A DNA stretch of 64,000 nt, from NCBI RefSeq assembly GCF_024519315.1, contig NZ_JANIIC010000003.1:124001-188000 (forward strand). The letters run 5' to 3'. Position numbers and translations under genes: made by a program. The notes under the pieces were generated by a model that did not search any database, was not told the origin of the DNA, and was given only the letters and a program-made list of their open reading frames with translations. Each line of letters opens with the position of its first letter. Position 1 is the first letter of the stretch. Shown in pieces: positions 1-64,000 of this stretch. The stretch is from Streptomyces malaysiensis subsp. samsunensis (GTDB lineage Bacteria; Actinomycetota; Actinomycetes; Streptomycetales; Streptomycetaceae).

Positions 1-1
1 C

Positions 2-853
2 GTAGCCCACGCGATCAGCCAGCGGGGCGGGTTTTCCGAAGGGCTCGCCGCACGCGTGCGCCTGGAGAACGGCAAGCGTGCGTTCATCAAGGCGGCCAGC
101 TCGCTGATGGCACCGGCGGAGGCGGACTTCCACCGCCGTGAGATCGCGGTGTCCGAGCAGCTTCCCGGGGAGGTACCGGCCCCGCGACTGCTCGATGCGT
201 ATGACGACGGCACCTGGGTGGTGCTGGCCTTCGAGGAGATCCCGGGACAGCTGCCAGCGCAGCCCTGGCGACGGGAGGAACTCAACAGAGTGCTCGCAGC
301 CGTCACCGATATGGCAGAGGTCCTGACGCCCTCGCCCGTGAATGAGGCCATCTTGAGCAGGCCGCGCTTCGGAGGATGGCTGGCGATGGCGCACGATGCC
401 GCTGTCAGAGGCAAGGTCGGGGAGCTGTCACCGTGGGCGGGCCACCATTTCGGCCGACTCGCCGCCCTGGAAGAGAACGCCTCGCTGCATGGCGCCACGC
501 TCCTGCACGGAGACTTGTACCCGTTCAACATCATGCTGACAGCGGACCGTGTCTTCGTCGTCGACTGGCCGCACGCCTGGGTCGGCCCCCGCCACTGTGA
601 TGCGGTCACACTGATCTCGAGCGCGTCTCTCAGCGGCCTGGACCCGCAGCCGATAGCCGAGAACCACCCGCTGACCCGCGACCTTGACCCCGTTCAGCTC
701 AACGAAGTGCTCGCCTTGCACGCCGGATTCCTCCTGCGGACCGCTGCCGGGGCCGGACCGGACGCCGATCCCCATCTCATCGCCATGATGACCGCGCTGG
801 GCCTCGCCTCGCTGCGGTGGTTGCGGAGGCGGATGGGGGACGTGGGCGGCTGA
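2..853 (+). CDS. Aminoglycoside phosphotransferase (APH)-family kinase, 5' end cut off
   Basis: The frame is open from the window edge, so the true start lies upstream; a GTG at 56 is in frame, but the residues before it (QRGGFSEGLAARVR) already match the APH N-lobe. The invariant lysine sits in RAFIKAA, the catalytic loop is LHGDLYPFN, and the metal-binding Asp is in FVVDWPHAW. Together these mark a protein kinase-like fold that transfers phosphate from ATP to a small hydroxylated substrate. The visible part is 282 residues, near the usual length, so little is missing. The substrate cannot be read from the sequence; many actinobacterial members are not antibiotic-resistance enzymes. No operon partner is visible: the next gene starts 100 bp downstream. 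Confidence 0.85.
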   Translation, partial: VAHAISQRGGFSEGLAARVRLENGKRAFIKAASSLMAPAEADFHRREIAVSEQLPGEVPAPRLLDAYDDGTWVVLAFEEIPGQLPAQPWRREELNRVLAAVTDMAEVLTPSPVNEAILSRPRFGGWLAMAHDAAVRGKVGELSPWAGHHFGRLAALEENASLHGATLLHGDLYPFNIMLTADRVFVVDWPHAWVGPRHCDAVTLISSASLSGLDPQPIAENHPLTRDLDPVQLNEVLALHAGFLLRTAAGAGPDADPHLIAMMTALGLASLRWLRRRMGDVGG

Positions 854-952
854 GCGGGTAGTCGCCCTCGCTCCAACTCCCCGCTCCTGGACGCGAGCTG
901 ACCCGACGGTAGGCTGCGGCGGTGGCCTCGGTTGAAGAGTTTTGGATGATCG

Positions 953-1912
953 ATGAAGGCTTTCCGGTACGTGGCAAAGGGCGCCCCGCTGCAAGTTGCC
1001 GAGCTGCCGGATCCGGTGGCGGACCCGGGCTGGGTCGTGGTGGATGTCGAGGTCGCCGGGCTGTGCCACTCCGACGTCCATATGATCGACGGCCTGATCG
1101 AACCGATGCGCCGCCCGCCCTTCACCTTCGGCCACGAGGTCGCGGGCATGGTCTCCGCGCTCGGCGAGGGGGTGGAGGGCTATGCGATCGGCGACCGCGT
1201 GGCCGTCGCGATCATCGCGCATCCGGAGGTCCAGGCGTCCTACGCGCCGGGCATCGGCGTGGACGGCGGCTACGCCGAGCGACTGGTGGCCCATGCCTCG
1301 ACCCTCGTGCCGCTGCCCGACAGCGTCTCGACGGTCCATGCGGCCGTCGCCACGGACTCGGTCGTGACCGCCTATCACGCGGTCCGTACCGAGGCCCAGG
1401 CCAAACCCGGCGATGTCATCGCCGTCGTCGGCCTGGGCGGCCTCGGCCTCAATGGAGTCCGTACGGGAGTGATCGCGGGGGCCACGGTCTATGGCGTGGA
1501 CATCAACCCCGACACCTTCGAGGCCGCCGGCGCGGCGGGCGCCCGTGAGTGCTTCACCGACGTGGCCGCGCTGGCGGACCTGCGGCCCGACGCCATCATC
1601 GACTTCGCGGGCATGGGCTCGACGACGTCCGACGCGATCGACGCCGTACGCCGTCTCGGCCGGGTGGTCGTGGTCGGCCTCGGCACGAAGACCACCACGT
1701 TCTCCAACGGCAGCCTCATCCGCAAGAGCGTGCGGCTGCGCGGTTCGTACGGTGCCAGCAAGGACGAATACCGCCAGGTCCTCGACTTCATCGCGGCGGG
1801 CCGGATCGAGCCGATCGTGGAGGAGATCCCGTTCGCCGACCTCAACGAGGGACTGGACCGACTCCGCCACGGCAAGGTCCGCGGCCGCCTGGTCACCCAC
1901 CCGAAGGGCTGA
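953..1912 (+). CDS. Zinc-dependent alcohol dehydrogenase (MDR family), compact form
   Basis: This 319-residue medium-chain dehydrogenase oxidises or reduces an alcohol/aldehyde with NAD(P). The catalytic zinc site is visible: Cys38-His39 in LCHSDVH, His61-Glu62 in FGHEVAG, and Asp135 where many relatives have the third ligand Cys. The nucleotide-binding loop is GLGGLGLNG (160-168). The structural-zinc lobe is missing: the segment between the catalytic domain and the Rossmann fold (about 83-105) has no cysteines where the four-Cys cluster normally sits. This also explains why the protein is shorter than the usual 340-350 residues. The ATG start has only a weak GA-rich upstream stretch. It is transcribed toward the two-component genes. 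Confidence 0.88.
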   Translation: MKAFRYVAKGAPLQVAELPDPVADPGWVVVDVEVAGLCHSDVHMIDGLIEPMRRPPFTFGHEVAGMVSALGEGVEGYAIGDRVAVAIIAHPEVQASYAPGIGVDGGYAERLVAHASTLVPLPDSVSTVHAAVATDSVVTAYHAVRTEAQAKPGDVIAVVGLGGLGLNGVRTGVIAGATVYGVDINPDTFEAAGAAGARECFTDVAALADLRPDAIIDFAGMGSTTSDAIDAVRRLGRVVVVGLGTKTTTFSNGSLIRKSVRLRGSYGASKDEYRQVLDFIAAGRIEPIVEEIPFADLNEGLDRLRHGKVRGRLVTHPKG

Positions 1913-1979
1913 CGGCGCGAGGGCTGACCGCGGGCGCCGACTTTCCTGGGCCCGGCGGCAGGATCCACTCGCCCCCTGG

Positions 1980-2633
1980 TCAGGGCCGCGGATTGGCGTC
2001 GTGGGTGAGGAGGGCGAGCTGGACGCGGTTGTCCAGGCGCAGTTTGGTCAGGGCGCTGGAGAGGTGTGCCTTGACCGTGCCGAGGGACAGGTGCAGGCGG
2101 GCGCCGATATCGGTGTTGGACAAGCCTTCGGCGACCGCCTCGGCCACCTCACGCTCCCGTGCGGTGAGCAACGCGAGCCGCTGCCGGGCGTGTTCGGCCC
2201 GGTCGCCCGGTCCGGCCGCCGCGTGCTCGATCAGGGCGCGCGCGGCGGACGGCGACAGCGCGGGCTCGCCGCGGGCGGCCCGTCGTACCGCCTCGACGAT
2301 GTCCTCGGGCGCGGCGTGTTTGGCGAGGAACCCGGCGGCGCCTGAGCGCATCGCCTCCAGCACCAGGCGGTGCTCGTCGAAGGTGGTCAGCACGATCACC
2401 TGCGGCGCCCGAGCATCGTGACGGGTGAGTGCCCGGGTGGCCGCGAGGCCGTCCATGACCGGCATACGGATGTCCATGAGGACCACGTCGGGTTTGTGTT
2501 CACGGACCGCGGCGGCCGCCTGGGCACCGTCCGCCGCCTCCGCGACGACCTCGATGCCGTCCGCCCCGCGCAGCATCATCGTCAGTCCGGTCCGTACCAG
2601 GGGGTCGTCGTCGGCCAGCAGCACTCGGATCAT
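1980..2633 (-). CDS. NarL/FixJ-type response regulator
   Basis: A two-domain transcription factor of 217 residues. The N-terminal receiver domain begins MIRVLLADDDP, has the phosphoacceptor Asp54 in VLMDIRMP, and the conserved switch residues in VLTTF and FLAKHAA. The C-terminal LuxR helix-turn-helix includes LTAREREVAEAVAEG and ends near residue 210. The ATG at 2633 was chosen over an upstream in-frame ATG because that extension lies inside the kinase gene and has no homology. The start is 4 nt beyond the kinase stop codon, so the two genes are co-transcribed as a cognate pair. Target genes cannot be inferred. Confidence 0.92.
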   Translation of the reverse strand: MIRVLLADDDPLVRTGLTMMLRGADGIEVVAEAADGAQAAAAVREHKPDVVLMDIRMPVMDGLAATRALTRHDARAPQVIVLTTFDEHRLVLEAMRSGAAGFLAKHAAPEDIVEAVRRAARGEPALSPSAARALIEHAAAGPGDRAEHARQRLALLTAREREVAEAVAEGLSNTDIGARLHLSLGTVKAHLSSALTKLRLDNRVQLALLTHDANPRP

Positions 2634-2637
2634 GGCG

Positions 2638-3855
2638 TCACCTCTCGGGCCACGGTAGCCGGGCGCGCAGTGTGAAGGTGTTGTCGGCGGCGGTGTGGTC
2701 GAGGGTGCCACCGTCGAGGCGGACGCGTTCGGCGAGCCCGGTCAGACCGGCGCCGGTGCCCGGGATCGCCTCGCCGGTGTCGGCGGTGGCGGGCGAGGTG
2801 GGCAGCCCGTTGCGGACCTCGACGGTGAGGCCGGTGCCCGGCCCTCCGGTCAGGCACACGCTGACGGGTGTACCGGGCGCGTGTTTGCGGGCGTTGGTCA
2901 GGCCCTCCTGGGCCACGCGGTAGACGGTCCGGTGCAGTTGGGACCGCAGTTCGCGGACGGCGTCGGCGGTCAGCTCGGTGTGGAAGTCCACCGGCTGGCC
3001 CGTGGCGCGGGCGTCCGCCACGAGACCGTCGATGTCCTGGATCCGCGGAAGCAGCGACACCGGCTCGCCACCGCCCTCAGCGTGCAGCAGGTGCAGCACC
3101 TCCTGTAGCTCCTCCACGGCCTCGTGCGCGTTTCCCCGGATCACCTCGGCGCTCCGGGCGACCTCGGTGCTGTTGAGCGCGGGTCCGGCGCCGGCCTCCG
3201 CCTGTCGGGTGCGATAGGCCAGTGCGCCCGCGTGCACGGAGAGCAGGGAGATGCGGTGTGCCAGCACATCGTGCATCTCACGGGCGATGGCCTGGCGTTC
3301 GCCACGGCGGGCGTCGGCGAGTCTGCGCTCGTGTTCGGCCCTGGCCCGCTCGGCGTCCACGCGCAGCCGCTGGACGAGCAGCCGACGGGAACGCAGGGCA
3401 TGGCCCCAGGCGAAGGAGGCCAGGAGGTAGGCCAGGCAGAACACGGCGTCGAACCACAGGTCCTCGGCGTGCCCCGACGGCAGCAGGCCGGAGGGCACCA
3501 TGCACACCACGTACGCGGCGAGCATCACCAGCGCCCGCCGCCAGCGGAGGCGGAGCGCGACATTGGTGACGATCACCGCGCCCGCGGGCAGAGCGCTGGT
3601 GGCCAGCGCCACCGCGGGCAGCCCGATCAGGGCCACGGCGAGCGGGAAGCCACGCCGCCACCACAGCGCGAGACAGGCCACGAGCCCCAGCAGCGGGTCC
3701 AGTTCGGCCGCCCAGCCCGGCAGCTCGCCCTGCTCCTTCACCACGCCGAGGACGACCATGCCGAGGAAGACGGCCACGCAGAAGAGCACCGCGTCCACCA
3801 CCCAGTCACGCCAGGTGCGCCCGGCGCGGAGGGCGGGGTCGAGGCCGTTGGTCAT
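2638..3855 (-). CDS. Sensor histidine kinase (HisKA_3, NarX-like)
   Basis: Membrane kinase of 405 residues that phosphorylates the adjacent response regulator. The first ~155 residues hold four to five hydrophobic segments (for example about 20-40, 50-65, 70-98, 108-125 and 138-152) and no large extracellular domain, so the signal is probably sensed in or at the membrane. A short charged coil leads to the dimerisation/phosphoacceptor helix with His195 in IAREMHDVLAHRISLL. An HATPase domain follows, with GTGAGLTGLAERV as the G-box. The ATG at 3855 starts directly before the first hydrophobic segment. In-frame sequence upstream of it has no family similarity. Confidence 0.9.
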   Translation of the reverse strand: MTNGLDPALRAGRTWRDWVVDAVLFCVAVFLGMVVLGVVKEQGELPGWAAELDPLLGLVACLALWWRRGFPLAVALIGLPAVALATSALPAGAVIVTNVALRLRWRRALVMLAAYVVCMVPSGLLPSGHAEDLWFDAVFCLAYLLASFAWGHALRSRRLLVQRLRVDAERARAEHERRLADARRGERQAIAREMHDVLAHRISLLSVHAGALAYRTRQAEAGAGPALNSTEVARSAEVIRGNAHEAVEELQEVLHLLHAEGGGEPVSLLPRIQDIDGLVADARATGQPVDFHTELTADAVRELRSQLHRTVYRVAQEGLTNARKHAPGTPVSVCLTGGPGTGLTVEVRNGLPTSPATADTGEAIPGTGAGLTGLAERVRLDGGTLDHTAADNTFTLRARLPWPER

Positions 3856-3901
3856 GGGGTGAGGGTATGCGGGCCGCGCAGGGCAGCGGTATCGGCCCAC
3901 C

Positions 3902-3928
3902 GGCCAGGTCGGCCTCGGCCACCTGGCC
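3902..3928. repeat. Inverted repeat upstream of the two-component operon
   Basis: GGCCAGGT and ACCTGGCC are separated by 11 nt in the 256-bp gap between the divergent kinase (start 3855) and the glycosidase-like gene (start 4112). It could be an operator for the response regulator or simply a GC-rich hairpin. No promoter consensus is evident beside it. Confidence 0.35.
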
Positions 3929-4111
3929 GAGGCGGATGGCGCCGATGGTCGGCGTGGCGTCAAGGCCATCGGTCCGGGAGGGCATGCCGGGTCGTTCTTT
4001 CGGCGATGGCGATAGGTCCTTGGGCCTGTCTCCTCATAGACCATCGGCGAATGGTGCCGACCGCGGTGACCCTTCAGGCTGCTGCCATCCGGAAGAACGG
4101 GAGAGAACCAG

Positions 4112-5278
4112 ATGGGTGCAGCCCAGATCAGCAGGGCGCGGTTTTTGCAGCTCACAGGGGCCGTCGCCGTCGGCACGGCACTGTCCGCCGGGCACGCCGC
4201 CGCGGCGGGGCGGTACGAGGGGACACACACCAAAGTCCATGGGAGGCGGGCGGGAGACGTGGACCCGGGCGGTGTGCGATATCGCGGGGTCGTCTACGAA
4301 GTGGGAGAGGGCGAGACGCCGGCGACGGCATGGAATCCGGCTCGTACCCGGGCCGATCTGCGGGCGATTCGCCACGAGTTGCACGCCGACACGGTGAAGA
4401 TCACCGGCGATGGTGTCGAACGGCTCACCCGCACCGCGGCCGAGGCGGCCGAGAGCGGTCTGCACATATGGCTGGAGCCGACCCTCGGCGATATGCCCGC
4501 CGGGGACATCCTCGACCACCTCGCGGAGACCGGACGGTTCGCCGAACACCTGCGGCGGCAGGGCGTGCGGGTGCATCTGAACGTGGGCTGTGAGTTCATG
4601 TTGTTCGTGCCCGGGATCGTGCCCGGCGCCACCGCGGTCGAACGGATCGAGAACCTGGTCAAGGGCAACTACGACCCGGTGAAGACCGCCCAGCGGCTGC
4701 ACCGGTTCACCACCCGCGCCGCGGCCGTCGGCCGCTCGGTCTTCCATGGGCCTCTGTCGTACGGGGCCGCGCAGGACGAGGACGTGGACTGGGACCTGTT
4801 CGACCTGGTGTGCATCGACTACTACGGCTGGTTTCCCCACCGCGCCGGACACGTCCGGGAGCTGCGCCGGTATCAGCGTGACGGCAAGCCGCTGGCGATC
4901 ACCGAGTTCGGCTCCTGCACCTTCGAGGGCGCGCCGCGCCTGGGCGGCATGGCCTGGGACGTCGTCGACTACACCACGACACCGCCGCGGGTGAAGAAGG
5001 AACTGGTGCGCAGCGAGCGCACCCAGGCCGCCTACCTGACGGATGTGCTGGACGTGTTCGAGTCGATGAACCTGTACGCGGCCATGGCCTACACCTTCAT
5101 CACACCCGACGCCCCACACCGCCGTGAGCGACAACTCGACCTGGATATGGCCAGTTACAGCTTGGTGAAAGTGATCCCGGACCACCCGGCGGATCCGGAC
5201 TCCGCCTGGCACTGGGAGCCCAAGGAATCATTCACCGCCCTGGCCGACGCCTACGCCCGCCACCGACGGCGCCCCTGA
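4112..5278 (+). CDS. Secreted glycosidase-like TIM-barrel protein
   Basis: Predicted exported protein of 388 residues. The N-terminus has a basic stretch (ISRARFLQL), a hydrophobic core and an Ala-rich cleavage region ending near residue 33. The mature part resembles (beta/alpha)8 glycoside hydrolase-like proteins: LNVGCEFMLF and LAITEFGSCTF are placed like strand-end acidic residues, and DLVCIDYYGWFP is typical of barrel strands. Actinobacterial relatives often carry unhelpful names such as abortive-infection protein. The substrate is unknown, and catalytic assignment of the two Glu residues is inference. It is a single gene divergent from the histidine kinase. Confidence 0.6.
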   Translation: MGAAQISRARFLQLTGAVAVGTALSAGHAAAAGRYEGTHTKVHGRRAGDVDPGGVRYRGVVYEVGEGETPATAWNPARTRADLRAIRHELHADTVKITGDGVERLTRTAAEAAESGLHIWLEPTLGDMPAGDILDHLAETGRFAEHLRRQGVRVHLNVGCEFMLFVPGIVPGATAVERIENLVKGNYDPVKTAQRLHRFTTRAAAVGRSVFHGPLSYGAAQDEDVDWDLFDLVCIDYYGWFPHRAGHVRELRRYQRDGKPLAITEFGSCTFEGAPRLGGMAWDVVDYTTTPPRVKKELVRSERTQAAYLTDVLDVFESMNLYAAMAYTFITPDAPHRRERQLDLDMASYSLVKVIPDHPADPDSAWHWEPKESFTALADAYARHRRRP

Positions 5279-5312
5279 GACTCCAAGTGGCGGGATCCCC
5301 CCTCCGGAAGCG

Positions 5313-5690
5313 TCATGTCGGTCGTTGTGCGGAGTCGAACCACGCCGCGACGCGGGTGATGGCGCTGCCGTCGGGGGTGAGTTCGATAACATCGGCTGCG
5401 TTGACCTCGAAGGCGTTGCCCGCCGTGGTGCGACCTCGGAACACCATCTCCACGAACACGATGGTGCCGTCGACAGCCACCCGCACAACCTCGTCGTACG
5501 TCTCGGGCAACGCCCCCATGGACTCGCGCAGTTGCTTGGCGATCCGCGCCGAGCCATGCGCCGTCCGCACGCCGAGCGTCCAGAACTCGGCGTCGTCCGT
5601 GAAACAGGGAGCGATCGCGGCCCAGTCCCGCGCATTGACGGCGGCAATGTACCGGTCCACCACGGCGGGCAATTCCGCGTCTCGTGTCAT
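5313..5690 (-). CDS. SnoaL-like / SgcJ-type NTF2-fold protein
   Basis: Small 125-residue protein with the NTF2-like cone fold. It has an N-terminal helix (VVDRYIAAVNARDW), the conserved ARDWAAIAPCFTDDAEF turn and a C-terminal strand ending VAAWFDSAQ. Members act as polyketide cyclases, epoxide hydrolases or simple ligand-binding proteins, so no specific reaction is assigned. The start at 5690 is fixed by a strong GGAGG 9-13 nt upstream; the in-frame extension beyond it has no similarity. It is convergent with the glycosidase-like gene, with 34 bp between stop codons. Confidence 0.75.
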   Translation of the reverse strand: MTRDAELPAVVDRYIAAVNARDWAAIAPCFTDDAEFWTLGVRTAHGSARIAKQLRESMGALPETYDEVVRVAVDGTIVFVEMVFRGRTTAGNAFEVNAADVIELTPDGSAITRVAAWFDSAQRPT

Positions 5691-5754
5691 GTCGATACCT
5701 CCAAGCGGTCGTGGAACAAGTGACCTGGGCTCGACCCGAGAAGTGACCCACGTC

Positions 5755-6144
5755 CTATGGGAGTTGCCCAACGGTACCCGCACCGCACGCGGGTGAAGGT
5801 GTCCGTGCTGAGGACGTCGTTGATGGTGCTCCGGTGGTGCCGCGGGCGTAGAGCATGACGTTGGTCGACGAGGAACCCCCGAGTGTCTTCCCCCTCGGCC
5901 AGTAGAACGTCCGCCCGGCCGCCTCCTGCTCGACGGTCCGATAGTCCCAGTCGACCTCGGAGTGGAACAGCAGCCCGAGCCCCGCCGGCGCCTTGATGTT
6001 CTCGTTGGTGTCCGCTCCCCCGGCCTCGAGAAGAAGCACCCGGACGCCGGGCTCCTCGGTCAGCCGGGCGGCGAGGACGCTCCCGGCGCTCCCCGCCCCC
6101 ACGATGACGTAGTCGAACGGGCCCATCGGCGTCCCACGCTCCAT
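5755..6144 (-). pseudogene. GMC oxidoreductase N-terminal remnant
   Basis: The first ~100 residues are a good start of a glucose-methanol-choline flavoenzyme: FAD-binding FDYVIVGAGSAGSVLAARL, the LLLEAGG strand and the FYWPRGKTLGGSSSTN signature. After MLYARG the similarity stops abruptly and the frame runs ~30 residues through unrelated sequence to a stop. Intact members exceed 500 residues, so the substrate domain and catalytic His are gone. It is a 3'-deleted gene and should have no activity. The breakpoint lies near 5820-5835. Confidence 0.8.
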
Positions 6145-6325
6145 GCGCCCAGAATCGCAACCGCCGGCACCCGAGCCGGACGGACACGCCATCGTCGCCC
6201 TCAGCACCCACAGCGGTCCCGCCGACAGGCGCAAGGGGCATCTGGGCGCGCCCGGGGCCACGGACGAGCATGCGCCCGGCTCTGCCATCGGACCGTGCCG
6301 TAGATCACAGAGAAAGGGTGACAGG

Positions 6326-7291
6326 ATGTTGTCGCGGGCAGCTGCGACTGTCGACGGTATGACGATCACAGATGAGGACTGCCTCACCGAGACCCTGGCC
6401 TTCAACAAGCAATTCGAGGCGGCCGCGGCGAGCCGTCCGCCTCGCGAACAGACACCGAGCTCGGCCACGCCGGCGCTCCTGCGGCGTAACCGGCTGGGCG
6501 GCGACACCCCACCGGTGCGACTGGAGCACGGCCAGGACCGCGTCATCGAGGGCGGGGTGAAAGTCCGGACGTTCGTGCCGGACCGGATCGACGGTGTGTA
6601 TCTGCACATCCACGGAGGTGGCTGGGTGCTCGGCTCCGCGGACGGCCAGGATGAAAAGCTCTGGCGGCTGGCCGTGGAGGCGCGGCTGGCCGTGGTGAGC
6701 GTGGATTACCGGCTTGCCCCGGAACACCCGTTCCCCGCCGGGCCCGATGACTGCGAGGCGGCCGCCCGGTGGCTGGTGGAGCACGCCGTGGCCGAGTTCG
6801 GTACCGAACGGCTGCTGATCGGCGGTGAATCGGCCGGTGCCCACCTCAGCGTCATGACGCTGCTGCGCCTTCGGGACCGGCATGGCATCACCGGCGCGTT
6901 CCGGGCGGCCCATCTGCTCTTCGGCGTCTACGACCTGTCGATGACGCCGAGCCAGCGGTCGTTCGGCCCACGGCCGCTGCTGAGCAACACCGAGTCGCTT
7001 CGGGGCCACTATGAGCAGTTCACACCGCAGATGGAGGCGGAGCAGCGCCGGGACCCCGAGGTCTCGCCCCTGTTCGCGAACCTGACCGGTCTGCCACCCG
7101 CCCGTATGGTCGTCGGCACCGAGGATCCGCTGCTGGACGACTCCCTGTTCCTGGCCCAGCGGTGGCAGGCGGCAGGCGCTCCTGTGCAGCTCGGCGTCGT
7201 CGCCGGTGCGATGCACGGCTTCACCCTGTTCCCCCTCACCATCACCGAGCGGGAACAGCGGCGGGGGCGGGACTTCCTGGCCACCGCGTGA
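6326..7291 (+). CDS. Alpha/beta hydrolase fold-3 esterase (HSL family)
   Basis: Hormone-sensitive-lipase-type esterase of 321 residues, probably cytoplasmic. It shows the oxyanion-hole motif HIHGGGW, the nucleophile elbow GGESAGAH, the catalytic Asp region VVGTEDPLLDDS and the catalytic His in GAMHGF near the C-terminus. The cap region is the N-terminal ~75 residues, as usual in the family. The ATG at 6326 is preceded by AGAAAGGGTGACAGG; an alternative ATG in frame lies at 6359. The gene ends 16 bp before the WYL regulator starts, so the two probably share a transcript. The natural ester is unknown. Confidence 0.88.
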   Translation: MLSRAAATVDGMTITDEDCLTETLAFNKQFEAAAASRPPREQTPSSATPALLRRNRLGGDTPPVRLEHGQDRVIEGGVKVRTFVPDRIDGVYLHIHGGGWVLGSADGQDEKLWRLAVEARLAVVSVDYRLAPEHPFPAGPDDCEAAARWLVEHAVAEFGTERLLIGGESAGAHLSVMTLLRLRDRHGITGAFRAAHLLFGVYDLSMTPSQRSFGPRPLLSNTESLRGHYEQFTPQMEAEQRRDPEVSPLFANLTGLPPARMVVGTEDPLLDDSLFLAQRWQAAGAPVQLGVVAGAMHGFTLFPLTITEREQRRGRDFLATA

Positions 7292-7307
7292 CGGTAGCGT
7301 CGGCCTG

Positions 7308-8027
7308 ATGAACCGCACTGCCCGGCTCTACGCACTGGTGGAGGAGTTGCGCGCGGCGGCGCCACGGCCGCTGACGGTCGCGACGCTCGCCGCGCGATTC
7401 GAGATCGGCACCCGCACGGTACAGCGCGACCTCCAGGCGCTGATGGAAACCGGTGTCCCGGTGCGCACCACGACCGGGCGGGGCGGGGGCTGGTCGATCG
7501 ACCCGAAGATGACCCTGCCGCCGATCCACTTCACCGCCGATGAAGCCGCGGCACTGACCGCAGCGCTCGCCGCGGCCGGCGCCTCCGCCCCGTACGCCGG
7601 TGCGGCCCGCACCGCGGCCCAGAAGATCGCGGCCTCGATGACCGGCCCCGCCTCGGCGGCGGCGCGGGAACTCGCCGCACGGATCGTCGCACTGCCGACG
7701 CGTACGGACTCCGAGGTCCGTGCCGCGGTGGAACAGGCCCTCACCGACAACACGGTGCTACGGCTGTCCTACACCGACGCGGCGGGACGCGAAAGCAACC
7801 GCATCGTGGAACCGGCCGGACTGCTCACCGCCGAAGGCCGCTGGTACCTCATCGCCTGGTGTCGCACACGGCGCGCCGGCCGAGGCTTCCGGCTGGACCG
7901 GATCACCACGGCGGCTCCGACCGGCGAGCAGGCACAGCCCCATGTCCTGACCGACCTGCTGCTCGGCTCGAGCGCGGCCGGTGCGGTGCCTCCCGCCGCA
8001 CTGGCTTCGCTCACACCGCCACCCTGA
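7308..8027 (+). CDS. YafY/DeoR-like HTH regulator with WYL domain
   Basis: Transcription factor of 239 residues. The N-terminal winged helix is typical of the family (ARLYALVEELRAA, RTVQRDLQALMETGVPV), followed by GRGGGWSIDP. The WYL ligand-binding domain has the signature GRWYLIAWCRTR at about 180-191. The start at 7308 follows the esterase stop by 16 bp, suggesting co-transcription and a possible role in regulating that gene. It ends convergent with the enoyl-CoA hydratase gene, 37 bp apart. Confidence 0.88.
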   Translation: MNRTARLYALVEELRAAAPRPLTVATLAARFEIGTRTVQRDLQALMETGVPVRTTTGRGGGWSIDPKMTLPPIHFTADEAAALTAALAAAGASAPYAGAARTAAQKIAASMTGPASAAARELAARIVALPTRTDSEVRAAVEQALTDNTVLRLSYTDAAGRESNRIVEPAGLLTAEGRWYLIAWCRTRRAGRGFRLDRITTAAPTGEQAQPHVLTDLLLGSSAAGAVPPAALASLTPPP

Positions 8028-8064
8028 CCATCGACGAAGTGGGAGATCAGCCACTGGTTCCGGC

Positions 8065-8913
8065 TCATTGGCGCATGGCAGCACGCATCAGCTCCTCGAG
8101 GTCGCGTTCGCCTGCCGGTGTCTGCGCCCCGTCGCGCAGTCCTCGGCCCATCAAATGCTGAACAGCGGGCAAAGCAATCTGAGTGGCCCACGCCTCGTTC
8201 TCGCGGAGGAGTCCGTCCGTGATGTGTTCGGCAGGCAATGCGCGCTTGGCCGCTTCGATGACACCATCGGGCAGGGCAGCGATATTGCGGGCGATACGGT
8301 CGACGTAATCATCGAGTTGGTCGGCCGGCAGAGCCCGGTTGATCCAGCCGTAGGACGCTGCGGTCTCGGCATCAAACAGGTCTGCGGTGAGCACCACCTC
8401 CAGCGCACGGTTGCGGCCCACGCGGTTACGGAGGTACTGCGTTCCGCCTCCGCCGGGGACGATGCCCATGAGTGCTTCGATCTGGCCGATTCCGGCGGTC
8501 TCGGCAGCGGCGAATGCCATGTCCGCCGCGGCTACGAATTCCGCCCCGCCTCCACGGGCCTTCCCGGCCAGCTTCACGATGGTCACCTGGGGCTGATGGC
8601 GGAGGAGCTCGCCCAGGGCCTGGAACACATTGACGTCCGCCGGAGCCGACGCGGCGAGCTGCTCCAGAACGTCCATCTTCTCCCCGATCCGCATATCCAC
8701 ATGCGCGAGGAAGAACTCCGGGTCGGCGCTGGAGAAGACGACCACCCGAACCGATGAATCGCCCCTCAAGGCGTCCAGCGCGGTGCGGAGCTCGCGCATC
8801 ATCGTCGCGTCGAGCACGTTCACCGGTGGATTGTCGAGGACGATCCGGGCGACGCCGTCTTCGATGCCCATATGCAGGGTCGAGTAGACATGGGTGGTCA
8901 AGAGGTTCTCCAT
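8065..8913 (-). CDS. Enoyl-CoA hydratase/isomerase family protein
   Basis: Crotonase-fold protein of 282 residues. It has the oxyanion-hole segments VVVFSSADPEFFLAHVD and KARGGGAEFVAAADMAFAA, and IEALMGIVPGGGGTQYL where the family has its catalytic loop. The Glu in that loop position is not the canonical one of hydratase-1, so the true reaction could be another crotonase chemistry on an acyl-CoA. No good ribosome binding site precedes the ATG at 8913, so the transcript may be leaderless; an internal ATG at 8871 is also possible. It is divergent from an HxlR regulator across a strong palindrome, which implies control by that protein. Confidence 0.82.
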   Translation of the reverse strand: MENLLTTHVYSTLHMGIEDGVARIVLDNPPVNVLDATMMRELRTALDALRGDSSVRVVVFSSADPEFFLAHVDMRIGEKMDVLEQLAASAPADVNVFQALGELLRHQPQVTIVKLAGKARGGGAEFVAAADMAFAAAETAGIGQIEALMGIVPGGGGTQYLRNRVGRNRALEVVLTADLFDAETAASYGWINRALPADQLDDYVDRIARNIAALPDGVIEAAKRALPAEHITDGLLRENEAWATQIALPAVQHLMGRGLRDGAQTPAGERDLEELMRAAMRQ

Positions 8914-8930
8914 CAGTAATCGATAGGGAT

Positions 8931-8953
8931 GTAGGTTTGCGATGCATACCTAC
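8931..8953. promoter_or_regulatory. 23-bp palindrome, probable HxlR operator
   Basis: The half-sites read GTAGGTnTGC and GCAnACCTAC with a 3-nt centre. The element lies 18 bp upstream of the hydratase start and 55 bp upstream of the HxlR start, in the only non-coding DNA between them. Position and symmetry fit an operator through which the regulator represses both genes. Binding is inference. Confidence 0.65.
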
Positions 8954-9007
8954 CGTCGGCGACGCCACTGGGACCGTCAAGAACGCACTTTGGGAGAACC
9001 AAGGATC

Positions 9008-9400
9008 ATGAGGGATACCGACCCGCACGGCGTTGACGCGGGAACACGCATCGTTTTCCGGGCGGACTGCCCCAGCCGGCCGATCCTCGACCAGATAGCG
9101 GACAAGTGGTCGATGATGGTCATGGCGCTTCTGGAGCAGCCCATGCGGTTCAACGAGCTGAAGCGCCGCTTGGAAGGTGTGACGCAGCGCGTCCTCACTC
9201 AGACACTGCGCCGTCTTGAGCGGAACGGCATGATTCAGCGGAAAGTACTGCCGACTTCACCGGTCGGCGTCGAATACTCGCTCACGGCGCTGGGTGAGTC
9301 CCTGCGGGAGCCTTTCGGGCATCTTTACAGCTGGACTGTCGAGCACAGCGAGGAAATCCAGAACTGCCGGCGGGCGTACGACAGCAGGGCTGACGCATAG
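9008..9400 (+). CDS. HxlR-family transcriptional regulator
   Basis: Winged-helix regulator of 130 residues. It starts with the family-typical CPSRPILDQIADKWSMMV and continues with the recognition-helix region FNELKRRLEGVTQRVLTQTL. The wing follows, with the redox-family feature P-V-x-V-E-Y-S-L-T (PVGVEYSLT). One cysteine near the N-terminus is placed as in HxlR members that sense electrophiles or oxidants. The ATG at 9008 is preceded by AAGGATC. It is divergent from the enoyl-CoA hydratase gene and probably controls it through the palindrome at 8931-8953. Confidence 0.9.
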   Translation: MRDTDPHGVDAGTRIVFRADCPSRPILDQIADKWSMMVMALLEQPMRFNELKRRLEGVTQRVLTQTLRRLERNGMIQRKVLPTSPVGVEYSLTALGESLREPFGHLYSWTVEHSEEIQNCRRAYDSRADA

Positions 9401-9402
9401 CC

Positions 9403-9432
9403 GCACGGCGCCGCACGCGGTCGGCGCCGTGC
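9403..9432. terminator. Bidirectional hairpin between convergent genes
   Basis: GCACGGCGCC and GGCGCCGTGC form a perfect 10-bp stem around a 10-nt loop, 2 bp after the HxlR stop. The convergent SDR stop codon is at 9502. There is no U-tract, as is usual for streptomycete terminators. Confidence 0.7.
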
Positions 9433-9501
9433 ACCGAGCACCATGCACCGGCAGCCGGCACCCACTCCTCATCCGCCCGCCGGCACAGCTGAGTGGCGCG
9501 T

Positions 9502-10290
9502 TCAGATGGTCTTGACGGCCCCCGCATCGACGAACCAGTTCGCGCCGATCGCGCTCGGCATGGTCGGGGAGGCCAGCAGAAGCACCGCCCGGGCGATCTC
9601 GGCGGGGTCGATCAGGGTTTCGGTGAGCATCCCGTTCTGCTTCGGCAGGCTTGCCACCAGCATGTCGTGGTCGATACCCGCCCTGTCCGCCACTTGCGCG
9701 ATGTATCCGTCCGTACCCGTCACCAGGTTGGTGCGCGTGGCTGACGGCGACACCGCGTTGACGCGTACCCCGGAGGACGCCACGCGCTCGGCGAGCTGTC
9801 GGGTGAAGGCGTTGAGGGCCGCCTTGGCGGTGGTGTAGGGCAGCGGCTCCGCCCCCGGCCGGCGGGCGCTGTCGGAGCTGATGTTGACCACGGCGCCCCT
9901 GGCCTCGATGAGCGAGGGCAGGGCGGCGCGGATGGTCCATACCGCCGCGTCGAAGTTGAGCGCGAACCCGGCCGCCCAGACGTCGTCCCCGCCGTCGAGC
10001 GGATCGCCGAACGCCTCGTCCGGCACGACGCCGCCGCCGGCGTTGTTGACCAGGACATCGAGCCTGGGATGGGCGGCCAGGACGGCCTCGACCATGCGCT
10101 GCGGGCCGTCAGCCGTGGAGAGGTCGGCGGGAACGAAAGCGGCTCCGGTGGCCTCGAGCTCGGGCGTGATGCTTCGCGCCGTCGCGGTCACCGAGGCCCC
10201 TTCCTCCTGGAACGCCCGAACGATCGCAAGGCCGATGCCCCTGCTCGCCCCGGTGACCAGGACGCGCTTGCCCGCGAACTGAAGATCCAT
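9502..10290 (-). CDS. SDR-family oxidoreductase
   Basis: Classical short-chain dehydrogenase of 262 residues. The cofactor motif is VLVTGASRGIG, followed by LVNNAGGG, the catalytic Ser in VVNISSDS, and Tyr-x-x-x-Lys in YTTAKAAL. NAD(P)-dependent oxidation or reduction of a carbonyl/alcohol is expected; the substrate is unknown. The start at 10290 has GGAG 7-10 nt upstream. It is divergent from a TetR regulator starting at 10426, its probable repressor. Confidence 0.9.
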   Translation of the reverse strand: MDLQFAGKRVLVTGASRGIGLAIVRAFQEEGASVTATARSITPELEATGAAFVPADLSTADGPQRMVEAVLAAHPRLDVLVNNAGGGVVPDEAFGDPLDGGDDVWAAGFALNFDAAVWTIRAALPSLIEARGAVVNISSDSARRPGAEPLPYTTAKAALNAFTRQLAERVASSGVRVNAVSPSATRTNLVTGTDGYIAQVADRAGIDHDMLVASLPKQNGMLTETLIDPAEIARAVLLLASPTMPSAIGANWFVDAGAVKTI

Positions 10291-10425
10291 GACGTGCTCC
10301 TGTGCGAGAAGACTCAAGCGCCATAACTGAAACACCACTGCCTCATTTCGTCAATAACTGCGCCATCGATGTCTCGTTTACCGTCGCCGAGGGTAGGGTG
10401 ACACTCCGACGAAGGAGGAGGTTGC

Positions 10426-11034
10426 ATGGGCGGGAACACCCCTTCCCGGCGGATACGCGCGGACGCCGAACGCAGCACGGCCCGCATCCTGGAAGCAGCC
10501 GAGACCGTGCTCGCCGAGGACGCCAACGCGTCCCTGGAGCGGATCGCGGACGCCGCCGGGCTCGCCCGCGCCACCGTCCACCGACGGTTCGCTTCCCGCA
10601 CCGCGCTGCTGGACGCGCTGGCCGAGCAGCTCAGCCGGCGCTACCTGCTCGGTCTGGCAGAAGCACGGGTGGAGACCGCGCCGCCCCTTATCGCGCTGCA
10701 CCGACTCACGGAGATCGTTTTCGACCTCAAGCTCAGCCACCGCTTCGCCGTCCAGCTCAGCGCGGCCATCACGCCGGCCGTTCTCGACGGCCTCGACCTG
10801 CTCTTCGCCCGCCTGCGCGACACAGGAGCGATCACCGCGGTGGACCCCGCTTGGTGTCGCCGGGTCTATCTGGCCCTTCTCCACGAGGTCCATGACCTGC
10901 CCGCGGACTCCACGACCCTGGCCTCCTCGGCCACCGGAGACGAGACCGAGGCGAAGGTCGATCTGCTCGTCCGAACCGCGCTCGGCGCGCTGGGCGGCAG
11001 CCACGACGCGACGACAGCCCTCTCACTCACATGA
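10426..11034 (+). CDS. TetR-family transcriptional regulator
   Basis: Regulator of 202 residues with an N-terminal TetR DNA-binding domain (ARILEAAETVLAED, then LERIADAAGLARATVHRRF). The recognition-helix end TVHRRFASRTALLDAL is clear. The C-terminal ~140 residues are the variable ligand-binding helices. A strong AAGGAGGAGG precedes the ATG. It is divergent from the SDR gene at 9502-10290, which is the likely target. I did not find a convincing palindrome in the 135-bp gap. Confidence 0.88.
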   Translation: MGGNTPSRRIRADAERSTARILEAAETVLAEDANASLERIADAAGLARATVHRRFASRTALLDALAEQLSRRYLLGLAEARVETAPPLIALHRLTEIVFDLKLSHRFAVQLSAAITPAVLDGLDLLFARLRDTGAITAVDPAWCRRVYLALLHEVHDLPADSTTLASSATGDETEAKVDLLVRTALGALGGSHDATTALSLT

Positions 11035-11136
11035 GATCGGGGTCCCGCCATCGCCGCGGCGACGGGCCTCGAGGGGCATCGGCTCGGGCAGCCAGTCGTC
11101 CGTGGTCGGTTCAGCGCCGGTGGCCGAGCCGGAGCC

Positions 11137-11871
11137 TCAGCTGTTGGCCAGGGTGCGGTCCAGGAGGGGAAGCAGGCGGTCCCAGTGGCGCTTCAGCCCG
11201 GAGGCGCTGAAAGCGTCGGTGTCGGACATGGTGAAGCCGTGGCTGGTGCCGGGGTAGATCTCGGAGGTGTGGTCGACACCCGCGGCATCCAGGGCCCGGT
11301 TGAGCTCGCCGAGGGCTTCGGGTGTCATGTCGCTTTCGGCGTGGCCGAGGTGGACCTGGGCGGTGAGCTTGGCGAGAAGGTCGGGCCTGTCGGTGTCCAC
11401 GGGGGCGTGGAATCCGGCGACGGCGGCCACCTGGCCGGGGTGGGCCGCGGCGGTGCGCATCGCCAGAAGGCCACCTATGCAGTAACCGGTCACCGCGACC
11501 GGGCCGGCGGCGACCTCGGGCTGGGTGGTGAGGAACCGGAGGTAGGCATCGGCGTCGCTCAGGACACGTTCCGCGGTGTGCGCCTCGATCAAGGGCATCA
11601 ACTGGGCCATGACCTGGGGCCGGGTCTCTGCTCCGATGTGCTCGGGAAGTTCGATCACCGGTGCCGGGCCGTGCCGGTAGAAGACGTTGGGGACGAGCAC
11701 GTAGTAGCCGTGCCCGGCCAGTTCGTGGGCCATCTCCCGCAGCACGGGCCGGATGCCGAAGCCGTCCGCGTACATGAGCACCCCTGGGTGCCGCTCGCCG
11801 TGGTCGGGGAGGGCAGCGAATGCGTCGGCCTGACCGTCCGCGGTGGGAATCCGAAGCGTCTTGGTGGGCAT
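11137..11871 (-). CDS. Dienelactone hydrolase family protein
   Basis: Alpha/beta hydrolase of 244 residues with a cysteine nucleophile in GYCIGGLLAM, the DLH hallmark, and a catalytic His in GTSHGFTM. The Asp is expected in the segment around HAESDMTPEAL. Members open lactones or cleave activated esters in aromatic degradation, but many actinobacterial paralogues have unknown substrates. The start at 11871 has AGGAGG 5-10 nt upstream. It stands alone, convergent with the TetR gene, with an inverted repeat just upstream. Confidence 0.88.
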   Translation of the reverse strand: MPTKTLRIPTADGQADAFAALPDHGERHPGVLMYADGFGIRPVLREMAHELAGHGYYVLVPNVFYRHGPAPVIELPEHIGAETRPQVMAQLMPLIEAHTAERVLSDADAYLRFLTTQPEVAAGPVAVTGYCIGGLLAMRTAAAHPGQVAAVAGFHAPVDTDRPDLLAKLTAQVHLGHAESDMTPEALGELNRALDAAGVDHTSEIYPGTSHGFTMSDTDAFSASGLKRHWDRLLPLLDRTLANS

Positions 11872-11887
11872 GAATCCTCCTGTCGTG

Positions 11888-11913
11888 GTTGATCTGTCGA
11901 ACCTGTGATCAAC
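11888..11913. repeat. Inverted repeat upstream of dienelactone hydrolase gene
   Basis: GTTGATC and GATCAAC are perfect arms separated by 12 nt, 17 bp upstream of the hydrolase start. The position suits an operator, but no local regulator is obviously paired with it. Confidence 0.4.
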
Positions 11914-12004
11914 GCGACGGAGGCGGAGCCCGCGCGGCAGCGCCAGGCCCTCGATCGAACAGCGGGCCCGCATCGGCCCGTTCGGCGCTCAGAAGAGCAC
12001 CGGG

Positions 12005-12157
12005 TCACCAATCCGTGTGTGGCGCGAGGCCGTCCCGGTATTCATCGCCGCGCAGCGTAGCCCACCGGACCAGGCCGACGCCAGCACGCGAGTCCACCGT
12101 GCGGTTCGCGAGGATGATCTCGGCCAACGCCTCGGGCCCTGAACCCGGTCGACGCAC
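12005..12157 (-). pseudogene. Possible 50-codon C-terminal gene remnant
   Basis: Within the otherwise empty 446-bp gap between the hydrolase (11871) and the MarR gene (12318), one minus-strand frame reads PEALAEIILANRTVDSR and later VGLVRWATLRGDEY before a TGA. It has strongly GC-biased third positions, as in real local genes. There is no good start or ribosome binding site (only GTG at 12157), so it is best explained as the tail of a lost gene. I do not recognise the family. The rest of the gap shows only the repeat at 11888-11913. Confidence 0.3.
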
Positions 12158-12317
12158 TGCCCGTCAATCGAGAACGGGCGTCGAGACGCTGTGTCGGTCT
12201 CCAGCGCAGCGGCGTCGCAGTTGCGCCCCAGCCCCCTCGAAGCCGCTGTCCTGACCTCGGGCCGTTCAGGCGTGTTCGACGCCCACGACCGGGCGGCGAA
12301 CACGCCGAGGTGACGGT

Positions 12318-12770
12318 TCAGCGCTCAAGTGCCGCATCGAGGTGGGCAAGCAGTGCCCTCAGGCTTGTCAGCTGCTGCGAGTCGAGTGAGCCGAAGAGCC
12401 GGCGCAGGGTGTGTGTTCCTGCCTGTTCCGCGGCCGCCAGCGTTGTGCGGCCTTGGTCCGTCAGGGACACGGTTTTGCGGCGGCGGTCGTCGGCGTCCTC
12501 GGCGCGGGCAACCAGGCCGATGCGTTCGAGGCCCGCCACCATCTGTGTGACGGAACGCGGTGCCTGACCGAGGGCATCGGCGAGCTGGGCCTGGTGCAGT
12601 GCGCCGCGTGCGGCCAGCACCTGGAGGACTTTGGTACGGGACAGGGACAGTCCCGCGGCCGACAGCATGGATCTGTCCACTTCTTCCCGTACGCCGTAGG
12701 CCGCGGTGAGAAAGGACAGTCCTACCTGTTCAGGGCCACCGCCGACGGTGATCGCTTCATGCTCGCTCAT
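12318..12770 (-). CDS. MarR-family transcriptional regulator
   Basis: Winged-helix dimeric regulator of 150 residues. The DNA-binding core runs from LSRTKVLQVLAARG through LADALGQAPRSVTQMVAGLERIG, and the wing has EDADDRRRKTVSLTDQG, the conserved D-x-R-R-x motif. The flanking helices for dimerisation are present. It is divergent from an SDR gene 57 bp away, and a perfect palindrome lies in that gap, so it most likely represses the SDR and itself. Confidence 0.9.
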   Translation of the reverse strand: MSEHEAITVGGGPEQVGLSFLTAAYGVREEVDRSMLSAAGLSLSRTKVLQVLAARGALHQAQLADALGQAPRSVTQMVAGLERIGLVARAEDADDRRRKTVSLTDQGRTTLAAAEQAGTHTLRRLFGSLDSQQLTSLRALLAHLDAALER

Positions 12771-12800
12771 GGTGTCAGGTAGCCTCCCACAAAGAAGTAG

Positions 12801-12812
12801 TGAGGTACCTCA
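12801..12812. promoter_or_regulatory. Perfect 12-bp palindrome, probable MarR operator
   Basis: TGAGGTACCTCA lies 15 bp upstream of the SDR start codon, in the 57-bp gap shared with the divergent MarR gene. A weaker copy of the same half-site (CAGGTAGCCTC) lies at about 12776-12786, next to the MarR start. Confidence 0.55.
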
Positions 12813-12827
12813 TGAATGGAGCGTGTC

Positions 12828-13697
12828 ATGAACCGTCCCGTCGCCCTGATCACCGGAGCCACCTCCGGCCTGGGCCGTATCGCCGCTCTGGACCTGGCCG
12901 GCCGCGGCTACCGCATCGGCGTGGTGGCCCGCTCCCGCGTCAGGGCCGACGCGCTCGTGAGCGAACTCGAGGCGGCGCTCGGTGACGCTCCGGTCGACGT
13001 CTTCCACGCGGACCTGAGCCTCATCTCGCACGCCCATCGGGTCGGCGAAGAGATCGCCGCGCACTATCCGCGGGTGGACGTGCTGATCAACAACGCCGGG
13101 CTGCACGCCTTCTCCCAGCGCACCACCGCCGAAGGCTTCGCGGAGATGACCGCGGTCAACTACCTTGGCCCGTTCGCACTGACCCACGCACTGACCGGCA
13201 GGCTTCTCGCGTCGGCGCCGGCGCGGATCGTCAACGTCGCCTCCGAGGCGTCCCGGCAGGCCAAGACGATCACGCCGACCGAGGACCTGCGCCGCGTCGA
13301 CCCCTACACCCGACGGGAGTCGATGGCCCTGTACGGACGGACCAAGCTGATGACCATCATGTGGACGCAGGAACTGGCGCGGCACCTGGATCCCGCGAAG
13401 GTCACCGTCAACTGCTGTGATCCCGGCTTCAACGCCACCGGTCTGGGGCGTGACCTGCCCGGCTCCGGGATCCTGCAACGCGCTTTGAACACTCTGCGCA
13501 TCGGTGACCCGCGCAAGGGGGCCGGCATCATCGTTCGGCTGGCCACCGACCCCGCGTTCGCACACACCAGTGGCGGCTACTTCTCCGTACGCGATGCCCG
13601 GCCGCTGGAGTGCCCCGAGCCCGGCCGGGATCCTCGCGCGCAGAAGCGACTGCGGGACGAGACCGCGACGCTGCTGTCCGCCCGCACGGCTGACTGA
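12828..13697 (+). CDS. SDR-family oxidoreductase (retinol dehydrogenase-like)
   Basis: Short-chain dehydrogenase of 289 residues. Motifs are ALITGATSGLG, LINNAG, IVNVASEA and a catalytic YGRTK (Tyr and Lys). The C-terminus is longer than in classical SDRs, as in the retinol dehydrogenase/protochlorophyllide-reductase-like group. An ATG at 12816 is in frame, but the ATG at 12828 has GGAG 8 nt upstream (inside the first codons of the longer reading), so the shorter start is preferred. It is controlled in all likelihood by the divergent MarR gene. Confidence 0.88.
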   Translation: MNRPVALITGATSGLGRIAALDLAGRGYRIGVVARSRVRADALVSELEAALGDAPVDVFHADLSLISHAHRVGEEIAAHYPRVDVLINNAGLHAFSQRTTAEGFAEMTAVNYLGPFALTHALTGRLLASAPARIVNVASEASRQAKTITPTEDLRRVDPYTRRESMALYGRTKLMTIMWTQELARHLDPAKVTVNCCDPGFNATGLGRDLPGSGILQRALNTLRIGDPRKGAGIIVRLATDPAFAHTSGGYFSVRDARPLECPEPGRDPRAQKRLRDETATLLSARTAD

Positions 13698-13750
13698 GAC
13701 CGGCGGATCGTCTCTTCACCGGGCATCCCGGCCGCCCGCGCCCACAGCAG

Positions 13751-13954
13751 TCAGGCGGGCTGATCCGGCGAGCGGAGCACGCCACGCTCGCGCAGTTGGG
13801 CGAGGTGTTCCAACCCACCGGGCCGGTACAGCGGCGCCGCCTCGATGCCGGCCTCAGCAGCGCTCACCCGGTGGACGCTGTCCGTCTCAAGCTGGGCAGC
13901 GTCAGAGGGCTGAGGCTGCGGACCGTGACCGAGCGGCCTACGCGTGATGCTCAT
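13751..13954 (-). CDS. Small ORF with SHOCT-like C-terminus, possibly a remnant
   Basis: A 67-codon minus-strand frame lies in the 452-bp gap between the SDR and the next MarR gene. Its end, GGLEHLAQLRERGVL, resembles the short helical SHOCT motif found at the C-termini of actinobacterial membrane and hypothetical proteins, but the usual continuation (x-E-E-F-x-x-x-K) is absent. No ribosome binding site precedes the ATG. It may be a decayed gene or spurious. Nothing else is recognisable in this gap. Confidence 0.3.
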   Translation of the reverse strand: MSITRRPLGHGPQPQPSDAAQLETDSVHRVSAAEAGIEAAPLYRPGGLEHLAQLRERGVLRSPDQPA

Positions 13955-14130
13955 AGCAGCTGATCGTATGTCCCCACCCAGGCCGACCGCGCCATCTCAT
14001 ACGGATCCGCTCGATGTGAGCCGACCAGTCCGACGCGGCGTCACGCTGCGGCGGACGCCCGGGGGGGGACGATTCCTCGGTCTTGCCCAGGACGGAGGAG
14101 ACCCGGTTAGGGAGTTCACCATTAAGGCGT

Positions 14131-14139
14131 TAACTGTTA
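14131..14139. promoter_or_regulatory. Short palindrome at MarR promoter
   Basis: TAACTGTTA ends 10 bp before the MarR start codon and overlaps the hexamer GTTAAC. The surrounding DNA is unusually AT-rich for the window. It is a possible autoregulatory operator overlapping the promoter. Confidence 0.35.
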
Positions 14140-14149
14140 CTGTCGAGGC

Positions 14150-14596
14150 ATGGACCAGCCGGAACACGCTCCTACCCGTCCGCTTGAACAGCTCAAGATC
14201 ATCAACTGGGCTCAGGTGCGGGCCGGACAGGATTGGATTCGCTCCCGAGGACTCACCATGCAGCAAGCATTTGTGCTCAGCTACCTCGCCGATAGCCCCG
14301 GGGCCATCCAGCGCGACATCGCGCAGGCGACACGTACGACCGCGGCGAATGTCTCCGGCGTCCTGCGTGGGCTCGAAGCGCGGGATCTCGTTGAACGCCG
14401 CTTCGAAGACGGCGATGAACGCAGCAAACGCGTCTTCGCCACCGACGCCGGCATTGAGCTCGTGGCTGGACGTGAGGAGGCGATGATCGCTGTGGACGAG
14501 TCGATCCTCGCGCCGCTCACCAGGTCGGAGCGCGCCGCCCTCCAGACACTGCTCGACAAGATCACCGCTGATCTGCCGATCCTGGGCGACTCGTGA
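14150..14596 (+). CDS. MarR-family transcriptional regulator
   Basis: Regulator of 148 residues with a MarR core: MQQAFVLSYLADSPGAIQ, IAQATRTTAANVSGVLRGL, and a wing with FEDGDERSKRVFATDAG. The start ATG lies 10 bp after a small palindrome, and no clear ribosome binding site is visible. The methyltransferase gene follows on the same strand after 42 bp, so the two may be co-transcribed and the enzyme may be the regulated partner. Confidence 0.87.
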   Translation: MDQPEHAPTRPLEQLKIINWAQVRAGQDWIRSRGLTMQQAFVLSYLADSPGAIQRDIAQATRTTAANVSGVLRGLEARDLVERRFEDGDERSKRVFATDAGIELVAGREEAMIAVDESILAPLTRSERAALQTLLDKITADLPILGDS

Positions 14597-14638
14597 CGCG
14601 CCCGGCCGAGACGCCAAAACCACATCCCGTTCCCCACC

Positions 14639-15532
14639 GTGTCGGCATCGGCCGACGCGCGCTCGAACCCGCCCGGACAAGCGCGTCCAGCAAGTAAAGG
14701 TGCCCTCATCAAGACGCAAGCAGACAGGACACTGACCATGATCCGCGTGGTGTGCGCCCTCGGGCGCGTCGAGTTCGAACGACCGCACACCGCCGAGGGC
14801 GACCCCGACGCCGGGCGTACGCTCGTACAGGGGCTGCAAGCGATCGGGCCGGGCGGCGAGCCCAGTGACATCTCCCTGTCACTGGGACTGTTGGCGCCCC
14901 GCGCCCCGTACTTCGACCAGCTGGTGCTGGACGCTGTCGAGGCGGGGATCCTCCAGGTCGTAAACCTCGGTGCCGGCTACGATGACCGCGCTCTGCGGTT
15001 CCGGCATTCCGGTGTGCGGTTCTTCGACCTCGATCTGCCTGACGTCGTTGCCGACAAGGCTCGTCGGCTCGAAGTGATGGACACCGACACCACGCACATC
15101 ACCCTGGCCGCAGTGGACTTCGGAACCGCCGATGTCGCCGAGGTCTTGGCTCACGCGGGGCACGACGCCCAGCAGCCGACCCTCTTCATCGCCGAACATC
15201 TTGTTCTGTTCCTCGAACCGGGCGGCGTCGAGCGCCTCCTCGCCGGGGTTTCCAGCCGCGCCGCGAGTGGGAGCGCCCTGGCCATCACCGCCGAAGTGCA
15301 TCCTGCCGGACTCGAGTCCGGCCTCGTCGTCTCGACCGTGGACGATGTGATGTTCAGCGGTGCCGGTCCCCTGCACACGATCCGATCCCGCGACGCCTGG
15401 TCGGCACTCTTCCAGCAGAACGGATGGCAGATCGAGGACGCCGACGAGGTGACGGCAGTCAATCACTTCGAGCTTCCAGTAGCCGGCCAGTCCGTCCAGA
15501 TCCAGACGCAATTCGTCACCGCGACAGTGTGA
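14639..15532 (+). CDS. Class I SAM-dependent methyltransferase (LCM/PPM-like)
   Basis: Methyltransferase of up to 297 residues, related to the leucine carboxyl methyltransferase-like group common in actinobacteria. The SAM-binding motif I is VVNLGAGYDDRAL, the acidic loop is FFDLDLPDVV, and IAEHLVLFLEPGG follows as motif post-II. The N-terminal segment TLTMIRVVCALGRVEF corresponds to the helix before motif I in relatives, so the start must be at or near the GTG at 14639, although no ribosome binding site precedes it. The substrate is unknown. Confidence 0.75.
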   Translation: MSASADARSNPPGQARPASKGALIKTQADRTLTMIRVVCALGRVEFERPHTAEGDPDAGRTLVQGLQAIGPGGEPSDISLSLGLLAPRAPYFDQLVLDAVEAGILQVVNLGAGYDDRALRFRHSGVRFFDLDLPDVVADKARRLEVMDTDTTHITLAAVDFGTADVAEVLAHAGHDAQQPTLFIAEHLVLFLEPGGVERLLAGVSSRAASGSALAITAEVHPAGLESGLVVSTVDDVMFSGAGPLHTIRSRDAWSALFQQNGWQIEDADEVTAVNHFELPVAGQSVQIQTQFVTATV

Positions 15533-15698
15533 CGCGTACGCGGTCCATGCGGAACGAGTTGCGGTGAGCGGAACCCCACCGCAACTGATCCGCCCACCGT
15601 AGGCAGCCGCCCGCCGAAGCCGCCGTCGTCGAGGACATCCGCGCTCTCATCGGCGTCTGCCCAGGCCACGGCTATGCGCCGAGCCGGATTCCGCGACC

Positions 15699-16703
15699 TC
15701 AGGCGAGTGGGGCCCGTACCTTGATCAGTTCCTCGCTCACCTCCCAGAGACGCTGGGCGGACCGGGGGTCGATGGCGTGCGGTACGACGTCGGACGGAGG
15801 GTCCTGCTCGGTGCCGAAGGTCAGGGGGGCCGGGTCTTCGTCCAGTGGTGAGATGTCGTTGTCCTTGAGGTAGACACCGCCGATCTCGGCGAGCAGTGGG
15901 CTTGCCGCCGCGAACACGATGGTGGCGGCCCCCTGCTGCGGGCTCTTGAGCCCGCGGTCCGGGTCGACGATGGGCCGACCGGACTCGTCGAGCAGTCCCA
16001 TGGCCCGCTGCTGCTCCTCGCCGACCGAGCTGTTCAGTTTCGTGCCGACGACGACGCCCGGGTGCACGGCGTAGCCGCGGACACCGTCCTGGGCCCAGCG
16101 GCGGTCGAGTTCGACGGCGAACAGCACATTGGCCGTCTTGGACTGGCCGTAGGCGAGGTAGTGGTCGTAGCCGGTGGTGAAGTGCGGATCGTCCCAGCGG
16201 ATGTCGGAGAGTCGGTGGCCACCGGATGACACGTTGACGACGCGGGCGCCGTGGGCGGCGCGCAGCGCGGGCAGCAGGCCCAGGGTCAGCTGGAAGTGGC
16301 CCAGGTGGTTGGTGGCGAACTGCGACTCGTAGCCGCGTGCGTCTCGCACCGGGCCGTCACCGAGCGGCAGACCGGCGTTGTTGACCAGGATGTGGAGCGG
16401 GCGGCCGGAGTCGAGGTACCGGGCCACGAAGGCGTCGATCGACGTCGGGTCGAGCAGGTCCAGCCGGCTGACCTCGGCACCCTCGATCCCGGCCAGCGCG
16501 GCAGCGGCGCCATCCGGGTCGCGCGAGCCGACGGTGACGGACGCACCGGCCTCGCCGAGTGCCCGGGTGGTCTCCAGGCCGAGTCCGCTGTGGCCGCCGG
16601 TGACGACGGCGTGGGCACCGGACAGATCGATGCCCGCGAGGACCTCACGGGCCGTCGAGGCCGCGGTGAAGCCGGATCCGAGGGGGTGTTGTTTGTGATC
16701 CAT
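15699..16703 (-). CDS. SDR-family oxidoreductase (retinol dehydrogenase-like)
   Basis: Short-chain dehydrogenase of 334 residues. It has HAVVTGGHSGLGLE, LVNNAGLPLG, the catalytic Ser in VVNVSSGGH, and YGQSKTANVLF with catalytic Tyr and Lys. The extended C-terminal region (GVYLKDNDISPL onward) is typical of the WW-oxidoreductase/retinol dehydrogenase-like subgroup. The start at 16703 has a weak GAGAGTGG upstream. It is divergent from the AraC gene across 73 bp that contain overlapping inverted repeats, so AraC control is likely. Confidence 0.9.
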   Translation of the reverse strand: MDHKQHPLGSGFTAASTAREVLAGIDLSGAHAVVTGGHSGLGLETTRALGEAGASVTVGSRDPDGAAAALAGIEGAEVSRLDLLDPTSIDAFVARYLDSGRPLHILVNNAGLPLGDGPVRDARGYESQFATNHLGHFQLTLGLLPALRAAHGARVVNVSSGGHRLSDIRWDDPHFTTGYDHYLAYGQSKTANVLFAVELDRRWAQDGVRGYAVHPGVVVGTKLNSSVGEEQQRAMGLLDESGRPIVDPDRGLKSPQQGAATIVFAAASPLLAEIGGVYLKDNDISPLDEDPAPLTFGTEQDPPSDVVPHAIDPRSAQRLWEVSEELIKVRAPLA

Positions 16704-16760
16704 GTGGCCACTCTCGCGGGTACCCCTCGTACTCTGAATACTTGCGCGTTCGAGTTTTTT

Positions 16761-16776
16761 GCTCGATCGTACGAGC
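16761..16776. promoter_or_regulatory. Palindrome abutting the AraC start codon
   Basis: GCTCG and CGAGC flank ATCGTA and end on the base before the ATG at 16777. A second arm pair (TCGAG at 16750-16754 with CTCGA at 16762-16766) overlaps it across a T-run. The repeats occupy the space where a ribosome binding site would be, so the AraC mRNA may be leaderless and this may be an operator. Confidence 0.45.
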
Positions 16777-17718
16777 ATGGTCGACGATCAGCTCTCCGAA
16801 GTGTTCGATCACATCGAGATCCAGGGACTGATGACGAGTGGTTTCGCGGCCCGCGAGTCCTGGGTGGCGCGTGGCGCCCTCAGCCACCCCCTGAAGTTCA
16901 TCGCGGTGGCGCGCGGCCGGGCCCGGCTGACCACCGACAGCACCGAGAGTCCCCTCGCCCTCGTACCGGGCGACGTGGCCATCCTGAACAATCGGGCGTG
17001 GCTGGAGCTGAGGGGAGGCACCGGCGACGGGCCGCCCCGCGACATCGATGTGACAACGGCAAGCTACACGTCCATCCGCGAAGACGATGCCGACCACGAC
17101 GGAGCGGATGTGATCCTGGGCGGCCATATCGCCCTCAACTCGGTCGGCCGGACCCTGCTGCTCCAGGCGCTGCCACCGGTGGGGCATGTCCGGGCCTCCC
17201 CCGCCGCGATCCATCTGCGCGACCGGCTCGACGCGCTCCTCGACGAGCTGACCGGCGACCGCGTCGGCTCCGCGTTCGCCATCCGGCAGCACGGGCAGCT
17301 CTTCCTGCTCGACATGTTGCGCGCCTACATCGACCAGGCCGAGCTCCCTCCGGGGTGGCTACGGGCCCTCACCGACGATCGGCTGCATCCGGCGCTCAGC
17401 CTCATGCACGCCGAACCGGCGAAACCCTGGCGGCTGGAGACGCTGGCGAGCGCCTCGGCGATGTCACGGACGTCGTTCGCCACGCACTTCCGGGCCGTGG
17501 CGGGCATGCCGCCGCTCACCTATCTCAACCGCTGGCGGATGCTCCTGGCGCAGCGCGCTCTTCGCGACGGGGACGATCCCGTCGAGTCGCTGGCCGCCAC
17601 CCTGGGGTACGCGTCCGTGAGCGCGTTCAGCACCGCGTTCAAACGGGAGGTGGGCGAGTCACCGCTGCGATACCGCCACCGGGTGCGTCGGGCGAAGCTC
17701 GCACACGCTGATTCATGA
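16777..17718 (+). CDS. AraC-family regulator (cupin N-terminal, HTH C-terminal)
   Basis: Transcription factor of 313 residues. The N-terminal ~190 residues resemble the AraC cupin-type ligand domain (LVPGDVAILNN). The C-terminal double HTH contains WRLETLASASAMSRTSFATHF and then PLTYLNRWRMLLAQRAL, ending with the signature LGYASVSAFSTAFKREVGESPLRYR-type helix. The ATG at 16777 is preferred to a TTG at 16759 because of codon fit, although no ribosome binding site precedes it. It is divergent from and probably activates the SDR gene at 15699-16703. Confidence 0.9.
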   Translation: MVDDQLSEVFDHIEIQGLMTSGFAARESWVARGALSHPLKFIAVARGRARLTTDSTESPLALVPGDVAILNNRAWLELRGGTGDGPPRDIDVTTASYTSIREDDADHDGADVILGGHIALNSVGRTLLLQALPPVGHVRASPAAIHLRDRLDALLDELTGDRVGSAFAIRQHGQLFLLDMLRAYIDQAELPPGWLRALTDDRLHPALSLMHAEPAKPWRLETLASASAMSRTSFATHFRAVAGMPPLTYLNRWRMLLAQRALRDGDDPVESLAATLGYASVSAFSTAFKREVGESPLRYRHRVRRAKLAHADS

Positions 17719-17726
17719 GCGGTCAT

Positions 17727-17762
17727 ACGGGCCGGGCCAACAGCCATACGGGCAGGGCCCGT
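17727..17762. terminator. Hairpin between convergent AraC and CPBP genes
   Basis: ACGGGCC and GGCCCGT can form a 7-bp stem with a 22-nt loop that spans the 44 bp between the two stop codons. The loop is large and a direct repeat (CATACGGGC) confuses the folding, so this is tentative. Confidence 0.35.
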
Positions 17763-18566
17763 TCAGCGCGGCCCGGTCCGGCGCGCCTCCGTTCCGGGCG
17801 GCGTCCCACCAGGGTCGGCCGGGACGGTTTCGACAGGTGAGGGGGCCTCCTCGGCCCCGTACCGGCGCAGCAGCCACAGACCGTACGCGGCGTGGAAGGC
17901 GTACACGCTCGCCTGCCACCAGTCGGGGGCCGCGCCGGGAGAGCGGATCTGGAAGAAGTCGTCGAGTCCGTGGACGACCGCCATCGGCCAGATCGAGCCG
18001 ATGGCATAGCGCAGGGCGGCGCAGGTGAAGCCGAAGAGGCCGGCGGACAGCATCTGCCACAGCGTGTCGTCGAGCGGGTCGCCGAAGAACAGGAAGTTCT
18101 GGATGTGTCCCGCTCCGAAGAGGATGGCGACGCCGATGGCCGCGCGGACCGGGCCGAGTGGGCGGAGGGTCTGCTGGACGAGTCCCCGGCTGTAGATCTC
18201 CTCGTTGACGCCGACCCACAGCAGCGAGATGAGGCCGCTGGCGACAAGTGTCGCGCTGCCGTCGAGTCCCGCCACGGCGTACGAGCAGGCGATCAGCAGC
18301 ATCGGCGCGGCCGGCCACCAGCGGCGGGGACGGCCGAGCGCGGCCACCGTGGAGGCTCGCAGCCAGCCCCAGCGCCACAGGACGAGCCACGCCCCCGTGG
18401 CGCAGATGGCGTTGACCAGGGTGGCGCCGAGGTCCGGATACCACGAGGGAGCCAGTGGAGGCAGGATCACCTCGGCGAACAGCAGCAGCACGGCATGCCA
18501 GGCAAATGTCAACTCCAGTGCGCCCCACAGGGGATGACGGATGACGTGGTCTTTCCACGGCTGCAT
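17763..18566 (-). CDS. CPBP-family intramembrane metalloprotease
   Basis: Integral membrane protein of 267 residues with about seven hydrophobic segments. The CAAX-protease/bacteriocin-processing (ABI) signature is complete: EEIYSRG (Glu-Glu-x-x-x-Arg), AILFGAGHIQN and a late His in MAVVHGLDDFF. These residues form the intramembrane active site. Members cleave prenylated or peptide substrates or handle membrane quality control; the substrate here is unknown. GTG at 18569 and ATG at 18566 are adjacent possible starts, and the ATG is used. It has no operon partner. Confidence 0.88.
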   Translation of the reverse strand: MQPWKDHVIRHPLWGALELTFAWHAVLLLFAEVILPPLAPSWYPDLGATLVNAICATGAWLVLWRWGWLRASTVAALGRPRRWWPAAPMLLIACSYAVAGLDGSATLVASGLISLLWVGVNEEIYSRGLVQQTLRPLGPVRAAIGVAILFGAGHIQNFLFFGDPLDDTLWQMLSAGLFGFTCAALRYAIGSIWPMAVVHGLDDFFQIRSPGAAPDWWQASVYAFHAAYGLWLLRRYGAEEAPSPVETVPADPGGTPPGTEARRTGPR

Positions 18567-18673
18567 CACGGGACGAGCGTAGCGGTGAGCAGAGAAATAG
18601 GCGCAGAAATGGGAACACAGACCTTTTGGGAGCGATCCGATCCGGCCTCGCTCCGATCCGGCCTCGCTCCCCT

Positions 18674-19600
18674 CTACCCCTGGCCGGACTTCCCCTCAGA
18701 GCGGTCGCGGGGTCGGCGGGCGCGGTAGGCGCGTTGGCGGCAGGCGTCGGAGCAGTAGGTACGGGGGCGGCCGGTGGGACTGGAGTGTGAGATGGGGTCG
18801 CCGCACTGCGGGCAGGGAGTTTCGTAACGTGCCGACGTTCCGTCACGGCGCCGGGGCTGGTTCCGGACGAACGTCTCGATGCTGTCCAGCACGAGCCGGA
18901 GGCCGAACTCGAAGCCCCGGTCGCGGGGGTGGCGCAGGGCACCGGCGGCGCGGAGGCTCGCCACCACCGGATAGCGGGCCGGGATGAAGACGGCGTCCCA
19001 GAAGTGGGCGCGGGCGGCCCACCACTGCTCGTCGGTGAGGCCGGAATGGCGCTCGACGGCGGCCGCGTCGAGGGCGTCGCGGGCCGCGCCCCGAACGTAC
19101 GCGTCGACCAGGTCGAACACATTGACCAGCGCCTCCGGGGGCAGACCGGTCGCGGTGAGCACCCGCAGGACGGATTCGTACCAGGCGAAGCCGTTGGGCC
19201 CCAGGGCGGGACGCCCGGCCGGGAGCCGCAGGATCCACGGATGACGGTGGTAGAGGGCCCAGTCGGCGCGGGCGGACAGCTCCAGTCTGGTCCGCCAGTC
19301 GCCCGGAGCGGCGTCGGCCGGCGGGACTTCGCCCATCACGGCGTCCGTCATGAGGTCGAGCAGTTCGGCCTTGCCGGGCACGTAGCGGTAGAGCGACATC
19401 GTGGTGCAGCCGAGCGCTTCGGCGATCCGGCGCATGGAGACGGCGGCGAGCCCTTCCGCGTCGGCGAGCCCGACCGCGGTGCGCACGATCTGGTCGACGG
19501 TGAAGGCGGGGCGCCGGCCTCGGTTGGGGCGTTCGCCCAGGCCCCAGAGCAGTTCCAGGCCGCGCACGGCGCCCGCCTCCCCGCCGTGGCCGGATTCCAT
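18674..19600 (-). CDS. TetR-family regulator with C-terminal zinc ribbon
   Basis: Regulator of 308 residues. The N-terminal TetR HTH spans about 32-85 (FTVDQIVRTAVGLADAEG, RRIAEALGCTTMSLYRYV). A TetR_C-type ligand domain follows to about 250. The last ~45 residues add CPQCGDP and YCSDACRQRAYRARR, a four-Cys zinc-binding module seen as an FCS/MYM-like finger. This tail is unusual for TetR proteins and suggests extra nucleic-acid or protein contact. It is divergent from the GH78-like gene 57 bp away, across a GTAC-centred palindrome, and so is its probable repressor. Confidence 0.87.
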   Translation of the reverse strand: MESGHGGEAGAVRGLELLWGLGERPNRGRRPAFTVDQIVRTAVGLADAEGLAAVSMRRIAEALGCTTMSLYRYVPGKAELLDLMTDAVMGEVPPADAAPGDWRTRLELSARADWALYHRHPWILRLPAGRPALGPNGFAWYESVLRVLTATGLPPEALVNVFDLVDAYVRGAARDALDAAAVERHSGLTDEQWWAARAHFWDAVFIPARYPVVASLRAAGALRHPRDRGFEFGLRLVLDSIETFVRNQPRRRDGTSARYETPCPQCGDPISHSSPTGRPRTYCSDACRQRAYRARRPRDRSEGKSGQG

Positions 19601-19638
19601 CCGCCATCACCCCGCCAAACGTTGACCACCACTCAGCG

Positions 19639-19653
19639 TATGCGTACAGCATA
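19639..19653. promoter_or_regulatory. Probable TetR operator
   Basis: TATGC-GTACA-GCATA has perfect 5-bp arms and ends 4 bp before the ATG of the GH78-like gene. The GTAC-centred form is common among actinobacterial TetR operators. It lies in the only DNA shared with the divergent TetR gene. Confidence 0.65.
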
Positions 19654-19657
19654 AACA

Positions 19658-21859
19658 ATGAAATCAAACCGAATGACTCGTTCGACCGTGGTTCTCGGCT
19701 GTCTCGCCGCCACCCTCGCCGCCGCTCTCCCCGGGACGCACGCCGCCGGACCTCAGGACCGGGCAGTGGCGATGTCCCGGAAGCCGGTCGCCATGGACCC
19801 GGCCTGGCGACAGCAAGTGCTGGACGTCCCCGGCACGTTCGTACGGCCCACATCGGTGACGGCCGAGGGAGACGGTGGCACCGTCACCGGCGCCGACGGG
19901 GTGTTACGGGAGGGCGGGGCGGCGGCGACCCTCGCTACGACCGCGCCGCGCGGCGCGCGGCTGGTGATCGACCTCGGCGTACTGGCCGGAGGATACGTCG
20001 AGTTGGGGATCCGGCGGGCGTCGGGCGCGCCGATCAGGGCGTCGTACGCGGAGGCGCGCCAGTACCTCGGCCCGGACGGGGACGCCGATCCCGACCCCGG
20101 CGGCTTCTTCCACCAGGGCCGGACCCTGGGCACCGACGACGATCCCGACGGACGGGCGGACGTCCACGCACCGCCGCGCGGACCCACCGTGCTGCGCAGC
20201 CCCGGTCTGCGCGGCTCCCAGCGGTACATCGCGATCACGCTGGACGGACCCGGCTCGCTCACCCTGGACTTCGTACGGGTGCGGCAGACCACCTTCCCCG
20301 GCGCGTACGACGGGCACTTCCTCTCCAGCGACCCGGTGCTCAACCGGGCCTGGTACGCGAGCGCGTACGGCCTGGACCTGTCGACGGCCCGTGGACGCCG
20401 TACCGGCGCGGGGCGGGACCGGCCGTGGGTCGTCATGGACGGTCCCAAGCGGGACCGAACCGTCTACGCGGGCGACCTCCAGCTCGTGGCCCTGGCCGCG
20501 TACCAGCAGGGCGGCGCGTACCGCCGCGTACTGCGCGACACCATCAACCTGTTCGCCTGCCAGCAGCTGCCCGACGGCACGCTTCCGGCCACCAGTCTGA
20601 TCGACGTGCCGTGCGAGCCCGGCAACCCCGGTCCCCCGGACGGGTCTCCGCCGGGGTTCGAGCCGCCGGGCGAGGCCGGGAAGGTCAGGCTCGACGGCTT
20701 CACCCTCCTGTGGGTCGTCAGCGTGGCCGACTATCTGCGCTTCACCGGGGACCGCGCCTTCGTGGAGCCGCTGCTGCCCGTCGCACGCCGCGCCCTGCGG
20801 TTCTTCGCCGAACATGCCCCGAACGCCGACGGCGGGCTGTTCCGGACCGCCGATTACGGCGGGCTGGCCGCCCAGAACTGGCACACCCCGGACCGGGCCG
20901 CCGGTGTCGACGCCACCACCAACGCCGCCTACTACGCGGCCCTGCGCTCACTCGCCCGGCTCGAACGGTCCGTGGCGGGCGACCGGGACGCCGCGGCGGC
21001 GCTCGACCACCGGGCGGACCGGGTCCGGGCCGCGCTCATCGCCAGGCTGTGGGACCCGGTGGCCGGGGCCATGACGCTCAACACCGACGACCCGCGCCGC
21101 GACCCCACCGCCGATGCCAACGCCGCCGCCCTCGCCTTCGGGGTGCTCGACCGCGAACGGGCCCGCCGCGCCATCGCCTATCTGAACACGCACCTCAGTA
21201 GTCCGTACGGCACACTCACCACCCGGCACACCGACAACCCGTACATGACCCGGTACATCTCCCCGTATGTGCTGGCCCAGGAGAGCCTGGGCCGGTTCCG
21301 GCACGGCGACGGCGCCGGAGCGCTCGGGCTGATCCGCACCGCGTGGGACCACATGGTCCGCAACGGCCCCGGAACGCCGTGGGAGGAGGCAGGCGCCGAC
21401 GGGAAACCGGCCGTGCCCCGGCCCGGCACCTCGCTGACCTGGGGCGGACACGTCGGTATGGCCCACGCCTGGAGCACCGCGGTGCCCGCGCTGTCGATGA
21501 ACGTGCTCGGCATCCGGCCGCTCACCGACGGCTACCGCGGATGGGCGGTGGAACCCCACCCGGTCGACCTGCGCTGGGCGCAGGGCGATGTGCCGGTGCC
21601 GGCGGGCACGGTGTCCGTACGGTGGCGGCGCGGGGCGGGCGACGACTCGTTCGTCCTCACCGTCCGGGCGCCGGAGGGCACGTCCGGCCGGGTCGCGGTG
21701 CCCCTCCTCGGCAAGGACCGCACCATCGCCGTGAACGGCCGGATCGCCTGGCACGACGGCCGCCCGTCGGGGGACGCGGGCCGGGGCGCCCACCGCGTGG
21801 GCGATACGGTCGTCTTCGAGGGGGTGAGCGGAACCGCCACCTTCGCCTGGGCGGGGTAG
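19658..21859 (+). CDS. Secreted GH78-like alpha-L-rhamnosidase-type glycosidase
   Basis: Exported protein of 733 residues with an N-terminal signal peptide (hydrophobic core VVLGCLAATLAAALPG). After a beta-sandwich part, the (alpha/alpha)6 barrel begins near FLSSDPVLNRAWYAS. The catalytic region DGPKRDRTVYAGDLQ corresponds to the GH78 loop with its general acid, and a C-terminal beta domain follows TSLTWGGHVGMAHAW. The active-site loop deviates from the common DxxxRDExxGW.GD form, so the sugar specificity may not be rhamnose. It is probably derepressed when the divergent TetR protein binds its ligand. Confidence 0.78.
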   Translation: MKSNRMTRSTVVLGCLAATLAAALPGTHAAGPQDRAVAMSRKPVAMDPAWRQQVLDVPGTFVRPTSVTAEGDGGTVTGADGVLREGGAAATLATTAPRGARLVIDLGVLAGGYVELGIRRASGAPIRASYAEARQYLGPDGDADPDPGGFFHQGRTLGTDDDPDGRADVHAPPRGPTVLRSPGLRGSQRYIAITLDGPGSLTLDFVRVRQTTFPGAYDGHFLSSDPVLNRAWYASAYGLDLSTARGRRTGAGRDRPWVVMDGPKRDRTVYAGDLQLVALAAYQQGGAYRRVLRDTINLFACQQLPDGTLPATSLIDVPCEPGNPGPPDGSPPGFEPPGEAGKVRLDGFTLLWVVSVADYLRFTGDRAFVEPLLPVARRALRFFAEHAPNADGGLFRTADYGGLAAQNWHTPDRAAGVDATTNAAYYAALRSLARLERSVAGDRDAAAALDHRADRVRAALIARLWDPVAGAMTLNTDDPRRDPTADANAAALAFGVLDRERARRAIAYLNTHLSSPYGTLTTRHTDNPYMTRYISPYVLAQESLGRFRHGDGAGALGLIRTAWDHMVRNGPGTPWEEAGADGKPAVPRPGTSLTWGGHVGMAHAWSTAVPALSMNVLGIRPLTDGYRGWAVEPHPVDLRWAQGDVPVPAGTVSVRWRRGAGDDSFVLTVRAPEGTSGRVAVPLLGKDRTIAVNGRIAWHDGRPSGDAGRGAHRVGDTVVFEGVSGTATFAWAG

Positions 21860-21871
21860 GGGACGGGGTCG

Positions 21872-22615
21872 ATGGCCGTGGGGCAACGTCGTACCGCCGC
21901 CCAACGGTGTCGTAGCACGCGACTTCACCGTGTGCTCTGGTCGCCCGCGTCCGGCCCCGATCGCGCGCCCCTGGTGCTCCTGGGGCACGGTGGCGGCACA
22001 CACAAGAAGGCGCCGGGGATGGTGGGCCGCGCGGACCTCCTGGTGGCCAACCGCGGTTCCCACGTCGTGGCCATCAGCGCGCCCGGCCACGGCGGCCGGG
22101 CGCGTACGGCGGTCGACGAGCGGGAGATCGACACGCTCCGGCGGACGATGGCGGCGGACGAGCCGGTCGGCCCGATCGTCGTCCGGTACAACGCCCACCT
22201 GGCCGAGCGTGCCGTGCCCGAGTGGCAGGCGACCCTGGACGCCCTCCAGGAGCTGCCGGAGATCGGCGCCGATGGGCCGGTCGGCTACTTCGGCCTGAAC
22301 ATGGGCACCGCGATCGGGGTGCCGCCGGCGGCGGCCGATCCCAGGATCACCGCCGCGGTCTTCGGTGTCCTCCGGCACGAGACCCTGGCCGAGACGGCGA
22401 AGCGGATCACCATCCCGGTCGAGTTCGTGCTCCAGGGGGACGACGAACACATCCCGCGCCCGTCCGATCTCGCGTTGTTCGACGCCTTCGCCTCGACGGA
22501 GAAGACGCTGCACACCAACGGGAGCAGGCACAAGGAGGTGCCCAGGTTCGAGGCCGACAGCGCGGTCCGGTTCTTCGCCCGGCACCTCGGCGGGGCCATA
22601 CGCTCACCGGCCTGA
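21872..22615 (+). CDS. Alpha/beta hydrolase with Asn in place of the nucleophilic Ser
   Basis: Dienelactone-hydrolase-like protein of 247 residues. The fold is clear: LVLLGHGGGTH oxyanion strand, elbow strand VGYFGLNMGTAIG, acid region LQGDDEHIPRP and a C-terminal His in SRHKEVPRFE. At the nucleophile elbow (GLNMG) residue 143 is Asn (AAC at 22298-22300) where Gly-x-Ser-x-Gly relatives have Ser. A single G-to-A change from AGC would explain it. The protein is therefore either inactive as a hydrolase or altered in chemistry. It follows the GH78-like gene by 12 bp and is probably co-transcribed. Confidence 0.8.
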   Translation: MAVGQRRTAAQRCRSTRLHRVLWSPASGPDRAPLVLLGHGGGTHKKAPGMVGRADLLVANRGSHVVAISAPGHGGRARTAVDEREIDTLRRTMAADEPVGPIVVRYNAHLAERAVPEWQATLDALQELPEIGADGPVGYFGLNMGTAIGVPPAAADPRITAAVFGVLRHETLAETAKRITIPVEFVLQGDDEHIPRPSDLALFDAFASTEKTLHTNGSRHKEVPRFEADSAVRFFARHLGGAIRSPA

Positions 22616-22724
22616 GGTGGCAGGTATCGGCGCCCGGCCGCCGGTCGGGCCGCCGATACCGCGCCCCCGTCGCGCCGAGGCCGAGCGGCATGGCGCCGAT
22701 AGCATCGTGGTCGACGGTCAGCGG

Positions 22725-22756
22725 ATCGCCAGCCCGTGAAATCGCCAACCCGTGAA
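22725..22756. repeat. Tandem 16-bp duplication
   Basis: ATCGCCAGCCCGTGAA is followed directly by ATCGCCAACCCGTGAA (one mismatch), just upstream of the aminotransferase ribosome binding site. It is probably a recent slippage duplication that moves the promoter away from the start codon. Confidence 0.7.
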
Positions 22757-22767
22757 GGAGCGCCGAC

Positions 22768-23937
22768 GTGCGACTCAGCCCGCGAACCGTGCACGAGATC
22801 GATTCGCCGATGGGCGCGACCTACGCCCTGCTGGCGGGCCGCAGTGGCGAGCGTGCGCTACTCGATCTGGCCCAGGCCGCGCCGAGCTACCCGCCCGCGA
22901 TCGAGATGAACGAGCACGTCGCCAGGGTCGCGCACGAGCCGAACGGCGCCGCCTACGTACCGGCTCCCGGGCTGCCCCGGCTGCGGGAGGCGTTCGCCGC
23001 CGACCTCGGCCACGCGTACCAGAGCCCGGTGGGGGCCGGCCAGATGGTCGTCACCGCGGGCTGCAATCAGGCGTTCTGCCTGGTCGCCCAGTCGCTCACC
23101 GAGCCGGGTGACGAGGTCATCGAAGTCCTGCCGTACTACTTCAACTACGACATGTGGCTGCGCATGAACGGCGTCGTGCCGCGATACCTGGAGCCCGGCC
23201 CCGACCTCGTGCCCGACCCGGAGGCGGCCGAAGCGCTCATCACGCCGCGGACCCGGGCGATCGTGCTGGTCACCCCGGGCAACCCGAGCGGCGTCACCCT
23301 GACGCCTGATGTGCTCGCGGGGTTCTACGAGGTGGCGAAGCGGCACGACATCGCGCTGATCCTGGACGAGACCTACCGCTCGTTCCGCGACACCGCGCAA
23401 CCGGCACACGAGCTGTTCGCCGACCCGGACTGGGACCGGACCCTGGTGAGCCTGCACAGCTTCTCCAAGGACCTGGCGATTCCCGGCTACCGGGTGGGCG
23501 CGGTCGTCGCCTCGCCGGAGCTGAGCCGCCAGGTGATGAAGCTGCTCGACTGTGTGGCGATCTGCCCTCCGCGCATCGGGCAGGAGGCCGCCTGGGCCGG
23601 GCTGGCCTCGGCCCAGGAATGGCGACGCGCGCGTGCGAACGAGATCGCGGACAAGCGACGTCGGCTGGAAACCGCGCTGGCCGATCGGCCGGGCGGTTTC
23701 GAGCTGATGAGCAGCGGAGGATTCTTCGGCTGGATCCGCCACCCCTTCGCCGGGCGCCCCACCGACGAGGTCGTGCGCGACCTCGTCATCCGCTACGACA
23801 CGCTCGTCATACCGGGCACCGCCTTCCTGCCCGACGACCGCCAGATGTTCCGGGCCAGCTTCGGCAACGTCAGCGGGGCCGGACTCACCGAATTCGCCGA
23901 GCGTCTCGAGCTGATGGCCAAGGATCTCCTGGGCTGA
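22768..23937 (+). CDS. Class I/II PLP-dependent aminotransferase
   Basis: Fold-type I aminotransferase of 389 residues. Visible elements are the substrate/phosphate loop VTAGCNQAFC, the PLP-Asn/Asp strand LVTPGNPSGV and LILDETYRSF, the Schiff-base Lys in SLHSFSKDLAIPGYRVG, and the C-terminal Arg region MFRASFGNVS. It would move an amino group between an amino acid and a 2-oxo acid. The amino-acid specificity is not readable. The GTG start has a good AAGGAG 8-13 nt upstream. It is monocistronic as far as can be seen. Confidence 0.88.
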   Translation: MRLSPRTVHEIDSPMGATYALLAGRSGERALLDLAQAAPSYPPAIEMNEHVARVAHEPNGAAYVPAPGLPRLREAFAADLGHAYQSPVGAGQMVVTAGCNQAFCLVAQSLTEPGDEVIEVLPYYFNYDMWLRMNGVVPRYLEPGPDLVPDPEAAEALITPRTRAIVLVTPGNPSGVTLTPDVLAGFYEVAKRHDIALILDETYRSFRDTAQPAHELFADPDWDRTLVSLHSFSKDLAIPGYRVGAVVASPELSRQVMKLLDCVAICPPRIGQEAAWAGLASAQEWRRARANEIADKRRRLETALADRPGGFELMSSGGFFGWIRHPFAGRPTDEVVRDLVIRYDTLVIPGTAFLPDDRQMFRASFGNVSGAGLTEFAERLELMAKDLLG

Positions 23938-23954
23938 CCCCGCGTTCCGGCCCG

Positions 23955-23971
23955 GCCCGCGCTCAGCGGGC
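23955..23971 (+). terminator. Short hairpin after the aminotransferase gene
   Basis: GCCCGC and GCGGGC are separated by GCTCA, 17 bp after the stop codon. The stem is only 6 bp but entirely G/C. The rest of the 296-bp gap to the next gene holds the inverted repeat at 24133-24170. Confidence 0.45.
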
Positions 23972-24132
23972 GTCCGGCCGCGCGCGGCGTCGGCCGCGAT
24001 GGCGCCGTACGCCCGCGGCACATACTCCGCGCCGTCGTGGCCGCGCCGCGCCCACTCCGGTGAGTAACACCTCGATCACACCGGCCCCCTCGATCTGTGC
24101 GCTCTCAAGCATGCCCTGCCCCGCGACCCCAG

Positions 24133-24170
24133 ATCTACGCCACGCAGAAAAAAATCGACGTGGTGTAGAT
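24133..24170. promoter_or_regulatory. Long inverted repeat, probable operator of the SDR-TetR operon
   Basis: ATCTACGCCACG and CGTGGTGTAGAT pair at 11 of 12 positions around a 14-nt A-rich spacer, 63 bp upstream of the SDR start. The AT-rich spacer and the following ATTTTAAGAG look like promoter DNA. The TetR gene at the end of the operon is the obvious candidate to bind here. Confidence 0.6.
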
Positions 24171-24233
24171 TTTAAGAGAGAGGCCGAATCGCAGACGCGG
24201 CGCACCTGCCGCGGCCAAGGGATGTGAACGAAA

Positions 24234-25085
24234 ATGAAGACCTTCCTGATCACCGGTGTGAGCAGCGGGCTCGGCCGGGCGTTCGCCGAGGGAGCACTGG
24301 AGTCGGGGCACACGGTGATCGGCACCGTGCGCCGGGAAGCCGACATGGCGGCGTTCGAGGCCCTGGCGCCGGGACGCGCCCATGCGCGTCGGCTGGATGT
24401 GACCGATGACGAGGCCGTACGCGCCGTGGTCGACGAGGTCGAGGCGACCGTCGGTCCGATCGATGTGGCCGTCGCCAACGCGGGCTACGGCCTGGAGGGG
24501 ATCTTCGAGGAGACACCCCTGTCGGCGGTCCGGGCGCAGTTCGAGACCAATGTGTTCGGGGCCGCGGCGACACTCCAGGCCGTCCTTCCCCATATGCGCA
24601 GGCGGCGCGCGGGCCATCTGATGGCGGTGACCTCCATGGGCGGTCTGATGGCGGTGCCCGGCATGTCGGCGTACTGCGGCAGCAAGTTCGCCCTGGAGGG
24701 GATGCTGGAGAGCATCCGTAAGGAGGTCGCCGCGTTCGGTATCCACGTCACGGCCATCGAGCCCGGCTCGTTCCGCACGGACTGGGCCGGACGGTCGATG
24801 ACCCGCGCGGAACGCGCCATCGACGACTACGACGAGCTGTTCACACCGATCCGCGAGGCGCGGATCAGCGCCAGTGGCAATCAGCTCGGCAACCCGGAGA
24901 AGGCCGCCGAGGCGCTGCTGCACATCCTCGATGTCCCCGAGCCGCCCGCCCACCTCGTGCTGGGCTCGGACGCGCTGCGCCTGATCACGGCGGCCCGGCA
25001 GTCGGTGGACGACGACATCCGCAGCTGGGAGAAGCTGTCCCGGACGACCGACTTCCCCGGCGGTGCCCAGCTCACCGGCAACTGA
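24234..25085 (+). CDS. SDR-family oxidoreductase
   Basis: Short-chain dehydrogenase of 283 residues, close to the group that includes the SDR at 62853-63701 (both start MKT-x-FITG). Motifs are FLITGVSSGLG, VANAGYG, catalytic Ser in VTSMGG and YCGSKFALEG. NAD(P)-dependent carbonyl/alcohol chemistry is expected. The ATG at 24234 follows a GGGATGTG ribosome binding region. A TetR gene follows 99 bp downstream on the same strand, and a 38-bp inverted repeat lies upstream, so an autoregulated SDR-TetR unit is likely. Confidence 0.9.
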   Translation: MKTFLITGVSSGLGRAFAEGALESGHTVIGTVRREADMAAFEALAPGRAHARRLDVTDDEAVRAVVDEVEATVGPIDVAVANAGYGLEGIFEETPLSAVRAQFETNVFGAAATLQAVLPHMRRRRAGHLMAVTSMGGLMAVPGMSAYCGSKFALEGMLESIRKEVAAFGIHVTAIEPGSFRTDWAGRSMTRAERAIDDYDELFTPIREARISASGNQLGNPEKAAEALLHILDVPEPPAHLVLGSDALRLITAARQSVDDDIRSWEKLSRTTDFPGGAQLTGN

Positions 25086-25184
25086 CCTGCGGCGCGTTGT
25101 GCACCGAGCCGGACGAGGGCCACGCCCCGGTCCCTCGTCCGGCGGAAGTACAGTGCTCGGAAGAGCCGATCAGGGGAGGCCACA

Positions 25185-25781
25185 GTGGGAAGGCGCGGTG
25201 CCGCCCCGAGAAAGGGAGACCTGCGCGAGCAGGCACTCCTGGACGCCGCCGAGGCGCTGCTCGAACACACCAGTCTCGAGGAGCTCACGGTCGAGGCGAT
25301 CGCCAAAGGTGCCGGGATCTCACGTGGCTCCCTCTACTTCTACTTCGGCAACAAGCACGAAGTCCTCGCCGCTCTCGTCGAGCGCACCATGCGCACCATT
25401 CGGGCCGAGGCCGACAGCACGGCGCAGGATGCCGCCTCCCCACCCGTCGACGTCATGGAACGGGCCGTCCACGGGGTGGAGCGGGTCTGGCGCGAGCACG
25501 GCACCGTCATGCGGGCGGCCGTCGACTACTCCGCGCTGCACCCGGTGATCGGGTCCGCCTGGAACGACACGGTCGAAGCGTTCGCCCGCTCCATGACCCA
25601 GGTGCTGAAGCGGGCAGGAATCCCTGATGAGCACGGCCCCGACGGAGCCGCGGCGCTGGCGGGCGCCCTGTGCTGGATGACGGAACGGACCTTCTACCGC
25701 GCCGCCTGCTCGCCCGGGGAAGACCTCGCCCACGCGACCGCGACCACCATGGAGATCTGGCGCCGCGTCATGAACGGCTGA
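25185..25781 (+). CDS. TetR-family transcriptional regulator
   Basis: Regulator of 198 residues. The HTH is complete: LREQALLDAAEALLEH, then LTVEAIAKGAGISRGSLYFYFGNKHEVLAAL with the usual Y-x-Y-F-x-x-K. The C-terminal ligand domain resembles the EthR-type group (WMTERTFYRA). The GTG start has GGGGAGG 7-13 nt upstream. It lies downstream of an SDR in the same direction and probably controls that gene through the repeat at 24133-24170. Confidence 0.88.
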   Translation: MGRRGAAPRKGDLREQALLDAAEALLEHTSLEELTVEAIAKGAGISRGSLYFYFGNKHEVLAALVERTMRTIRAEADSTAQDAASPPVDVMERAVHGVERVWREHGTVMRAAVDYSALHPVIGSAWNDTVEAFARSMTQVLKRAGIPDEHGPDGAAALAGALCWMTERTFYRAACSPGEDLAHATATTMEIWRRVMNG

Positions 25782-25919
25782 AGCCCACCACGGCGTGCCC
25801 TCACGGCCGGGGACACGGCCTTGTCGCCGAGGGTGAGGTTGCCGGCCCCGGACGGGCGGGCGCCGGTGTCGCAATGGGGCTTGTCCTCGTGCGCGCTCCA
25901 GCTCCTACTGTCCACGGGC

Positions 25920-26915
25920 ATGGAGACCACGGCGCACAACAGGACATTGGGCCGTAGCGGCATCGAAGTGAGCGCCCTCGGCTTCGGCTGCTGGGCCATC
26001 GGCGGTGAGTGGCGGTCCGCCGACGGGGAGCCCCTGGGCTGGGGCAGGGTTGACGACGACGATTCGGTGCGGGCGATTCGGCGCGCACTCGACCTCGGCG
26101 TCACCTTCTTCGACACCGCCGATGTGTACGGCACCGGCCACAGCGAACGCGTACTCGGCCGCGCCCTCGGCAAGCACCGCGCCGACGTCGTCGTCGCCAC
26201 GAAATGGGGCAATCTCTTCGACGAGCGGACCCGGATCCGCCACGGACAGGACGACTCCCCGGACCATGTACGCCGCGCCCTGACCGCCTCACTGCGGCGC
26301 CTGGACACGGACCACGTCGACCTGTACCAGCTCCACATCTCCGACGCCGCCCCCGAACGGGCCGCCCGACTCCGCGACGTCTGCGAGGAACTCGTACGCG
26401 AGGGGCTCATCCGCGCGTACGCGTGGAGCACCGACGACCCCGCCCGGGCCGCGGTCTTCGCCGAGGGCCCGCACTGCACGGCCGTCCAGCACCGTCTGAA
26501 CGTCCTCCAGGACGCGCACGAACTCCTGGCGCTCTGCGCGGAGTCGGACCTCGCCAGCATCAACCGCAGCCCGCTCGCCATGGGATTGCTCACCGGTAAG
26601 CACACCGCCGGGCGTTCCCTGGAGAACGGGGACATCCGCAACGCGCCCCCGGCCTGGCTGCCGGGGTTCATCGCGGACGCGGGCGCGGACCCGGCCTGGC
26701 TCCGGCGGGTCGACGCCCTGCGGGACATCCTCACCAGCGAGGGTCGCACCCTCGCACAGGGCGCCCTCGCCTGGATCTGGGCCCGCAGCCCGCGGACGAT
26801 CCCCATCCCCGGCTTCCGTACGGTCCTCCAGGCCGAGGAGAACGCGGGCGCGATCGCGAAGGGGCCGCTCACCGCCGGACAGTTGGCCGATGTCGACCGG
26901 ATCCTGGGGCAGTGA
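25920..26915 (+). CDS. Aldo/keto reductase
   Basis: NADPH-dependent TIM-barrel oxidoreductase of 331 residues. The catalytic tetrad is visible: Asp and Tyr in FFDTADVYGTG, Lys in VATKWGN and His in LYQLHISD. NADPH-binding residues lie near IPIPGFRTVLQAEEN at the C-terminus. The ATG at 25920 has no ribosome binding site, and TACTGT lies 8 bp upstream of it with TTGTCC 19 bp further up, so a leaderless transcript with a long-spacer promoter is possible. It stands alone between the TetR gene and the protease. Confidence 0.88.
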   Translation: METTAHNRTLGRSGIEVSALGFGCWAIGGEWRSADGEPLGWGRVDDDDSVRAIRRALDLGVTFFDTADVYGTGHSERVLGRALGKHRADVVVATKWGNLFDERTRIRHGQDDSPDHVRRALTASLRRLDTDHVDLYQLHISDAAPERAARLRDVCEELVREGLIRAYAWSTDDPARAAVFAEGPHCTAVQHRLNVLQDAHELLALCAESDLASINRSPLAMGLLTGKHTAGRSLENGDIRNAPPAWLPGFIADAGADPAWLRRVDALRDILTSEGRTLAQGALAWIWARSPRTIPIPGFRTVLQAEENAGAIAKGPLTAGQLADVDRILGQ

Positions 26916-27068
26916 GCGGCGTGGCCCGCCGCTCCCGCCGACCGCAGCGGCCCCCCGATAAGGCTCCGGCCCGGAGCGAGGATGAAACGGCTGTCACCCG
27001 CCGTGTATGTACGTGTGATGACACGGATTTTACCGTCCGTAACGCCATATGACGCACCGCCACGGCTG

Positions 27069-27088
27069 CATGTCATGTTTATGTCATC
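27069..27088. repeat. Direct repeats one helical turn apart upstream of the S8 protease
   Basis: ATGTCAT occurs at 27070-27076 and again at 27081-27087, an 11-bp period, in the 314-bp gap before the protease. This AT-rich patch stands out from its GC-rich surroundings and could be an activator site. The rest of the gap shows no gene; only the ribosome binding site GAGGAGG just before 27230 is notable. Confidence 0.4.
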
Positions 27089-27229
27089 CATTGCCACCCG
27101 CACACGACCCGGCGAATCCTCGACGAGCCGGAAGCGTGACCATGCGCTCCCCGCGAACGCGCAAGCCCCACAACCCGCAGAGCGCGCACGCACCGCAGCG
27201 CGCCACCGACCGAGGAGGACTCCCTCGCG

Positions 27230-28429
27230 ATGGCAGTGATGCGTACCACCAAGCGGCGGATCGCCGCAGGAATGGCCGCCGCGGCGGCCATCGGAGCAGT
27301 TACGGTGCTCCCCGCCCACGCCGCACCGGCCGAAGGCACGGTCCTGAACGCCGGAGCCGCGGAAGCGGTCCCGGGCAGCTACATCGTCACCCTGAACAAG
27401 ACGGCCGGCTTCACGGCGTCCTCCGTCCGGGGCGAGGACCTCATATCCGGATACGGCGGCCAGGTGAAGCGGACCTTCACCGCCGCGCTGAACGGCTATG
27501 CGGTGCGTCTGGCGCCCGCCGAGGCCCGGAGACTCGCCGCCGATCCGGCGGTCGCCTCCGTCGAGCAGGACCAGCAGGTCCACGCCGACGCGACCCAGAC
27601 CGACGCACCCTGGGGCCTGGACCGCGTCGACCAGTCCAACCTGCCGCTGAGCGGCACGTACACCTATCCGGACAGTGCCGGCGGCGGCGTGACCGTCTAC
27701 GTCCTCGACACCGGTGTGCGGATCACCCACGCGCAGTTCAGCGGCCGGGCGTCGTACGGTTACGACTTCGTGGACAACGACACCACCGCGCAGGACGGCT
27801 ACGGCCACGGCACGCACGTCGCCACGACCGTCGCGGGCAGCACCTATGGCGTGGCCAAGAAGGCGAACATCGTGGCCGTCCGGGTGCTCGGCAATGACGG
27901 ATCCGGTACCACGGCAGGCGTCATCGCGGGCGTGGACTGGATCACCGCCAACCACTCGGGCCCGTCCGTCGCCAACGTGTCACTGGGCGGTGGCGCCAGT
28001 ACCTCCCTCGACAACGCGGTGACCAAGTCGATCGCTTCCGGGGTGACCTACTCCATCGCGGCCGGCAATTCCAACGCCAACGCCGCGAACTACTCCCCCG
28101 CCCGGGTACCCACCGCCCTCACCGTGGGCGCCACCACCAACACGGACGCGCGGGCAAGCTACTCCAACTACGGCTCGAGCGTGGACCTCTTCGCCCCGGG
28201 CTCGAACATCACGGCCGGCTGGAACACCTCCGACACCGCCACCTACACGGGCTCCGGGACCTCTTTCGCCGCCCCGCATGTCTCGGGCGCCGCGGCGATC
28301 TACCTCTCGGGGCACACCACGGCGTCCCCGTCCGAGGTGGGGAGCGCGCTGGTGGACGGGGCCACCTCGGGGGCGCTCTCCGGCATCGGTTCGGGCTCCC
28401 CCAACAAGCTGCTGAAGATCGTGCAGTGA
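27230..28429 (+). CDS. Secreted subtilisin-like serine protease (S8, proteinase K type)
   Basis: Extracellular protease of 399 residues. A signal peptide (MRTTKRRIAAGMAAAAAI region, cleavage near AHA-AP at 30-32) is followed by an inhibitor-I9 propeptide (YIVTLNKTAGFTA to VEQDQQVHA). The catalytic domain has Asp160 in YVLDTG, His193 in YGHGTHVA and Ser345 in GTSFAAPHVSG, with the oxyanion Asn in AAGNSNANAA. The C-terminus ends right after the catalytic domain with no extra binding module. GAGGAGG lies upstream of the ATG. It is a single gene followed by a strong terminator. Confidence 0.95.
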   Translation: MAVMRTTKRRIAAGMAAAAAIGAVTVLPAHAAPAEGTVLNAGAAEAVPGSYIVTLNKTAGFTASSVRGEDLISGYGGQVKRTFTAALNGYAVRLAPAEARRLAADPAVASVEQDQQVHADATQTDAPWGLDRVDQSNLPLSGTYTYPDSAGGGVTVYVLDTGVRITHAQFSGRASYGYDFVDNDTTAQDGYGHGTHVATTVAGSTYGVAKKANIVAVRVLGNDGSGTTAGVIAGVDWITANHSGPSVANVSLGGGASTSLDNAVTKSIASGVTYSIAAGNSNANAANYSPARVPTALTVGATTNTDARASYSNYGSSVDLFAPGSNITAGWNTSDTATYTGSGTSFAAPHVSGAAAIYLSGHTTASPSEVGSALVDGATSGALSGIGSGSPNKLLKIVQ

Positions 28430-28468
28430 CCCCCTGATCGCCGTACCCCGCCTTCCCTGATCACACCA

Positions 28469-28499
28469 GCCGCCCGCCGGACCCCATCCGGCGGGCGGC
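28469..28499 (+). terminator. Strong hairpin after the protease gene
   Basis: GCCGCCCGCCGG and CCGGCGGGCGGC form a perfect 12-bp stem with a 7-nt loop, 39 bp after the protease stop codon. Confidence 0.85.
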
Positions 28500-28635
28500 A
28501 CTCCGCCCGAGCGCTTCCCGGAGAACTTCACCGTCGATCCGAAACGCTACGAGCGGCGGTACAAGAACGGCTTCCGACAGCAGCGGACCCGGCGCAGATA
28601 CAGCTACTGCGCGCTGGAACACCTGAGGAGAAACC

Positions 28636-29451
28636 ATGACCACCACTGCCACGGGCTTCGAGATACGGCGGGCAGGTCCGCGGTTCGGCGCGGAGGTGAC
28701 CGGCATCGACCTGAGGACCGGCGTCGACGAGCGAACCGCCGAGGATCTGCGCCGGGCGTTCCGGGAGCACAAGGTGCTGGTGTTCCGCGGCCAGCACCTC
28801 ACACCGGATCAGCACGTCGAGGCCGTACGCGCCTTCGCGGAGCCCTTCGCCCACCCGACCGCGGTGAAGGACCCCGCCAATCCGCTGGTCTATCCGTACA
28901 ACGTCCAGCGGACCGGGAAGGCCAGCACCTGGCACATCGGCGGGCTGTGGCGGAACCCGGTCTTCGCCATCGAGTCGCTGACGTACGAGGTCGTGCCCGC
29001 GCTGGGCGGTCATACTCTGTGGGCCGATCTTCAGGCGGCGTACGACGACCTGTCCGAGCCCTTCAAGGAGCTGCTCGAATCGGTCAACGCGGTCTACGAC
29101 GCCAATGCGGAGAACTACGCACAGGGCAGCAGGCGACGCGGGGTCGAAGAGACCACCGAGCATCCGGTCGTTCTGAAACACCCCGAGACCGGCCGGAAGG
29201 GACTGTTCATCAGCACCTCGGCGCTCGGTCTGACAGGTGTCACGGCGCAGGAGGGAAGGGTGCTGCTCGACCATCTGCTCAGGCATGCCTCGTCGCCCGA
29301 CTACACGATCCGTTTCGGCTGGCAGGCCGGTGACTTCGTGCTCTGGGACAACAGGGCGACCTGGCACTACGCCGTGGACGACTACGGCGACGGCGCCCGC
29401 GTCTACCGCAAGGTCATCGGAGTGGAGCCGGTGCGCGGGCCCCGATCCTGA
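28636..29451 (+). CDS. TauD/TfdA-family Fe(II)/2-oxoglutarate enzyme with His-x-Gly facial site
   Basis: Protein of 271 residues that aligns along its length with taurine/alkylsulfate dioxygenases. Most of the active site is intact: proximal His100 in TWHIGG, Thr127 in GGHTLWA, distal His244 in NRATWHYA and Arg255 near GDGARVYRK for 2-oxoglutarate. The residue that should be the iron-binding Asp (His-x-Asp) is Gly102, read from CAC-ATC-GGC. In non-heme iron halogenases this Asp is Gly or Ala, and the vacancy holds a halide. By context the enzyme belongs to an organosulfur island, so the family name alone would suggest sulfonate desulfonation. Halogenation, or loss of activity, are the alternatives. 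AGGAG precedes the ATG. Confidence 0.85.
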   Translation: MTTTATGFEIRRAGPRFGAEVTGIDLRTGVDERTAEDLRRAFREHKVLVFRGQHLTPDQHVEAVRAFAEPFAHPTAVKDPANPLVYPYNVQRTGKASTWHIGGLWRNPVFAIESLTYEVVPALGGHTLWADLQAAYDDLSEPFKELLESVNAVYDANAENYAQGSRRRGVEETTEHPVVLKHPETGRKGLFISTSALGLTGVTAQEGRVLLDHLLRHASSPDYTIRFGWQAGDFVLWDNRATWHYAVDDYGDGARVYRKVIGVEPVRGPRS

Positions 29452-29549
29452 CGACGTCCGGTGAGGTTGCCGCTCGTGGGCGCCGGTGGGATAGCCGAGG
29501 GTGCCGAGCAGACCGGAAGACGGCGGTCCGCGGCGGGTGCGGTTGTCGT

Positions 29550-29596
29550 GGAGCGGGGCCACCCCGGCGGCCCACCCGGCGCGGTGGCCCCGCTCC
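29550..29596. terminator. Bidirectional terminator between TauD-like gene and ABC operon
   Basis: GGAGCGGGGCCAC and GTGGCCCCGCTCC are perfect 13-bp arms around a 21-nt loop, between the stop codons of two convergent units (29451 and 29608). Confidence 0.8.
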
Positions 29597-29607
29597 GAAG
29601 GACACTT

Positions 29608-31299
29608 CTAGCCGGCACTCGCCCTGAGGAGCCCGCCGCCGTTTCGGCGGGCCTCGCGGCGCAGTGCGGCCTCTGCCGGGTCGAGTACGGGGACGGCCGC
29701 GAGCAGGGCCTTGGTGTAGGGGTTGTCGGGGGCGTCGTAGACCGTGTCCGCCGGGCCCTCCTCCACGACGGTGCCCTGGCGCATGACCGCCACCCGGTCG
29801 CTGGCCTGCCGCACCACCGCGAGGTCGTGGGCGATCAGCACCAGGGCGAGCCCGAGGTCGCGTTGGAGTTCTGCCAGGAGGGACAGGACCTGTGCCTGGG
29901 TGCTGACGTCGAGCGCGGAGACGGGCTCGTCGCACACGATGAGCTTCGGTCCGGGCGCGAGCGCACGGGCGATGCCGACGCGCTGGCGCTGACCACCGCT
30001 GAACTCATGCGGATAGCGGTGGTACCAGCGCGGGTCGAGTCCGACGCGCTCCAGGAGTTCCCGCGCTCGCCGGGTGATTTCCATGTCGGTGAGGTTCCCC
30101 GCCGCGCGCAGCGGGTCGGCGACGGACTCGCCGATGCCGCGGCGTGGGTTGAGCGAGGAGACCGGGTCCTGGAACACCATCTGAAGGTCGCTGTGGACAC
30201 CGGTCAGCTCGTGCCCCCGGTAGCGGACGGAGCCGCCACTGGGTTCCAGCAGGCGGACCAGCATCCGGCCCAGTGTGGTCTTGCCGCTGCCCGACTCGCC
30301 GACGATGCCGAGGGTCTCGCCTCGCGCCACGGTCAGCGACACACCGTCCACGGCGACCGTGCGGTCCTTCCTGCGCCCGAACTCCCGGCGCACCTCCGCC
30401 GCTTCCAGCAGGACATCGCCCGTGGACGCGGACGAGAGGGCGGACGCGGCGGCCATCGGCGCACGCCGGGCCTCCACCCGGGGCACGGCGGCCAGCAGTT
30501 CGCGGGTGTACGGCTGCCGCGGGAACTTCAGAACGGTGCCCACCGGACCCCGCTCCACGGCCCGCCCGCCCCTCATGACCAGCATGTCCTCCACACTGCT
30601 CGCCACCACGCCCAGGTCGTGGGAGACCAGGACCAGGCCCATGCCGGTCTCCGCGCGCAGGTCGTGGAGCAGGTCGAGGATCTGGGCCTGGACGGTCACG
30701 TCCAGGGCGGTGGTCGGCTCGTCGGCCACCAGCACCCGCGGCGCGCAGGCGAGCGCCATCGCGATCAGTGCGCGCTGCCGCATACCGCCGCTGAACTCGT
30801 GCGGCCGGGACCGGGAGCGGCGTGCCGCGTCGGGGATGCCGACCCGGTCCAGCACGGTGATCGCACGTTGCCGGGCGTCTCGCCGGGACACCTGCGGGGT
30901 GTGAATCCGGTGGACCTCGGCGATCTGGTCGCCGATGGGCAGGTAGGGGTCGAGGGAGGACAGCGGGTCCTGGAAGACCATGGCGGCGATGCCACCGCGC
31001 AGACGCCGCAGCTCCCGTACCGGCGCGGTCGCCACATCGATGCCGCCGACCCGTACGGTGCCGGTCAGATGTGCTCCGGTGCCGCGGTGCAGGCCCAGCA
31101 GCGCCGCGGCGACCGTGCTCTTCCCGGAGCCGGATTCCCCCACGATGCCGAGTGCCTGCCCGGCGGTGAGCCGGAAGGACAGGTCGTCGACCGCGCGGAC
31201 GGTCTCCTCGCCCATGGGGAAGTCGACCGTCAGTCCCCGGACCTCGACCAGGGGTTCGGCCGTCCCGGCCGCCGGATCCGTCGGCTGATGCGGTGTCAT
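29608..31299 (-). CDS. ABC transporter ATPase, fused double domain (DppD-DppF type)
   Basis: Cytoplasmic energy-coupling subunit of 563 residues containing two complete ATPase domains in one chain. Each has a Walker [12 protein letters not shown](T), a signature ([16 protein letters not shown] and [16 protein letters not shown]) and a Walker B ([12 protein letters not shown] and [12 protein letters not shown]). Both have the oligopeptide/dipeptide-nickel pattern, and the second ends with the typical oligopeptide C-terminal region. It completes the importer encoded by the three genes upstream. The start overlaps the permease stop by ATGA. Substrate is set by the binding protein. Confidence 0.93.
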
Positions 31300-32303
31300 G
31301 ACAGGACCACCCTTCGGTCGGCCAGGGCGTAGAGGACGTCCGCGACGGCGTTGGCGATGACCACGGCGGTCCCGATGACGAGCACCACACCGACGACGAC
31401 CGGCAGGTCCACGGAGCGGACGCTGTCGACGAGGAGCCGGCCCAGGCCCGGGAGGCCGAAGAGCTGCTCGGTGAGCATCGCGCCACCCATCACCTGCCCC
31501 AGGTCCAGCGCGCTCAGGGCGATCACCGGGGGCAGCGCCCCGCGCAGCGCGTGCCGGGTGACGAGGGCGCGTTCGCTCACTCCGTAGGCGCGGAAGGTGC
31601 GGATGTGGTCCTCCGCGAGGACCTCGAGGGTGGCGGAGCGGGTGAGCCGGGCGTACTTCGCGCTCTCGAAGAGGCCGAGGGTCAGCCAGGGCAGCAGCAT
31701 GTTCCAGGCCCACTGCTCGGGGTCCTGGGACAGCGGGACGTACGACGGGAACGGCAGCCACCGCAGATAGGCGCACACCGCCATGAGCAGCAACAGACCC
31801 AGGATGAAGACGGGGGTGCCGGTTCCGGCCAGGGTGAGGACGGTGAGCACGCGTTCGGTCACCCCGCCGCGGCGCAGCGCGGACAGCAGACCGGTGCCGA
31901 CACCCAGCGCAAGCCACACCACCAGCGCGCCGATGGCGAGCGAGGTGGTGGCCGGGAGCCCCGCCACGATCAACGCGGTGACCTGCTGGTCGTTCTGGTG
32001 GGACAGCCCCAGGCAGGGCGCGGCGCAGTGCTGGAGCGAGGTCCCCGTCGAGTAGTCGCGGCCCGCGAACACGCCCTGGAGGAAGTGCAGATACTGGGCG
32101 TACGCCGGTTCGTCGAGCCCCAGTTGGCCGCGCACCTGCGCCACCTGGGCCGGGTTGCAGCGTTCCCCGCAGGCGAGCTGGGCGGGGTCGCCGGGGACGA
32201 GGTAGAAGAGGGCGTACAGGACGACGGAGAGCACCAGCAGTACCGTCACGGCACCCACCAGGCGCTTCGCCGCGAAGCGCAGGCCCGTAAATCGTTCAGT
32301 CAC
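31296..32303 (-). CDS. ABC transporter permease (DppB type)
   Basis: Membrane subunit of 335 residues with six hydrophobic segments, the first at about 12-33 (VTVLLVLSVVLYALFYLVPGDP). The large loop after segment 1 contains four cysteines (LACGERCN and HCAAPCLG), which is unusual for this family and could form disulfides outside. The EAA-like coupling motif follows IRTFRAYGVSERALVTRHALR. The GTG start at 32303 overlaps the upstream permease stop by 8 bp. Confidence 0.9.
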   Translation of the reverse strand: MTERFTGLRFAAKRLVGAVTVLLVLSVVLYALFYLVPGDPAQLACGERCNPAQVAQVRGQLGLDEPAYAQYLHFLQGVFAGRDYSTGTSLQHCAAPCLGLSHQNDQQVTALIVAGLPATTSLAIGALVVWLALGVGTGLLSALRRGGVTERVLTVLTLAGTGTPVFILGLLLLMAVCAYLRWLPFPSYVPLSQDPEQWAWNMLLPWLTLGLFESAKYARLTRSATLEVLAEDHIRTFRAYGVSERALVTRHALRGALPPVIALSALDLGQVMGGAMLTEQLFGLPGLGRLLVDSVRSVDLPVVVGVVLVIGTAVVIANAVADVLYALADRRVVLS

Positions 32304-33285
32304 GGGTCTTCTCCTTGCGGGTGCCCACCCGCAGGCGGCTGGCCTCCCGCGGGTCGAGTGCGGTGCGCACCGCGTCGCCGAGCACGGTGAAGGCGAGGAC
32401 CGTGACGAACAGCAGCCCGGACGGCAGCAGAACGTACATCGGGTCGGCACGGAACCATGTGGTCGCCGTCGACAGCATCTGGCCCCATGCGGGCGTGGGC
32501 GGCTTCACGCCGATGCCGAGGAACGACAGCGACGCCTCCAGCACGATGTTGGACGGGAGGAGGATGGCGGCGTGGGTGATGACGGGCGCGGCGAGCGAGG
32601 GCAGCATCTCCCGCCGGACCACGCGCAGGGGGCCCGAGCCGCCGAGGCGGGCCGCGGCGACGAAGTCGAGGCGGCGCAGGGTCAGGGTCTGGGCCCGTAC
32701 CAGCCGGGAGGTACCGCCCCAGTTGAGGGCGCCCATGACCAGGATGAGCAGCAGCGGGCGCGGAAAGTCCTCGGGTACCACGGTGGTCAGCGCGATCGCC
32801 AGGACCAGCATCGGCAGCGCCACCATCACATCCGTGATCCGGCTGAGGACCTGGTCCGCCCATCTGTTGCCGAGCGCCGCGGCCAGGCCCACGCTCACCC
32901 CGATCAGCACCTGGAGCAGCAGCGCCCCCGCCGCCACGAGCAGCGACACCCGGGCGCCGTACACCAGCCGGGCGAAGAGGTCGCGGCCGGTGCCGGGTTC
33001 GACACCCAGCCAGTGGGTGCCGCTGATGCCGCCGAACGCGCCGTGCGGTGCGCCGCCGCTCGCGGAGTTCACCAGCTCGTCGTGGTAGGTGTACGGGTCC
33101 TGCCCGCTGACCGCCGTGAGCAGCGGCGCGGCGAGTGCGGCCAGGAGCAGCGCGGCGAGCACCGCGCCCGCGACGACGGCCGAGGGCCGGGTGCGCAGCC
33201 TGCGCCACACACCGCGGGCCCCGGCCGCCGGCCCCGGGGCGGGCGGATCGCCCGCCCCGGGTGCCAACACGTCCTGCACCGCCAT
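32296..33285 (-). CDS. ABC transporter permease (DppC type)
   Basis: Membrane subunit of 329 residues. A short cytoplasmic N-terminus is followed by segment 1 (VVAGAVLAALLLAALAAPLL), an extracellular loop with HWLGVEPGTGRDLFARLVYG, the DppC hallmark, and five further segments. The coupling motif lies around DFVAAARLGGSGPLRVVRRE and SLSFLGIGVKPPTPAWG is the conserved late loop. The ATG overlaps the binding-protein stop codon by one base (TAATG). It pairs with the DppB-type permease as the translocation pore. Confidence 0.92.
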   Translation of the reverse strand: MAVQDVLAPGAGDPPAPGPAAGARGVWRRLRTRPSAVVAGAVLAALLLAALAAPLLTAVSGQDPYTYHDELVNSASGGAPHGAFGGISGTHWLGVEPGTGRDLFARLVYGARVSLLVAAGALLLQVLIGVSVGLAAALGNRWADQVLSRITDVMVALPMLVLAIALTTVVPEDFPRPLLLILVMGALNWGGTSRLVRAQTLTLRRLDFVAAARLGGSGPLRVVRREMLPSLAAPVITHAAILLPSNIVLEASLSFLGIGVKPPTPAWGQMLSTATTWFRADPMYVLLPSGLLFVTVLAFTVLGDAVRTALDPREASRLRVGTRKEKTRD

Positions 33286-35012
33286 TACTTGACCGCCACC
33301 TGCGAGATGTCGAGGACGCCGGTCCAGTCGCTGATGACGACGTGTTGGATGTTCTTGCCGACCAGGCGCTGGTAGACCGGGTGGAAGAGCGGCACCGTGA
33401 GGGCCCGCTCACCGATCTTCTTGTCCAGGGCGCCCCAGCGCTCGGCCGCGGCGTCCAGGTCGGTGAGCCCACTGATCTCGTCGATCTCCTTGTTGACCGC
33501 GGGGTCGTCGAGCTGGGCGTGGTTGAAGTTGGCGCCGTCCTTGACGATCTGCCGTCCGTCGAAGATGGGGGCGAGGAACGGGTAGCCGGCGGGCCAGTCG
33601 GCGCCCCAGCGGCTCAGGAAGAACCCCGGGGTGTCGTCGGTGTCCCAGCGCTTCTCGTTGTAGGCGTTGGTCTCCAGGCCCTTGAGCTTCACCGTGATGC
33701 CGGCCTTGGCCAGGGACTGCTGGACGGCCGCGGCGACCTTGGGGCCCATCTCGCCCTCGGCGGTGGAGTGGGTGAGGGTCACGGTGAGGCCGTCCGGGTA
33801 ACCGGCCTTCCTCAGCTCCTCCTTGGCCTTCGCGGGGTTGCCGTTCCCGCCTGCCGGGAAGTGGTCGTAGGGCGTGTAGCCGAATGCCTTCTGGTTCGGC
33901 AGGAAGGTGGTGGCGGGCTCGGCGAGGGAGGAGCCGCCCACGGCGTTGATGACGCTGCTGCGGCCGATCGCGTACGAGATCGCCCGGCGTACCCCGGGCC
34001 GGTCGAACGGCTTCACCTTCGGGTTGAACGCCAGATAGTCGGTGTAGCCGAAGTGCCCGATCCCGACCCGTGACTTCAGGGCCTTGTCCTGGCCGATCTG
34101 GGCGAGTTCGGCGGGGCCGAGGTTGGTGTCCGTGGTGATGGCCGCGGTGTCGTCGCCCGAACTGGTCGACAGCCGCTGGTTGATGACCGCCGGGTCGAGC
34201 CCGGAGCGCACATCGATGGTGTCCGGGTATGCCTTGCGCTGGTCGTCGACCTTCTGGGACCAGTGCGTATTGCGCTTCAGCTGGAGCCGTTCACCGTCGT
34301 TGGTGTTCTTGACGACCTCGTACGGTCCGGAGGAGATGGGGTGTTTCTCGTAGGTGGTGCCGGTGTCCTTGTCCCGGGGCACGGGCGCGAACTGGGTCTG
34401 GGTCGCCAGGTAGGGGAAGTCGCCGACGGGTTTCTTCAGCTTGAAGACGATGGTCCGATCGTCCGGCGTCTCGATGGAGTCGAGCGTCTTCTTGCCCTTG
34501 CCGGACTTGTAGGGGCCCTGGTAGGTGTCGCCGCCTATCAGCCAGTCGCGCAGGTACGGGGCCCCGCCGGAGAGTTCGGCGGCGAAGGACCGCTCCACGC
34601 CGTACTTGATGTCGGCGGAGGTGATGGCGGAGCCGTCCTCGAACTTCAGCCCCTTCTTGAGTGTGTACGTCCACACCGTGGCGTTCTTGCTGGGGGTGCC
34701 GAGGCCCGTGGCGAGGTCGGGGACCACCTTCGTGCCGGCGGCACCGGCCGCCCGGTTGCGGGTGGTCAGCGTACGGAAGACCAGCGAGGGGATGTTGCCT
34801 CCGCCGGAGGTGTAGAGGCGGGCCGGGTCGAAGTCCGACTGGGCCTCGGAGTTGAGCACGGTGAGCTTGCCGCCCTTGGCCGCCTTCCCGTCGCCCCCTC
34901 CGGAACTCGCACCGCCGTCCTGCGGCCCGGAGCAGGCCGCGACCCCTCCGAGGAGGACCAGGCTGACGGCGGCCACGGCGGCGCGCTGGGCGAACGGTCT
35001 GGGTTCACGCAT
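33285..35012 (-). CDS. ABC transporter substrate-binding lipoprotein (SBP_bac_5)
   Basis: Lipid-anchored binding protein of 575 residues. The signal peptide ends in the lipobox GGVAAC-S, followed by a Ser/Gly-rich linker. The mature domain is family-5 (peptide/nickel/oligosaccharide type) with LKKGLKFEDGSAITSADIKYGVERS and SSGPYEVVKNTN. It delivers the ligand to the permease pair encoded downstream. In this sulfur context a small organosulfur compound, glutathione-like peptide or similar is plausible but not shown. The ATG at 35012 has no close ribosome binding site. Upstream lies a cysteine-leader-like ORF. Confidence 0.88.
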   Translation of the reverse strand: MREPRPFAQRAAVAAVSLVLLGGVAACSGPQDGGASSGGGDGKAAKGGKLTVLNSEAQSDFDPARLYTSGGGNIPSLVFRTLTTRNRAAGAAGTKVVPDLATGLGTPSKNATVWTYTLKKGLKFEDGSAITSADIKYGVERSFAAELSGGAPYLRDWLIGGDTYQGPYKSGKGKKTLDSIETPDDRTIVFKLKKPVGDFPYLATQTQFAPVPRDKDTGTTYEKHPISSGPYEVVKNTNDGERLQLKRNTHWSQKVDDQRKAYPDTIDVRSGLDPAVINQRLSTSSGDDTAAITTDTNLGPAELAQIGQDKALKSRVGIGHFGYTDYLAFNPKVKPFDRPGVRRAISYAIGRSSVINAVGGSSLAEPATTFLPNQKAFGYTPYDHFPAGGNGNPAKAKEELRKAGYPDGLTVTLTHSTAEGEMGPKVAAAVQQSLAKAGITVKLKGLETNAYNEKRWDTDDTPGFFLSRWGADWPAGYPFLAPIFDGRQIVKDGANFNHAQLDDPAVNKEIDEISGLTDLDAAAERWGALDKKIGERALTVPLFHPVYQRLVGKNIQHVVISDWTGVLDISQVAVK

Positions 35013-35181
35013 GGGGAATGGATGCCTTTCGGGGCGGAGGGCGCCGTCGGAAGGCAGCGGAAACAGCTGAGGAAGGGCGCTGAGCGCGCGAACCGCACCG
35101 ACGGGCGAGAGAAGTGTTGCGCCGGATCGGGCTCGGTGGGATGACGACGCGAGGCGGGCAGCGCCTCTTCGAGCCCGTGGC

Positions 35182-35274
35182 TCAGCGACAGTCGACGTCG
35201 GACACCGCGTGTGCGTGCACACCGATGAGCGCCAGGCGGAAGCCGGCGTGCACGGGGACGCGGTGACTCGACAT
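35182..35274 (-). CDS. Putative leader peptide ending in Cys-Arg (variant type)
   Basis: A 30-codon ORF, MSSHRVPVHAGF then RLALIGVHAHAVSDVDCR, ends TGT-CGC-TGA and lies 169 bp upstream of the binding-protein start. It shares the Cys-Arg-stop ending of the leaders at 55190 and 60120 but not their R-x-V-D-L-x-R motif, so it is a divergent member or a different class. There is no ribosome binding site; TACAGT 9 bp before the ATG and TTGTCT 15 bp further up suggest a leaderless start. If real, ribosome stalling at the Cys codon would control the importer operon. Confidence 0.5.
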   Translation of the reverse strand: MSSHRVPVHAGFRLALIGVHAHAVSDVDCR

Positions 35275-35322
35275 GGGGAGAAGACTGTACGAGCGTGTCG
35301 CGCGAGACAATAGCGTATCAGC

Positions 35323-35345
35323 ATCCGAGACGAATCGTCTCGGAT
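35323..35345. promoter_or_regulatory. Perfect 23-bp palindrome between divergent transport genes
   Basis: ATCCGAGACGA and TCGTCTCGGAT are identical inverted arms around a single A. The element sits in the 245-bp region between the leader/importer operon (leftward) and the binding-protein fusion gene (rightward), just upstream of the possible leftward -35. A symmetrical 11-bp half-site with a 1-nt centre points to a dimeric repressor rather than a terminator. The GntR protein encoded at 36610 is the nearest regulator. Confidence 0.7.
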
Positions 35346-35441
35346 TCCTGAGCAGGCCGACGACTCCGAGGGACGGGGATCCGGTCATACGGCTTGTTCT
35401 ATTGCAGGCGCGTGAACAAATCTTCCGCCCCTTGCATCCGA

Positions 35442-35455
35442 CTTCGCATGCGAAG
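35442..35455. promoter_or_regulatory. Perfect 14-bp palindrome upstream of the fusion gene
   Basis: CTTCGCATGCGAAG is fully self-complementary and lies 64 bp before the ATG at 35520. It may be the operator of the downstream GntR protein. Confidence 0.45.
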
Positions 35456-35519
35456 CAGTATCGGGAGCACTTCACGGGAGGAAAGCCCGGACGCATCGCA
35501 CCTGAGGAAGAAGAGCCCT

Positions 35520-36566
35520 ATGACGCACCATGTGAGTCGCCGTGACGCTCTGCGGTCCACCGGAGCGGCCGGACTGGCCCTCCTGGGTGGAGGGCTCCTC
35601 AGCGCCTGTGGCGCGCCCGGGGGCTCGTCCGGCGGCGGGACCCGGCTGACCATGTTCCGCTGGGCCGGGGCCCAGGGGGAGGTGCCGAAGGAGGTCGGGG
35701 ACGCCTTCGCGAAGAGATACGGCGTCACGGTCCGGTACATCGAGGGCACCAATGCCGAGACCTTCCCGAAACTCGTCTCCTCGGTACAGGTCAACGCGCA
35801 CCGGCCCCTGCTGAACCTCGGCTTCTTCAACGCCCAGAGCTTCGCCCAGGGGGCCGCCGAGGGCCTGTGGGCCCCGGTGGACTCCAAACTGGTCCCCAAC
35901 GCGGCCAAGGTGCTGCCGGAGTTCCGCCGCGATGACGGCTTGGGGGTGTACACGGTGATGGACGCCATGGGCATCCTTTACAACACCAACGTCGTCAAGA
36001 GTCCCCCGAAGTCCTGGCTCGATCTGTTCAAGCCCGAGTACCGCTCCAAGGTGACCACCTGGGACGCCCCCGCCTTCGCCGTCAACGCCGTGCCCGTCGT
36101 CAACAAGCTCAAAGGCGGTGGTGAGGCGGATCTGTCCAAGGGGATCGACGTCTTCGCGGACGCCGCGAAGAAGGGCCAGTTCGCCGGGCTGGCCGCCGAC
36201 GGCAGTTTCGCCATGGCCTGTGGCGAGCTGGAGACATCCGTGCGGCTGCGACTGCCCATCGTGCACCTACAGTTCACCAACCACAGCCTCGGCTGGATCA
36301 AGATGCTCCAGCATCTGTACACCGGACGGCGTTACTTCGGCGTCGATCCCGGCACCATCGACGCGGTCGGCGTGGCGCGGGCCTGCGGAATGCGGGCCCA
36401 CCGTGTCCGGTCACTGCCCGAACTGACCCGGAGGCTGCGCTCCTTCCACGAGGACGGCGGTCCGCTCTACCTCGACATCGAGGTCCCGCACCTGATCGAC
36501 CACACTCCTCCGGTGCCCGCCTGGGACACGGGCCGGGCGGGCACCGGTGAACGACCGGTTTACTAG
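35520..36566 (+). pseudogene. In-frame fusion: ABC binding-protein N-terminus to ThDP-enzyme C-terminus
   Basis: The 348-codon ORF starts as a Tat-type lipoprotein (SRRDALRSTG, lipobox LLSACG) and follows a spermidine/putrescine-type (PotD-like) binding domain to about residue 222. From GSFAMACGELETSVRL onward it is instead the end of a thiamine-diphosphate enzyme of the acetolactate synthase/glyoxylate carboligase group: VHLQFTNHSLGWIKMLQHLY carries the ThDP/Mg Asn, and EVPHLIDHTPPVPAW is the usual C-terminus. The junction near 36185-36205 keeps the frame. A deletion has probably removed the permease, ATPase and most of the ThDP gene. GAGGAAG precedes the ATG. Neither half can work as in its parent. 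Confidence 0.85.
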
Positions 36567-36609
36567 AGCCGCCGCACACCAGTCCCCAGGCGATGAGGAA
36601 TCGGAACGG

Positions 36610-37323
36610 ATGACCCAGAATCCAGCGCAGTCGGAACCCGTGGAGCGCGCGCCCGCCGAGGGCCGCGCACGGGACGCCGCTCCGCCGCCCCGCCCGCGTA
36701 CCCGGCGCTCGGAGGAGGTGTACTGGACGCTGCGCCGCGAGATCACCGCCGGTGTGCTGCGGCCCAACGCCGCGCTGGTCGAAGACGAGATCGCCGCCCG
36801 GCTGGGTGTCTCCCGTACGCCGGTGCGCGAGAGCATGCAGCGGCTGGAGGCGGACGGGCTCATCGACTCCCATCGACGGCGCTGGATCGTCCATGAGCAC
36901 ACCCAGGACGAGATCGTCCAGCTGTACGAGGTCAGGTGCGGGCTCGAAAGCCACGCCGCCCGCCTGGCCGGCCGACGAGCCACACCGGAACAGCTCAAGG
37001 TGATCGAGGGCTGGCGGCCGAGGATGACCGCCCACGACCCGGCGGTACTGAACGACCGCGCCCGCAACAACGACAGCTTCCACGACGCGATCAACGCGGC
37101 ATCGGGCAACCTCCGGCTGCTGGCGGCGATCCGGGCCAACCGTCTGTTCCACTTCAACACCCGGCTGGCGGCCCTCTACAGCCCCGATGAGCTCGCCCGC
37201 TCCTCCCGGCAGCACGACGAGCTCATCACGGCGGTATGCGCCCGTGACGCCGAACAGGCGGCGACGACCGCACGCGAACACGTGGAGTTCTCCCTGGAGC
37301 TGATCCTGCGGAAGCTGTTCTGA
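36610..37323 (+). CDS. GntR-family regulator, FCD subfamily
   Basis: Regulator of 237 residues. The N-terminal winged helix has EEVYWTLRREITAGVL, LVEDEIAARLGVSRTPVRESMQRLEADGL, the GntR signature. The C-terminal FCD helical domain (LYEVRCGLESHAARLAG, FHDAINAASGN, HDELITAVCARDAEQA) usually binds a metal and a carboxylate ligand. GTG at 36547 overlapping the fusion gene is an alternative start; ATG at 36610 has GAGG 11 nt upstream. It probably once controlled the now deleted transport/ThDP operon and may still bind one of the two palindromes upstream. Confidence 0.87.
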   Translation: MTQNPAQSEPVERAPAEGRARDAAPPPRPRTRRSEEVYWTLRREITAGVLRPNAALVEDEIAARLGVSRTPVRESMQRLEADGLIDSHRRRWIVHEHTQDEIVQLYEVRCGLESHAARLAGRRATPEQLKVIEGWRPRMTAHDPAVLNDRARNNDSFHDAINAASGNLRLLAAIRANRLFHFNTRLAALYSPDELARSSRQHDELITAVCARDAEQAATTAREHVEFSLELILRKLF

Positions 37324-37336
37324 CGGTAGGCGGGCA

Positions 37337-37363
37337 CCCCGGCGCAGGTCTCGGACGCCGGGG
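37337..37363. terminator. Bidirectional terminator between GntR and the 11-gene operon
   Basis: CCCCGGCG and CGCCGGGG form a perfect 8-bp stem with an 11-nt loop, exactly between the stop codons of the convergent units (37323 and 37368). Confidence 0.75.
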
Positions 37364-37367
37364 CGAG

Positions 37368-38735
37368 TCAGCCGAATTCGGTGAGCCGCTGCGCGCGAGG
37401 GTCCGGCCGCTCGGCGGCGGCGCGGGCGTGCCGCGGCCATGGGAGCCCGAAGCGTTCGCGAAGTGTGCCGGTGGGATACTCCTTCCGGAAGAGTCCACGT
37501 GCCTGCAAGATCGGGACCACCAGGCGCGTGAAGTTCTCGAAGTCCACGGCGGAGTCGGCCGGCATGATGGTGAAGCCGTCGGCCGCGCCCCCGCGGAACC
37601 AGTCCTCGAGGTCGTCGGCGACCTGTGTCGCGGAGCCGACCAGGAGCCGATGGCCCGCTCCACCGGCCGACCGCTGGACGAGTTCCCGCGGTGTGCGGGG
37701 GCGCTCGGCGATCAGGGCGCGCGTCGAGAGGGTGAAGCCGACGGAGAACGCCCCCTCCGCAGGAGCGTCCGGGAGATCGTCGATCGTGATGGTGTCGTCG
37801 GGCCCGAACCTGTCCGCGGGCAGACCGAGACCGGTGACCACGGCCGCCGCGAGCCTCTCCAGCGGGAGCGTTCCATACAGCTCCCGCTCCCGTCGCCGGG
37901 CCTCGTCCTCGGTCTCGGCCACGAGGACGACCACGCCGAGTGAGACCTTGACATCATCCGGTCGCCGCCCGGCCGCCGTGGCGCGCCGGCGGATGTCATC
38001 GCGGAAGGCGACCGCCTTCGGCTGGGTCTGCGCCACGGTGAAGACGACATCGGCGAAGTCACCCGCGAGTCCCAGCCCGCCTTCCGAGCCTCCGGCCTGG
38101 ACGATCACGGGTCGTCCCTGGGGTCCGGCGGGTACGGGCAGTGGGCCGCGAACCGAGAAGAACTCGCCGCGGTGGTCGATGGGGCGGATCCGGCTCGGGT
38201 CGGCGTATCTGCCGTTCGTCTTGTCGCCGGTGACGGCTCCCGGCTCCCACGCGTCCCACAGCCGTGTCACCACATCGAGGAACTCATGGGCCCGGCGGTA
38301 TCGCGTGGGTTTGTCCGGGTGATCCTCCAGACCGAAGTTCGCCGCGGCCGCGGTGGTTCCGGTGGTCACGATGTTCACCGCGGCGCGTCCCTTGCTCACA
38401 TGATCCAGCGCGTTGAAGCGGCGCGCGAGGTTGTAGGGCGAGTTGTAGGTCGTCGAACTGGTGATGATGAATCCGATACGTTCGGTGTTCCCGGACAGAT
38501 GGGCCAGCAGGATCAGCGGGTCCAGTCCCGTGTCCGGTGCGTGCTCGATACCGGCTCCCAGAGCGGGACCGTCGCCGAGGAAGACCGCGTCGATCTTGGC
38601 GTCCTCGGCGGCCTTCGCGAGTCGGCTGAAGTGGTCGACGTCCAAGTAGGTCAGCGGATCGGCATGCGGCAGTCGCCACGCCTGGCGGAAGTGGCCAGGG
38701 GTCAGGAGTGAGAGGTTGAGGTGAAAGCCGGTCAC
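37368..38735 (-). CDS. FMN-dependent monooxygenase, NtaA/SnaA/DszA type
   Basis: Luciferase-like monooxygenase of 455 residues, last gene of the operon. Features are the N-terminal strand [56 protein letters not shown] (start of the FMN phosphate site), [16 protein letters not shown] and AADGFTIMP. Such enzymes use FMNH2 and O2, supplied by a separate reductase, to cleave C-N or C-S bonds. The GTG start overlaps the previous stop (GTGA). The long insert and C-terminus place it with NtaA/SnaA/DszA rather than with SsuD. The substrate is unknown. Confidence 0.9.
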
Positions 38736-39850
38736 GGCCGCGGGGCTCCCCTCCGGGGGATCGGTGGTTCGGACACGGTGGCGCACGGCTCCTGAAGCGG
38801 ATGCCATCCGAGCAGCGGTGCGACCTCCCGCGCGGTGGCGGTGAGCAGCCGGATGTGCTCGTCGAACCCCGGCACGCCGGGGACGAAGCTGACGAGCAGG
38901 TCGGTGGCTCCGGCGAGGGACGGGTCGGCGGCGAGGGATTCGGCGATCGCCCCGGCCGGCCCGAGCAGTGCCCGGTCGCGCTCGAGGTACTCCTCGACGC
39001 CGGCCTCGGTGTCAGCACGGCGCCTGGACGCCCATGACTGCCAGCGGCGTACACCGGGGGCGACAGCGCGGAGGGCACCGGCGCTGTCGGGGTGCGGATA
39101 GACCGCGCGCGAGACCTGGACACGCGGTTCGTACCCGGCTGCGGCCGCGGCTTCGCGATACGCGGCGACGACAGCCGCCTGCTGCTCGACGGTCTGCCGG
39201 CCGGTCCAGTCGCCGGCCCGGGAAAGCTGCAACCCGTCGCCGGCCCCGGCGGCCGCGATCGCCGCGTCGACGGCCCGCCCCGGGTCGCTCGTGGTCGCCT
39301 GCCACACCCGCTGCCGCACTCCGGTGCCCGGAGGGTGCAGCACCTCTCCGACGGTGTTCACCGGGTGGCCCTCCAGGACCTCATGGAGTTTCGCCACGTT
39401 CCGGTCGAAGAGGGTCCGCTTGTCATCGAGGCTGCGGCCGAACGCCTCCCAGGCCGTGGGGAACGGCCCCGAGCCGACGCCCAGTTCCACCCGCCCGCCG
39501 CTGAGCTCATCCAGCACGGCCGCGTCCTCGGCAACGGCCAGCGGGTCGGCGAGCGGCAGGACGAGCACACCGGTGCCGAGCCGGATGCGGGTGGTGTGCT
39601 CGGCGATCGCGGCCAGCAGGACCAGTGGGGCGGAGACATGCTCGTTGCCTTGGCGGAAGTGGCGGTGTATCACCCAGCCCGAGTCGTAGCCGAGTCGCTC
39701 GGCGGCGACGAACAGCTCGATGGCCTGTCGGTAGGCCGAGGCGGGGGCGAGGTCCGAGTCGAGGTGGAGCAGGAAGGCGAGCCGGAAGGGGCGGCCGTCC
39801 GCCACTCCGGCTCCGACCGCCCCGGTACGCTCGGAGGTCCCCTCAGACAC
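38732..39850 (-). CDS. LLM-class flavin-dependent oxidoreductase
   Basis: Luciferase-like protein of 372 residues. It has [11 protein letters not shown] at strand 1, [44 protein letters not shown] and [24 protein letters not shown], the usual F420/FMN luciferase pattern. An ATG at 39901 is in frame, but the GTG at 39850 gives the 8-bp overlap (GTGTCTGA) typical of this operon and is preferred. It is a different subfamily from the neighbouring NtaA-type protein, so the operon makes several distinct flavin monooxygenases. The substrate is unknown. Confidence 0.87.
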
Positions 39851-40880
39851 GGACGCCGGTCCCGTGGACGCCGTGCCGGTCGATGAGCGCGAGTTCCTCA
39901 TCGGTCAGCGGTGGGAAGTCCAGCGCTCGGGTGTTGTGGTCCAGCTGCCAGGTCGAGCTCGCGCCGATGAGCGCACTGGTCACCTGCGGCTGCCGCAGCA
40001 CCCATTGCAGCGCGAGCTGCGCCAGTGACTGTCCGCGCCGCTGGGCGATCTCATGGAGCGCCGTGGCTCGTTCGCGGTAGGTGTCGTCGATGTCGTCGGC
40101 CGACAGGAAGGCGCTGTTCCGGGCTCGGGCGCCCGGGGGGATCGCGCCGTCGAGGTACTTGTTGGTCAGCAGCCCCTGGGCCAGCGGGCTGTAGACGACG
40201 AGGCCGAAGCCGTCCTCGGCGGCCAGCTTGAGCAGACCGTTGATTTCCGGGCGACGATCGAAGATCGAGTACCGCGGCTGGTGCACCAGCAGCGGAACCC
40301 CTTCCTGGCGGAGCGACTCGGCCGCTTCATGGGCGCGCTCCGGGGTGTAGTTGGAGATTCCGGCGTAGAGCGCCTTGCCGGACCGGACCGCGGTGACCAG
40401 CGCGCCGACCGTCTCCTCCAGCGGGGTGGCGAGGTCGGGGCTGTGGCTGTAGAAGATGTCGACGTAGTCCGTGCCGAGGTCACACAGGCTGTGGTCGAGC
40501 GAGGTCAGCAGCGACTTGCGCGAGCCCCCCTTGTGGTAGGGGCTCGGGCCGATCGGGTTGCCGGCCTTGGTCGACAGGATCAGCTCGTCCCGGTGGGGTG
40601 CGAGGTCCTTCCTCAGCACCGTCCCGAAGAACTTCTCCGCGGCGCGGTGCGGCGGGCCGTAGCGGTTGGCGTTGTCGAAATGGGTGATTCCGAGGTCGAA
40701 GGCGTGCAGCACGATCTCGCGCTGGGTTTCGTAGGGGTAGTCGGTCCCGAACTTCTGCCAGAGGCCGAAGGAGAAGGCGGGCAGGTCGAGGCCCGAGTCA
40801 CCGGTACGGCGGTACTCCTGCTTCGTGTAGCGGTCGTCCGCCGCGTGGTGAGTGGTTTCGAAGGGTCCGAAGGCCGGCAT
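39843..40880 (-). CDS. Aldo/keto reductase (YghZ/Kv-beta-like)
   Basis: TIM-barrel NADPH oxidoreductase of 345 residues. The tetrad residues are in [12 protein letters not shown] (Asp, Tyr), ILSTKAGN (Lys) and IFYSHSPD (His). [14 protein letters not shown] and the C-terminal cofactor loop [12 protein letters not shown] are typical of this subgroup. In an operon of sulfur-compound monooxygenases it may reduce the aldehyde or ketone released by C-S cleavage, which is inference. ATG at 40880 has AAAGGA upstream; the gene follows the DszC-like gene by 61 bp. Confidence 0.92.
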
Positions 40881-40941
40881 GAACGGGTGTCCTTTCGTGG
40901 ACGTCGGAAGACTGGGTAGGGGTCGCGGGCCGGGTGTGGTT

Positions 40942-42165
40942 TCAGAAGAGCCCGGTGGTCGGTGGTTCCTCACCGGCCAGGTGGTAGGCGCCGACCACGG
41001 CTGCCTTCCAGTCCCGGGGATTGTGGTTGGCGACGGTCCGGGCGTTGCGCCAGTGCCGGTCGAAGGCGTACTCCCGGTCGGTCGCGGAGCCCCCGCCGAC
41101 GTCGAAGAGCAGTTCCCCCGCCTTGAGAGCCGACTCGATGGCGATGTACTGCGCCTGGGCGACGGCGATGGCCGCGGTCGCGCCGGCCGTGCGGACCTCG
41201 TCGTCCGGGGTGTGCCGGACCCGCTCCAGTGTCTCGGCCGCGAGGACGACGGAACCGCGGGCGGCGTGTGCGCGGGCCGCCATCTGACCGACGACATGCC
41301 GGACATACGGGTCGTCGATGGTTCTGCCCGCCGTGCTGTGCTTGATCGGGCGGGCCTTCTCCCGGCCGAACCAGACCGCGTCGTCGAGCGCCGCGGCGGC
41401 GATACCGGCCTGGATCGAGGCCAGGTAGAGCTGGGCGAATGATCCCAGCCACGGATTGCGCAGCTCGTTCCTGTCGATGCGGACGAGTTCGTCATCGGTG
41501 ACGCGGACGTCGGTCAGCCGGGTGGTTCCGCTGGCCGTGAGGCGCTGGCCGACGGCGTCGAAGTCGTCGAGCCGTTCGACGCCTTCCCGATCGGTGGGAA
41601 CGGTGAACTGGACGATGTCGCCGTTCTCGTCGACCGCGGTGCCGCCGAACCATGCGGCGTACAGGCCGCCGGTGCTGTAGTACTTGGTGCCGTTGAGCAC
41701 ATAGCCGGAGCCGTCACGGCGGAGAGTGGTGGCCACGGAGCCGCTCGCGCCGCCGGTTCGCTCATTGCCGGTGCCGGCGAAGAGGTCGCCGTGTCGCAGT
41801 CGCTCCAGTGAGCGCTCCCGGTGGGGCAGGTCACGGCGTACGGCGACGCGGTTGGCGATGAGAAAGCTCGACCGCAGTGCCTGGGCGACGCTGGAATCGG
41901 CCCGCGCGAGGTCGATGACCACCTCGGCGACATCGCGCGGTGTCCCGCCCGCGCCGCCGTCCTCGGAGGGAATACCGATCAGCAGCAACCGTGCCTCGGC
42001 CAGCGCGCGTACCTGCCCGAACGGGTGGTCCCGGGTATCTTCACGGCGGCGGGCGGTCGCGGCCAGCTCCGCGAGGACCGGCGCGATCGCGGCGCGGATG
42101 CCCGCCACGGTCGGCGGGGCGGCCGGGTCTGTGGCCCGGCCGGTGGCGTGGAGCGTCCAGGTCAT
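40942..42165 (-). CDS. DszC/SfnB-like acyl-CoA dehydrogenase-fold monooxygenase
   Basis: Protein of 407 residues with the acyl-CoA dehydrogenase fold, closest in pattern to the flavin-dependent monooxygenases DszC and SfnB. LLIGIPSEDGGAGGTP and SSVAQALRSSFLIAN lie in the N-terminal helical part, NGTKYYSTGGLYAAWFGG in the middle sheet, and HWRNARTVANHNPRDWK at the C-terminus is the group signature. The usual catalytic Glu of true acyl-CoA dehydrogenases is not evident. It would use reduced flavin and O2 on a sulfur compound. The start overlaps the upstream stop by ATGA. Confidence 0.87.
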   Translation of the reverse strand: MTWTLHATGRATDPAAPPTVAGIRAAIAPVLAELAATARRREDTRDHPFGQVRALAEARLLLIGIPSEDGGAGGTPRDVAEVVIDLARADSSVAQALRSSFLIANRVAVRRDLPHRERSLERLRHGDLFAGTGNERTGGASGSVATTLRRDGSGYVLNGTKYYSTGGLYAAWFGGTAVDENGDIVQFTVPTDREGVERLDDFDAVGQRLTASGTTRLTDVRVTDDELVRIDRNELRNPWLGSFAQLYLASIQAGIAAAALDDAVWFGREKARPIKHSTAGRTIDDPYVRHVVGQMAARAHAARGSVVLAAETLERVRHTPDDEVRTAGATAAIAVAQAQYIAIESALKAGELLFDVGGGSATDREYAFDRHWRNARTVANHNPRDWKAAVVGAYHLAGEEPPTTGLF

Positions 42166-43094
42166 GAACCGGCTCCGATCGGTTCGGGCAGGCCGAGCGC
42201 GGCGCGCAGGGTCGCTCCGTCGGAGGGCCCGAGACGTGGCACGAGTGCTCGCAGCAGGGCGAGAAGGCGGTCGTGGTCACCCGTCGGGACGAGTTCCAGC
42301 CCGTCGAAGCCGTACCGCTCGGCCCAGTCGGCCAACCGGGCGGCGGTCCGCTCCGCGGTGGTGTCGTCCGCCGGCAGCTCGACCCGGCCGAGCACCGCGA
42401 TGTCCGCGCGCCGCCGGCCGACGCGCTCGAACGCCTCGGCCAGCCGTGCGACCGCCTCCGGGGCCTGGGCCCGGGAGATGACGACGGCATCGGCCAGGGC
42501 CACGACATCGGCCCAGTCCAGATCGTCGCGGGCGTCGGCGACGAGCACCGGCCGCCCCTGCGGTGAGGACGGTCCGTCGAGTGGCCCCGCCACGCGGTAG
42601 AACCGGCCGTCGTGGTCGATCGGCTTGATGAGAGTGTCCTCCGCGAAGACGCCGGTGGCCTGGTCGCCGAGCAACGCCGCGGCGGGAAAGCTCTCCCACA
42701 GACCGGTCAGGACACCCGCGTATTCGGCCCACCGCCGGTGCCGCGCCGTGGCCGTCCGGTCGGGCACCGTCGCCTCACTGACCTCGTCACCGTCTCCCGC
42801 TCGCAGGGCCAGGCCGGTGCGGCCCCCGGTGGCCCGGTCCAGTGACAGCACCCGGCGGGCGAGGTTGTACGGCGCGTTGTGTGTCGTCGGAGCGTCGACG
42901 ATCCAGTGCGACTCGGGGAATCGGCCGGCCAGGTGGGCGGCGACCACCGTGGTGTCGAGTACGTCATCCGGATCGCCGTCGAGGAGGCGCACCGCGGTGA
43001 CGCCCGTATCACGGGCCACCGCGGCGATCTCGATCGCGTCGGCGGCGGAGCGGGAGGATCCGACCGCGAGGTCGAGGACGATGGTTCTGGTCAT
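42162..43094 (-). CDS. Short luciferase-like protein
   Basis: Protein of 310 residues with luciferase-fold features: TTHNAPYNLARRVLSLDRAT, a loop GRTGLALRAGDGDE and SSPQGRPVLVADARDDLDW. It lacks much of the insert and the N-terminal sheet order of its ~450-residue neighbours. It resembles a shortened NtaA/DszA relative, perhaps a partner subunit or one with a different substrate. The ATG at 43094 lies 22 bp after the preceding gene and has AGGAGG some 14 nt upstream. No function beyond flavin-linked oxidoreduction is assigned. Confidence 0.75.
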   Translation of the reverse strand: MTRTIVLDLAVGSSRSAADAIEIAAVARDTGVTAVRLLDGDPDDVLDTTVVAAHLAGRFPESHWIVDAPTTHNAPYNLARRVLSLDRATGGRTGLALRAGDGDEVSEATVPDRTATARHRRWAEYAGVLTGLWESFPAAALLGDQATGVFAEDTLIKPIDHDGRFYRVAGPLDGPSSPQGRPVLVADARDDLDWADVVALADAVVISRAQAPEAVARLAEAFERVGRRRADIAVLGRVELPADDTTAERTAARLADWAERYGFDGLELVPTGDHDRLLALLRALVPRLGPSDGATLRAALGLPEPIGAGS

Positions 43095-43116
43095 GAGATG
43101 TTCCGGCCCTCCTGGC

Positions 43117-44361
43117 CTAGCGGGTGGCTCCGGGTGCGGCGGACACGTAGGACGGGCGCGGCGGACCGGGCGTCCCGAGGCCGAGGTGGCCGCGCAGTGT
43201 GGTGTCGTCGTACTCACGGCGGAAGAGACCGCGACGCCGCAACTCGGGAATCAGCTGGTCGGCGAAGTCGTCGAATCCGGACGGCAGCACATCGGGCATG
43301 ACGTTGAAGCCGTCGGCCGCACCCTGCCGGAACCACAGCTCGATGTCGTCGGCGACCTGCTCCGGAGTGCCGACCACGATCCGGTGGCCGCCACCGCCGC
43401 TCAGTTTGCGCAGCAGCCGGCCGAGCGTGGGATTCTCCTTGTCGATGATGGCTTTCACGACCCGGTAGAAGGTCTGCGAGCCACCGGCCCGGTCCGGCTC
43501 GACCAGCAGCTCGCGCGGGATGGGTTCGTCGTCCGACAGACCCTCCAGGGAGAAGCCGAGCTGGCCCGCGAGGCGCCGTCGCGCGTAGGCGTCGGGAAGG
43601 ATCTCGTCGAGCGTCTCGCGCCGCCTGCGGGCCTCTTCCTCGGTGCTGCCGAGTACGGTCGAGAGGCCGGGCAGGACGACGACGTCCTGGGGACGGCGTC
43701 CGAACTCCACCGCGCCGGCGCGGATCTCGTCACGGAACGACGTGGCGTCGTCGATGTCCTGGTCCGCGGAGAAGATCACTTCGCCGACGCGCGAAGCCAG
43801 GCGGCGTCCGTCGCTGGATCCACCGGCCTGCACGACAACGGGGCGCCCCTGCGGAGAGGCGAACGCCCGCCGGTCCGCCCACTGGGCGATGACCTGGTGG
43901 GTGAATTCCGCCGCCCGCCGGTACCGCTGCGCATGCTCGGGCTCGCCCGGCCGTCCGAAGTTGCGTGCGGCGGCGGCGCCTGCGGTGGTGACGACGTTCC
44001 ATCCGACCCGGCCACCGCTGAGGTGATCCAGGTCGCCCACCCGGCGGGCGAGTTCGATCGGATCGTTGTAGCTCGACGACAGCGTTCCTATCAGCCCGAT
44101 GCGCTCGGTCTGGGCGGCGATCCGCGCCAGCACGGTGGTCGGCTCCAGGTTGTTGCCGGGCCGGTGGCGGACGAGAGGCTCGAGGACCGGGCCGTCGGCG
44201 AGGAACACCGCGTCCAGCTTCGCCGCCTCCGCCTTCTTCGCGATCCTGGTGTAGTGCTCGATGGTGTAACTCGCCCGCCCGTCGGTCCCGGGGAACCGCC
44301 ACGAGCCGCCGAAGACACCGGCGTTGAGGATGTTGACGTTGATGTGCAGTTGGCGAGTCAC
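43117..44361 (-). CDS. FMN-dependent monooxygenase, NtaA/SnaA/DszA type
   Basis: Luciferase-like monooxygenase of 414 residues. Visible motifs are INVNILNAGVFGGSWRFPG, AVFLADGPVLEPL, SSSYNDPIELARRVGDLDHL, SGGRVGWNVVTTAG, SPQGRPVVVQAGGSSDGRRLA and GAADGFNVMPDVLPSG. It probably oxidises a small organosulfur or amine compound with FMNH2 and O2. The GTG start overlaps the stop of the DszC-like gene upstream (GTGA), which argues that the two are translated together and may act in sequence. Confidence 0.92.
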   Translation of the reverse strand: MTRQLHINVNILNAGVFGGSWRFPGTDGRASYTIEHYTRIAKKAEAAKLDAVFLADGPVLEPLVRHRPGNNLEPTTVLARIAAQTERIGLIGTLSSSYNDPIELARRVGDLDHLSGGRVGWNVVTTAGAAAARNFGRPGEPEHAQRYRRAAEFTHQVIAQWADRRAFASPQGRPVVVQAGGSSDGRRLASRVGEVIFSADQDIDDATSFRDEIRAGAVEFGRRPQDVVVLPGLSTVLGSTEEEARRRRETLDEILPDAYARRRLAGQLGFSLEGLSDDEPIPRELLVEPDRAGGSQTFYRVVKAIIDKENPTLGRLLRKLSGGGGHRIVVGTPEQVADDIELWFRQGAADGFNVMPDVLPSGFDDFADQLIPELRRRGLFRREYDDTTLRGHLGLGTPGPPRPSYVSAAPGATR

Positions 44362-45563
44362 TGTTGCCGACCTTCCTGGGACCGCCGGCCGCGGTCGTAC
44401 GACGACTGCGGGGCGACACCGTTGACGACGAACGCGCCGATGACCCTGGGCTTGTATATGACCGGGTTGTGCGAGGCGAGGGTGCGGGCGTTGCGCCAGT
44501 GCCGGTCGAGGTGGGCACTCTCCCGGACCGCTGACGAGCCGCCGGCGTTGAAGGCGATGGTCGCGGCGTCGAGAACGGCCTCGACGATGGCGATCTGCGC
44601 GGCCGACACATCGATGTAGTTGGCGGTGTACGCCTGCTGCGAACCGTCCCGGTCGGCCGTCTCAAGGCCCTCGGCGACCGTCCTGAGCAGGGAGTCCACC
44701 GTGAGGGCACGGGTGTGGAGGCGACCGACGACACCCAGCACCTCGGGGTCCTCGGCGGCCTGTTCGGACAGCGCGTGCAGGCTGGTGCGGGTGCGGGACC
44801 TCACCACGGCGACGGTCTCGTCGACCAGGCTGTGGGCGATACCGGCGAGGTTGGCCAGGTGTACGAGCTGCACGAAGGCCGGGAGGGAGCGCAGGTTCTC
44901 CTTGAACCGGCCCAGTTCCCCGTTCTCCTCGACGGGGACGCGGTCGAAGACGGTCGTACCGCTCCCGGTCAGACGCTGCCCGATTCCGTCCCAGTCCTCG
45001 GCGTGGGTAACGCCCGGATGCCGCGCGGGAACCACGGCGAACCAGCGGTTGCCGTCGTCGTCCGCGACCGCGACGCGGATGTAGTCGGCGAACAGCGAAC
45101 CGGTGGAGTAGAACTTGGTGCCGCTGACCACCTTGCGGCCGTCCACCTCATGAACGCGTGTCGAAATGCCGAAGTCCGGGCTGGTGCCCGCCGTCTCGGA
45201 CTGGGCGTTGCCGAACACGGCGCCCTCCGCGATCCTGCGGAGCCAGTGGTCGCCGATGTCGGGGTCGTCCGCGTGCCGCAGTATCTCCACCGCGGTGAAG
45301 TGGCCCCGCAGGATCTGCGGAATGTTGGAGTCGGCCTTCCCTGCCTCGGCCAGCAGTCGGAACAAGGTGGGCAGGTCGACGCCGAAGCCTCCCTGCGCGA
45401 TCGGCACGCGCAGACGGCCGAATCCGGCGTCGGCCAGTTCGCGTACGAACTCATGCGGGTGCTTACGGGACTGGTCGCGGACACCGGCCTCCGCTTCCAG
45501 CCGCTGGAAGATCCTGCGGAACTCGGCCACGGCCTCTTCGAGGGCGTGGGACGGGTCGCTCAT
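44358..45563 (-). CDS. DszC/SfnB-like acyl-CoA dehydrogenase-fold monooxygenase
   Basis: Protein of 401 residues, paralogous in type to the one at 40942-42165. It has FGRLRVPIAQGGFGVDLPTL, ADSNIPQILRGHFTAVE, FGNAQSETAGTSPDFGIST, SGTKFYSTGSLFADYIRV and the C-terminal HWRNARTLASHNPVIYK. It is expected to hydroxylate or oxygenate a sulfur substrate with reduced flavin, like SfnB or DszC, rather than act in fatty-acid oxidation. GGAG lies 5-8 nt before the ATG. It is the first enzyme gene after the transporter block of this operon. Confidence 0.88.
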   Translation of the reverse strand: MSDPSHALEEAVAEFRRIFQRLEAEAGVRDQSRKHPHEFVRELADAGFGRLRVPIAQGGFGVDLPTLFRLLAEAGKADSNIPQILRGHFTAVEILRHADDPDIGDHWLRRIAEGAVFGNAQSETAGTSPDFGISTRVHEVDGRKVVSGTKFYSTGSLFADYIRVAVADDDGNRWFAVVPARHPGVTHAEDWDGIGQRLTGSGTTVFDRVPVEENGELGRFKENLRSLPAFVQLVHLANLAGIAHSLVDETVAVVRSRTRTSLHALSEQAAEDPEVLGVVGRLHTRALTVDSLLRTVAEGLETADRDGSQQAYTANYIDVSAAQIAIVEAVLDAATIAFNAGGSSAVRESAHLDRHWRNARTLASHNPVIYKPRVIGAFVVNGVAPQSSYDRGRRSQEGRQQ

Positions 45564-45579
45564 GGGGCTCCTTCGTGGA

Positions 45580-47238
45580 TCAGCGGATGGCCAGTCGCCG
45601 GCCGGCTATGGCACCGAGCAGTTGGGCGGTGTAGGGGGAAGCGGGGCTCTCGAAGACCTGGGCGGTCTCTCCCTGCTCCACGATCCCGCCGCGCCGCATC
45701 ACCGCGACCCGGTCGGAGATCGCCCGCACAACGGCCAGATCGTGCGAGATGAGGACATACGTCAGGCCGAGCTCACTCTGAAGCCTGACCAGCAGCTCGA
45801 GGATCTGGGCCTGAACGGACACATCGAGGGCGGAGATCGGCTCGTCGAGCACCACGACCTTCGGCTCCAGCACGAGTGCGCGCGCTATCGCGACCCGCTG
45901 ACGCTGTCCCCCGGACAATTCGCGGGGGTGACGATGGAGGAACGAGGCCGGCAGCGACGCCGCCTCCAGCGCCGCGACCACCCGGTCACGGTTCTCCTGT
46001 CGGCGACGCCGAGCGGAACCCGCCGGCTGGAAGGACCGCAGCGGCTCCTCGACCACCGAAAGGACGTCGAATCGCGGATCGAAGGACGCGTACGGGTTCT
46101 GGAAGACGATCTGGACATCGCGGCGCAGTGGGCGGAACGCCTTGGTGTCCAGGGTGCCGACCTCGGTTCCGAGCAGCGAGACCCGCCCCGCCGTCGCCCG
46201 GGTGAGGCCGGTGAGGATTCGTGCCGTTGTCGACTTGCCGCTGCCGGACTCCCCGACGATCGAGAAGGTCTGGCCACGCGCCACGGTGAAGGAGATGTCG
46301 TCGACCGCGGTGTGTCCGCCGTAGTGCTTGCTCAGGTGCCTCACCTCGACCGCGGGCCCCGGGTCCTCGGAGGCGGTTCCGCTGCCCCTGTCCCTGGTGA
46401 AGCTCAGCCGTGAGGGCACGTTGTCCAGCAAGTGCCTGCTGTACTCGTCCCGTGGGTTCTGGACGAACACCCCCGTGGGCGCGAGTTCGGCCAACCGTCC
46501 GTCCCGGACCACACCCACGAGATCGGAACGGTCCGCGGCGACGCCGAGGTCGTGGGTGATCAGCACCACCGAGGTGCCGCCGCGGCGGCGCAGGTCGTCG
46601 ATGAGATCGAGTACCTGGGCCTGGACGGTCGCGTCCAGGCCGGAGGTCGGCTCGTCGGCGACGATCACATCGGGCTCGGCGGCCACGGCGGCCGCGATGA
46701 GCACCCGTTGCCGCATACCGCCTGACAGCTCATGGGGAAACTGCCGGTAGCGCCGCTCGACGTCGTCGAATCCCACCAGCGCGAAGAGTTCGTGGACCCT
46801 TCGGCGCCGCGCCTCGCCGTCGAGGCCGGTGTGCAGGCGCAGGACGTCTTCGACCTGCGGGCCCACACGACGGACCGGATCGAGGGAGACCGTGGGATCC
46901 TGCGGGATCAGGCTGATCGCGCGTCCCCGGAGCTCCCGCAGCTGACCACCGGGCAGGTCACTGATGGTGCGGCCCTGATACCTGACCGAACCGCCGAGCA
47001 GTCGGCCGTTGGCGGGCAGCAGTCCCAGGATGGCGTGTCCGATCGTGGACTTGCCGGAGCCGGACTCACCGACCAGAGCGAGGACTTGGCCCGGTTCGAG
47101 TTCGAACGAGATGTTCCGCACAACCGTCTTGGTACTGTGCCCGAGCTGATAGCCGACGCTCAGATCCTCCACGGCCAGGACCGGACCGGGGGGTGGGGTG
47201 CCGTCTCGGGCGGCCCGCTGTGCCACGTCACCGCTCAT
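45580..47238 (-). CDS. ABC transporter ATPase, fused double domain
   Basis: Cytoplasmic ATPase of 552 residues with two domains. The first has [11 protein letters not shown], signature HELSGGMRQRVLIAAAVA and Walker B VIVADEPTSGLD. The second has [29 protein letters not shown] and VVVLDEPISALD. Layout and motifs match peptide/nickel-type importers and the paralogue at 29608-31299. The start overlaps the permease stop by ATGA. It powers the importer made by the three upstream genes and leads directly into the monooxygenase genes. Confidence 0.93.
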   Translation of the reverse strand: MSGDVAQRAARDGTPPPGPVLAVEDLSVGYQLGHSTKTVVRNISFELEPGQVLALVGESGSGKSTIGHAILGLLPANGRLLGGSVRYQGRTISDLPGGQLRELRGRAISLIPQDPTVSLDPVRRVGPQVEDVLRLHTGLDGEARRRRVHELFALVGFDDVERRYRQFPHELSGGMRQRVLIAAAVAAEPDVIVADEPTSGLDATVQAQVLDLIDDLRRRGGTSVVLITHDLGVAADRSDLVGVVRDGRLAELAPTGVFVQNPRDEYSRHLLDNVPSRLSFTRDRGSGTASEDPGPAVEVRHLSKHYGGHTAVDDISFTVARGQTFSIVGESGSGKSTTARILTGLTRATAGRVSLLGTEVGTLDTKAFRPLRRDVQIVFQNPYASFDPRFDVLSVVEEPLRSFQPAGSARRRRQENRDRVVAALEAASLPASFLHRHPRELSGGQRQRVAIARALVLEPKVVVLDEPISALDVSVQAQILELLVRLQSELGLTYVLISHDLAVVRAISDRVAVMRRGGIVEQGETAQVFESPASPYTAQLLGAIAGRRLAIR

Positions 47239-48134
47239 CGTTTCTGCCTCTCTGCGAAATGGCGGGCGAGACGGTTGCCGGCCAGGACGACCGCGGCGAC
47301 GGTCAGCGCCGGATAGACCACCAGGTAGGGCTTGCTCGCCAAGAAGTTGCGGCCATCGGCGACCAGGCGGCCCCACTCCGGGCTCGGCGGCTGGGCGCCG
47401 AGCCCGAGAAAGCTCAGTGAGGCGATCCAGATGATCGAGATGCCGAACTGGATGGTGACCAGCGACAGCGTCGGCCCCAGTGAGTTGGGGACCACATGGC
47501 GCAGCAGGACCGTCGACGAACGGGCGCCGCTCGCGACCGCCGCTTCCACGTACTGGCTCGTCCTGGCGCGCAGCACCTCGGAGCGGATGAGCCGGGCGAA
47601 GGCCGCCGACGATGTGAGGCCGACCGCGGCCGCCGCCTGCAAGATCCCGTAACCGAGGACGACCACGATGGTGATGGCCAGCAGGAAACCCGGAATGGAC
47701 AGCACGACATCGATCAGTCGCATCACGACGGCGTCGATCCAGCGGCCGAACCAGCCGGCGAGGGCGCCGAAGACCGAGCCCACCGCGACACCGATGAGCA
47801 CGGCCACCACCGAGCCCGACAGTGACGCGCGGGCGCCGTGGACGACGCGGCTGTACTGATCGCGGCCGAGCCGGTCGGTGCCGAACCAGTGCGCGCTCGA
47901 CGGCGGCAGCAGCTTGTCCGTCGCCCCGATCGCCGTCGGGCTCGAATGGGCGAACCATCCGGGGACCAGCGCCCAGAGAACCGCCACCACGAGGACCGCT
48001 CCCGCCACCACGACCGACCAGTGACGGATAGACCACAGCAGTATCGCGATGGCACGGCCTCGCGACGTCTTCGCCGACCCTCCGGTATCCCGTGCTTCGA
48101 CCGAGGGCGCGGGGTTCTCGGCTGTCGTCGTCAT
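47235..48134 (-). CDS. ABC transporter permease (DppC type)
   Basis: Membrane subunit of 299 residues with six hydrophobic segments (first: VVVAGAVLVVAVLWALVPGW). The DppC hallmark HWFGTDRLGRDQYSRVVHGA follows the first segment, and SLSFLGLGAQPPSPEWGRLV is the conserved late loop after the coupling helix. The start has a strong GGAGGTGG upstream and overlaps the previous stop by ATGA. It forms the pore together with the DppB-type permease. Confidence 0.93.
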   Translation of the reverse strand: MTTTAENPAPSVEARDTGGSAKTSRGRAIAILLWSIRHWSVVVAGAVLVVAVLWALVPGWFAHSSPTAIGATDKLLPPSSAHWFGTDRLGRDQYSRVVHGARASLSGSVVAVLIGVAVGSVFGALAGWFGRWIDAVVMRLIDVVLSIPGFLLAITIVVVLGYGILQAAAAVGLTSSAAFARLIRSEVLRARTSQYVEAAVASGARSSTVLLRHVVPNSLGPTLSLVTIQFGISIIWIASLSFLGLGAQPPSPEWGRLVADGRNFLASKPYLVVYPALTVAAVVLAGNRLARHFAERQKR

Positions 48135-49174
48135 CGTGTGGCCACCTCCTCCGGGAGCCGGGGAGAGGTCGCTTCGTCCGGGCCGAGCCGGGCCGGTATG
48201 GCCCCCTTCTCCGAACCCTTGGTCTTCTTCGGGCGCGCGGCGAGGATGTCGGCCCGGATGCGCGGATCGATGAGCGGGTGGACCACGTCGACCACGAGGT
48301 TGACCAGGACGTAGCCCGTGGTGGCGACCAGCACCACGCCCTGGACGACGGGCAGGTCCTGAGTGTTGACGGCGTTGAGGGTGATCTGACCGATTCCGTT
48401 CCGTGCGAACACCGCTTCGGTGACGACCGAGCCCGCGATCAACTCGCCCACGGCCAGGCCCAGCATGGTGAGCACCGGCAAGGACGAGTTCCTCAGGACA
48501 CCACGTCCGAAGATGTACCGCTCCCCGGCCCCCCTCGCCTGGAGGACGTGTACGAAGGGCTGTCGCCGGGTCGCCGCGATCGAGGCACTGAACACCTGGG
48601 ACAGCGGTGCCGAGACCATGATCCCCAGGGTGACCGCGGGCCCCACCAAAGCCAGGAAGGTTCCGTCGTCGACCGCGGGGATCAGGTGCAGCTGGAACGA
48701 GAAGTAGTAGAGGATCAGGATTCCGATCACAAAGCTGGGCACCGAGGCGGCCAGGGCCGGGAAGGACTGGAGAAGAGTTCGCAGCCAGTTCCACCGCGCG
48801 TAGCTCCCGACGACTCCGACTCCGGCCGCGATGACCGCTCCGAAGACGAAACCGAGGGCGGTCAGCCGCAGAGTGCCGGGCAACGCGTCACCGAGCAGAT
48901 CCGCCACCTTCGCCCCGCTGCTCAGCGAGTACCCGAGGTTCCCGTGGAGCAGGGCGTCCAGCGCGCGGACGTACTGGACCACCACCGGATGGTCGAGGCC
49001 GTAGAACGCCTTGAGGAGCTTGCCGTCCTCCGGCGTCAGCTGGTTCTGCGGATTGTTGATCAAATTGGATATCGCGTTGCCGGGCAACGCGGTGAGCAGG
49101 ATGAAAGCCAGTGTGTAGGCCGCCCAGAGAACCAGGACGGTGTGCGCCAGGCGCTTGAGTACGTAGCGGGCCAT
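48131..49174 (-). CDS. ABC transporter permease (DppB type)
   Basis: Membrane subunit of 347 residues. It begins MARYVLKRLAHTVLVLWAAYTLAF-type with segment 1, then the loop LPGNAISNLINNPQNQL, and ends with segments around GELIAGSVVTEAVFARNGIGQ, the family pattern. The C-terminal ~40 residues are charged and cytoplasmic. The start is 3 nt after the binding-protein stop, with tight coupling in an operon. Confidence 0.92.
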   Translation of the reverse strand: MARYVLKRLAHTVLVLWAAYTLAFILLTALPGNAISNLINNPQNQLTPEDGKLLKAFYGLDHPVVVQYVRALDALLHGNLGYSLSSGAKVADLLGDALPGTLRLTALGFVFGAVIAAGVGVVGSYARWNWLRTLLQSFPALAASVPSFVIGILILYYFSFQLHLIPAVDDGTFLALVGPAVTLGIMVSAPLSQVFSASIAATRRQPFVHVLQARGAGERYIFGRGVLRNSSLPVLTMLGLAVGELIAGSVVTEAVFARNGIGQITLNAVNTQDLPVVQGVVLVATTGYVLVNLVVDVVHPLIDPRIRADILAARPKKTKGSEKGAIPARLGPDEATSPRLPEEVATR

Positions 49175-49177
49175 GGG

Positions 49178-50803
49178 TCAGGACAACCAGGTGTTGTAGA
49201 ACTGCGACCGGGCCACGGCCTCGGTCTGGAAGCCCTGGACGTTCGGCCGCAGGCCGAAGACCTGCGTCTCGTCGTACAGCGGAATGGCGAGGGCGTTCTT
49301 GAGCACATAGTCCTGGACGGCCTTGATGTCCGCCGTACGCTTCGCCGGGTCGAACTCGGCGACTTGGGCCTCGAGCAACGTGTTCAGTTCGGGGAGCTCG
49401 GTGTAGGTCGAATCGGCGAGTTCGCTGTGCCACTCGGAGCGCAGCACATCGGGTTCGGCCCGGGAGAGCTGACCTTGTGTGAAGACGGTATTCTTGCCGA
49501 TCTCCGCCTCGTACTGGCTCAGTGACGGGCTCTTGAGCTTCACCTCGATCCCGGCCTTCTTCCACTGCGACTGAAGAACTTCGACCACGGCCTGGGAAAC
49601 CTGGTAGTACGGCGTGACATAGAGCGTGAACGAGAGCCGCTCACCCTTCTTGGTCCGGATTCCGTCGGGGCCGGTCTTCCAGCCGGCCGCTTCCAGGAGC
49701 CGCTTGGCCTTGGCCGGGTCGTACTTCAGATAGGCGCTGCCATCCGGCCGCTTCGGTGTGCCGTGGACGAGGATGCTCTTGGCGACTCCGTAACTGGGCG
49801 AGAGCGCGATGTCGTTGATTTCCTTGCGATCGGTCGCCGCCTGGAGCGCGCGCCGCACCTCGATGTCCCGGGTGGGCGCGTTCGCCGCCAATGAGATGTG
49901 GAGTGCGTTGCTTTCTCCCTGCGCCGGGAACGCTTCGACCTGACCGCCGGAGCTCTTGACCGTTTCCTCGTCATCCGGCGCGATGTTGCGTACGACGTCG
50001 GCCTGCTGCGATTGCAGGGCGCCCACAGCGGTGCTCTGCTCCGGAACCGTCGTGTAGCGGATTTCCGACAGATACGCTTTGCCCTGGTGCTTGAAGCTCT
50101 TCGGCGCCCAGTTGTAGTCGTCGCGGCGTTTGAGGACCACGTTGGTCGTGCCATTGCCTCCGGCGACGACGAAGGGACCTGATCCGATCAGGCTGGTGAG
50201 CTTGCCCTTGTCGTTCCAGTCCTTCTTGAGATAGGACTCGGCCAGAATGCCGGTCCGGTAGATCGAGAGCACCTGGAGAAAACCGGCGTTGGGCTTCGAC
50301 AACGTGACCCGGACGGTCCGCGGGTCGACGACTTTCGTGCCGGCGTAGTTCGCGAAGAACTCATCCGGTGCGACGCCGAGCTTCTTGTCGCCGAAGGCAT
50401 GCTGGTCGAGATTGTGCTTGACCACCTTGGCGTCCAGCTTGCTGCCATCGCTGAACGTCACACCGGAGCGGATCGTGAAGGTGTAGGTCAGATGGTCCGG
50501 GCTGATCGTCCAACTCTTGGCGAGCCAGGGCTCGATCTTCCCGGTCTTCGGATTCTGCCATGTCAGCCGGTCGGCGAGGTTGGTCGTCACATTGCTGTTC
50601 GACCACAGGGTGTTCGTTATCTGCCATGCCTTGTAGCTCACCGGGTCGTAGAACTTCAGTGTGCCGCCGTACTGAGGCTTCCCCGCGTCACCCGACGAGT
50701 TCGCGGTGTTCTGTGTGCCGCCGCTGCAAGCCGAGAGCAGCAGGACTGCCGCCCCCAGGGCGGCGCTGCGGGGCGAAAACGCCCGGCGTTGAGAGATTTT
50801 CAT
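49178..50803 (-). CDS. ABC transporter substrate-binding lipoprotein (SBP_bac_5)
   Basis: Lipid-anchored binding protein of 541 residues and first structural gene of the 11-gene operon. The lipobox is LLLSAC-S after MKISQRRAFSPRSAALGAA. The mature family-5 domain includes FTIRSGVTFSDGSKLDAKVV and LIGSGPFVVAGGNGT. It supplies ligand to the two permeases and double ATPase encoded next. Because six or seven monooxygenase genes follow in the same transcript, the ligand is probably the organosulfur substrate they attack. AAGGAA lies 11 nt upstream of the ATG. Expression is probably governed by the cysteine leader at 51114-51185. Confidence 0.9.
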   Translation of the reverse strand: MKISQRRAFSPRSAALGAAVLLLSACSGGTQNTANSSGDAGKPQYGGTLKFYDPVSYKAWQITNTLWSNSNVTTNLADRLTWQNPKTGKIEPWLAKSWTISPDHLTYTFTIRSGVTFSDGSKLDAKVVKHNLDQHAFGDKKLGVAPDEFFANYAGTKVVDPRTVRVTLSKPNAGFLQVLSIYRTGILAESYLKKDWNDKGKLTSLIGSGPFVVAGGNGTTNVVLKRRDDYNWAPKSFKHQGKAYLSEIRYTTVPEQSTAVGALQSQQADVVRNIAPDDEETVKSSGGQVEAFPAQGESNALHISLAANAPTRDIEVRRALQAATDRKEINDIALSPSYGVAKSILVHGTPKRPDGSAYLKYDPAKAKRLLEAAGWKTGPDGIRTKKGERLSFTLYVTPYYQVSQAVVEVLQSQWKKAGIEVKLKSPSLSQYEAEIGKNTVFTQGQLSRAEPDVLRSEWHSELADSTYTELPELNTLLEAQVAEFDPAKRTADIKAVQDYVLKNALAIPLYDETQVFGLRPNVQGFQTEAVARSQFYNTWLS

Positions 50804-51025
50804 AACAGCCGGATTTCCTTCCGAGGACATGGCGGTGATGGGCGTTGCCGGACAAGGGCGACGCGGAGGCCCATGGGGACATGAGACGGTGACGAGGCCG
50901 ATCACTACGAGCACGTCCGCGACGGGACGCATGCCATGCCGGCGGCAGGCAAGAGTGGACAGCACAGATCTCTTCGGCTGTGCCGTCGGATGAAAGGGGT
51001 GACCGGCCGGGCCGCGTCAGGGCCA

Positions 51026-51061
51026 AACCCGTATCTGAACCCGTATCTCGGCAAACGAGAT
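51026..51061 (-). repeat. Direct repeats and hairpin in the 5' leader RNA of the 11-gene operon
   Basis: AACCCGTATCT occurs twice (51026-51036 and 51038-51048, 12-bp period), and ATCTCG/CGAGAT (51045-51061) form a perfect 6-bp hairpin with a 5-nt loop. These lie downstream of the leader ORF in the transcript, so they are probably RNA elements of the attenuator rather than operators. Confidence 0.45.
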
Positions 51062-51066
51062 GGGTG

Positions 51067-51110
51067 AAAAAATTCAGAAGACTGATTCCTGGGGGCTCAA
51101 AGCGCCCAGG
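51067..51110 (-). promoter_or_regulatory. Candidate attenuator after the cysteine leader peptide
   Basis: Read on the minus strand just after the leader stop codon, CCTGGG pairs with CCCAGG (51088-51110). A small TCAG/CTGA hairpin follows (51074-51085), then a T6 run (51067-51072), the only U-tract of this kind I found in the window. A stalled leader ribosome would cover the first arm and change folding. Confidence 0.5.
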
Positions 51111-51113
51111 CCA

Positions 51114-51185
51114 TCAACACCGCGCGCTGGAAACCCGGAGAAGGTCGACGCAGCGTTCGCTGGTCAGCAGCGGATCCGAGGTCAT
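51114..51185 (-). CDS. Cysteine leader peptide (attenuator ORF)
   Basis: A 23-residue ORF whose end reads ERCVDLLRVSSARC followed at once by TGA. This matches the widespread actinobacterial putative leader peptides (R-H-V-D-L-x-R-V-S-S-A-L-C) found before sulfur assimilation genes. Here it has two Cys codons, one as the final sense codon. In mycobacteria, short Cys-rich ORFs are established cysteine-responsive attenuators. It precedes the importer/monooxygenase operon (binding-protein start 50803) by 310 bp. The ATG lies 8 nt after a -10 box, so the transcript is probably leaderless. Confidence 0.85.
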   Translation of the reverse strand: MTSDPLLTSERCVDLLRVSSARC

Positions 51186-51193
51186 GGGCAGAA

Positions 51194-51222
51194 ATTCTGT
51201 GATGGCCCGCCATTCCTGTCAA
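51194..51222 (-). promoter_or_regulatory. Promoter of the leader ORF and 11-gene operon
   Basis: On the minus strand TTGACA (51222-51217) and CAGAAT (51199-51194) are separated by 17 nt. The ATG of the leader starts 8 nt after the -10 box, so transcription should begin at or next to the start codon. This is the best housekeeping-type promoter in the window. Confidence 0.7.
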
Positions 51223-51368
51223 CCATGTCTTGGAATACGGACGGGTAAACCGTCTCGGCGTCGCGGCTGCCCTGGCGGCTCCACTGCGGCGACGCGTCTT
51301 CTCGGCCGCCGAACGGGTGTCGGCGGCCGAGGCCGATGGTCAACTCTTCTGCCGCTGTGCGGCTCGGC

Positions 51369-52499
51369 TCAGCGGCGTCGCCACTCCTCGGCGAGCAGTT
51401 CGTAGGAGCGCACGCGGTCGGCGTGGCGGTGGGTGATGGTGGTGATGAGCAACTCGTCCGCGCCGGTGGCTTCCTGGAGTTGTTCGAGCTGGTCGGCGAC
51501 GCGCGCGGGCGAGCCGACGAACTGGGTGTCCACGCGGTCGGCGACCAGTTCCCGGTCCTCGTCGGACCAGACGTGGGTACGGGCCTGTTCGGGGGTGGGG
51601 AAGGGAATGGCGCCCTCGGCCGTGCGGATGCTGCGGACCCACAGACCGTAGCCGGTGGCGCGGTCGCGGGCGGTCGCGTCGTCCTCGGCGACCACGACAT
51701 CGGCGGAGACGCTGACGTACGGCTTGTGGAGCGTCCCGGACGGCTGGAACGCGGCGCGGTACGCCTCGACGGCCTCCAGGACGGTGGCGGGGCTGACATG
51801 GTAGTTGGCGGCGAAGCGCAGACCGCCCCGGCCCGCGACCTGGGCGCTCTGCCCGCCGCTGCTGCCGAGGATCCACACCTGCACATCGGCGCCTTCACCG
51901 GGGACCACGTGTGCCTCTTCGCCCTCGGAGCGGTAGTCGCCGCGCAGGAGCGCGAGGATATCGTCGATCTGCTCGCCGTAGTCCTGCGGTTCTGCGCCCG
52001 GCTGCTGGAGGAGCCGCCGCTGGAGGGCGATACGGGGCGAGCCGAGCAGCCGCTGGACGGAGAACTTGGGCGGGATGCGCAGCCCGTTCGGGGCGCGTCC
52101 GTCGATGACGGGTGTCGTGGTGGGCGGTGCGTCGCCGGTGCGCTCGGTGGGACGTCCGCCGGAGCGGCCGAGCCCGAGGTCGAGCCGTCCGGGGTGCAGG
52201 GCGTCGATCAGGCCGAACTCCTCGACGGTGGACAAGGCGGTGCGATGGCCGAGCTGTACGGCCCCGGAGCCGAGGCGGATCGTGGAGGTGGCGGAGGCGG
52301 TCAGGGCCAGGACGACAGCGGGCGAGGTCCCGGCCACGCCCGGGTTGAGGTGGTGTTCGGCGAACCAGTAGCGCGCGTAGCCGAACCGCTCGCTCTGCCG
52401 GGCGAGGTCGACGCTGTTGCGCAGTGCCTCGGCGGCGGTCGAGCCGGAGGAGATGGGCACGAGGTCCAGGACCCCGAGGGGGGTGGCGAGGGACGTCAT
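51369..52499 (-). CDS. LLM-class flavin-dependent oxidoreductase (MsnO8 type)
   Basis: Luciferase-like protein of 376 residues. MsnO8-group features are LGVLDLVPISSGSTAAEAL, RYWFAEHHLNPGVAGTSPAV, IRLGSGAVQLGHRTALSTVE and GRLDLGLGRSGG, with VWILGSSGGQSAQVAGR in the middle. MsnO8-type enzymes oxidise small compounds with reduced flavin. It is the last gene of a three-monooxygenase operon, and its ATG overlaps the upstream stop (ATGA). The start of the operon is the cysteine leader at 55190-55297, so a sulfur substrate is likely. Confidence 0.9.
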   Translation of the reverse strand: MTSLATPLGVLDLVPISSGSTAAEALRNSVDLARQSERFGYARYWFAEHHLNPGVAGTSPAVVLALTASATSTIRLGSGAVQLGHRTALSTVEEFGLIDALHPGRLDLGLGRSGGRPTERTGDAPPTTTPVIDGRAPNGLRIPPKFSVQRLLGSPRIALQRRLLQQPGAEPQDYGEQIDDILALLRGDYRSEGEEAHVVPGEGADVQVWILGSSGGQSAQVAGRGGLRFAANYHVSPATVLEAVEAYRAAFQPSGTLHKPYVSVSADVVVAEDDATARDRATGYGLWVRSIRTAEGAIPFPTPEQARTHVWSDEDRELVADRVDTQFVGSPARVADQLEQLQEATGADELLITTITHRHADRVRSYELLAEEWRRR

Positions 52500-53872
52500 G
52501 ACGCTGCCTGTTCCGGGTGCGTATCGGTGGCGGGGTGGGCCAGGCCGAGGTGGTCGCGCAGGGTCGTGCCCTCGTACTCGGTGCGGAACACGCCACGCTC
52601 CTGGAGCAGCGGGACGACGGTGTCGGCGAAGACATCCAGCCCGCCGGGGGTGATGTGCGGGACGAGGATGAAGCCATCGCTGGCATCGGCCTGGACGAAG
52701 GAGTTGATGGTCTCGGCGACCGTTGCCGGGGAGCCGATGAACGACTGGCGGTTGCCGGTCTCGATGACCAGGTCACGGATGGACCACTTGTTCGCCTCCG
52801 CCAGCTCCCGCCACTCCCGGGCGACGGCCAGCGGATCGCGGTACATCCGCACCTGGGCGCGGCCGCGGGCGACGGTGTGCTCACCGGGGTCGGGGTCGAT
52901 GTCGGGGAGCGGGCCGTCCGGGTCGTACGCGGACAGGTCCCGGTTCCAGACGAACTCCAGGTGTTTGATCGCGGTGGCGCCGCTGACCTGCTGGCGCCGC
53001 ACCTCGTGGGCCAGCTCCCGCGCCTCGGCGTCGGTGTCGCCGAGGACGAAGGTGGCCGCGGGCAGGATCAGCAGCTGGTCATGGGTGCGGCCATGGCGGG
53101 CGAGGCGGCCCTTGACGTCCGTGTAGAACGCCTGCCCCTCCTTGAAGGTGCTGTACCGGCTGAAGATGGCGTCGGCGCCGGCCGCGGCGAACTCCCGGCC
53201 TTCCTCGGAGTCACCGGCCTGGAAGATCACCGGGCGGCCCTGCGGGCTGCGCGGGACGTTGAACTGCCCGGCGATGTCGAAGTGCTGTCCCCGGTGGGCG
53301 AAGGCACCGGCCCGCGCGTCGTCGAGGAAGGTGCCGGACGCCTGGTCGGCGACGATCTCGTCGCCCCGCCAGGAGTCGAACAGCTCGGTGGCGGTGGCCA
53401 GGAACTCCTTGGCCCTGGAGTACCGCTGGTCCTGCGGGAGGAAGCCGCCGCGGCGGAAGTTCTCCCCGGTGAAGGCGTCCCAGGAGGTGACGACGTTCCA
53501 TGCGGCGCGCCCGCCCGAAAGGTGGTCCAGGCTGGCGAACTGGCGCGCCACCTCGTAGGGCTCGTTGAAGGTGGAGTTGATGGTGCCGGTGAGGCCCAGC
53601 CGTTCCGTGACGGCGGCGAGCGCGGACAGGACGGTGAAGGTGTCCGGCCGCCCCACCACGTCCAAGTCGTAGATCCGGCCGCCCTGTTCGCGCAGCCGCA
53701 GCCCTTCGGCGAGGAACAGGAAGTCGAACTTGGCGCGCTCGGCGGTCCGCGCGAAGTGTGCGAACGAGCTGAACTCGATATGGCTGCCCGCCTCCGGATC
53801 GCTCCACACGGTGGTGTTGTTGACACCGGGGAAGTGGGCCGCCAGATGGATCTGCTTGAGCGGTGTGCTCAT
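52496..53872 (-). CDS. FMN-dependent monooxygenase, NtaA/SnaA/DszA type
   Basis: Luciferase-like monooxygenase of 458 residues. It has IHLAAHFPGVNNTTVWSDP, FLFLAEGLRLREQGG, TFNEPYEVARQFASLDHLSG, RAAWNVVTSWDAFTGENFRR, SPQGRPVIFQAGDSEEGREF and ASDGFILVPHITPGG. It is strikingly similar along its whole length to the protein at 56413-57765, so one is a duplicate of the other. Both are expected to take FMNH2 from a separate reductase and open C-S or C-N bonds. It lies 19 bp after the first monooxygenase gene of this operon. Confidence 0.93.
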   Translation of the reverse strand: MSTPLKQIHLAAHFPGVNNTTVWSDPEAGSHIEFSSFAHFARTAERAKFDFLFLAEGLRLREQGGRIYDLDVVGRPDTFTVLSALAAVTERLGLTGTINSTFNEPYEVARQFASLDHLSGGRAAWNVVTSWDAFTGENFRRGGFLPQDQRYSRAKEFLATATELFDSWRGDEIVADQASGTFLDDARAGAFAHRGQHFDIAGQFNVPRSPQGRPVIFQAGDSEEGREFAAAGADAIFSRYSTFKEGQAFYTDVKGRLARHGRTHDQLLILPAATFVLGDTDAEARELAHEVRRQQVSGATAIKHLEFVWNRDLSAYDPDGPLPDIDPDPGEHTVARGRAQVRMYRDPLAVAREWRELAEANKWSIRDLVIETGNRQSFIGSPATVAETINSFVQADASDGFILVPHITPGGLDVFADTVVPLLQERGVFRTEYEGTTLRDHLGLAHPATDTHPEQAAS

Positions 53873-53891
53873 GGTCGGTGGTCCCTCCGGC

Positions 53892-55112
53892 TCAGATGGT
53901 GGCGTAGCGGTTGGCGGGGCGGGCGAGGCCCAGCAGCCCGCGCAGGGTGTCGGACTCGTAGGACCGGCGGAAGGCGCCGCGGCGCTGGAGTTCGGGCACC
54001 AGACCGCGGGTGATCGCCTCGAGGTCGTGGCCGATCACGCCGGGGCGCAGCCGGAAGCCCGACAGTCCGGTCCGCTGCCAGGACAGCAGCAGATCCGCGA
54101 GCTGGGCGGGGGTCCCGGTGAACACCTTGGCGTCGCTGGTGTACGGGTGGCCAGCGAGGGCGTCCAGGCGCTCCAGCCGGGCGGCCGCGGCGCCCGGTTC
54201 GTCGTCGAGGAACACCACCAGGTCGCCGAAGAGGTGCAGGGGCTCCTCCGCGCGGCCCGCCGCGGCCTGGGCGGCGCGGATCTCGGCGATGACGGCGCGC
54301 GCCTGGTCCGTGTCGTGCGGGGTGAGGTAGCCGATGTCGGTGGAGGTCGCCACCAGCCGGTAGGGCACGCTCTGATGCGCCAGGGCGCTGACGACCGGCT
54401 GTCCCTGCGGTGGCCTGGGGGTGATCGAGGGGCCCTTGACGCTGAAGTGCCTGCCTTCGAAGTCGATGTAGTGCAGCTTGTCGCGGTCGATGAAGCGTCC
54501 GGTGGCCACGTCCCGGATCTCGGCGTCGTCCTCCCAGCTGTCCCAGAGGCGGCGTACCACCTCGATGTAGTCGGCGGCCTCTTCGAAGAGCTCCGCGGTC
54601 AGCTCCCGGACGGCCGGGGTGTCCAGATCCTGGGGACCGAAGCGCGGAATGGTGCGGCGGCCGAAGTGCTCCGCCTCATGGCTCCGCCCGGACACCCGCA
54701 GCCGCAGCCCCGCGCGGCCGGTGCTGACGTAGTCCAAGGTGGCGATCGCCTTGGAGATGTGGAACGGCTCGGTGTGGGTGGCGACGACGGTCGGCACCAG
54801 CCCGATGTGCCGGGTCACCGGTGCCACCCGGGAGGCGATGAGCACCGCGTCCAGCCGCCCGCGCACCTGGTCGGTGCGGCCGTCGGGCTCCGTGCGGTGC
54901 GAGGACTGGAGCGAGAGCCCGTCCTCGAAGGTCACGAAGTCGAGCAGACCGCGTTCGGCCTCGGTGACGACATCGGTCCAGTACGCGGCGTCGAACAGCT
55001 CCCGGGGCCGGGCCTGCGGCTCGCGCCACGCGGCCGGATGCCAGCCCGCCCCGTCGAGGGCGACAGCCAGGTGCAGGGGTGCGGAAGAGGACGTGGATGA
55101 GGACTCGGACAC
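53892..55112 (-). CDS. LLM-class FMN-dependent monooxygenase
   Basis: Luciferase-like protein of 406 residues and first enzyme of the operon. It begins LHLAVALDGAGWHPAAWRE and has DFVTFEDGLSLQSS, GLVPTVVATHTEPFHISKAI, TGRAGLRLRVSGRSHEAEHFG and GPSITPRPPQGQPVVSALAH, the NtaA/SnaA/DszA pattern of the branch next to SnaA. The GTG at 55112 is chosen over an upstream TTG because GGGAGG lies 9-14 nt before it. The 77-bp space between it and the cysteine leader stop codon contains competing hairpin arms. Confidence 0.9.
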   Translation of the reverse strand: MSESSSTSSSAPLHLAVALDGAGWHPAAWREPQARPRELFDAAYWTDVVTEAERGLLDFVTFEDGLSLQSSHRTEPDGRTDQVRGRLDAVLIASRVAPVTRHIGLVPTVVATHTEPFHISKAIATLDYVSTGRAGLRLRVSGRSHEAEHFGRRTIPRFGPQDLDTPAVRELTAELFEEAADYIEVVRRLWDSWEDDAEIRDVATGRFIDRDKLHYIDFEGRHFSVKGPSITPRPPQGQPVVSALAHQSVPYRLVATSTDIGYLTPHDTDQARAVIAEIRAAQAAAGRAEEPLHLFGDLVVFLDDEPGAAAARLERLDALAGHPYTSDAKVFTGTPAQLADLLLSWQRTGLSGFRLRPGVIGHDLEAITRGLVPELQRRGAFRRSYESDTLRGLLGLARPANRYATI

Positions 55113-55189
55113 GAAGGGTGCCTCCCTGTTCAACCATGGGTGATCGGCCCCCCTCGACGGGAGGGCACGAGGTCTTCGAGGTGATCAGG

Positions 55190-55297
55190 TCAGCGACGAC
55201 AGAGCGCGCCGGCCACGCGCAGCAGGTCGATGTGGTGCCGGGAGTACAAGCGGACACCCTCGCGGAGGGCCGGAGCCGGCGCGGGCGGACGGATCAT
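55190..55297 (-). CDS. Cysteine leader peptide (attenuator ORF)
   Basis: A 35-codon ORF from ATG 55297 ends SRHHIDLLRVAGALCRR and TGA. This is a textbook match to actinobacterial sulfur leader peptides, with the single Cys codon (TGT) three codons from the stop. A TTG at 55249 with GAGGG 8 nt upstream would give a 19-residue version. Downstream, CCTCG/CGAGG and CCCTC/GAGGG can form alternative hairpins before the ribosome binding site of the first monooxygenase gene, 77 bp away. Translation of the Cys codon would thus report cysteinyl-tRNA supply. Confidence 0.85.
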   Translation of the reverse strand: MIRPPAPAPALREGVRLYSRHHIDLLRVAGALCRR

Positions 55298-55372
55298 CGG
55301 CCGCATCACCATCGCCTCTCGTTCCCGTTCCCGACGGGCCTTCGGGGCCCAGGCTGGTATTTCGGAACGCTA

Positions 55373-55393
55373 CGTGAGGCCGGTGACCTCACG
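55373..55393. promoter_or_regulatory. Inverted repeat upstream of leader ORF
   Basis: CGTGAGG and CCTCACG are perfect arms with a 7-nt spacer, 76 bp upstream of the leader ATG. It is a possible operator for a second, DNA-level control of the monooxygenase operon. The remaining DNA to 55527 shows no gene. Confidence 0.45.
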
Positions 55394-55527
55394 CAATCAT
55401 CAACTCGGACAGTGCCGCGGCATATTCCCCGGACAGGTCAGCAGGTGCCGTTCGGTGTACGAACCGGTCGGCAAGCCCACCGTCGCCGCCTGGCAGAGGG
55501 AGGCGGACCGCTTCAAGGGACGGCACC

Positions 55528-55848
55528 ATGAACCATCCTGATCATCATGTGCGGGCTGCCCGCCACGGGGAACTCGCCGAGGAACATCTGCGACAGGGGC
55601 TGACCGTGATCGCCGAATCCGTGAACCCCCTCGCCCTCACCCACGACGCGTGGCGCGACGTCGCTGTCCGTGTCGGCGTCGCCGCCGCCGAGATCGAGAT
55701 CGTCTGCTCGGATCCCGCCGAGCACAAGAGGCGGGCGTCCCAACGCACGGTGGACATCCCCGGCCTGCCCCTGCCCACCTGGACGGACATCACCGACCGC
55801 GCATACGAACCGTGGCATCGGGACCACCACGTGATCGACACCGCCGAC
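55528..55848 (+). pseudogene. P-loop kinase remnant with internal deletion
   Basis: One frame begins with a P-loop start (ILIIMCGLPATGNS at 55535-55576) and a second frame continues with LAEEHLRQGLTVIAESVNPL, CSDPAEHKRRASQRT and TDRAYEPWHRDHHVIDTAD. These are the beginning and the rest of one AAA/zeta-toxin-like small-molecule kinase. About 40-50 residues between P-loop and LAEEH are missing, and the frame changes at the join (near 55570). The P-loop Lys is also Asn in what remains. The C-terminus runs out over the tail of the acetyltransferase gene. The gene is dead. Confidence 0.75.
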
Positions 55849-56416
55849 GCGGCATCGCCGACTGCTCGGCGTCGGCCGGTGTCGGGGCGGGTGGCGGCCG
55901 TCGTGCCCGGCGCCGGCCGAGGTCGTGGGAGAAGACGGCGGTCTTCAGCGGCCTGTGCCGGTTCTCGCGCTCCTCGCGGGCGTACTGACGGACGAAGCCG
56001 AGGCGGTGGTAGACGCGCTGGGAGACGACGTTGTCCCGGCCCGTGTCCAGGACCAGGGCGCGCATGCCCCAGGACCGGGCGCGCTCGATGCCCTCGGTGA
56101 GAAGCGCACCGCCGGCTCCGCGGCCGCGGTGTTCGGGCAGGACGGCCAGCAGGCGCAGTTCCGCCTCATCGGGCTGGGCCAGGCGGGCGTACGCGGTGCC
56201 GGGGCGCAGCAGACTCGCGGTGCCGATCAGTGTGCCGCTCGGTTCGTGCACGGCGACCAGCAGATCTCCGGCGGCCGCGCGGCCGGGCGTGTCGCGCAGC
56301 AGGGCCAGCCGTTCGGGGCGGGGTGCGCTGTTACGGCTGCCAAAGCCCTCGACGGTGACGGCCGCGACCCGCTCATGCTCGTCGGCACGGGCGGTGCGGA
56401 CGCGGATATCGCTCAT
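55790..56416 (-). CDS. GNAT-family N-acetyltransferase with read-through tail
   Basis: Protein of 208 residues. Residues 1-166 are a normal GNAT domain: ELRLLAVLPEHRGRGAGGALL is the acetyl-CoA pyrophosphate loop, and LDTGRDNVVSQRVYHRLGF the C-terminal motif. It should end near VFSHDL. Instead a 42-residue Arg/Pro-rich tail (GRRRARRPPPAP and on) runs antisense over the broken kinase gene, so the original stop was lost when that region was deleted. The ATG overlaps the stop of the upstream monooxygenase (ATGA), so it is co-translated with it. The acetyl acceptor is unknown. Confidence 0.82.
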   Translation of the reverse strand: MSDIRVRTARADEHERVAAVTVEGFGSRNSAPRPERLALLRDTPGRAAAGDLLVAVHEPSGTLIGTASLLRPGTAYARLAQPDEAELRLLAVLPEHRGRGAGGALLTEGIERARSWGMRALVLDTGRDNVVSQRVYHRLGFVRQYAREERENRHRPLKTAVFSHDLGRRRARRPPPAPTPADAEQSAMPRRRCRSRGGPDATVRMRGR

Positions 56417-57765
56417 CGGACCGAGGCCGGGGCGGGGCCCAGGCCCAGGTGGTCGCGCAGGGTGGTGCCGTGGTACTCCGAGCGGAACACCCCGCGTTCC
56501 TGGAGTTCGGGAATCACGGTGTCGACGAACTCGTCCAGACCGGTGGGGGTGAGGTGCCCGGAGATGATGAATCCGTCGCAGGCGTCGCCCTGCACATGGG
56601 TGTTGATCTCTTCGGCGACCTGGCCCGGTGTGCCGACGAAGGCGTGGCGGCCGGTCAGCTCGATGACCAGGCCGCGGATGCTCAGCTTCTTGGCCTCGGC
56701 GACCTCCCGCCAGTGGCGCGCCACCGCGAGGGGGTCGTGTTGATGACGTGCCCGGCCGCGGGTGATGCCGACGGCGTCGGCGAGCGGTTCGACGTCGGGA
56801 AGCGGTCCGTCGGGGTCATAGCCGGACAGGTCGCGTCCCCATACCTGTTCGAGCTGTGCGATCGCTCCCTGCGGCGAGACCTGCTGGAGGCGGACGTGGC
56901 GGGCGCGCTCCCGCGCCTCCTCCTCGGTGTCACCGAGCACGAAGGTGGCCTGGGGCAGGATCTTCAGATGCCCCGGAGCACGGCCGTACTTGGCGAGCCG
57001 GCCCTTGACGTCGGCGTAGAAGGCCCGGCCCGCCGCCAGTTCGGCGTGGATGGTGTAGATCGCGTCGGCGGTCGCGGCGGCGAACTCACGGCCGTCGCCG
57101 GAGTTTCCGGCCTGGATCAGCACCGGATGGCCCTGGGGACTGCGCGGCACCGTCGGACGCGCGGCGATGTCGAACTGCCGGCCCCGATGACGTACTTCGG
57201 CGATGGCCCCGTCCTTGACGAAGACCCCGGCGGCAGGGTCGGCGGCCACCGCGTCCGGGGCCCAGGCGTCCCACAGCTCGCGAGCGACCTCGACGAACTC
57301 CGCGGCGCGGGTGTACCGGTCGGCGCGGTCCAGGAAGCCGCCCCGGCGGAAGTTGGCGCCGGTGAAGGCGTCCGAGGAGGTGACCACGTTCCATGCGGCG
57401 CGCCCGCCGGAGAGGTGATCCAGCGTCGCGAACTGCCGCGCGAGTTCGAAGGGTTCGTTGAAGGTGGCGTTCACCGTCCCGGCCAGGCCGATGCGGTCGG
57501 TGACCGCCGCCAGCGCGCTGAGCACCGGCAGGGTGTCGGGTCTGCCGACCACATCCAGATCGAAGATCTTCCCGCGGTGTTCGCGCAGCCGCAGCCCCTC
57601 GGCGAGGAAGAAGAAGTCGAACTTTCCGCGCTCGGCGGTGCGCGCGAGATGGCGGAAGGAGGAGAAGTCGATCTGGCTGCCGGAGCGCGGATCGCTCCAG
57701 ACGGTGTGGTTGTTCACTCCGGGGAAGGCTGCCCCGAGGTGCACCTGCTTGGCGGGTTCGCTCAT
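56413..57765 (-). CDS. FMN-dependent monooxygenase, NtaA/SnaA/DszA type
   Basis: Luciferase-like monooxygenase of 450 residues and close paralogue of the one at 52496-53872: VHLGAAFPGVNNHTVWSDP, FFFLAEGLRLREHRG, TFNEPFELARQFATLDHLSG, RAAWNVVTSSDAFTGANFRR and SPQGHPVLIQAGNSGDGREF match it nearly word for word. It is expected to use reduced FMN and O2 on an organosulfur or related compound. AGGGAG lies 7-12 nt before the ATG. The acetyltransferase gene overlaps its stop. No cysteine leader was found upstream, so this copy may be controlled differently. Confidence 0.93.
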   Translation of the reverse strand: MSEPAKQVHLGAAFPGVNNHTVWSDPRSGSQIDFSSFRHLARTAERGKFDFFFLAEGLRLREHRGKIFDLDVVGRPDTLPVLSALAAVTDRIGLAGTVNATFNEPFELARQFATLDHLSGGRAAWNVVTSSDAFTGANFRRGGFLDRADRYTRAAEFVEVARELWDAWAPDAVAADPAAGVFVKDGAIAEVRHRGRQFDIAARPTVPRSPQGHPVLIQAGNSGDGREFAAATADAIYTIHAELAAGRAFYADVKGRLAKYGRAPGHLKILPQATFVLGDTEEEARERARHVRLQQVSPQGAIAQLEQVWGRDLSGYDPDGPLPDVEPLADAVGITRGRARHQHDPLAVARHWREVAEAKKLSIRGLVIELTGRHAFVGTPGQVAEEINTHVQGDACDGFIISGHLTPTGLDEFVDTVIPELQERGVFRSEYHGTTLRDHLGLGPAPASVR

Positions 57766-57791
57766 GCCGGACTCCCTGTGATGACGAGACG

Positions 57792-57802
57792 GAAACGGTT
57801 TC
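57792..57802. promoter_or_regulatory. Small palindrome upstream of monooxygenase gene
   Basis: GAAAC-G-GTTTC lies 27 bp upstream of the ATG at 57765. The form resembles LacI-type half-sites, but no LacI gene is nearby. Confidence 0.3.
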
Positions 57803-57955
57803 ACGACGCCCACGACTCCTGCCTCGGGAGCGGAGGCAAGCGCCGGCGCGGCCCTTCGCTCACCGCCCCGGACGCCCGCCGCCGTCCGGCCGCGCGCGGC
57901 TGATCCCGCATCCGGCGACGGGGGCGGGAACGCGAGAGCCGTCCGTTTCGCGGGC

Positions 57956-59200
57956 TCAGCGCAGGAGCCGACCGGACACACGCAGGACGTACGCGGCCAC
58001 CTTCTTGCCGAGGGCGACTCCGGACTCGTCGGCGGAGCGGGTGTGGATGCCCGAGAGGATCCGCGCGTCGACGTTCTCGGCCGTCAGCCGGTGCCAGTCC
58101 GTGTACTCACGGATGACCCCCGGCGCGGTGGGGCTGGTCAGCTCGAACGGCGCGGTGCGCGGGCCGGTGAGCGCGGACAGTATCTCCTCCGCCGCGCCCG
58201 CGAAGGTGTTGTGGCCGCTCGGATAGTCCGGGTGCGCCGGTGTGTTGTGCAACGGCGTCCAGTCGGGGTCGGAGTCGATGGCACCGGTGCGGATGGCGGT
58301 GACCGGACGCCAGCGCAGATAGGCGTACTTGGAGTCGGAGGTCGCGATCTGCGTGTCCACCGACGCGATGTGGAACAGCGCCACCAGCTTCGCCCGCTCC
58401 TCCACCGACCCGGCGGAGCGGGACAGCGCGACCCGCAGCGGCTCGGTGTAGAGGGTCAGCGAGGATCCGTACCAGAAATTCGCCGTCTCCGTCTGGTGGG
58501 CGGTGCGCCGTGTGCTGTCCGCCGCGCCGTAGGCACGCACTTCGGCCAGGTCCGAACGGTACCGCCGGGAATCCAGCGCCGGCGGCGGTCCGAGCCGGAA
58601 CTGGTCGGGGGCCGCCAGCACGAACGGCCGTGCGACGCGGTTGCCGTACTGCGTGGCGGGGGCATACGCGGGCGGCGTCGGCTGCCAGACACCGGGGGCG
58701 GCCGGGGGCACGGTGAACGGGGCGTCGACCGACGCCGGGTCCAGGCCGTCGCCCTTCCGGGACGCGAGAACGGACCGGGCCTCCCGCTCACCCGCCGCCA
58801 CGCCGCGGTCCTCGGCCGGGCCGTCCGGGATCCCGTCGAGGGTGCGGCGGAACGCGGCGTCCAGCTGCTCGGTGCGCGTCGGCACGAGGGCGACCAGGGA
58901 CCTGTGCACCGCGGAGGCCAGCGCGGCGTCCTGGTAGTCGCCCCGGTCGACGCCCGTGGGCACCTCGCGGCCGGCCCGTGCGCCGGCCAGCCAAGTCACC
59001 GCCCACGTACGGCTGTTGGTCACCTGGGTCGGCGCTCCGGCCGCCGCGATCGTCCGGGCTGTCGTGTCGTACCAGTCGAGCACCACCGATGGACGGGACT
59101 CGGCGGGCGCGGCGACGGCGGTCGGGGCCACGGCCGAGGCGGCCAGCAGCGACGCGGTTCCGAGGGCGAGCATGAACGGTCGGGTGGCTGTCGGACTCAC
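57956..59200 (-). CDS. Secreted vanadium-dependent haloperoxidase-related PAP2 protein
   Basis: Exported protein of 414 residues with a signal peptide (MLALGTASLLAASAVAPTAV region). The vanadate/phosphate site of the PAP2-haloperoxidase superfamily is complete: KYAYLRWRP (Lys and Arg), PSGHNTF (Ser-Gly-His) and ARILSGIH (Arg and His). Members are vanadium chloro/bromoperoxidases or acid phosphatases, and many secreted actinobacterial ones are untested. A TTG at 59206 starts the open frame, but GAGGAG lies 6 nt before the GTG at 59200, which is therefore the likely start. It is a single gene, 190 bp upstream of the monooxygenase-GNAT pair. Confidence 0.85.
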   Translation of the reverse strand: MSPTATRPFMLALGTASLLAASAVAPTAVAAPAESRPSVVLDWYDTTARTIAAAGAPTQVTNSRTWAVTWLAGARAGREVPTGVDRGDYQDAALASAVHRSLVALVPTRTEQLDAAFRRTLDGIPDGPAEDRGVAAGEREARSVLASRKGDGLDPASVDAPFTVPPAAPGVWQPTPPAYAPATQYGNRVARPFVLAAPDQFRLGPPPALDSRRYRSDLAEVRAYGAADSTRRTAHQTETANFWYGSSLTLYTEPLRVALSRSAGSVEERAKLVALFHIASVDTQIATSDSKYAYLRWRPVTAIRTGAIDSDPDWTPLHNTPAHPDYPSGHNTFAGAAEEILSALTGPRTAPFELTSPTAPGVIREYTDWHRLTAENVDARILSGIHTRSADESGVALGKKVAAYVLRVSGRLLR

Positions 59201-59607
59201 CAGCAACTCCTCATACGTCGGGACATGCGAAAAGCTCGGTCGGGGTGCGCACGCTGACAGTCGTGTGCGCTCGGCCGACCAGCGGTGAGGTGGAGGGCAG
59301 AGCGGTCAGCACGAGCGGCGCGCGCCTGGGCGTGCACATTCCCGGGTGCGAGGCGTACGGCAGCGGGGCGTACGGAAGTCAGCTGGTCCCGCGGGGCGGA
59401 ATTCGGCGCGATGAAGGTCTGTTCGCCGCTGGATTTCAGCTACACAGCGCGCCGGCCTGGCGCATCGGATCGGCAGGGCGCCGCTGCGTGAACCGCGGAG
59501 AGATCGGCATGTCGCTGAAGCTATCCACGACGCCGAGAAAGGGTCAAGCGCGCGTTCGCGTTAACAGCAGGCGGCAATGACGACTTCGTACGGCTGCCAT
59601 GTACGCG
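59201..59607. other. 407-bp gap with no recognisable gene
   Basis: An open frame exists on the plus strand (59245-59580), but its composition and codon pattern do not look coding and it has no family resemblance. I see scattered GTACGG and GCGTT repeats and no clear terminator or operator. It lies between the haloperoxidase start and a broken LysR gene. Confidence 0.5.
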
Positions 59608-59994
59608 TTACACGGCCCTCGGGGCCATGTCACGGAAGCCGAGCAGGGCGCGCACCGCCTCGATGGTGGCTGTGGTCAGGGCGGGGTCGCAGCCGCCGCG
59701 GGCCCGGGCGCTGAGACCGACCGGGGGGACGGCGGGGAGGTCGTGGCATGGAGTGAGGCCATCGGGGTACGGGCCGCGGGTGTCGCGTACGGCCGCGGTG
59801 AGCACGGGGAGGATCTGGTCGGCGCCGTGATCGGTGGCGCCGACCACGATGGGGACCGCGTCGGCCGGGCCCTCCCCCATGAGCCGGCGGAGAGCGGCGT
59901 CGTGGGTGCCGACGATCTGCTGGGCCTCTTCCAGAAGCCGGGTGCCGTGGTCGGTGAACCGGGTCTTCCGGCCGTCACGTTCGACGATGTGCAC
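59608..59994 (-). pseudogene. LysR-family regulator remnant without DNA-binding domain
   Basis: The 128-codon frame begins inside a LysR protein just after the HTH: VERDGRKTRFTDHGTRLLEE is the linker-helix start, then IVVGATDHGADQILPVLTAA is the first strand of the effector domain. It then jumps to a C-terminal end (VGLSARARGG, TATIEAVRALLG). The ~60-residue HTH and roughly 100 residues of effector domain are missing. Intact members have about 300 residues. It can no longer bind DNA in the usual way. Its divergent neighbour was presumably the hydrolase at 60392. Confidence 0.7.
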
Positions 59995-60119
59995 ATCATC
60001 GTTGGACGGCCGGCTCCGGCCTCGTGCATTCTGAGGTCATGCCGCGTACAGCGTTCGTGGCGGCCGCCGGGCCGCGCACTCACCGCACCGGGTCCGGTCC
60101 GTCGGCCGCCGGACCGGTG

Positions 60120-60200
60120 GTGTGCCGTGCCACGGGCGCCACGCTGACACGACGGCGCGTGGTCGATTTCGGCCGCACCGGTGCCATGCGCTGTCGCTGA
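60120..60200 (+). CDS. Cysteine leader peptide (attenuator ORF)
   Basis: A 26-codon ORF from GTG 60120 (or the adjacent GTG at 60117) ends RRRVVDFGRTGAMRCR and TGA. This keeps the R-x-V-D-x-x-R-x-x-x-A-x-x-C order of the sulfur leaders at 51114 and 55190. The Cys codon is the second last sense codon. It lies on the same strand as the alpha/beta hydrolase gene starting at 60392, with 191 bp of GC-rich, hairpin-prone leader between them. No clear promoter boxes were found. It places the hydrolase under cysteine-dependent control. Confidence 0.7.
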   Translation: MCRATGATLTRRRVVDFGRTGAMRCR

Positions 60201-60391
60201 CTCAAGGTTTCTTCGCCGCGCTCGTCGGTTCTTCGCCCGCTCGCCGGGCCTGTTCGGCCCTCCCCGCTTCCCCATCCGAGCGCCTGCACACCTGCGCGCC
60301 TCCGCGTCGGGAAGCGCTCCCGGCGCCTGCTCCTCCGTCCACACCCGCACGGCCGCTCCCCCGCTCTCGCGTGCGGGTGGCGCCACTGTCG

Positions 60392-61165
60392 ATGAATCGA
60401 GTTCTCATGTCCTCTGCTCAGCCTGTCCGCTCCTGGGACGAACCAGCGGGAATCGCCCCGCGCGGCACGCTCGTGCTCCTCCCCGGTCGGGGTGAACACG
60501 GCGGTGTGTACGAGCGGTTCGGCCGCCGGATCTCCGCCGACGGCTATCGCGTCCGTGCCCTGGGCGACGCCTCGTCCGGCCCCGAGGCGATCGCCGGGAC
60601 GGCCACCGAGCTGTTGCGCGACGAGACGCTCCCGGGCCCCCGCGTACTGGTCGGCTCCGACACCGGGGCATCCCACGCGGCGCGGCTCGCCGCCCTCGGC
60701 ACCTCCGGACTCGACGGGTTGATCCTCGCCGGACTGCCGACCGGGCCGGGGCAGTCCGAAACGGCCGCTTCGGACTGGGAGGACGAGCTGGAGCGGCGCA
60801 CCGCCTGCCCCACGCATCGGGGCAGGCTGACCGCCGACCCCGCGTTCCGGCGCGGCGCCCTGGCGGGACCGCCAGCGCTGGAGTCGCCCACGCTGGAGGG
60901 GATCTCCGTTCCCGTGCTCGGGCTGCACGGTACGGAGGACACCGTCAGCCCCCTCGATGAGGTCCGTCGCGCGTTCCGCGGCCTGCCCGGCGCGGAGTTG
61001 GTGAGTCTGGCCGGCACCCGGCACGACGTACTCAACGACGTGACGCACCGCACCGCCGCCGCCACGGTGGTGCTCTTCCTGGAGCGGCTGCGGCTGGCTC
61101 CCGGCCCGACGCCCGGCCCGGCTCCCGGTCTGGCGCCCATCGCCGTCACGGAGGCCCTCGTATGA
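60392..61165 (+). CDS. Alpha/beta hydrolase with Asp at the nucleophile position
   Basis: Hydrolase-fold protein of 257 residues. LVLLPGRGEHGGVY is the oxyanion segment, VLVGSDTGASHAARLAA the nucleophile elbow, LHGTEDTVSPL the acid strand and TRHDVLND the catalytic His. The elbow reads Gly88-Ser-Asp90-Thr-Gly92, so the central residue is Asp rather than Ser. Asp nucleophiles are known in haloalkane dehalogenases and epoxide hydrolases of this fold. ATG at 60392 or 60407 is possible, and neither has a strong ribosome binding site. It sits behind a cysteine leader and overlaps the rhodanese remnant by ATGA, pointing to sulfur metabolism. Confidence 0.78.
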   Translation: MNRVLMSSAQPVRSWDEPAGIAPRGTLVLLPGRGEHGGVYERFGRRISADGYRVRALGDASSGPEAIAGTATELLRDETLPGPRVLVGSDTGASHAARLAALGTSGLDGLILAGLPTGPGQSETAASDWEDELERRTACPTHRGRLTADPAFRRGALAGPPALESPTLEGISVPVLGLHGTEDTVSPLDEVRRAFRGLPGAELVSLAGTRHDVLNDVTHRTAAATVVLFLERLRLAPGPTPGPAPGLAPIAVTEALV

Positions 61166-61285
61166 CCGCCCCCCGTCCTCACCACTCCGGCCGAGCTGTA
61201 CTCCCGGCTGTGCCACGGCGGTCCGGCACGCGTCGTCCTGGACGTACGGTGGCGGCTCGGCGATCCGCTCCACTCCGTCCGCTCC
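61162..61285 (+). pseudogene. Rhodanese (sulfurtransferase) N-terminal remnant, frameshifted
   Basis: The ATG overlaps the hydrolase stop (ATGA), as in a coupled operon. After ATG-ACC-GCC-CCC the good frame is +1: VLTTPAELYSRLCHGG and VVLDVRWRLGDP are the start of a thiosulfate/3-mercaptopyruvate sulfurtransferase. One extra C in the C6 run at 61169-61174 breaks the frame. Similarity ends about 37 residues in (near 61285), without the catalytic Cys domain. The gene is doubly broken. Confidence 0.65.
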
Positions 61286-61295
61286 TTCCGCGGGC

Positions 61296-61445
61296 TGGTT
61301 CGTCCTGGACAAGCACATCGAGGTGCGGAAGGACGGCGGCGTGGTGGTGGACCCCACCGCGCGGGAAGCGCCCGAACGGCCCGTCGACCAGTTCTCGGCG
61401 GGGCTGAGCGGCCCGTACTCCGCCGGTGCGGCCGCCGCCGCGTGA
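61296..61445 (+). pseudogene. C-terminal remnant of an unidentified protein
   Basis: A third frame reads WFVLDKHIEVRKDGGVVVDP and later PVDQFSAGLSGPYSAG to a TGA at 61443. The codon pattern is clearly coding (GC-rich third positions), but no start precedes it and the family is not recognised. It directly follows the rhodanese remnant in another frame, so one deletion probably joined the two gene pieces. Confidence 0.45.
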
Positions 61446-61464
61446 CCGCGGACCGGTGTGGCGG

Positions 61465-62220
61465 TCAGCCGTCGAACCCTGCCGGCAGGACACCGGCGCG
61501 GGACGGCCCACGCACCGCGCTCGCGACCAGTTCGCGGACCCGCGCCGCGGGGACGGTGCTGCCGGGGTCCTCCGAGGTCCACCGGAACCAGTCCTTCGGG
61601 CCGAGTCCGGCAGGTGCCTCGCCGCGATAGGGCTCGACATACACCGGGGTGTTCGGTTCGCTGCGCCAGCTCTCGGCGAGTGTGCCGATGTCCACCGCGT
61701 CGTATCCGAGGGTGTCCAGCAGACGCGTGGCCTCTTCCTTGGCCCTTGTGTCATCGCCGGCGATGGGCAGGGCGCTGCGGTCGGGTGCCCCGGCGGGCCG
61801 GGCGAGGGTGAACAGCTGGTGGAAGCCGATGTTGTTGAACGCCTTGACCACGGACGAGCCCGTCAGATGGCGCTGGAGCAGGCCGCTGGAGGTGATGTCG
61901 TCCGCGTCGAGCTCGGCCATCCGGCCGTCACGGTCGGGGTAGTAGTTCATCGTGTCCAGCACGGTCTTGCCGTTCAGCGCGTCCGCGGGGATCTGCTGGT
62001 AAGCCTTCAGCGGGATGGTCGCCACCACCAGGTCTCCGGCGTGTGCGGCTTCCGCGGGGGTGGCCGCACGGGCGTGGTCACCCAGGTTGTCCACGAGTTC
62101 GCGAAGGGTTTCGGGCCCTCGCGAGTTGCTGAGGACGACGTCGAGCCCCGCGGCGACGGCCAGCCGGGCGAGGGATGTACCGATCGATCCACTGCCGATG
62201 AGTCCGAGTGTTCGCGTCAC
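61465..62220 (-). CDS. NAD(P)-binding oxidoreductase (F420:NADP-like / NADPH-dependent)
   Basis: Protein of 251 residues with an N-terminal Rossmann fold: LGLIGSGSIGTSLARLAVAA, LSNSRGPETL, VVATIPLKAYQQIP and VLDTMNYYPDRDG, followed by SVVKAFNNIGF. This is the pattern of the F420-dependent NADP oxidoreductase/pyrroline-5-carboxylate-reductase-like group (COG2085 type). The substrate is unknown. The GTG start overlaps the HxlR stop codon (GTGA), so the regulator and this enzyme are one operon controlled from the palindrome at 62752. Confidence 0.85.
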   Translation of the reverse strand: MTRTLGLIGSGSIGTSLARLAVAAGLDVVLSNSRGPETLRELVDNLGDHARAATPAEAAHAGDLVVATIPLKAYQQIPADALNGKTVLDTMNYYPDRDGRMAELDADDITSSGLLQRHLTGSSVVKAFNNIGFHQLFTLARPAGAPDRSALPIAGDDTRAKEEATRLLDTLGYDAVDIGTLAESWRSEPNTPVYVEPYRGEAPAGLGPKDWFRWTSEDPGSTVPAARVRELVASAVRGPSRAGVLPAGFDG

Positions 62221-62732
62221 TGTGTGCTCCCTTCCATGCGCCGCCGGTCCAGCTCGTCATAGCGCGCCCGCATGGCCTCGCTGGCGGCCGGACCGGCGGT
62301 GAACGTGTACATCTTGCTGTCGTCGAGGCGTTTGCCGGTGCGCGCGTCGACCACGACCGGTTCGGCCTCCTCGCCGGTTTCCGCGTCGACGAGGATCATG
62401 GCGCGGGCCTCGGGGGCGAGGTGCTGATTGCCCCAGGCCGCCAGGGCGACGATCACCGGCCGCAGGGAGCGCCCGCGCTCGGTGAGGACGTACTCATGGC
62501 GGACCGGGTTGGTCTGGTACGGCCGCCGCTCCAGCAGGCCGTCGGCCACGAGGGTCTTCAGCCGGGCGGTGAGCATGCTGGTGGAGATGTTCAGGCTCTG
62601 CTGGAACTGGTCGAAGCGCGTATAGCCATCGAAGGCGTCGTGGAGTATCAGCAGCGTCCACCACTCGCCGACGTGCTGCACCGTGGTCGACAGCGGACAC
62701 TCACGGTCCTCCAGCCGGATCCGGCTCGGCAT
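62217..62732 (-). CDS. HxlR-family transcriptional regulator
   Basis: Winged-helix regulator of 171 residues. The N-terminal Cys region is CPLSTTVQHVGEWWTLLILHDA, the recognition part FDQFQQSLNISTSMLTARLKTL, and the wing RRPYQTNPVRHEYVLTERG. The ~60-residue C-terminal extension beyond the usual HxlR length (VVVDARTGKRLDDSKM) is common in actinobacterial members. It is divergent from an SDR gene across a long inverted repeat and co-transcribed with the NAD(P)-binding oxidoreductase, so it probably represses both directions. Confidence 0.92.
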   Translation of the reverse strand: MPSRIRLEDRECPLSTTVQHVGEWWTLLILHDAFDGYTRFDQFQQSLNISTSMLTARLKTLVADGLLERRPYQTNPVRHEYVLTERGRSLRPVIVALAAWGNQHLAPEARAMILVDAETGEEAEPVVVDARTGKRLDDSKMYTFTAGPAASEAMRARYDELDRRRMEGSTQ

Positions 62733-62751
62733 GACACCCTCCCAGGGTTAC

Positions 62752-62786
62752 TGCTAAAGTAGAAGTCACTAGCTTCTATTTTAGCA
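62752..62786. promoter_or_regulatory. 35-bp inverted repeat, probable HxlR operator
   Basis: TGCTAAAGTAGAAG and CTTCTATTTTAGCA pair at 13 of 14 positions around TCACTAG. It is the most AT-rich patch of the region and lies between the divergent HxlR (start 62732) and SDR (start 62853) genes, overlapping where both promoters must be. It is a strong operator candidate. Confidence 0.75.
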
Positions 62787-62852
62787 GTTGCTGGTCCGGC
62801 CGTCCTGGCCGCCATGACAGCAGCGCACGCCCACCCGCTTAAGAGGCAACCC

Positions 62853-63701
62853 ATGAAGACTTGGTTCATCACCGGCGGCACCCCCGGAGGATTCGGCATG
62901 GCCTACGCCGACACCGCCCTGGAGAGGGGTGACCACGTCGTGCTCACCGCCCGCCGCCCGCACCTGCTCGACGAGTGGGCGAAGAGCCACGGCGAGAAGG
63001 CGCTCGTGCTGCCGCTGGACGTCACCGACGCCCAGCAGATCCACGACGCCGTCACCGCCGCCGTGGAACGGTTCGGCGGCATCGACGTCCTGGTCAACAA
63101 CGCCGGCCGGGGCTGGTACGGCTCCGTGGAAGGGTCGCCCGACGCCGACATCCGGCGCTCCTTCGAGCTGAACTTCTTCTCCGTCACCGCGGTCCTGCGC
63201 GCCGTCCTGCCGGGCATGCGGGCCCGCCGCGGCGGGTGGATCGTCAACATGTCCTCGGTCGCGGGGCTCAGGGGCGTGCCCGGCTTCGGCTACTACAGCG
63301 CCGCGAAGTTCGCCCTCGAAGGTCTCACCGAAGCGCTGCGTGAGGAAGTGACGCCGTTCGGCATCAAGGTGCTCGCCGTCGAACCGGGCGCCTTCCGCAC
63401 CCGCGCGTACGCCGGATTCGCCGCCGAGCCGGTGGACGAGACGGTCGACGCCTATGTGCCGTTCGTCGAGACCGTCCGCGATTCCATGATCGGCCAGGAC
63501 GGTACACAGCCCGGCGACCCCCACCGCGGAGTGCGGGCCGTCCTGGACGCCATGGAACAGGACACCCCTCCTCGCCGGATCGTCCTCGGCGGCGCGGGCT
63601 ACGATGCCGTCCACGACCAACTCGAAGGCATGCTCAAGGAGTTGCGCGCCTTCGAAACCGCGTCCCGCGGCGCGGACTTCCCTCCCGCGCCCGCGCAGTA
63701 G
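62853..63701 (+). CDS. SDR-family oxidoreductase
   Basis: Short-chain dehydrogenase of 282 residues. Motifs are TWFITGGTPGGFG (cofactor), VLVNNAGRGWYG, catalytic Ser in IVNMSSVAG and YYSAAKFALEGL with Tyr and Lys. It is the same subgroup as the protein at 24234-25085. The cofactor motif ends GGFG rather than the commoner GGIG. AGAGG lies 8-12 nt before the ATG. The divergent HxlR protein is the probable regulator through the repeat at 62752-62786. Confidence 0.9.
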   Translation: MKTWFITGGTPGGFGMAYADTALERGDHVVLTARRPHLLDEWAKSHGEKALVLPLDVTDAQQIHDAVTAAVERFGGIDVLVNNAGRGWYGSVEGSPDADIRRSFELNFFSVTAVLRAVLPGMRARRGGWIVNMSSVAGLRGVPGFGYYSAAKFALEGLTEALREEVTPFGIKVLAVEPGAFRTRAYAGFAAEPVDETVDAYVPFVETVRDSMIGQDGTQPGDPHRGVRAVLDAMEQDTPPRRIVLGGAGYDAVHDQLEGMLKELRAFETASRGADFPPAPAQ

Positions 63702-63759
63702 CCGCTGCGACCGAGCCCACGCAGATCCCGCCGGAGCAACACCCCTTCCTGGAGCACAT

Positions 63760-64000
63760 GTGCCCACCGCAGACGAGCTGATCAGCCCCGACGGCATCCG
63801 CCGCCTGGCTGCCATCCTCCAGAAGTCCTCCCCCGCCCCCTCACGCTGGCAGTCCGTGGCCGACAGCTCAAGGACGCTGGGGCCCCTCGGCCTCAGCGAA
63901 CGGGCGCGGTCCGTGGCCGACGCGCTCCTGGCCGACTGCGGCCGCGACTACGAACGCCTGGCGCACGCGGTGCGCAAGGGCCTGACACACCCGGACCTGA
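63760..64000 (+). CDS. Probable DNA alkylation repair enzyme (AlkD-like), 3' end cut off
   Basis: The first 80 codons of a gene that runs off the window. It begins PTADELISPDGIRRLAAIL and continues TLGPLGLSERARSVADALL and YERLAHAVRKGLTHPDL, a helical-repeat pattern like the N-terminus of AlkD-type DNA glycosylase-like proteins in actinobacteria. GTG at 63760 has GGAG 5 nt upstream. The catalytic and DNA-binding residues lie beyond the window, so the assignment is moderate. Confidence 0.6.
   Translation, partial: MPTADELISPDGIRRLAAILQKSSPAPSRWQSVADSSRTLGPLGLSERARSVADALLADCGRDYERLAHAVRKGLTHPDL

Follow-up and report, generated by a model that had tools for sequence, protein, structure and literature searches.

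Introduction

TauD is a model 2-oxoglutarate (2OG) enzyme. The Fe(II)/2OG radical halogenases belong to other protein lineages and to natural-product settings, and to our knowledge the characterised bacterial 2OG enzymes with an HxG/A site are halogenases. The hydroxylase SadA, engineered by an Asp-to-Gly exchange, reportedly acquired halogenase activity.

The iron triad of TauD and AtsK is His-x-Asp...His. AtsK and Rv3406 are Fe(II)/2OG alkylsulfatases (type II sulfatases) and are described with a His-x-Asp site (PMC3675115). Removal of the Asp was reported to abolish the activity of a prolyl hydroxylase (D414A/G) and of TauD (D101A; PMC2767507), as well as that of a plant flavonol synthase (D230G; PMC12346261). 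In a motif-based annotation pipeline HXG/A serves as the mark of a halogenase (PMC12871659). A 2OG iron site with two histidines and without a carboxylate is described for the human aspartate/asparagine beta-hydroxylase AspH, which hydroxylates with water in the vacant site (PMC13168262, PMC10947486) and, in the account given by PMC13168262, apparently does not halogenate its EGF-domain substrates. Since AspH is a two-histidine 2OG hydroxylase, a His-x-Gly motif alone is no proof of halogenation.

We analysed a 64,000-nucleotide stretch of DNA (the window) from a genome of 11.05 Mb (G000). It contains a TauD-family gene whose nearest named relatives are from Streptomyces and whose product has His-x-Gly at the iron site (the HxG protein). 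Among the matches listed in a search of titles and abstract openings of open-licence papers, no His-x-Gly protein of the TauD/AtsK type was reported. The novelty is an altered iron site within a known fold and a known setting.

The iron site of the HxG protein

The initial annotation had pointed to a His-x-Gly site and to retained residues for the distal iron ligand and for 2OG. The motif was confirmed by the codons and by the TauD alignment, and His244, Arg255 and Thr127 by the alignment with E. coli TauD. The features of the gene are as follows, with the TauD equivalents taken from that alignment.

28625..28630, + strand: GAGGAG, a likely ribosome-binding site just 5' of the ATG of the TauD gene, read from the sequence
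28636..29451, + strand: open reading frame of the HxG TauD-family protein, 271 aa, ATG start, Pfam TauD match
28930..28953, + strand: codons 99-106, WHIGGLWR, from alignment and codon reading
28933-28935, + strand: His100, equivalent to TauD H99
28939-28941, + strand: Gly102, equivalent to TauD D101, in place of the iron-ligand Asp
29014..29016, + strand: Thr127, equivalent to TauD Thr126
29365..29367, + strand: His244, equivalent to TauD His255, the distal iron ligand
29398..29400, + strand: Arg255, equivalent to TauD Arg266, which binds the 2OG carboxylate

Codons 99-106 read TGG CAC ATC GGC GGG CTG TGG CGG, and the GC content at the three codon positions of the open reading frame (0.69/0.47/0.87) resembles that of the neighbour genes. 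H100-I-G102 stands where TauD and AtsK have His-x-Asp, and the 2OG-binding Arg and Thr of this family are present as R255 and T127. By alignment, one of the three iron ligands is gone and the 2OG residues are retained. Because of the retained residues the protein is expected to bind iron and 2OG.

E. coli TauD is similar in its fold and in its co-substrate residues, but the window protein is without an equivalent of Asp101 and has K95/A96 for D94/N95 and K259 for R270. His70, which in TauD is on the sulfonate side, is retained as H73. Arg270, which binds the sulfonate in TauD, and Val102 are replaced by Lys259 and Gly103 in 29/29 clade members compared, so the substrate of the HxG enzyme may differ from that of TauD. 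By sequence as well as by fold, AtsK and Rv3406 rank among the nearest relatives of solved structure. They share the link to sulfur scavenging, and their distal His, 2OG Arg and Thr align with those of the window protein, which differs from them by its His-x-Gly and by a Lys that replaces their Arg near the C-terminus. The radical halogenases SyrB2, WelO5, BesD, AdaV and plant DAH have in common with it the His-x-Gly/Ala motif, the distal His and the 2OG Arg. AspH resembles the window protein in its two His and in the missing carboxylate ligand at the usual position, but it belongs to another domain family and its substrate is a protein. The aspartyl/asparaginyl hydroxylase domain was absent from the window protein (Pfam, E 0.001), and at the same threshold no Pfam family besides TauD (E 2.2e-52) was matched. 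The window genome has nine TauD-family matches; six were readable at the site, five of them with HTD, HID or HHE, and HxG occurred just in this gene.

Predicted fold

An AlphaFold2 model of the HxG protein (alignment A2, 47 rows) reached a mean pLDDT of 92.5 and a pTM of 0.90. When the model was compared with solved structures, the best match was TauD of P. putida (Z 33.0, rmsd 2.3, 255 residues), with further matches to E. coli TauD (Z 32.7, rmsd 2.0 over 255 residues), AAD-1 (Z 32.1) and AtsK (Z 31.4). The best solved matches by sequence were mycobacterial TauD/Rv3406-type proteins and AtsK. As modelled, the HxG protein is a member of the TauD fold. No entry titled halogenase was among the 50 structural matches listed, which speaks neither for nor against a kinship to halogenases.

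Conservation of the HxG site

In 295 genomes of the genus, nine intact copies including that of the window were found at 78-100% identity, below which the identity fell to 43%. G096 has a truncated piece with the same motif (L017), and a second copy in G161 is represented by a C-terminal piece. In the GTDB genome collection 79 loci were detected by a scan that required one of two exact peptides and kept 80/90 confirmed stretches, so that remoter HxG members may be missed. The motif WH[IV]GG[LVT]WR was present in the window and in 31/31 close relatives that cover the site (L040-L070; 64-90% identity). Among the other 47, more remote relatives, 46 were HxD and one (L111) was unreadable at that residue, and L074, a C-terminal fragment, does not include the site. 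The alignment of close relatives at the HxD position had been suggested with the initial annotation, and it showed that Gly is not confined to the window protein.

The HxG proteins come from Streptomyces, Amycolatopsis, Pseudonocardia, Rhodococcus/Rhodococcoides, Williamsia (a record marked unverified) and from MAGs. The motif pattern was found in 2/396 genomes of the phylum, the window genome and G056, but the pattern requires G or C in most of the third positions and overlooks members. Plasmid records with a match numbered 434, all below 60% identity.

In a tree of 78 rows, the 30 HxG rows were on one side of a single branch (100/100, stem length 2.54), which adjoins HxD proteins of Streptomyces and Actinoplanes (join 92/81). 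As the tree is unrooted, a single origin of HxG is the simplest reading, short of proof. AtsK and Rv3406 were not among the rows, and the nearness to both rests on the sequence and structure matches. The median pairwise dN/dS was 0.25 (range 0.06-0.47; 300 pairs, 25 clade members). Codon 102 was GGC, GGT or GGA across the 25 sequences compared, which shows that the Gly was maintained through synonymous change. Judged from these substitutions, the clade is under purifying selection, in agreement with the earlier proposal that the protein would be functional.

A sequencing error, a lone mutation or decay of the window copy was considered and excluded, since the open reading frame is intact and 31/31 relatives have the same motif. 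Truncated (G096, L017), fragmentary (L074, C-terminal) and frameshifted (L070) copies do exist, but the window copy is intact and the identical motif occurs in many genomes, and the chance that the window gene is erroneous or decaying is negligible. The copies in L017, L070 and L074 indicate an ongoing loss of the gene from some genomes.

The protein could also be a pseudoenzyme that gave up its oxygenase chemistry and serves the sulfur island in another role, as a sensor, a scaffold or a binding protein. The loss of the Asp killed three engineered oxygenases (PMC2767507, PMC12346261), as would fit this reading. Both His and the 2OG Arg and Thr are, however, invariant in the nine genus copies and in the readable rows of the wider alignment, and the dN/dS of 0.25 also speaks against it. 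We regard a pseudoenzyme as quite improbable, and a loss of dioxygenase activity, which had been offered as an alternative, is not favoured by the sequences.

Together with G102, the residues G103, W105, R106, E113, H126, Y154, W243, R258 and K259 were invariant in 29/29 members. Among 25 HxD rows, G103, W105, E113, H126, Y154 and K259 did not occur, whereas W243 occurred twice and R258 once. Since the Asp mutants were dead, yet SadA reportedly gained halogenation, these accompanying residues of the clade probably matter. One of them might supply the third iron ligand from elsewhere and rebuild the triad, with E113 and H126 as candidates, or a carboxylate, sulfinate or thiolate of the substrate might do so. 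E113 and H126 are absent in E. coli TauD as well as in the 25 HxD relatives, and they are candidates by conservation alone. Position 126 is adjacent to the Thr that binds 2OG and may face away from the iron, and the frameshifted member L070 has Ala there. A relocated or substrate-supplied ligand appears unlikely.

Sulfur-poor composition

Apart from the initial Met, the HxG protein of the window contains neither Cys nor Met. Cys was absent in 29/29 clade proteins and internal Met in 22/29. Cys and Met together amounted to 0.09 per 100 residues in the clade, against 1.65 for the 48 open reading frames called in the window and 2.15 for the 47 HxD relatives. Twenty HxD homologues of Streptomyces were equally poor (20/20 without Cys, 18/20 without Met), and the poverty therefore marks the whole sulfur-scavenging class and not the HxG site. 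The sulfur-acquisition enzymes of sulfur-starved Rhodococcus are reported to include proteins that contain few or no Cys and Met residues (PMC8557817), and a protein without Cys and with almost no Met is what is expected for sulfur starvation. Several of the flavin-enzyme genes at 37368-55133 of the window are also at 0-0.3 Cys and Met per 100 residues.

The neighbourhood in the window

The initial annotation had placed the gene in a sulfur island. This holds, as NtaA/DmoA-type, other luciferase-like and SfnB/DszC-like genes are nearby. The transporter and partner names, here and in the relatives, are mostly the best matches under curated cut-offs.

29608..31917, - strand: ABC transporter ATPases with two ABC domains of the oligopeptide/dipeptide type, convergent with the TauD gene
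31296..33285, - strand: two ABC permeases of the Opp/Dpp type
33285..35324, - strand: family-5 extracellular solute-binding protein
37368..38807, - strand: flavin monooxygenase of the NtaA/DmoA family (446 bits, cut-off 280; 0.21 Cys and Met per 100 aa)
38732..39901, - strand: luciferase-like monooxygenase nearest to TIGR04027, below the TIGR04027 cut-off
40942..42165, - strand: SfnB/DszC-like flavoprotein (291 bits, under the SfnB cut-off of 431)
43117..44361, - strand: flavin monooxygenase of the NtaA/DmoA family (393 bits)
44358..45563, - strand: second SfnB/DszC-like flavoprotein, without Cys or internal Met, below the cut-off
48131..50965, - strand: ABC permease and TIGR04028-like solute-binding protein, below the cut-off
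51369..55133, - strand: three luciferase-like monooxygenases, of the MsnO8 family, of the NtaA/DmoA family and NtaA/DmoA-like

In the 11 Mb genome, 5/11 NtaA/DmoA genes above the cut-off are on the 331 kb contig of the window (split hits joined). The NtaA/DmoA/SsuD-type enzymes are FMNH2-dependent monooxygenases and are genomic partners of the HxG protein in the same islands; as flavin enzymes they have an unrelated chemistry.

Three other genes of the window were recorded. Directly upstream of the TauD gene, at 27230-28429 (+), is a subtilase-family protease (Peptidase_S8 with an I9 propeptide) that is low in Cys and Met. At 35394-36566 (+), a single open reading frame reads as a PhnS-like solute-binding protein (SBP_bac_6) combined with a C-terminal thiamine-pyrophosphate enzyme domain, either as a chimera or by merged frames. 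At 57956-59206 (-) is a Cys/Met-poor relative of the vanadium-dependent haloperoxidases (match to PDB 4cit at E 5.5e-21, with PAP2 slightly short of the cut-off). In G161 a homologue of this protein (73%) is about 11 kb from the C-terminal fragment of the second HxG TauD copy. No homologue was found at E 1e-4 in the 33 clade loci, and matches were present in 4/8 whole genomes, close just in G161 (73%) and in the window's own. The haloperoxidase-like protein, 28 kb away from the TauD gene, had suggested a halogen link; on these counts it was dismissed as a general partner.

Neighbours of the HxG gene in relatives

Neighbours were counted by six-frame HMM searches, because the gene caller had missed the TauD gene in L044, L048, L062 and L070 and had merged some open reading frames. 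With a luciferase-family model, a luciferase-like monooxygenase was detected in the flanks of 26/31 clade loci and of 12/47 HxD loci; 26/31 is a generous figure, as the model was partly trained on L040, L042, L045 and L060. At 15/31 clade loci the luciferase-like gene was on the same strand and at most about 600 bp from the HxG TauD gene, the gaps being approximate, since they were measured between the start of a tblastn match and a nominal end of the gene. Five of the 31 loci gave no luciferase-like match within the flank examined. Stricter models made from the window proteins alone found the DmoA type in 21/33 clade loci (L040-L070 with L031 and L036) and any of the three types in 22/33, compared with 10/47 HxD loci, which are a rough control since they are from other taxa, often have shorter flanks and are in part sulfur genes themselves.

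The arrangement is tight at several loci. In L044 the frame of the monooxygenase overlaps the TauD start. In L055-L057 TauD is preceded by two genes of the DmoA type, the counterparts of the last two genes (NtaA/DmoA and NtaA/DmoA-like) at 51369..55133 of the window, together with one more luciferase-like gene, and 64 bp remain to the TauD match. The monooxygenase of L060 is directly 3' of the HxG TauD gene, and in L062 the gap is 3 bp. In L040, the closest relative (90%), the HxG TauD gene has beside it a binding protein of the NMT1 type and an SsuD-like gene, which scores 421 bits (cut-off 518). L065 from Rhodococcus combines an NtaA/DmoA enzyme with SsuA-like and TIGR04028-like proteins, and L052 has an amino-acid, cystine-like ABC transporter as a partner, where the window has the Opp type.

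The partner genes thus vary between the clade subgroups. SfnB-like genes, which are prominent in the window, were found in 0/33 clade loci and do not generally accompany the HxG TauD gene. Since the transport partners vary but the flavin monooxygenases recur, the common factor looks like the use of organosulfur and not one compound, and the genomic context looks like sulfur scavenging.

A selection of neighbour genes was scanned (transporters, flavin monooxygenases, SfnB-like genes and similar), and no polyketide or peptide synthetase was among them. This bears on the question of whether the HxG protein is a true radical halogenase on a TauD fold, in which chloride or bromide would replace the Asp and the ferryl would halogenate carbon. 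Such an enzyme might perhaps form a labile alpha-chloro thioether or sulfate ester next to the sulfur, or act on a small molecule that has nothing to do with the sulfur genes. The His-x-Gly with intact distal His, 2OG Arg and Thr is the halogenase arrangement as given in PMC12871659, and Gly102-Gly103 is invariant in 31 relatives. The invariance of W105, R106, E113, H126, Y154, W243, R258 and K259 in 29/29 members would fit a bare Asp-to-Gly exchange being insufficient. The scanned neighbours and the Cys/Met-free composition indicate sulfur scavenging instead, the Pfam match is to the TauD family alone, and AspH with a similar site is described as apparently non-halogenating (PMC13168262). We consider a halogenase rather unlikely. 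The undescribed halogenase of a freestanding small molecule that the initial annotation had proposed is not supported so far, as the protein has the TauD fold and as its neighbours and near-zero Cys/Met content point to sulfur scavenging under starvation.

Proposed role

We see about an even chance that the HxG protein is an active oxygenase of sulfur starvation whose iron site lacks a carboxylate and which oxidises its substrate to release sulfur. Within the TauD family it would stand for an actinobacterial branch in the vicinity of the alkylsulfatases AtsK and Rv3406. The iron would be held by two protein side chains alone, His100 and His244, and 2OG by Arg255/Thr127. A small external ligand, for which water or hydroxide is the most likely candidate, would occupy the coordination site vacated by the Asp (Gly102). 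The carbon next to the sulfur would be oxidised and the sulfur released, and the enzyme would act beside the FMNH2-dependent C-S monooxygenases.

We infer the activity, the substrate and hydroxylation rather than halogenation. The HxG kept in 31/31 relatives, the one branch and the dN/dS of 0.25 count for an active enzyme. The neighbours, the Cys/Met poverty, the TauD/AtsK fold and the kept H73 count for a sulfur-starvation oxygenase. On the other side are K259/G103, the dead Asp mutants, the HxG/A halogenases and SadA, together with the variable neighbours, the 5/31 loci without a luciferase-like match and the SfnB-like genes in 0/33 loci.

A tentative possibility is that a halide or the substrate ligates the iron and that the protein is a radical halogenase or a carboxylate-free ferryl enzyme of the TauD fold in sulfur scavenging, which would functionalise the carbon next to the sulfur so that the C-S or C-O-S bond collapses. 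If true, this would be a natural Asp-to-Gly switch within the best-studied 2OG family that serves nutrient acquisition and not natural-product making; no such case was found in the titles and abstract openings of open-licence papers among the matches listed.

The HxG clade is a natural Asp-less TauD branch that is maintained in several Actinomycetota genera, while three Asp-less mutants are reported as dead (PMC2767507, PMC12346261). A comparison of the HxG with the HxD relatives would reveal the further changes that make a two-histidine site work. It would also tell whether the open site stands for halogenation, as HXG/A is read by the pipeline of PMC12871659, or for an AspH-like oxygenation. 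The clade cautions against calling all His-x-Gly proteins halogenases.

Further genes at the HxG loci

In L047, L049 and L058 the start of a gene for an MFS transporter coincides with the HxG TauD stop, and the homologue in L044 is also MFS, DHA2-like. An export of the desulfurised product by this transporter is possible. At L066:10004-13593, the HxG TauD gene forms a tight row with genes for an alpha/beta hydrolase-like protein, a DUF427 protein and an oxygenase from a different 2OG-Fe(II) family. Relatives of this DUF427 protein are also present in L044, L061, L064 and L065.
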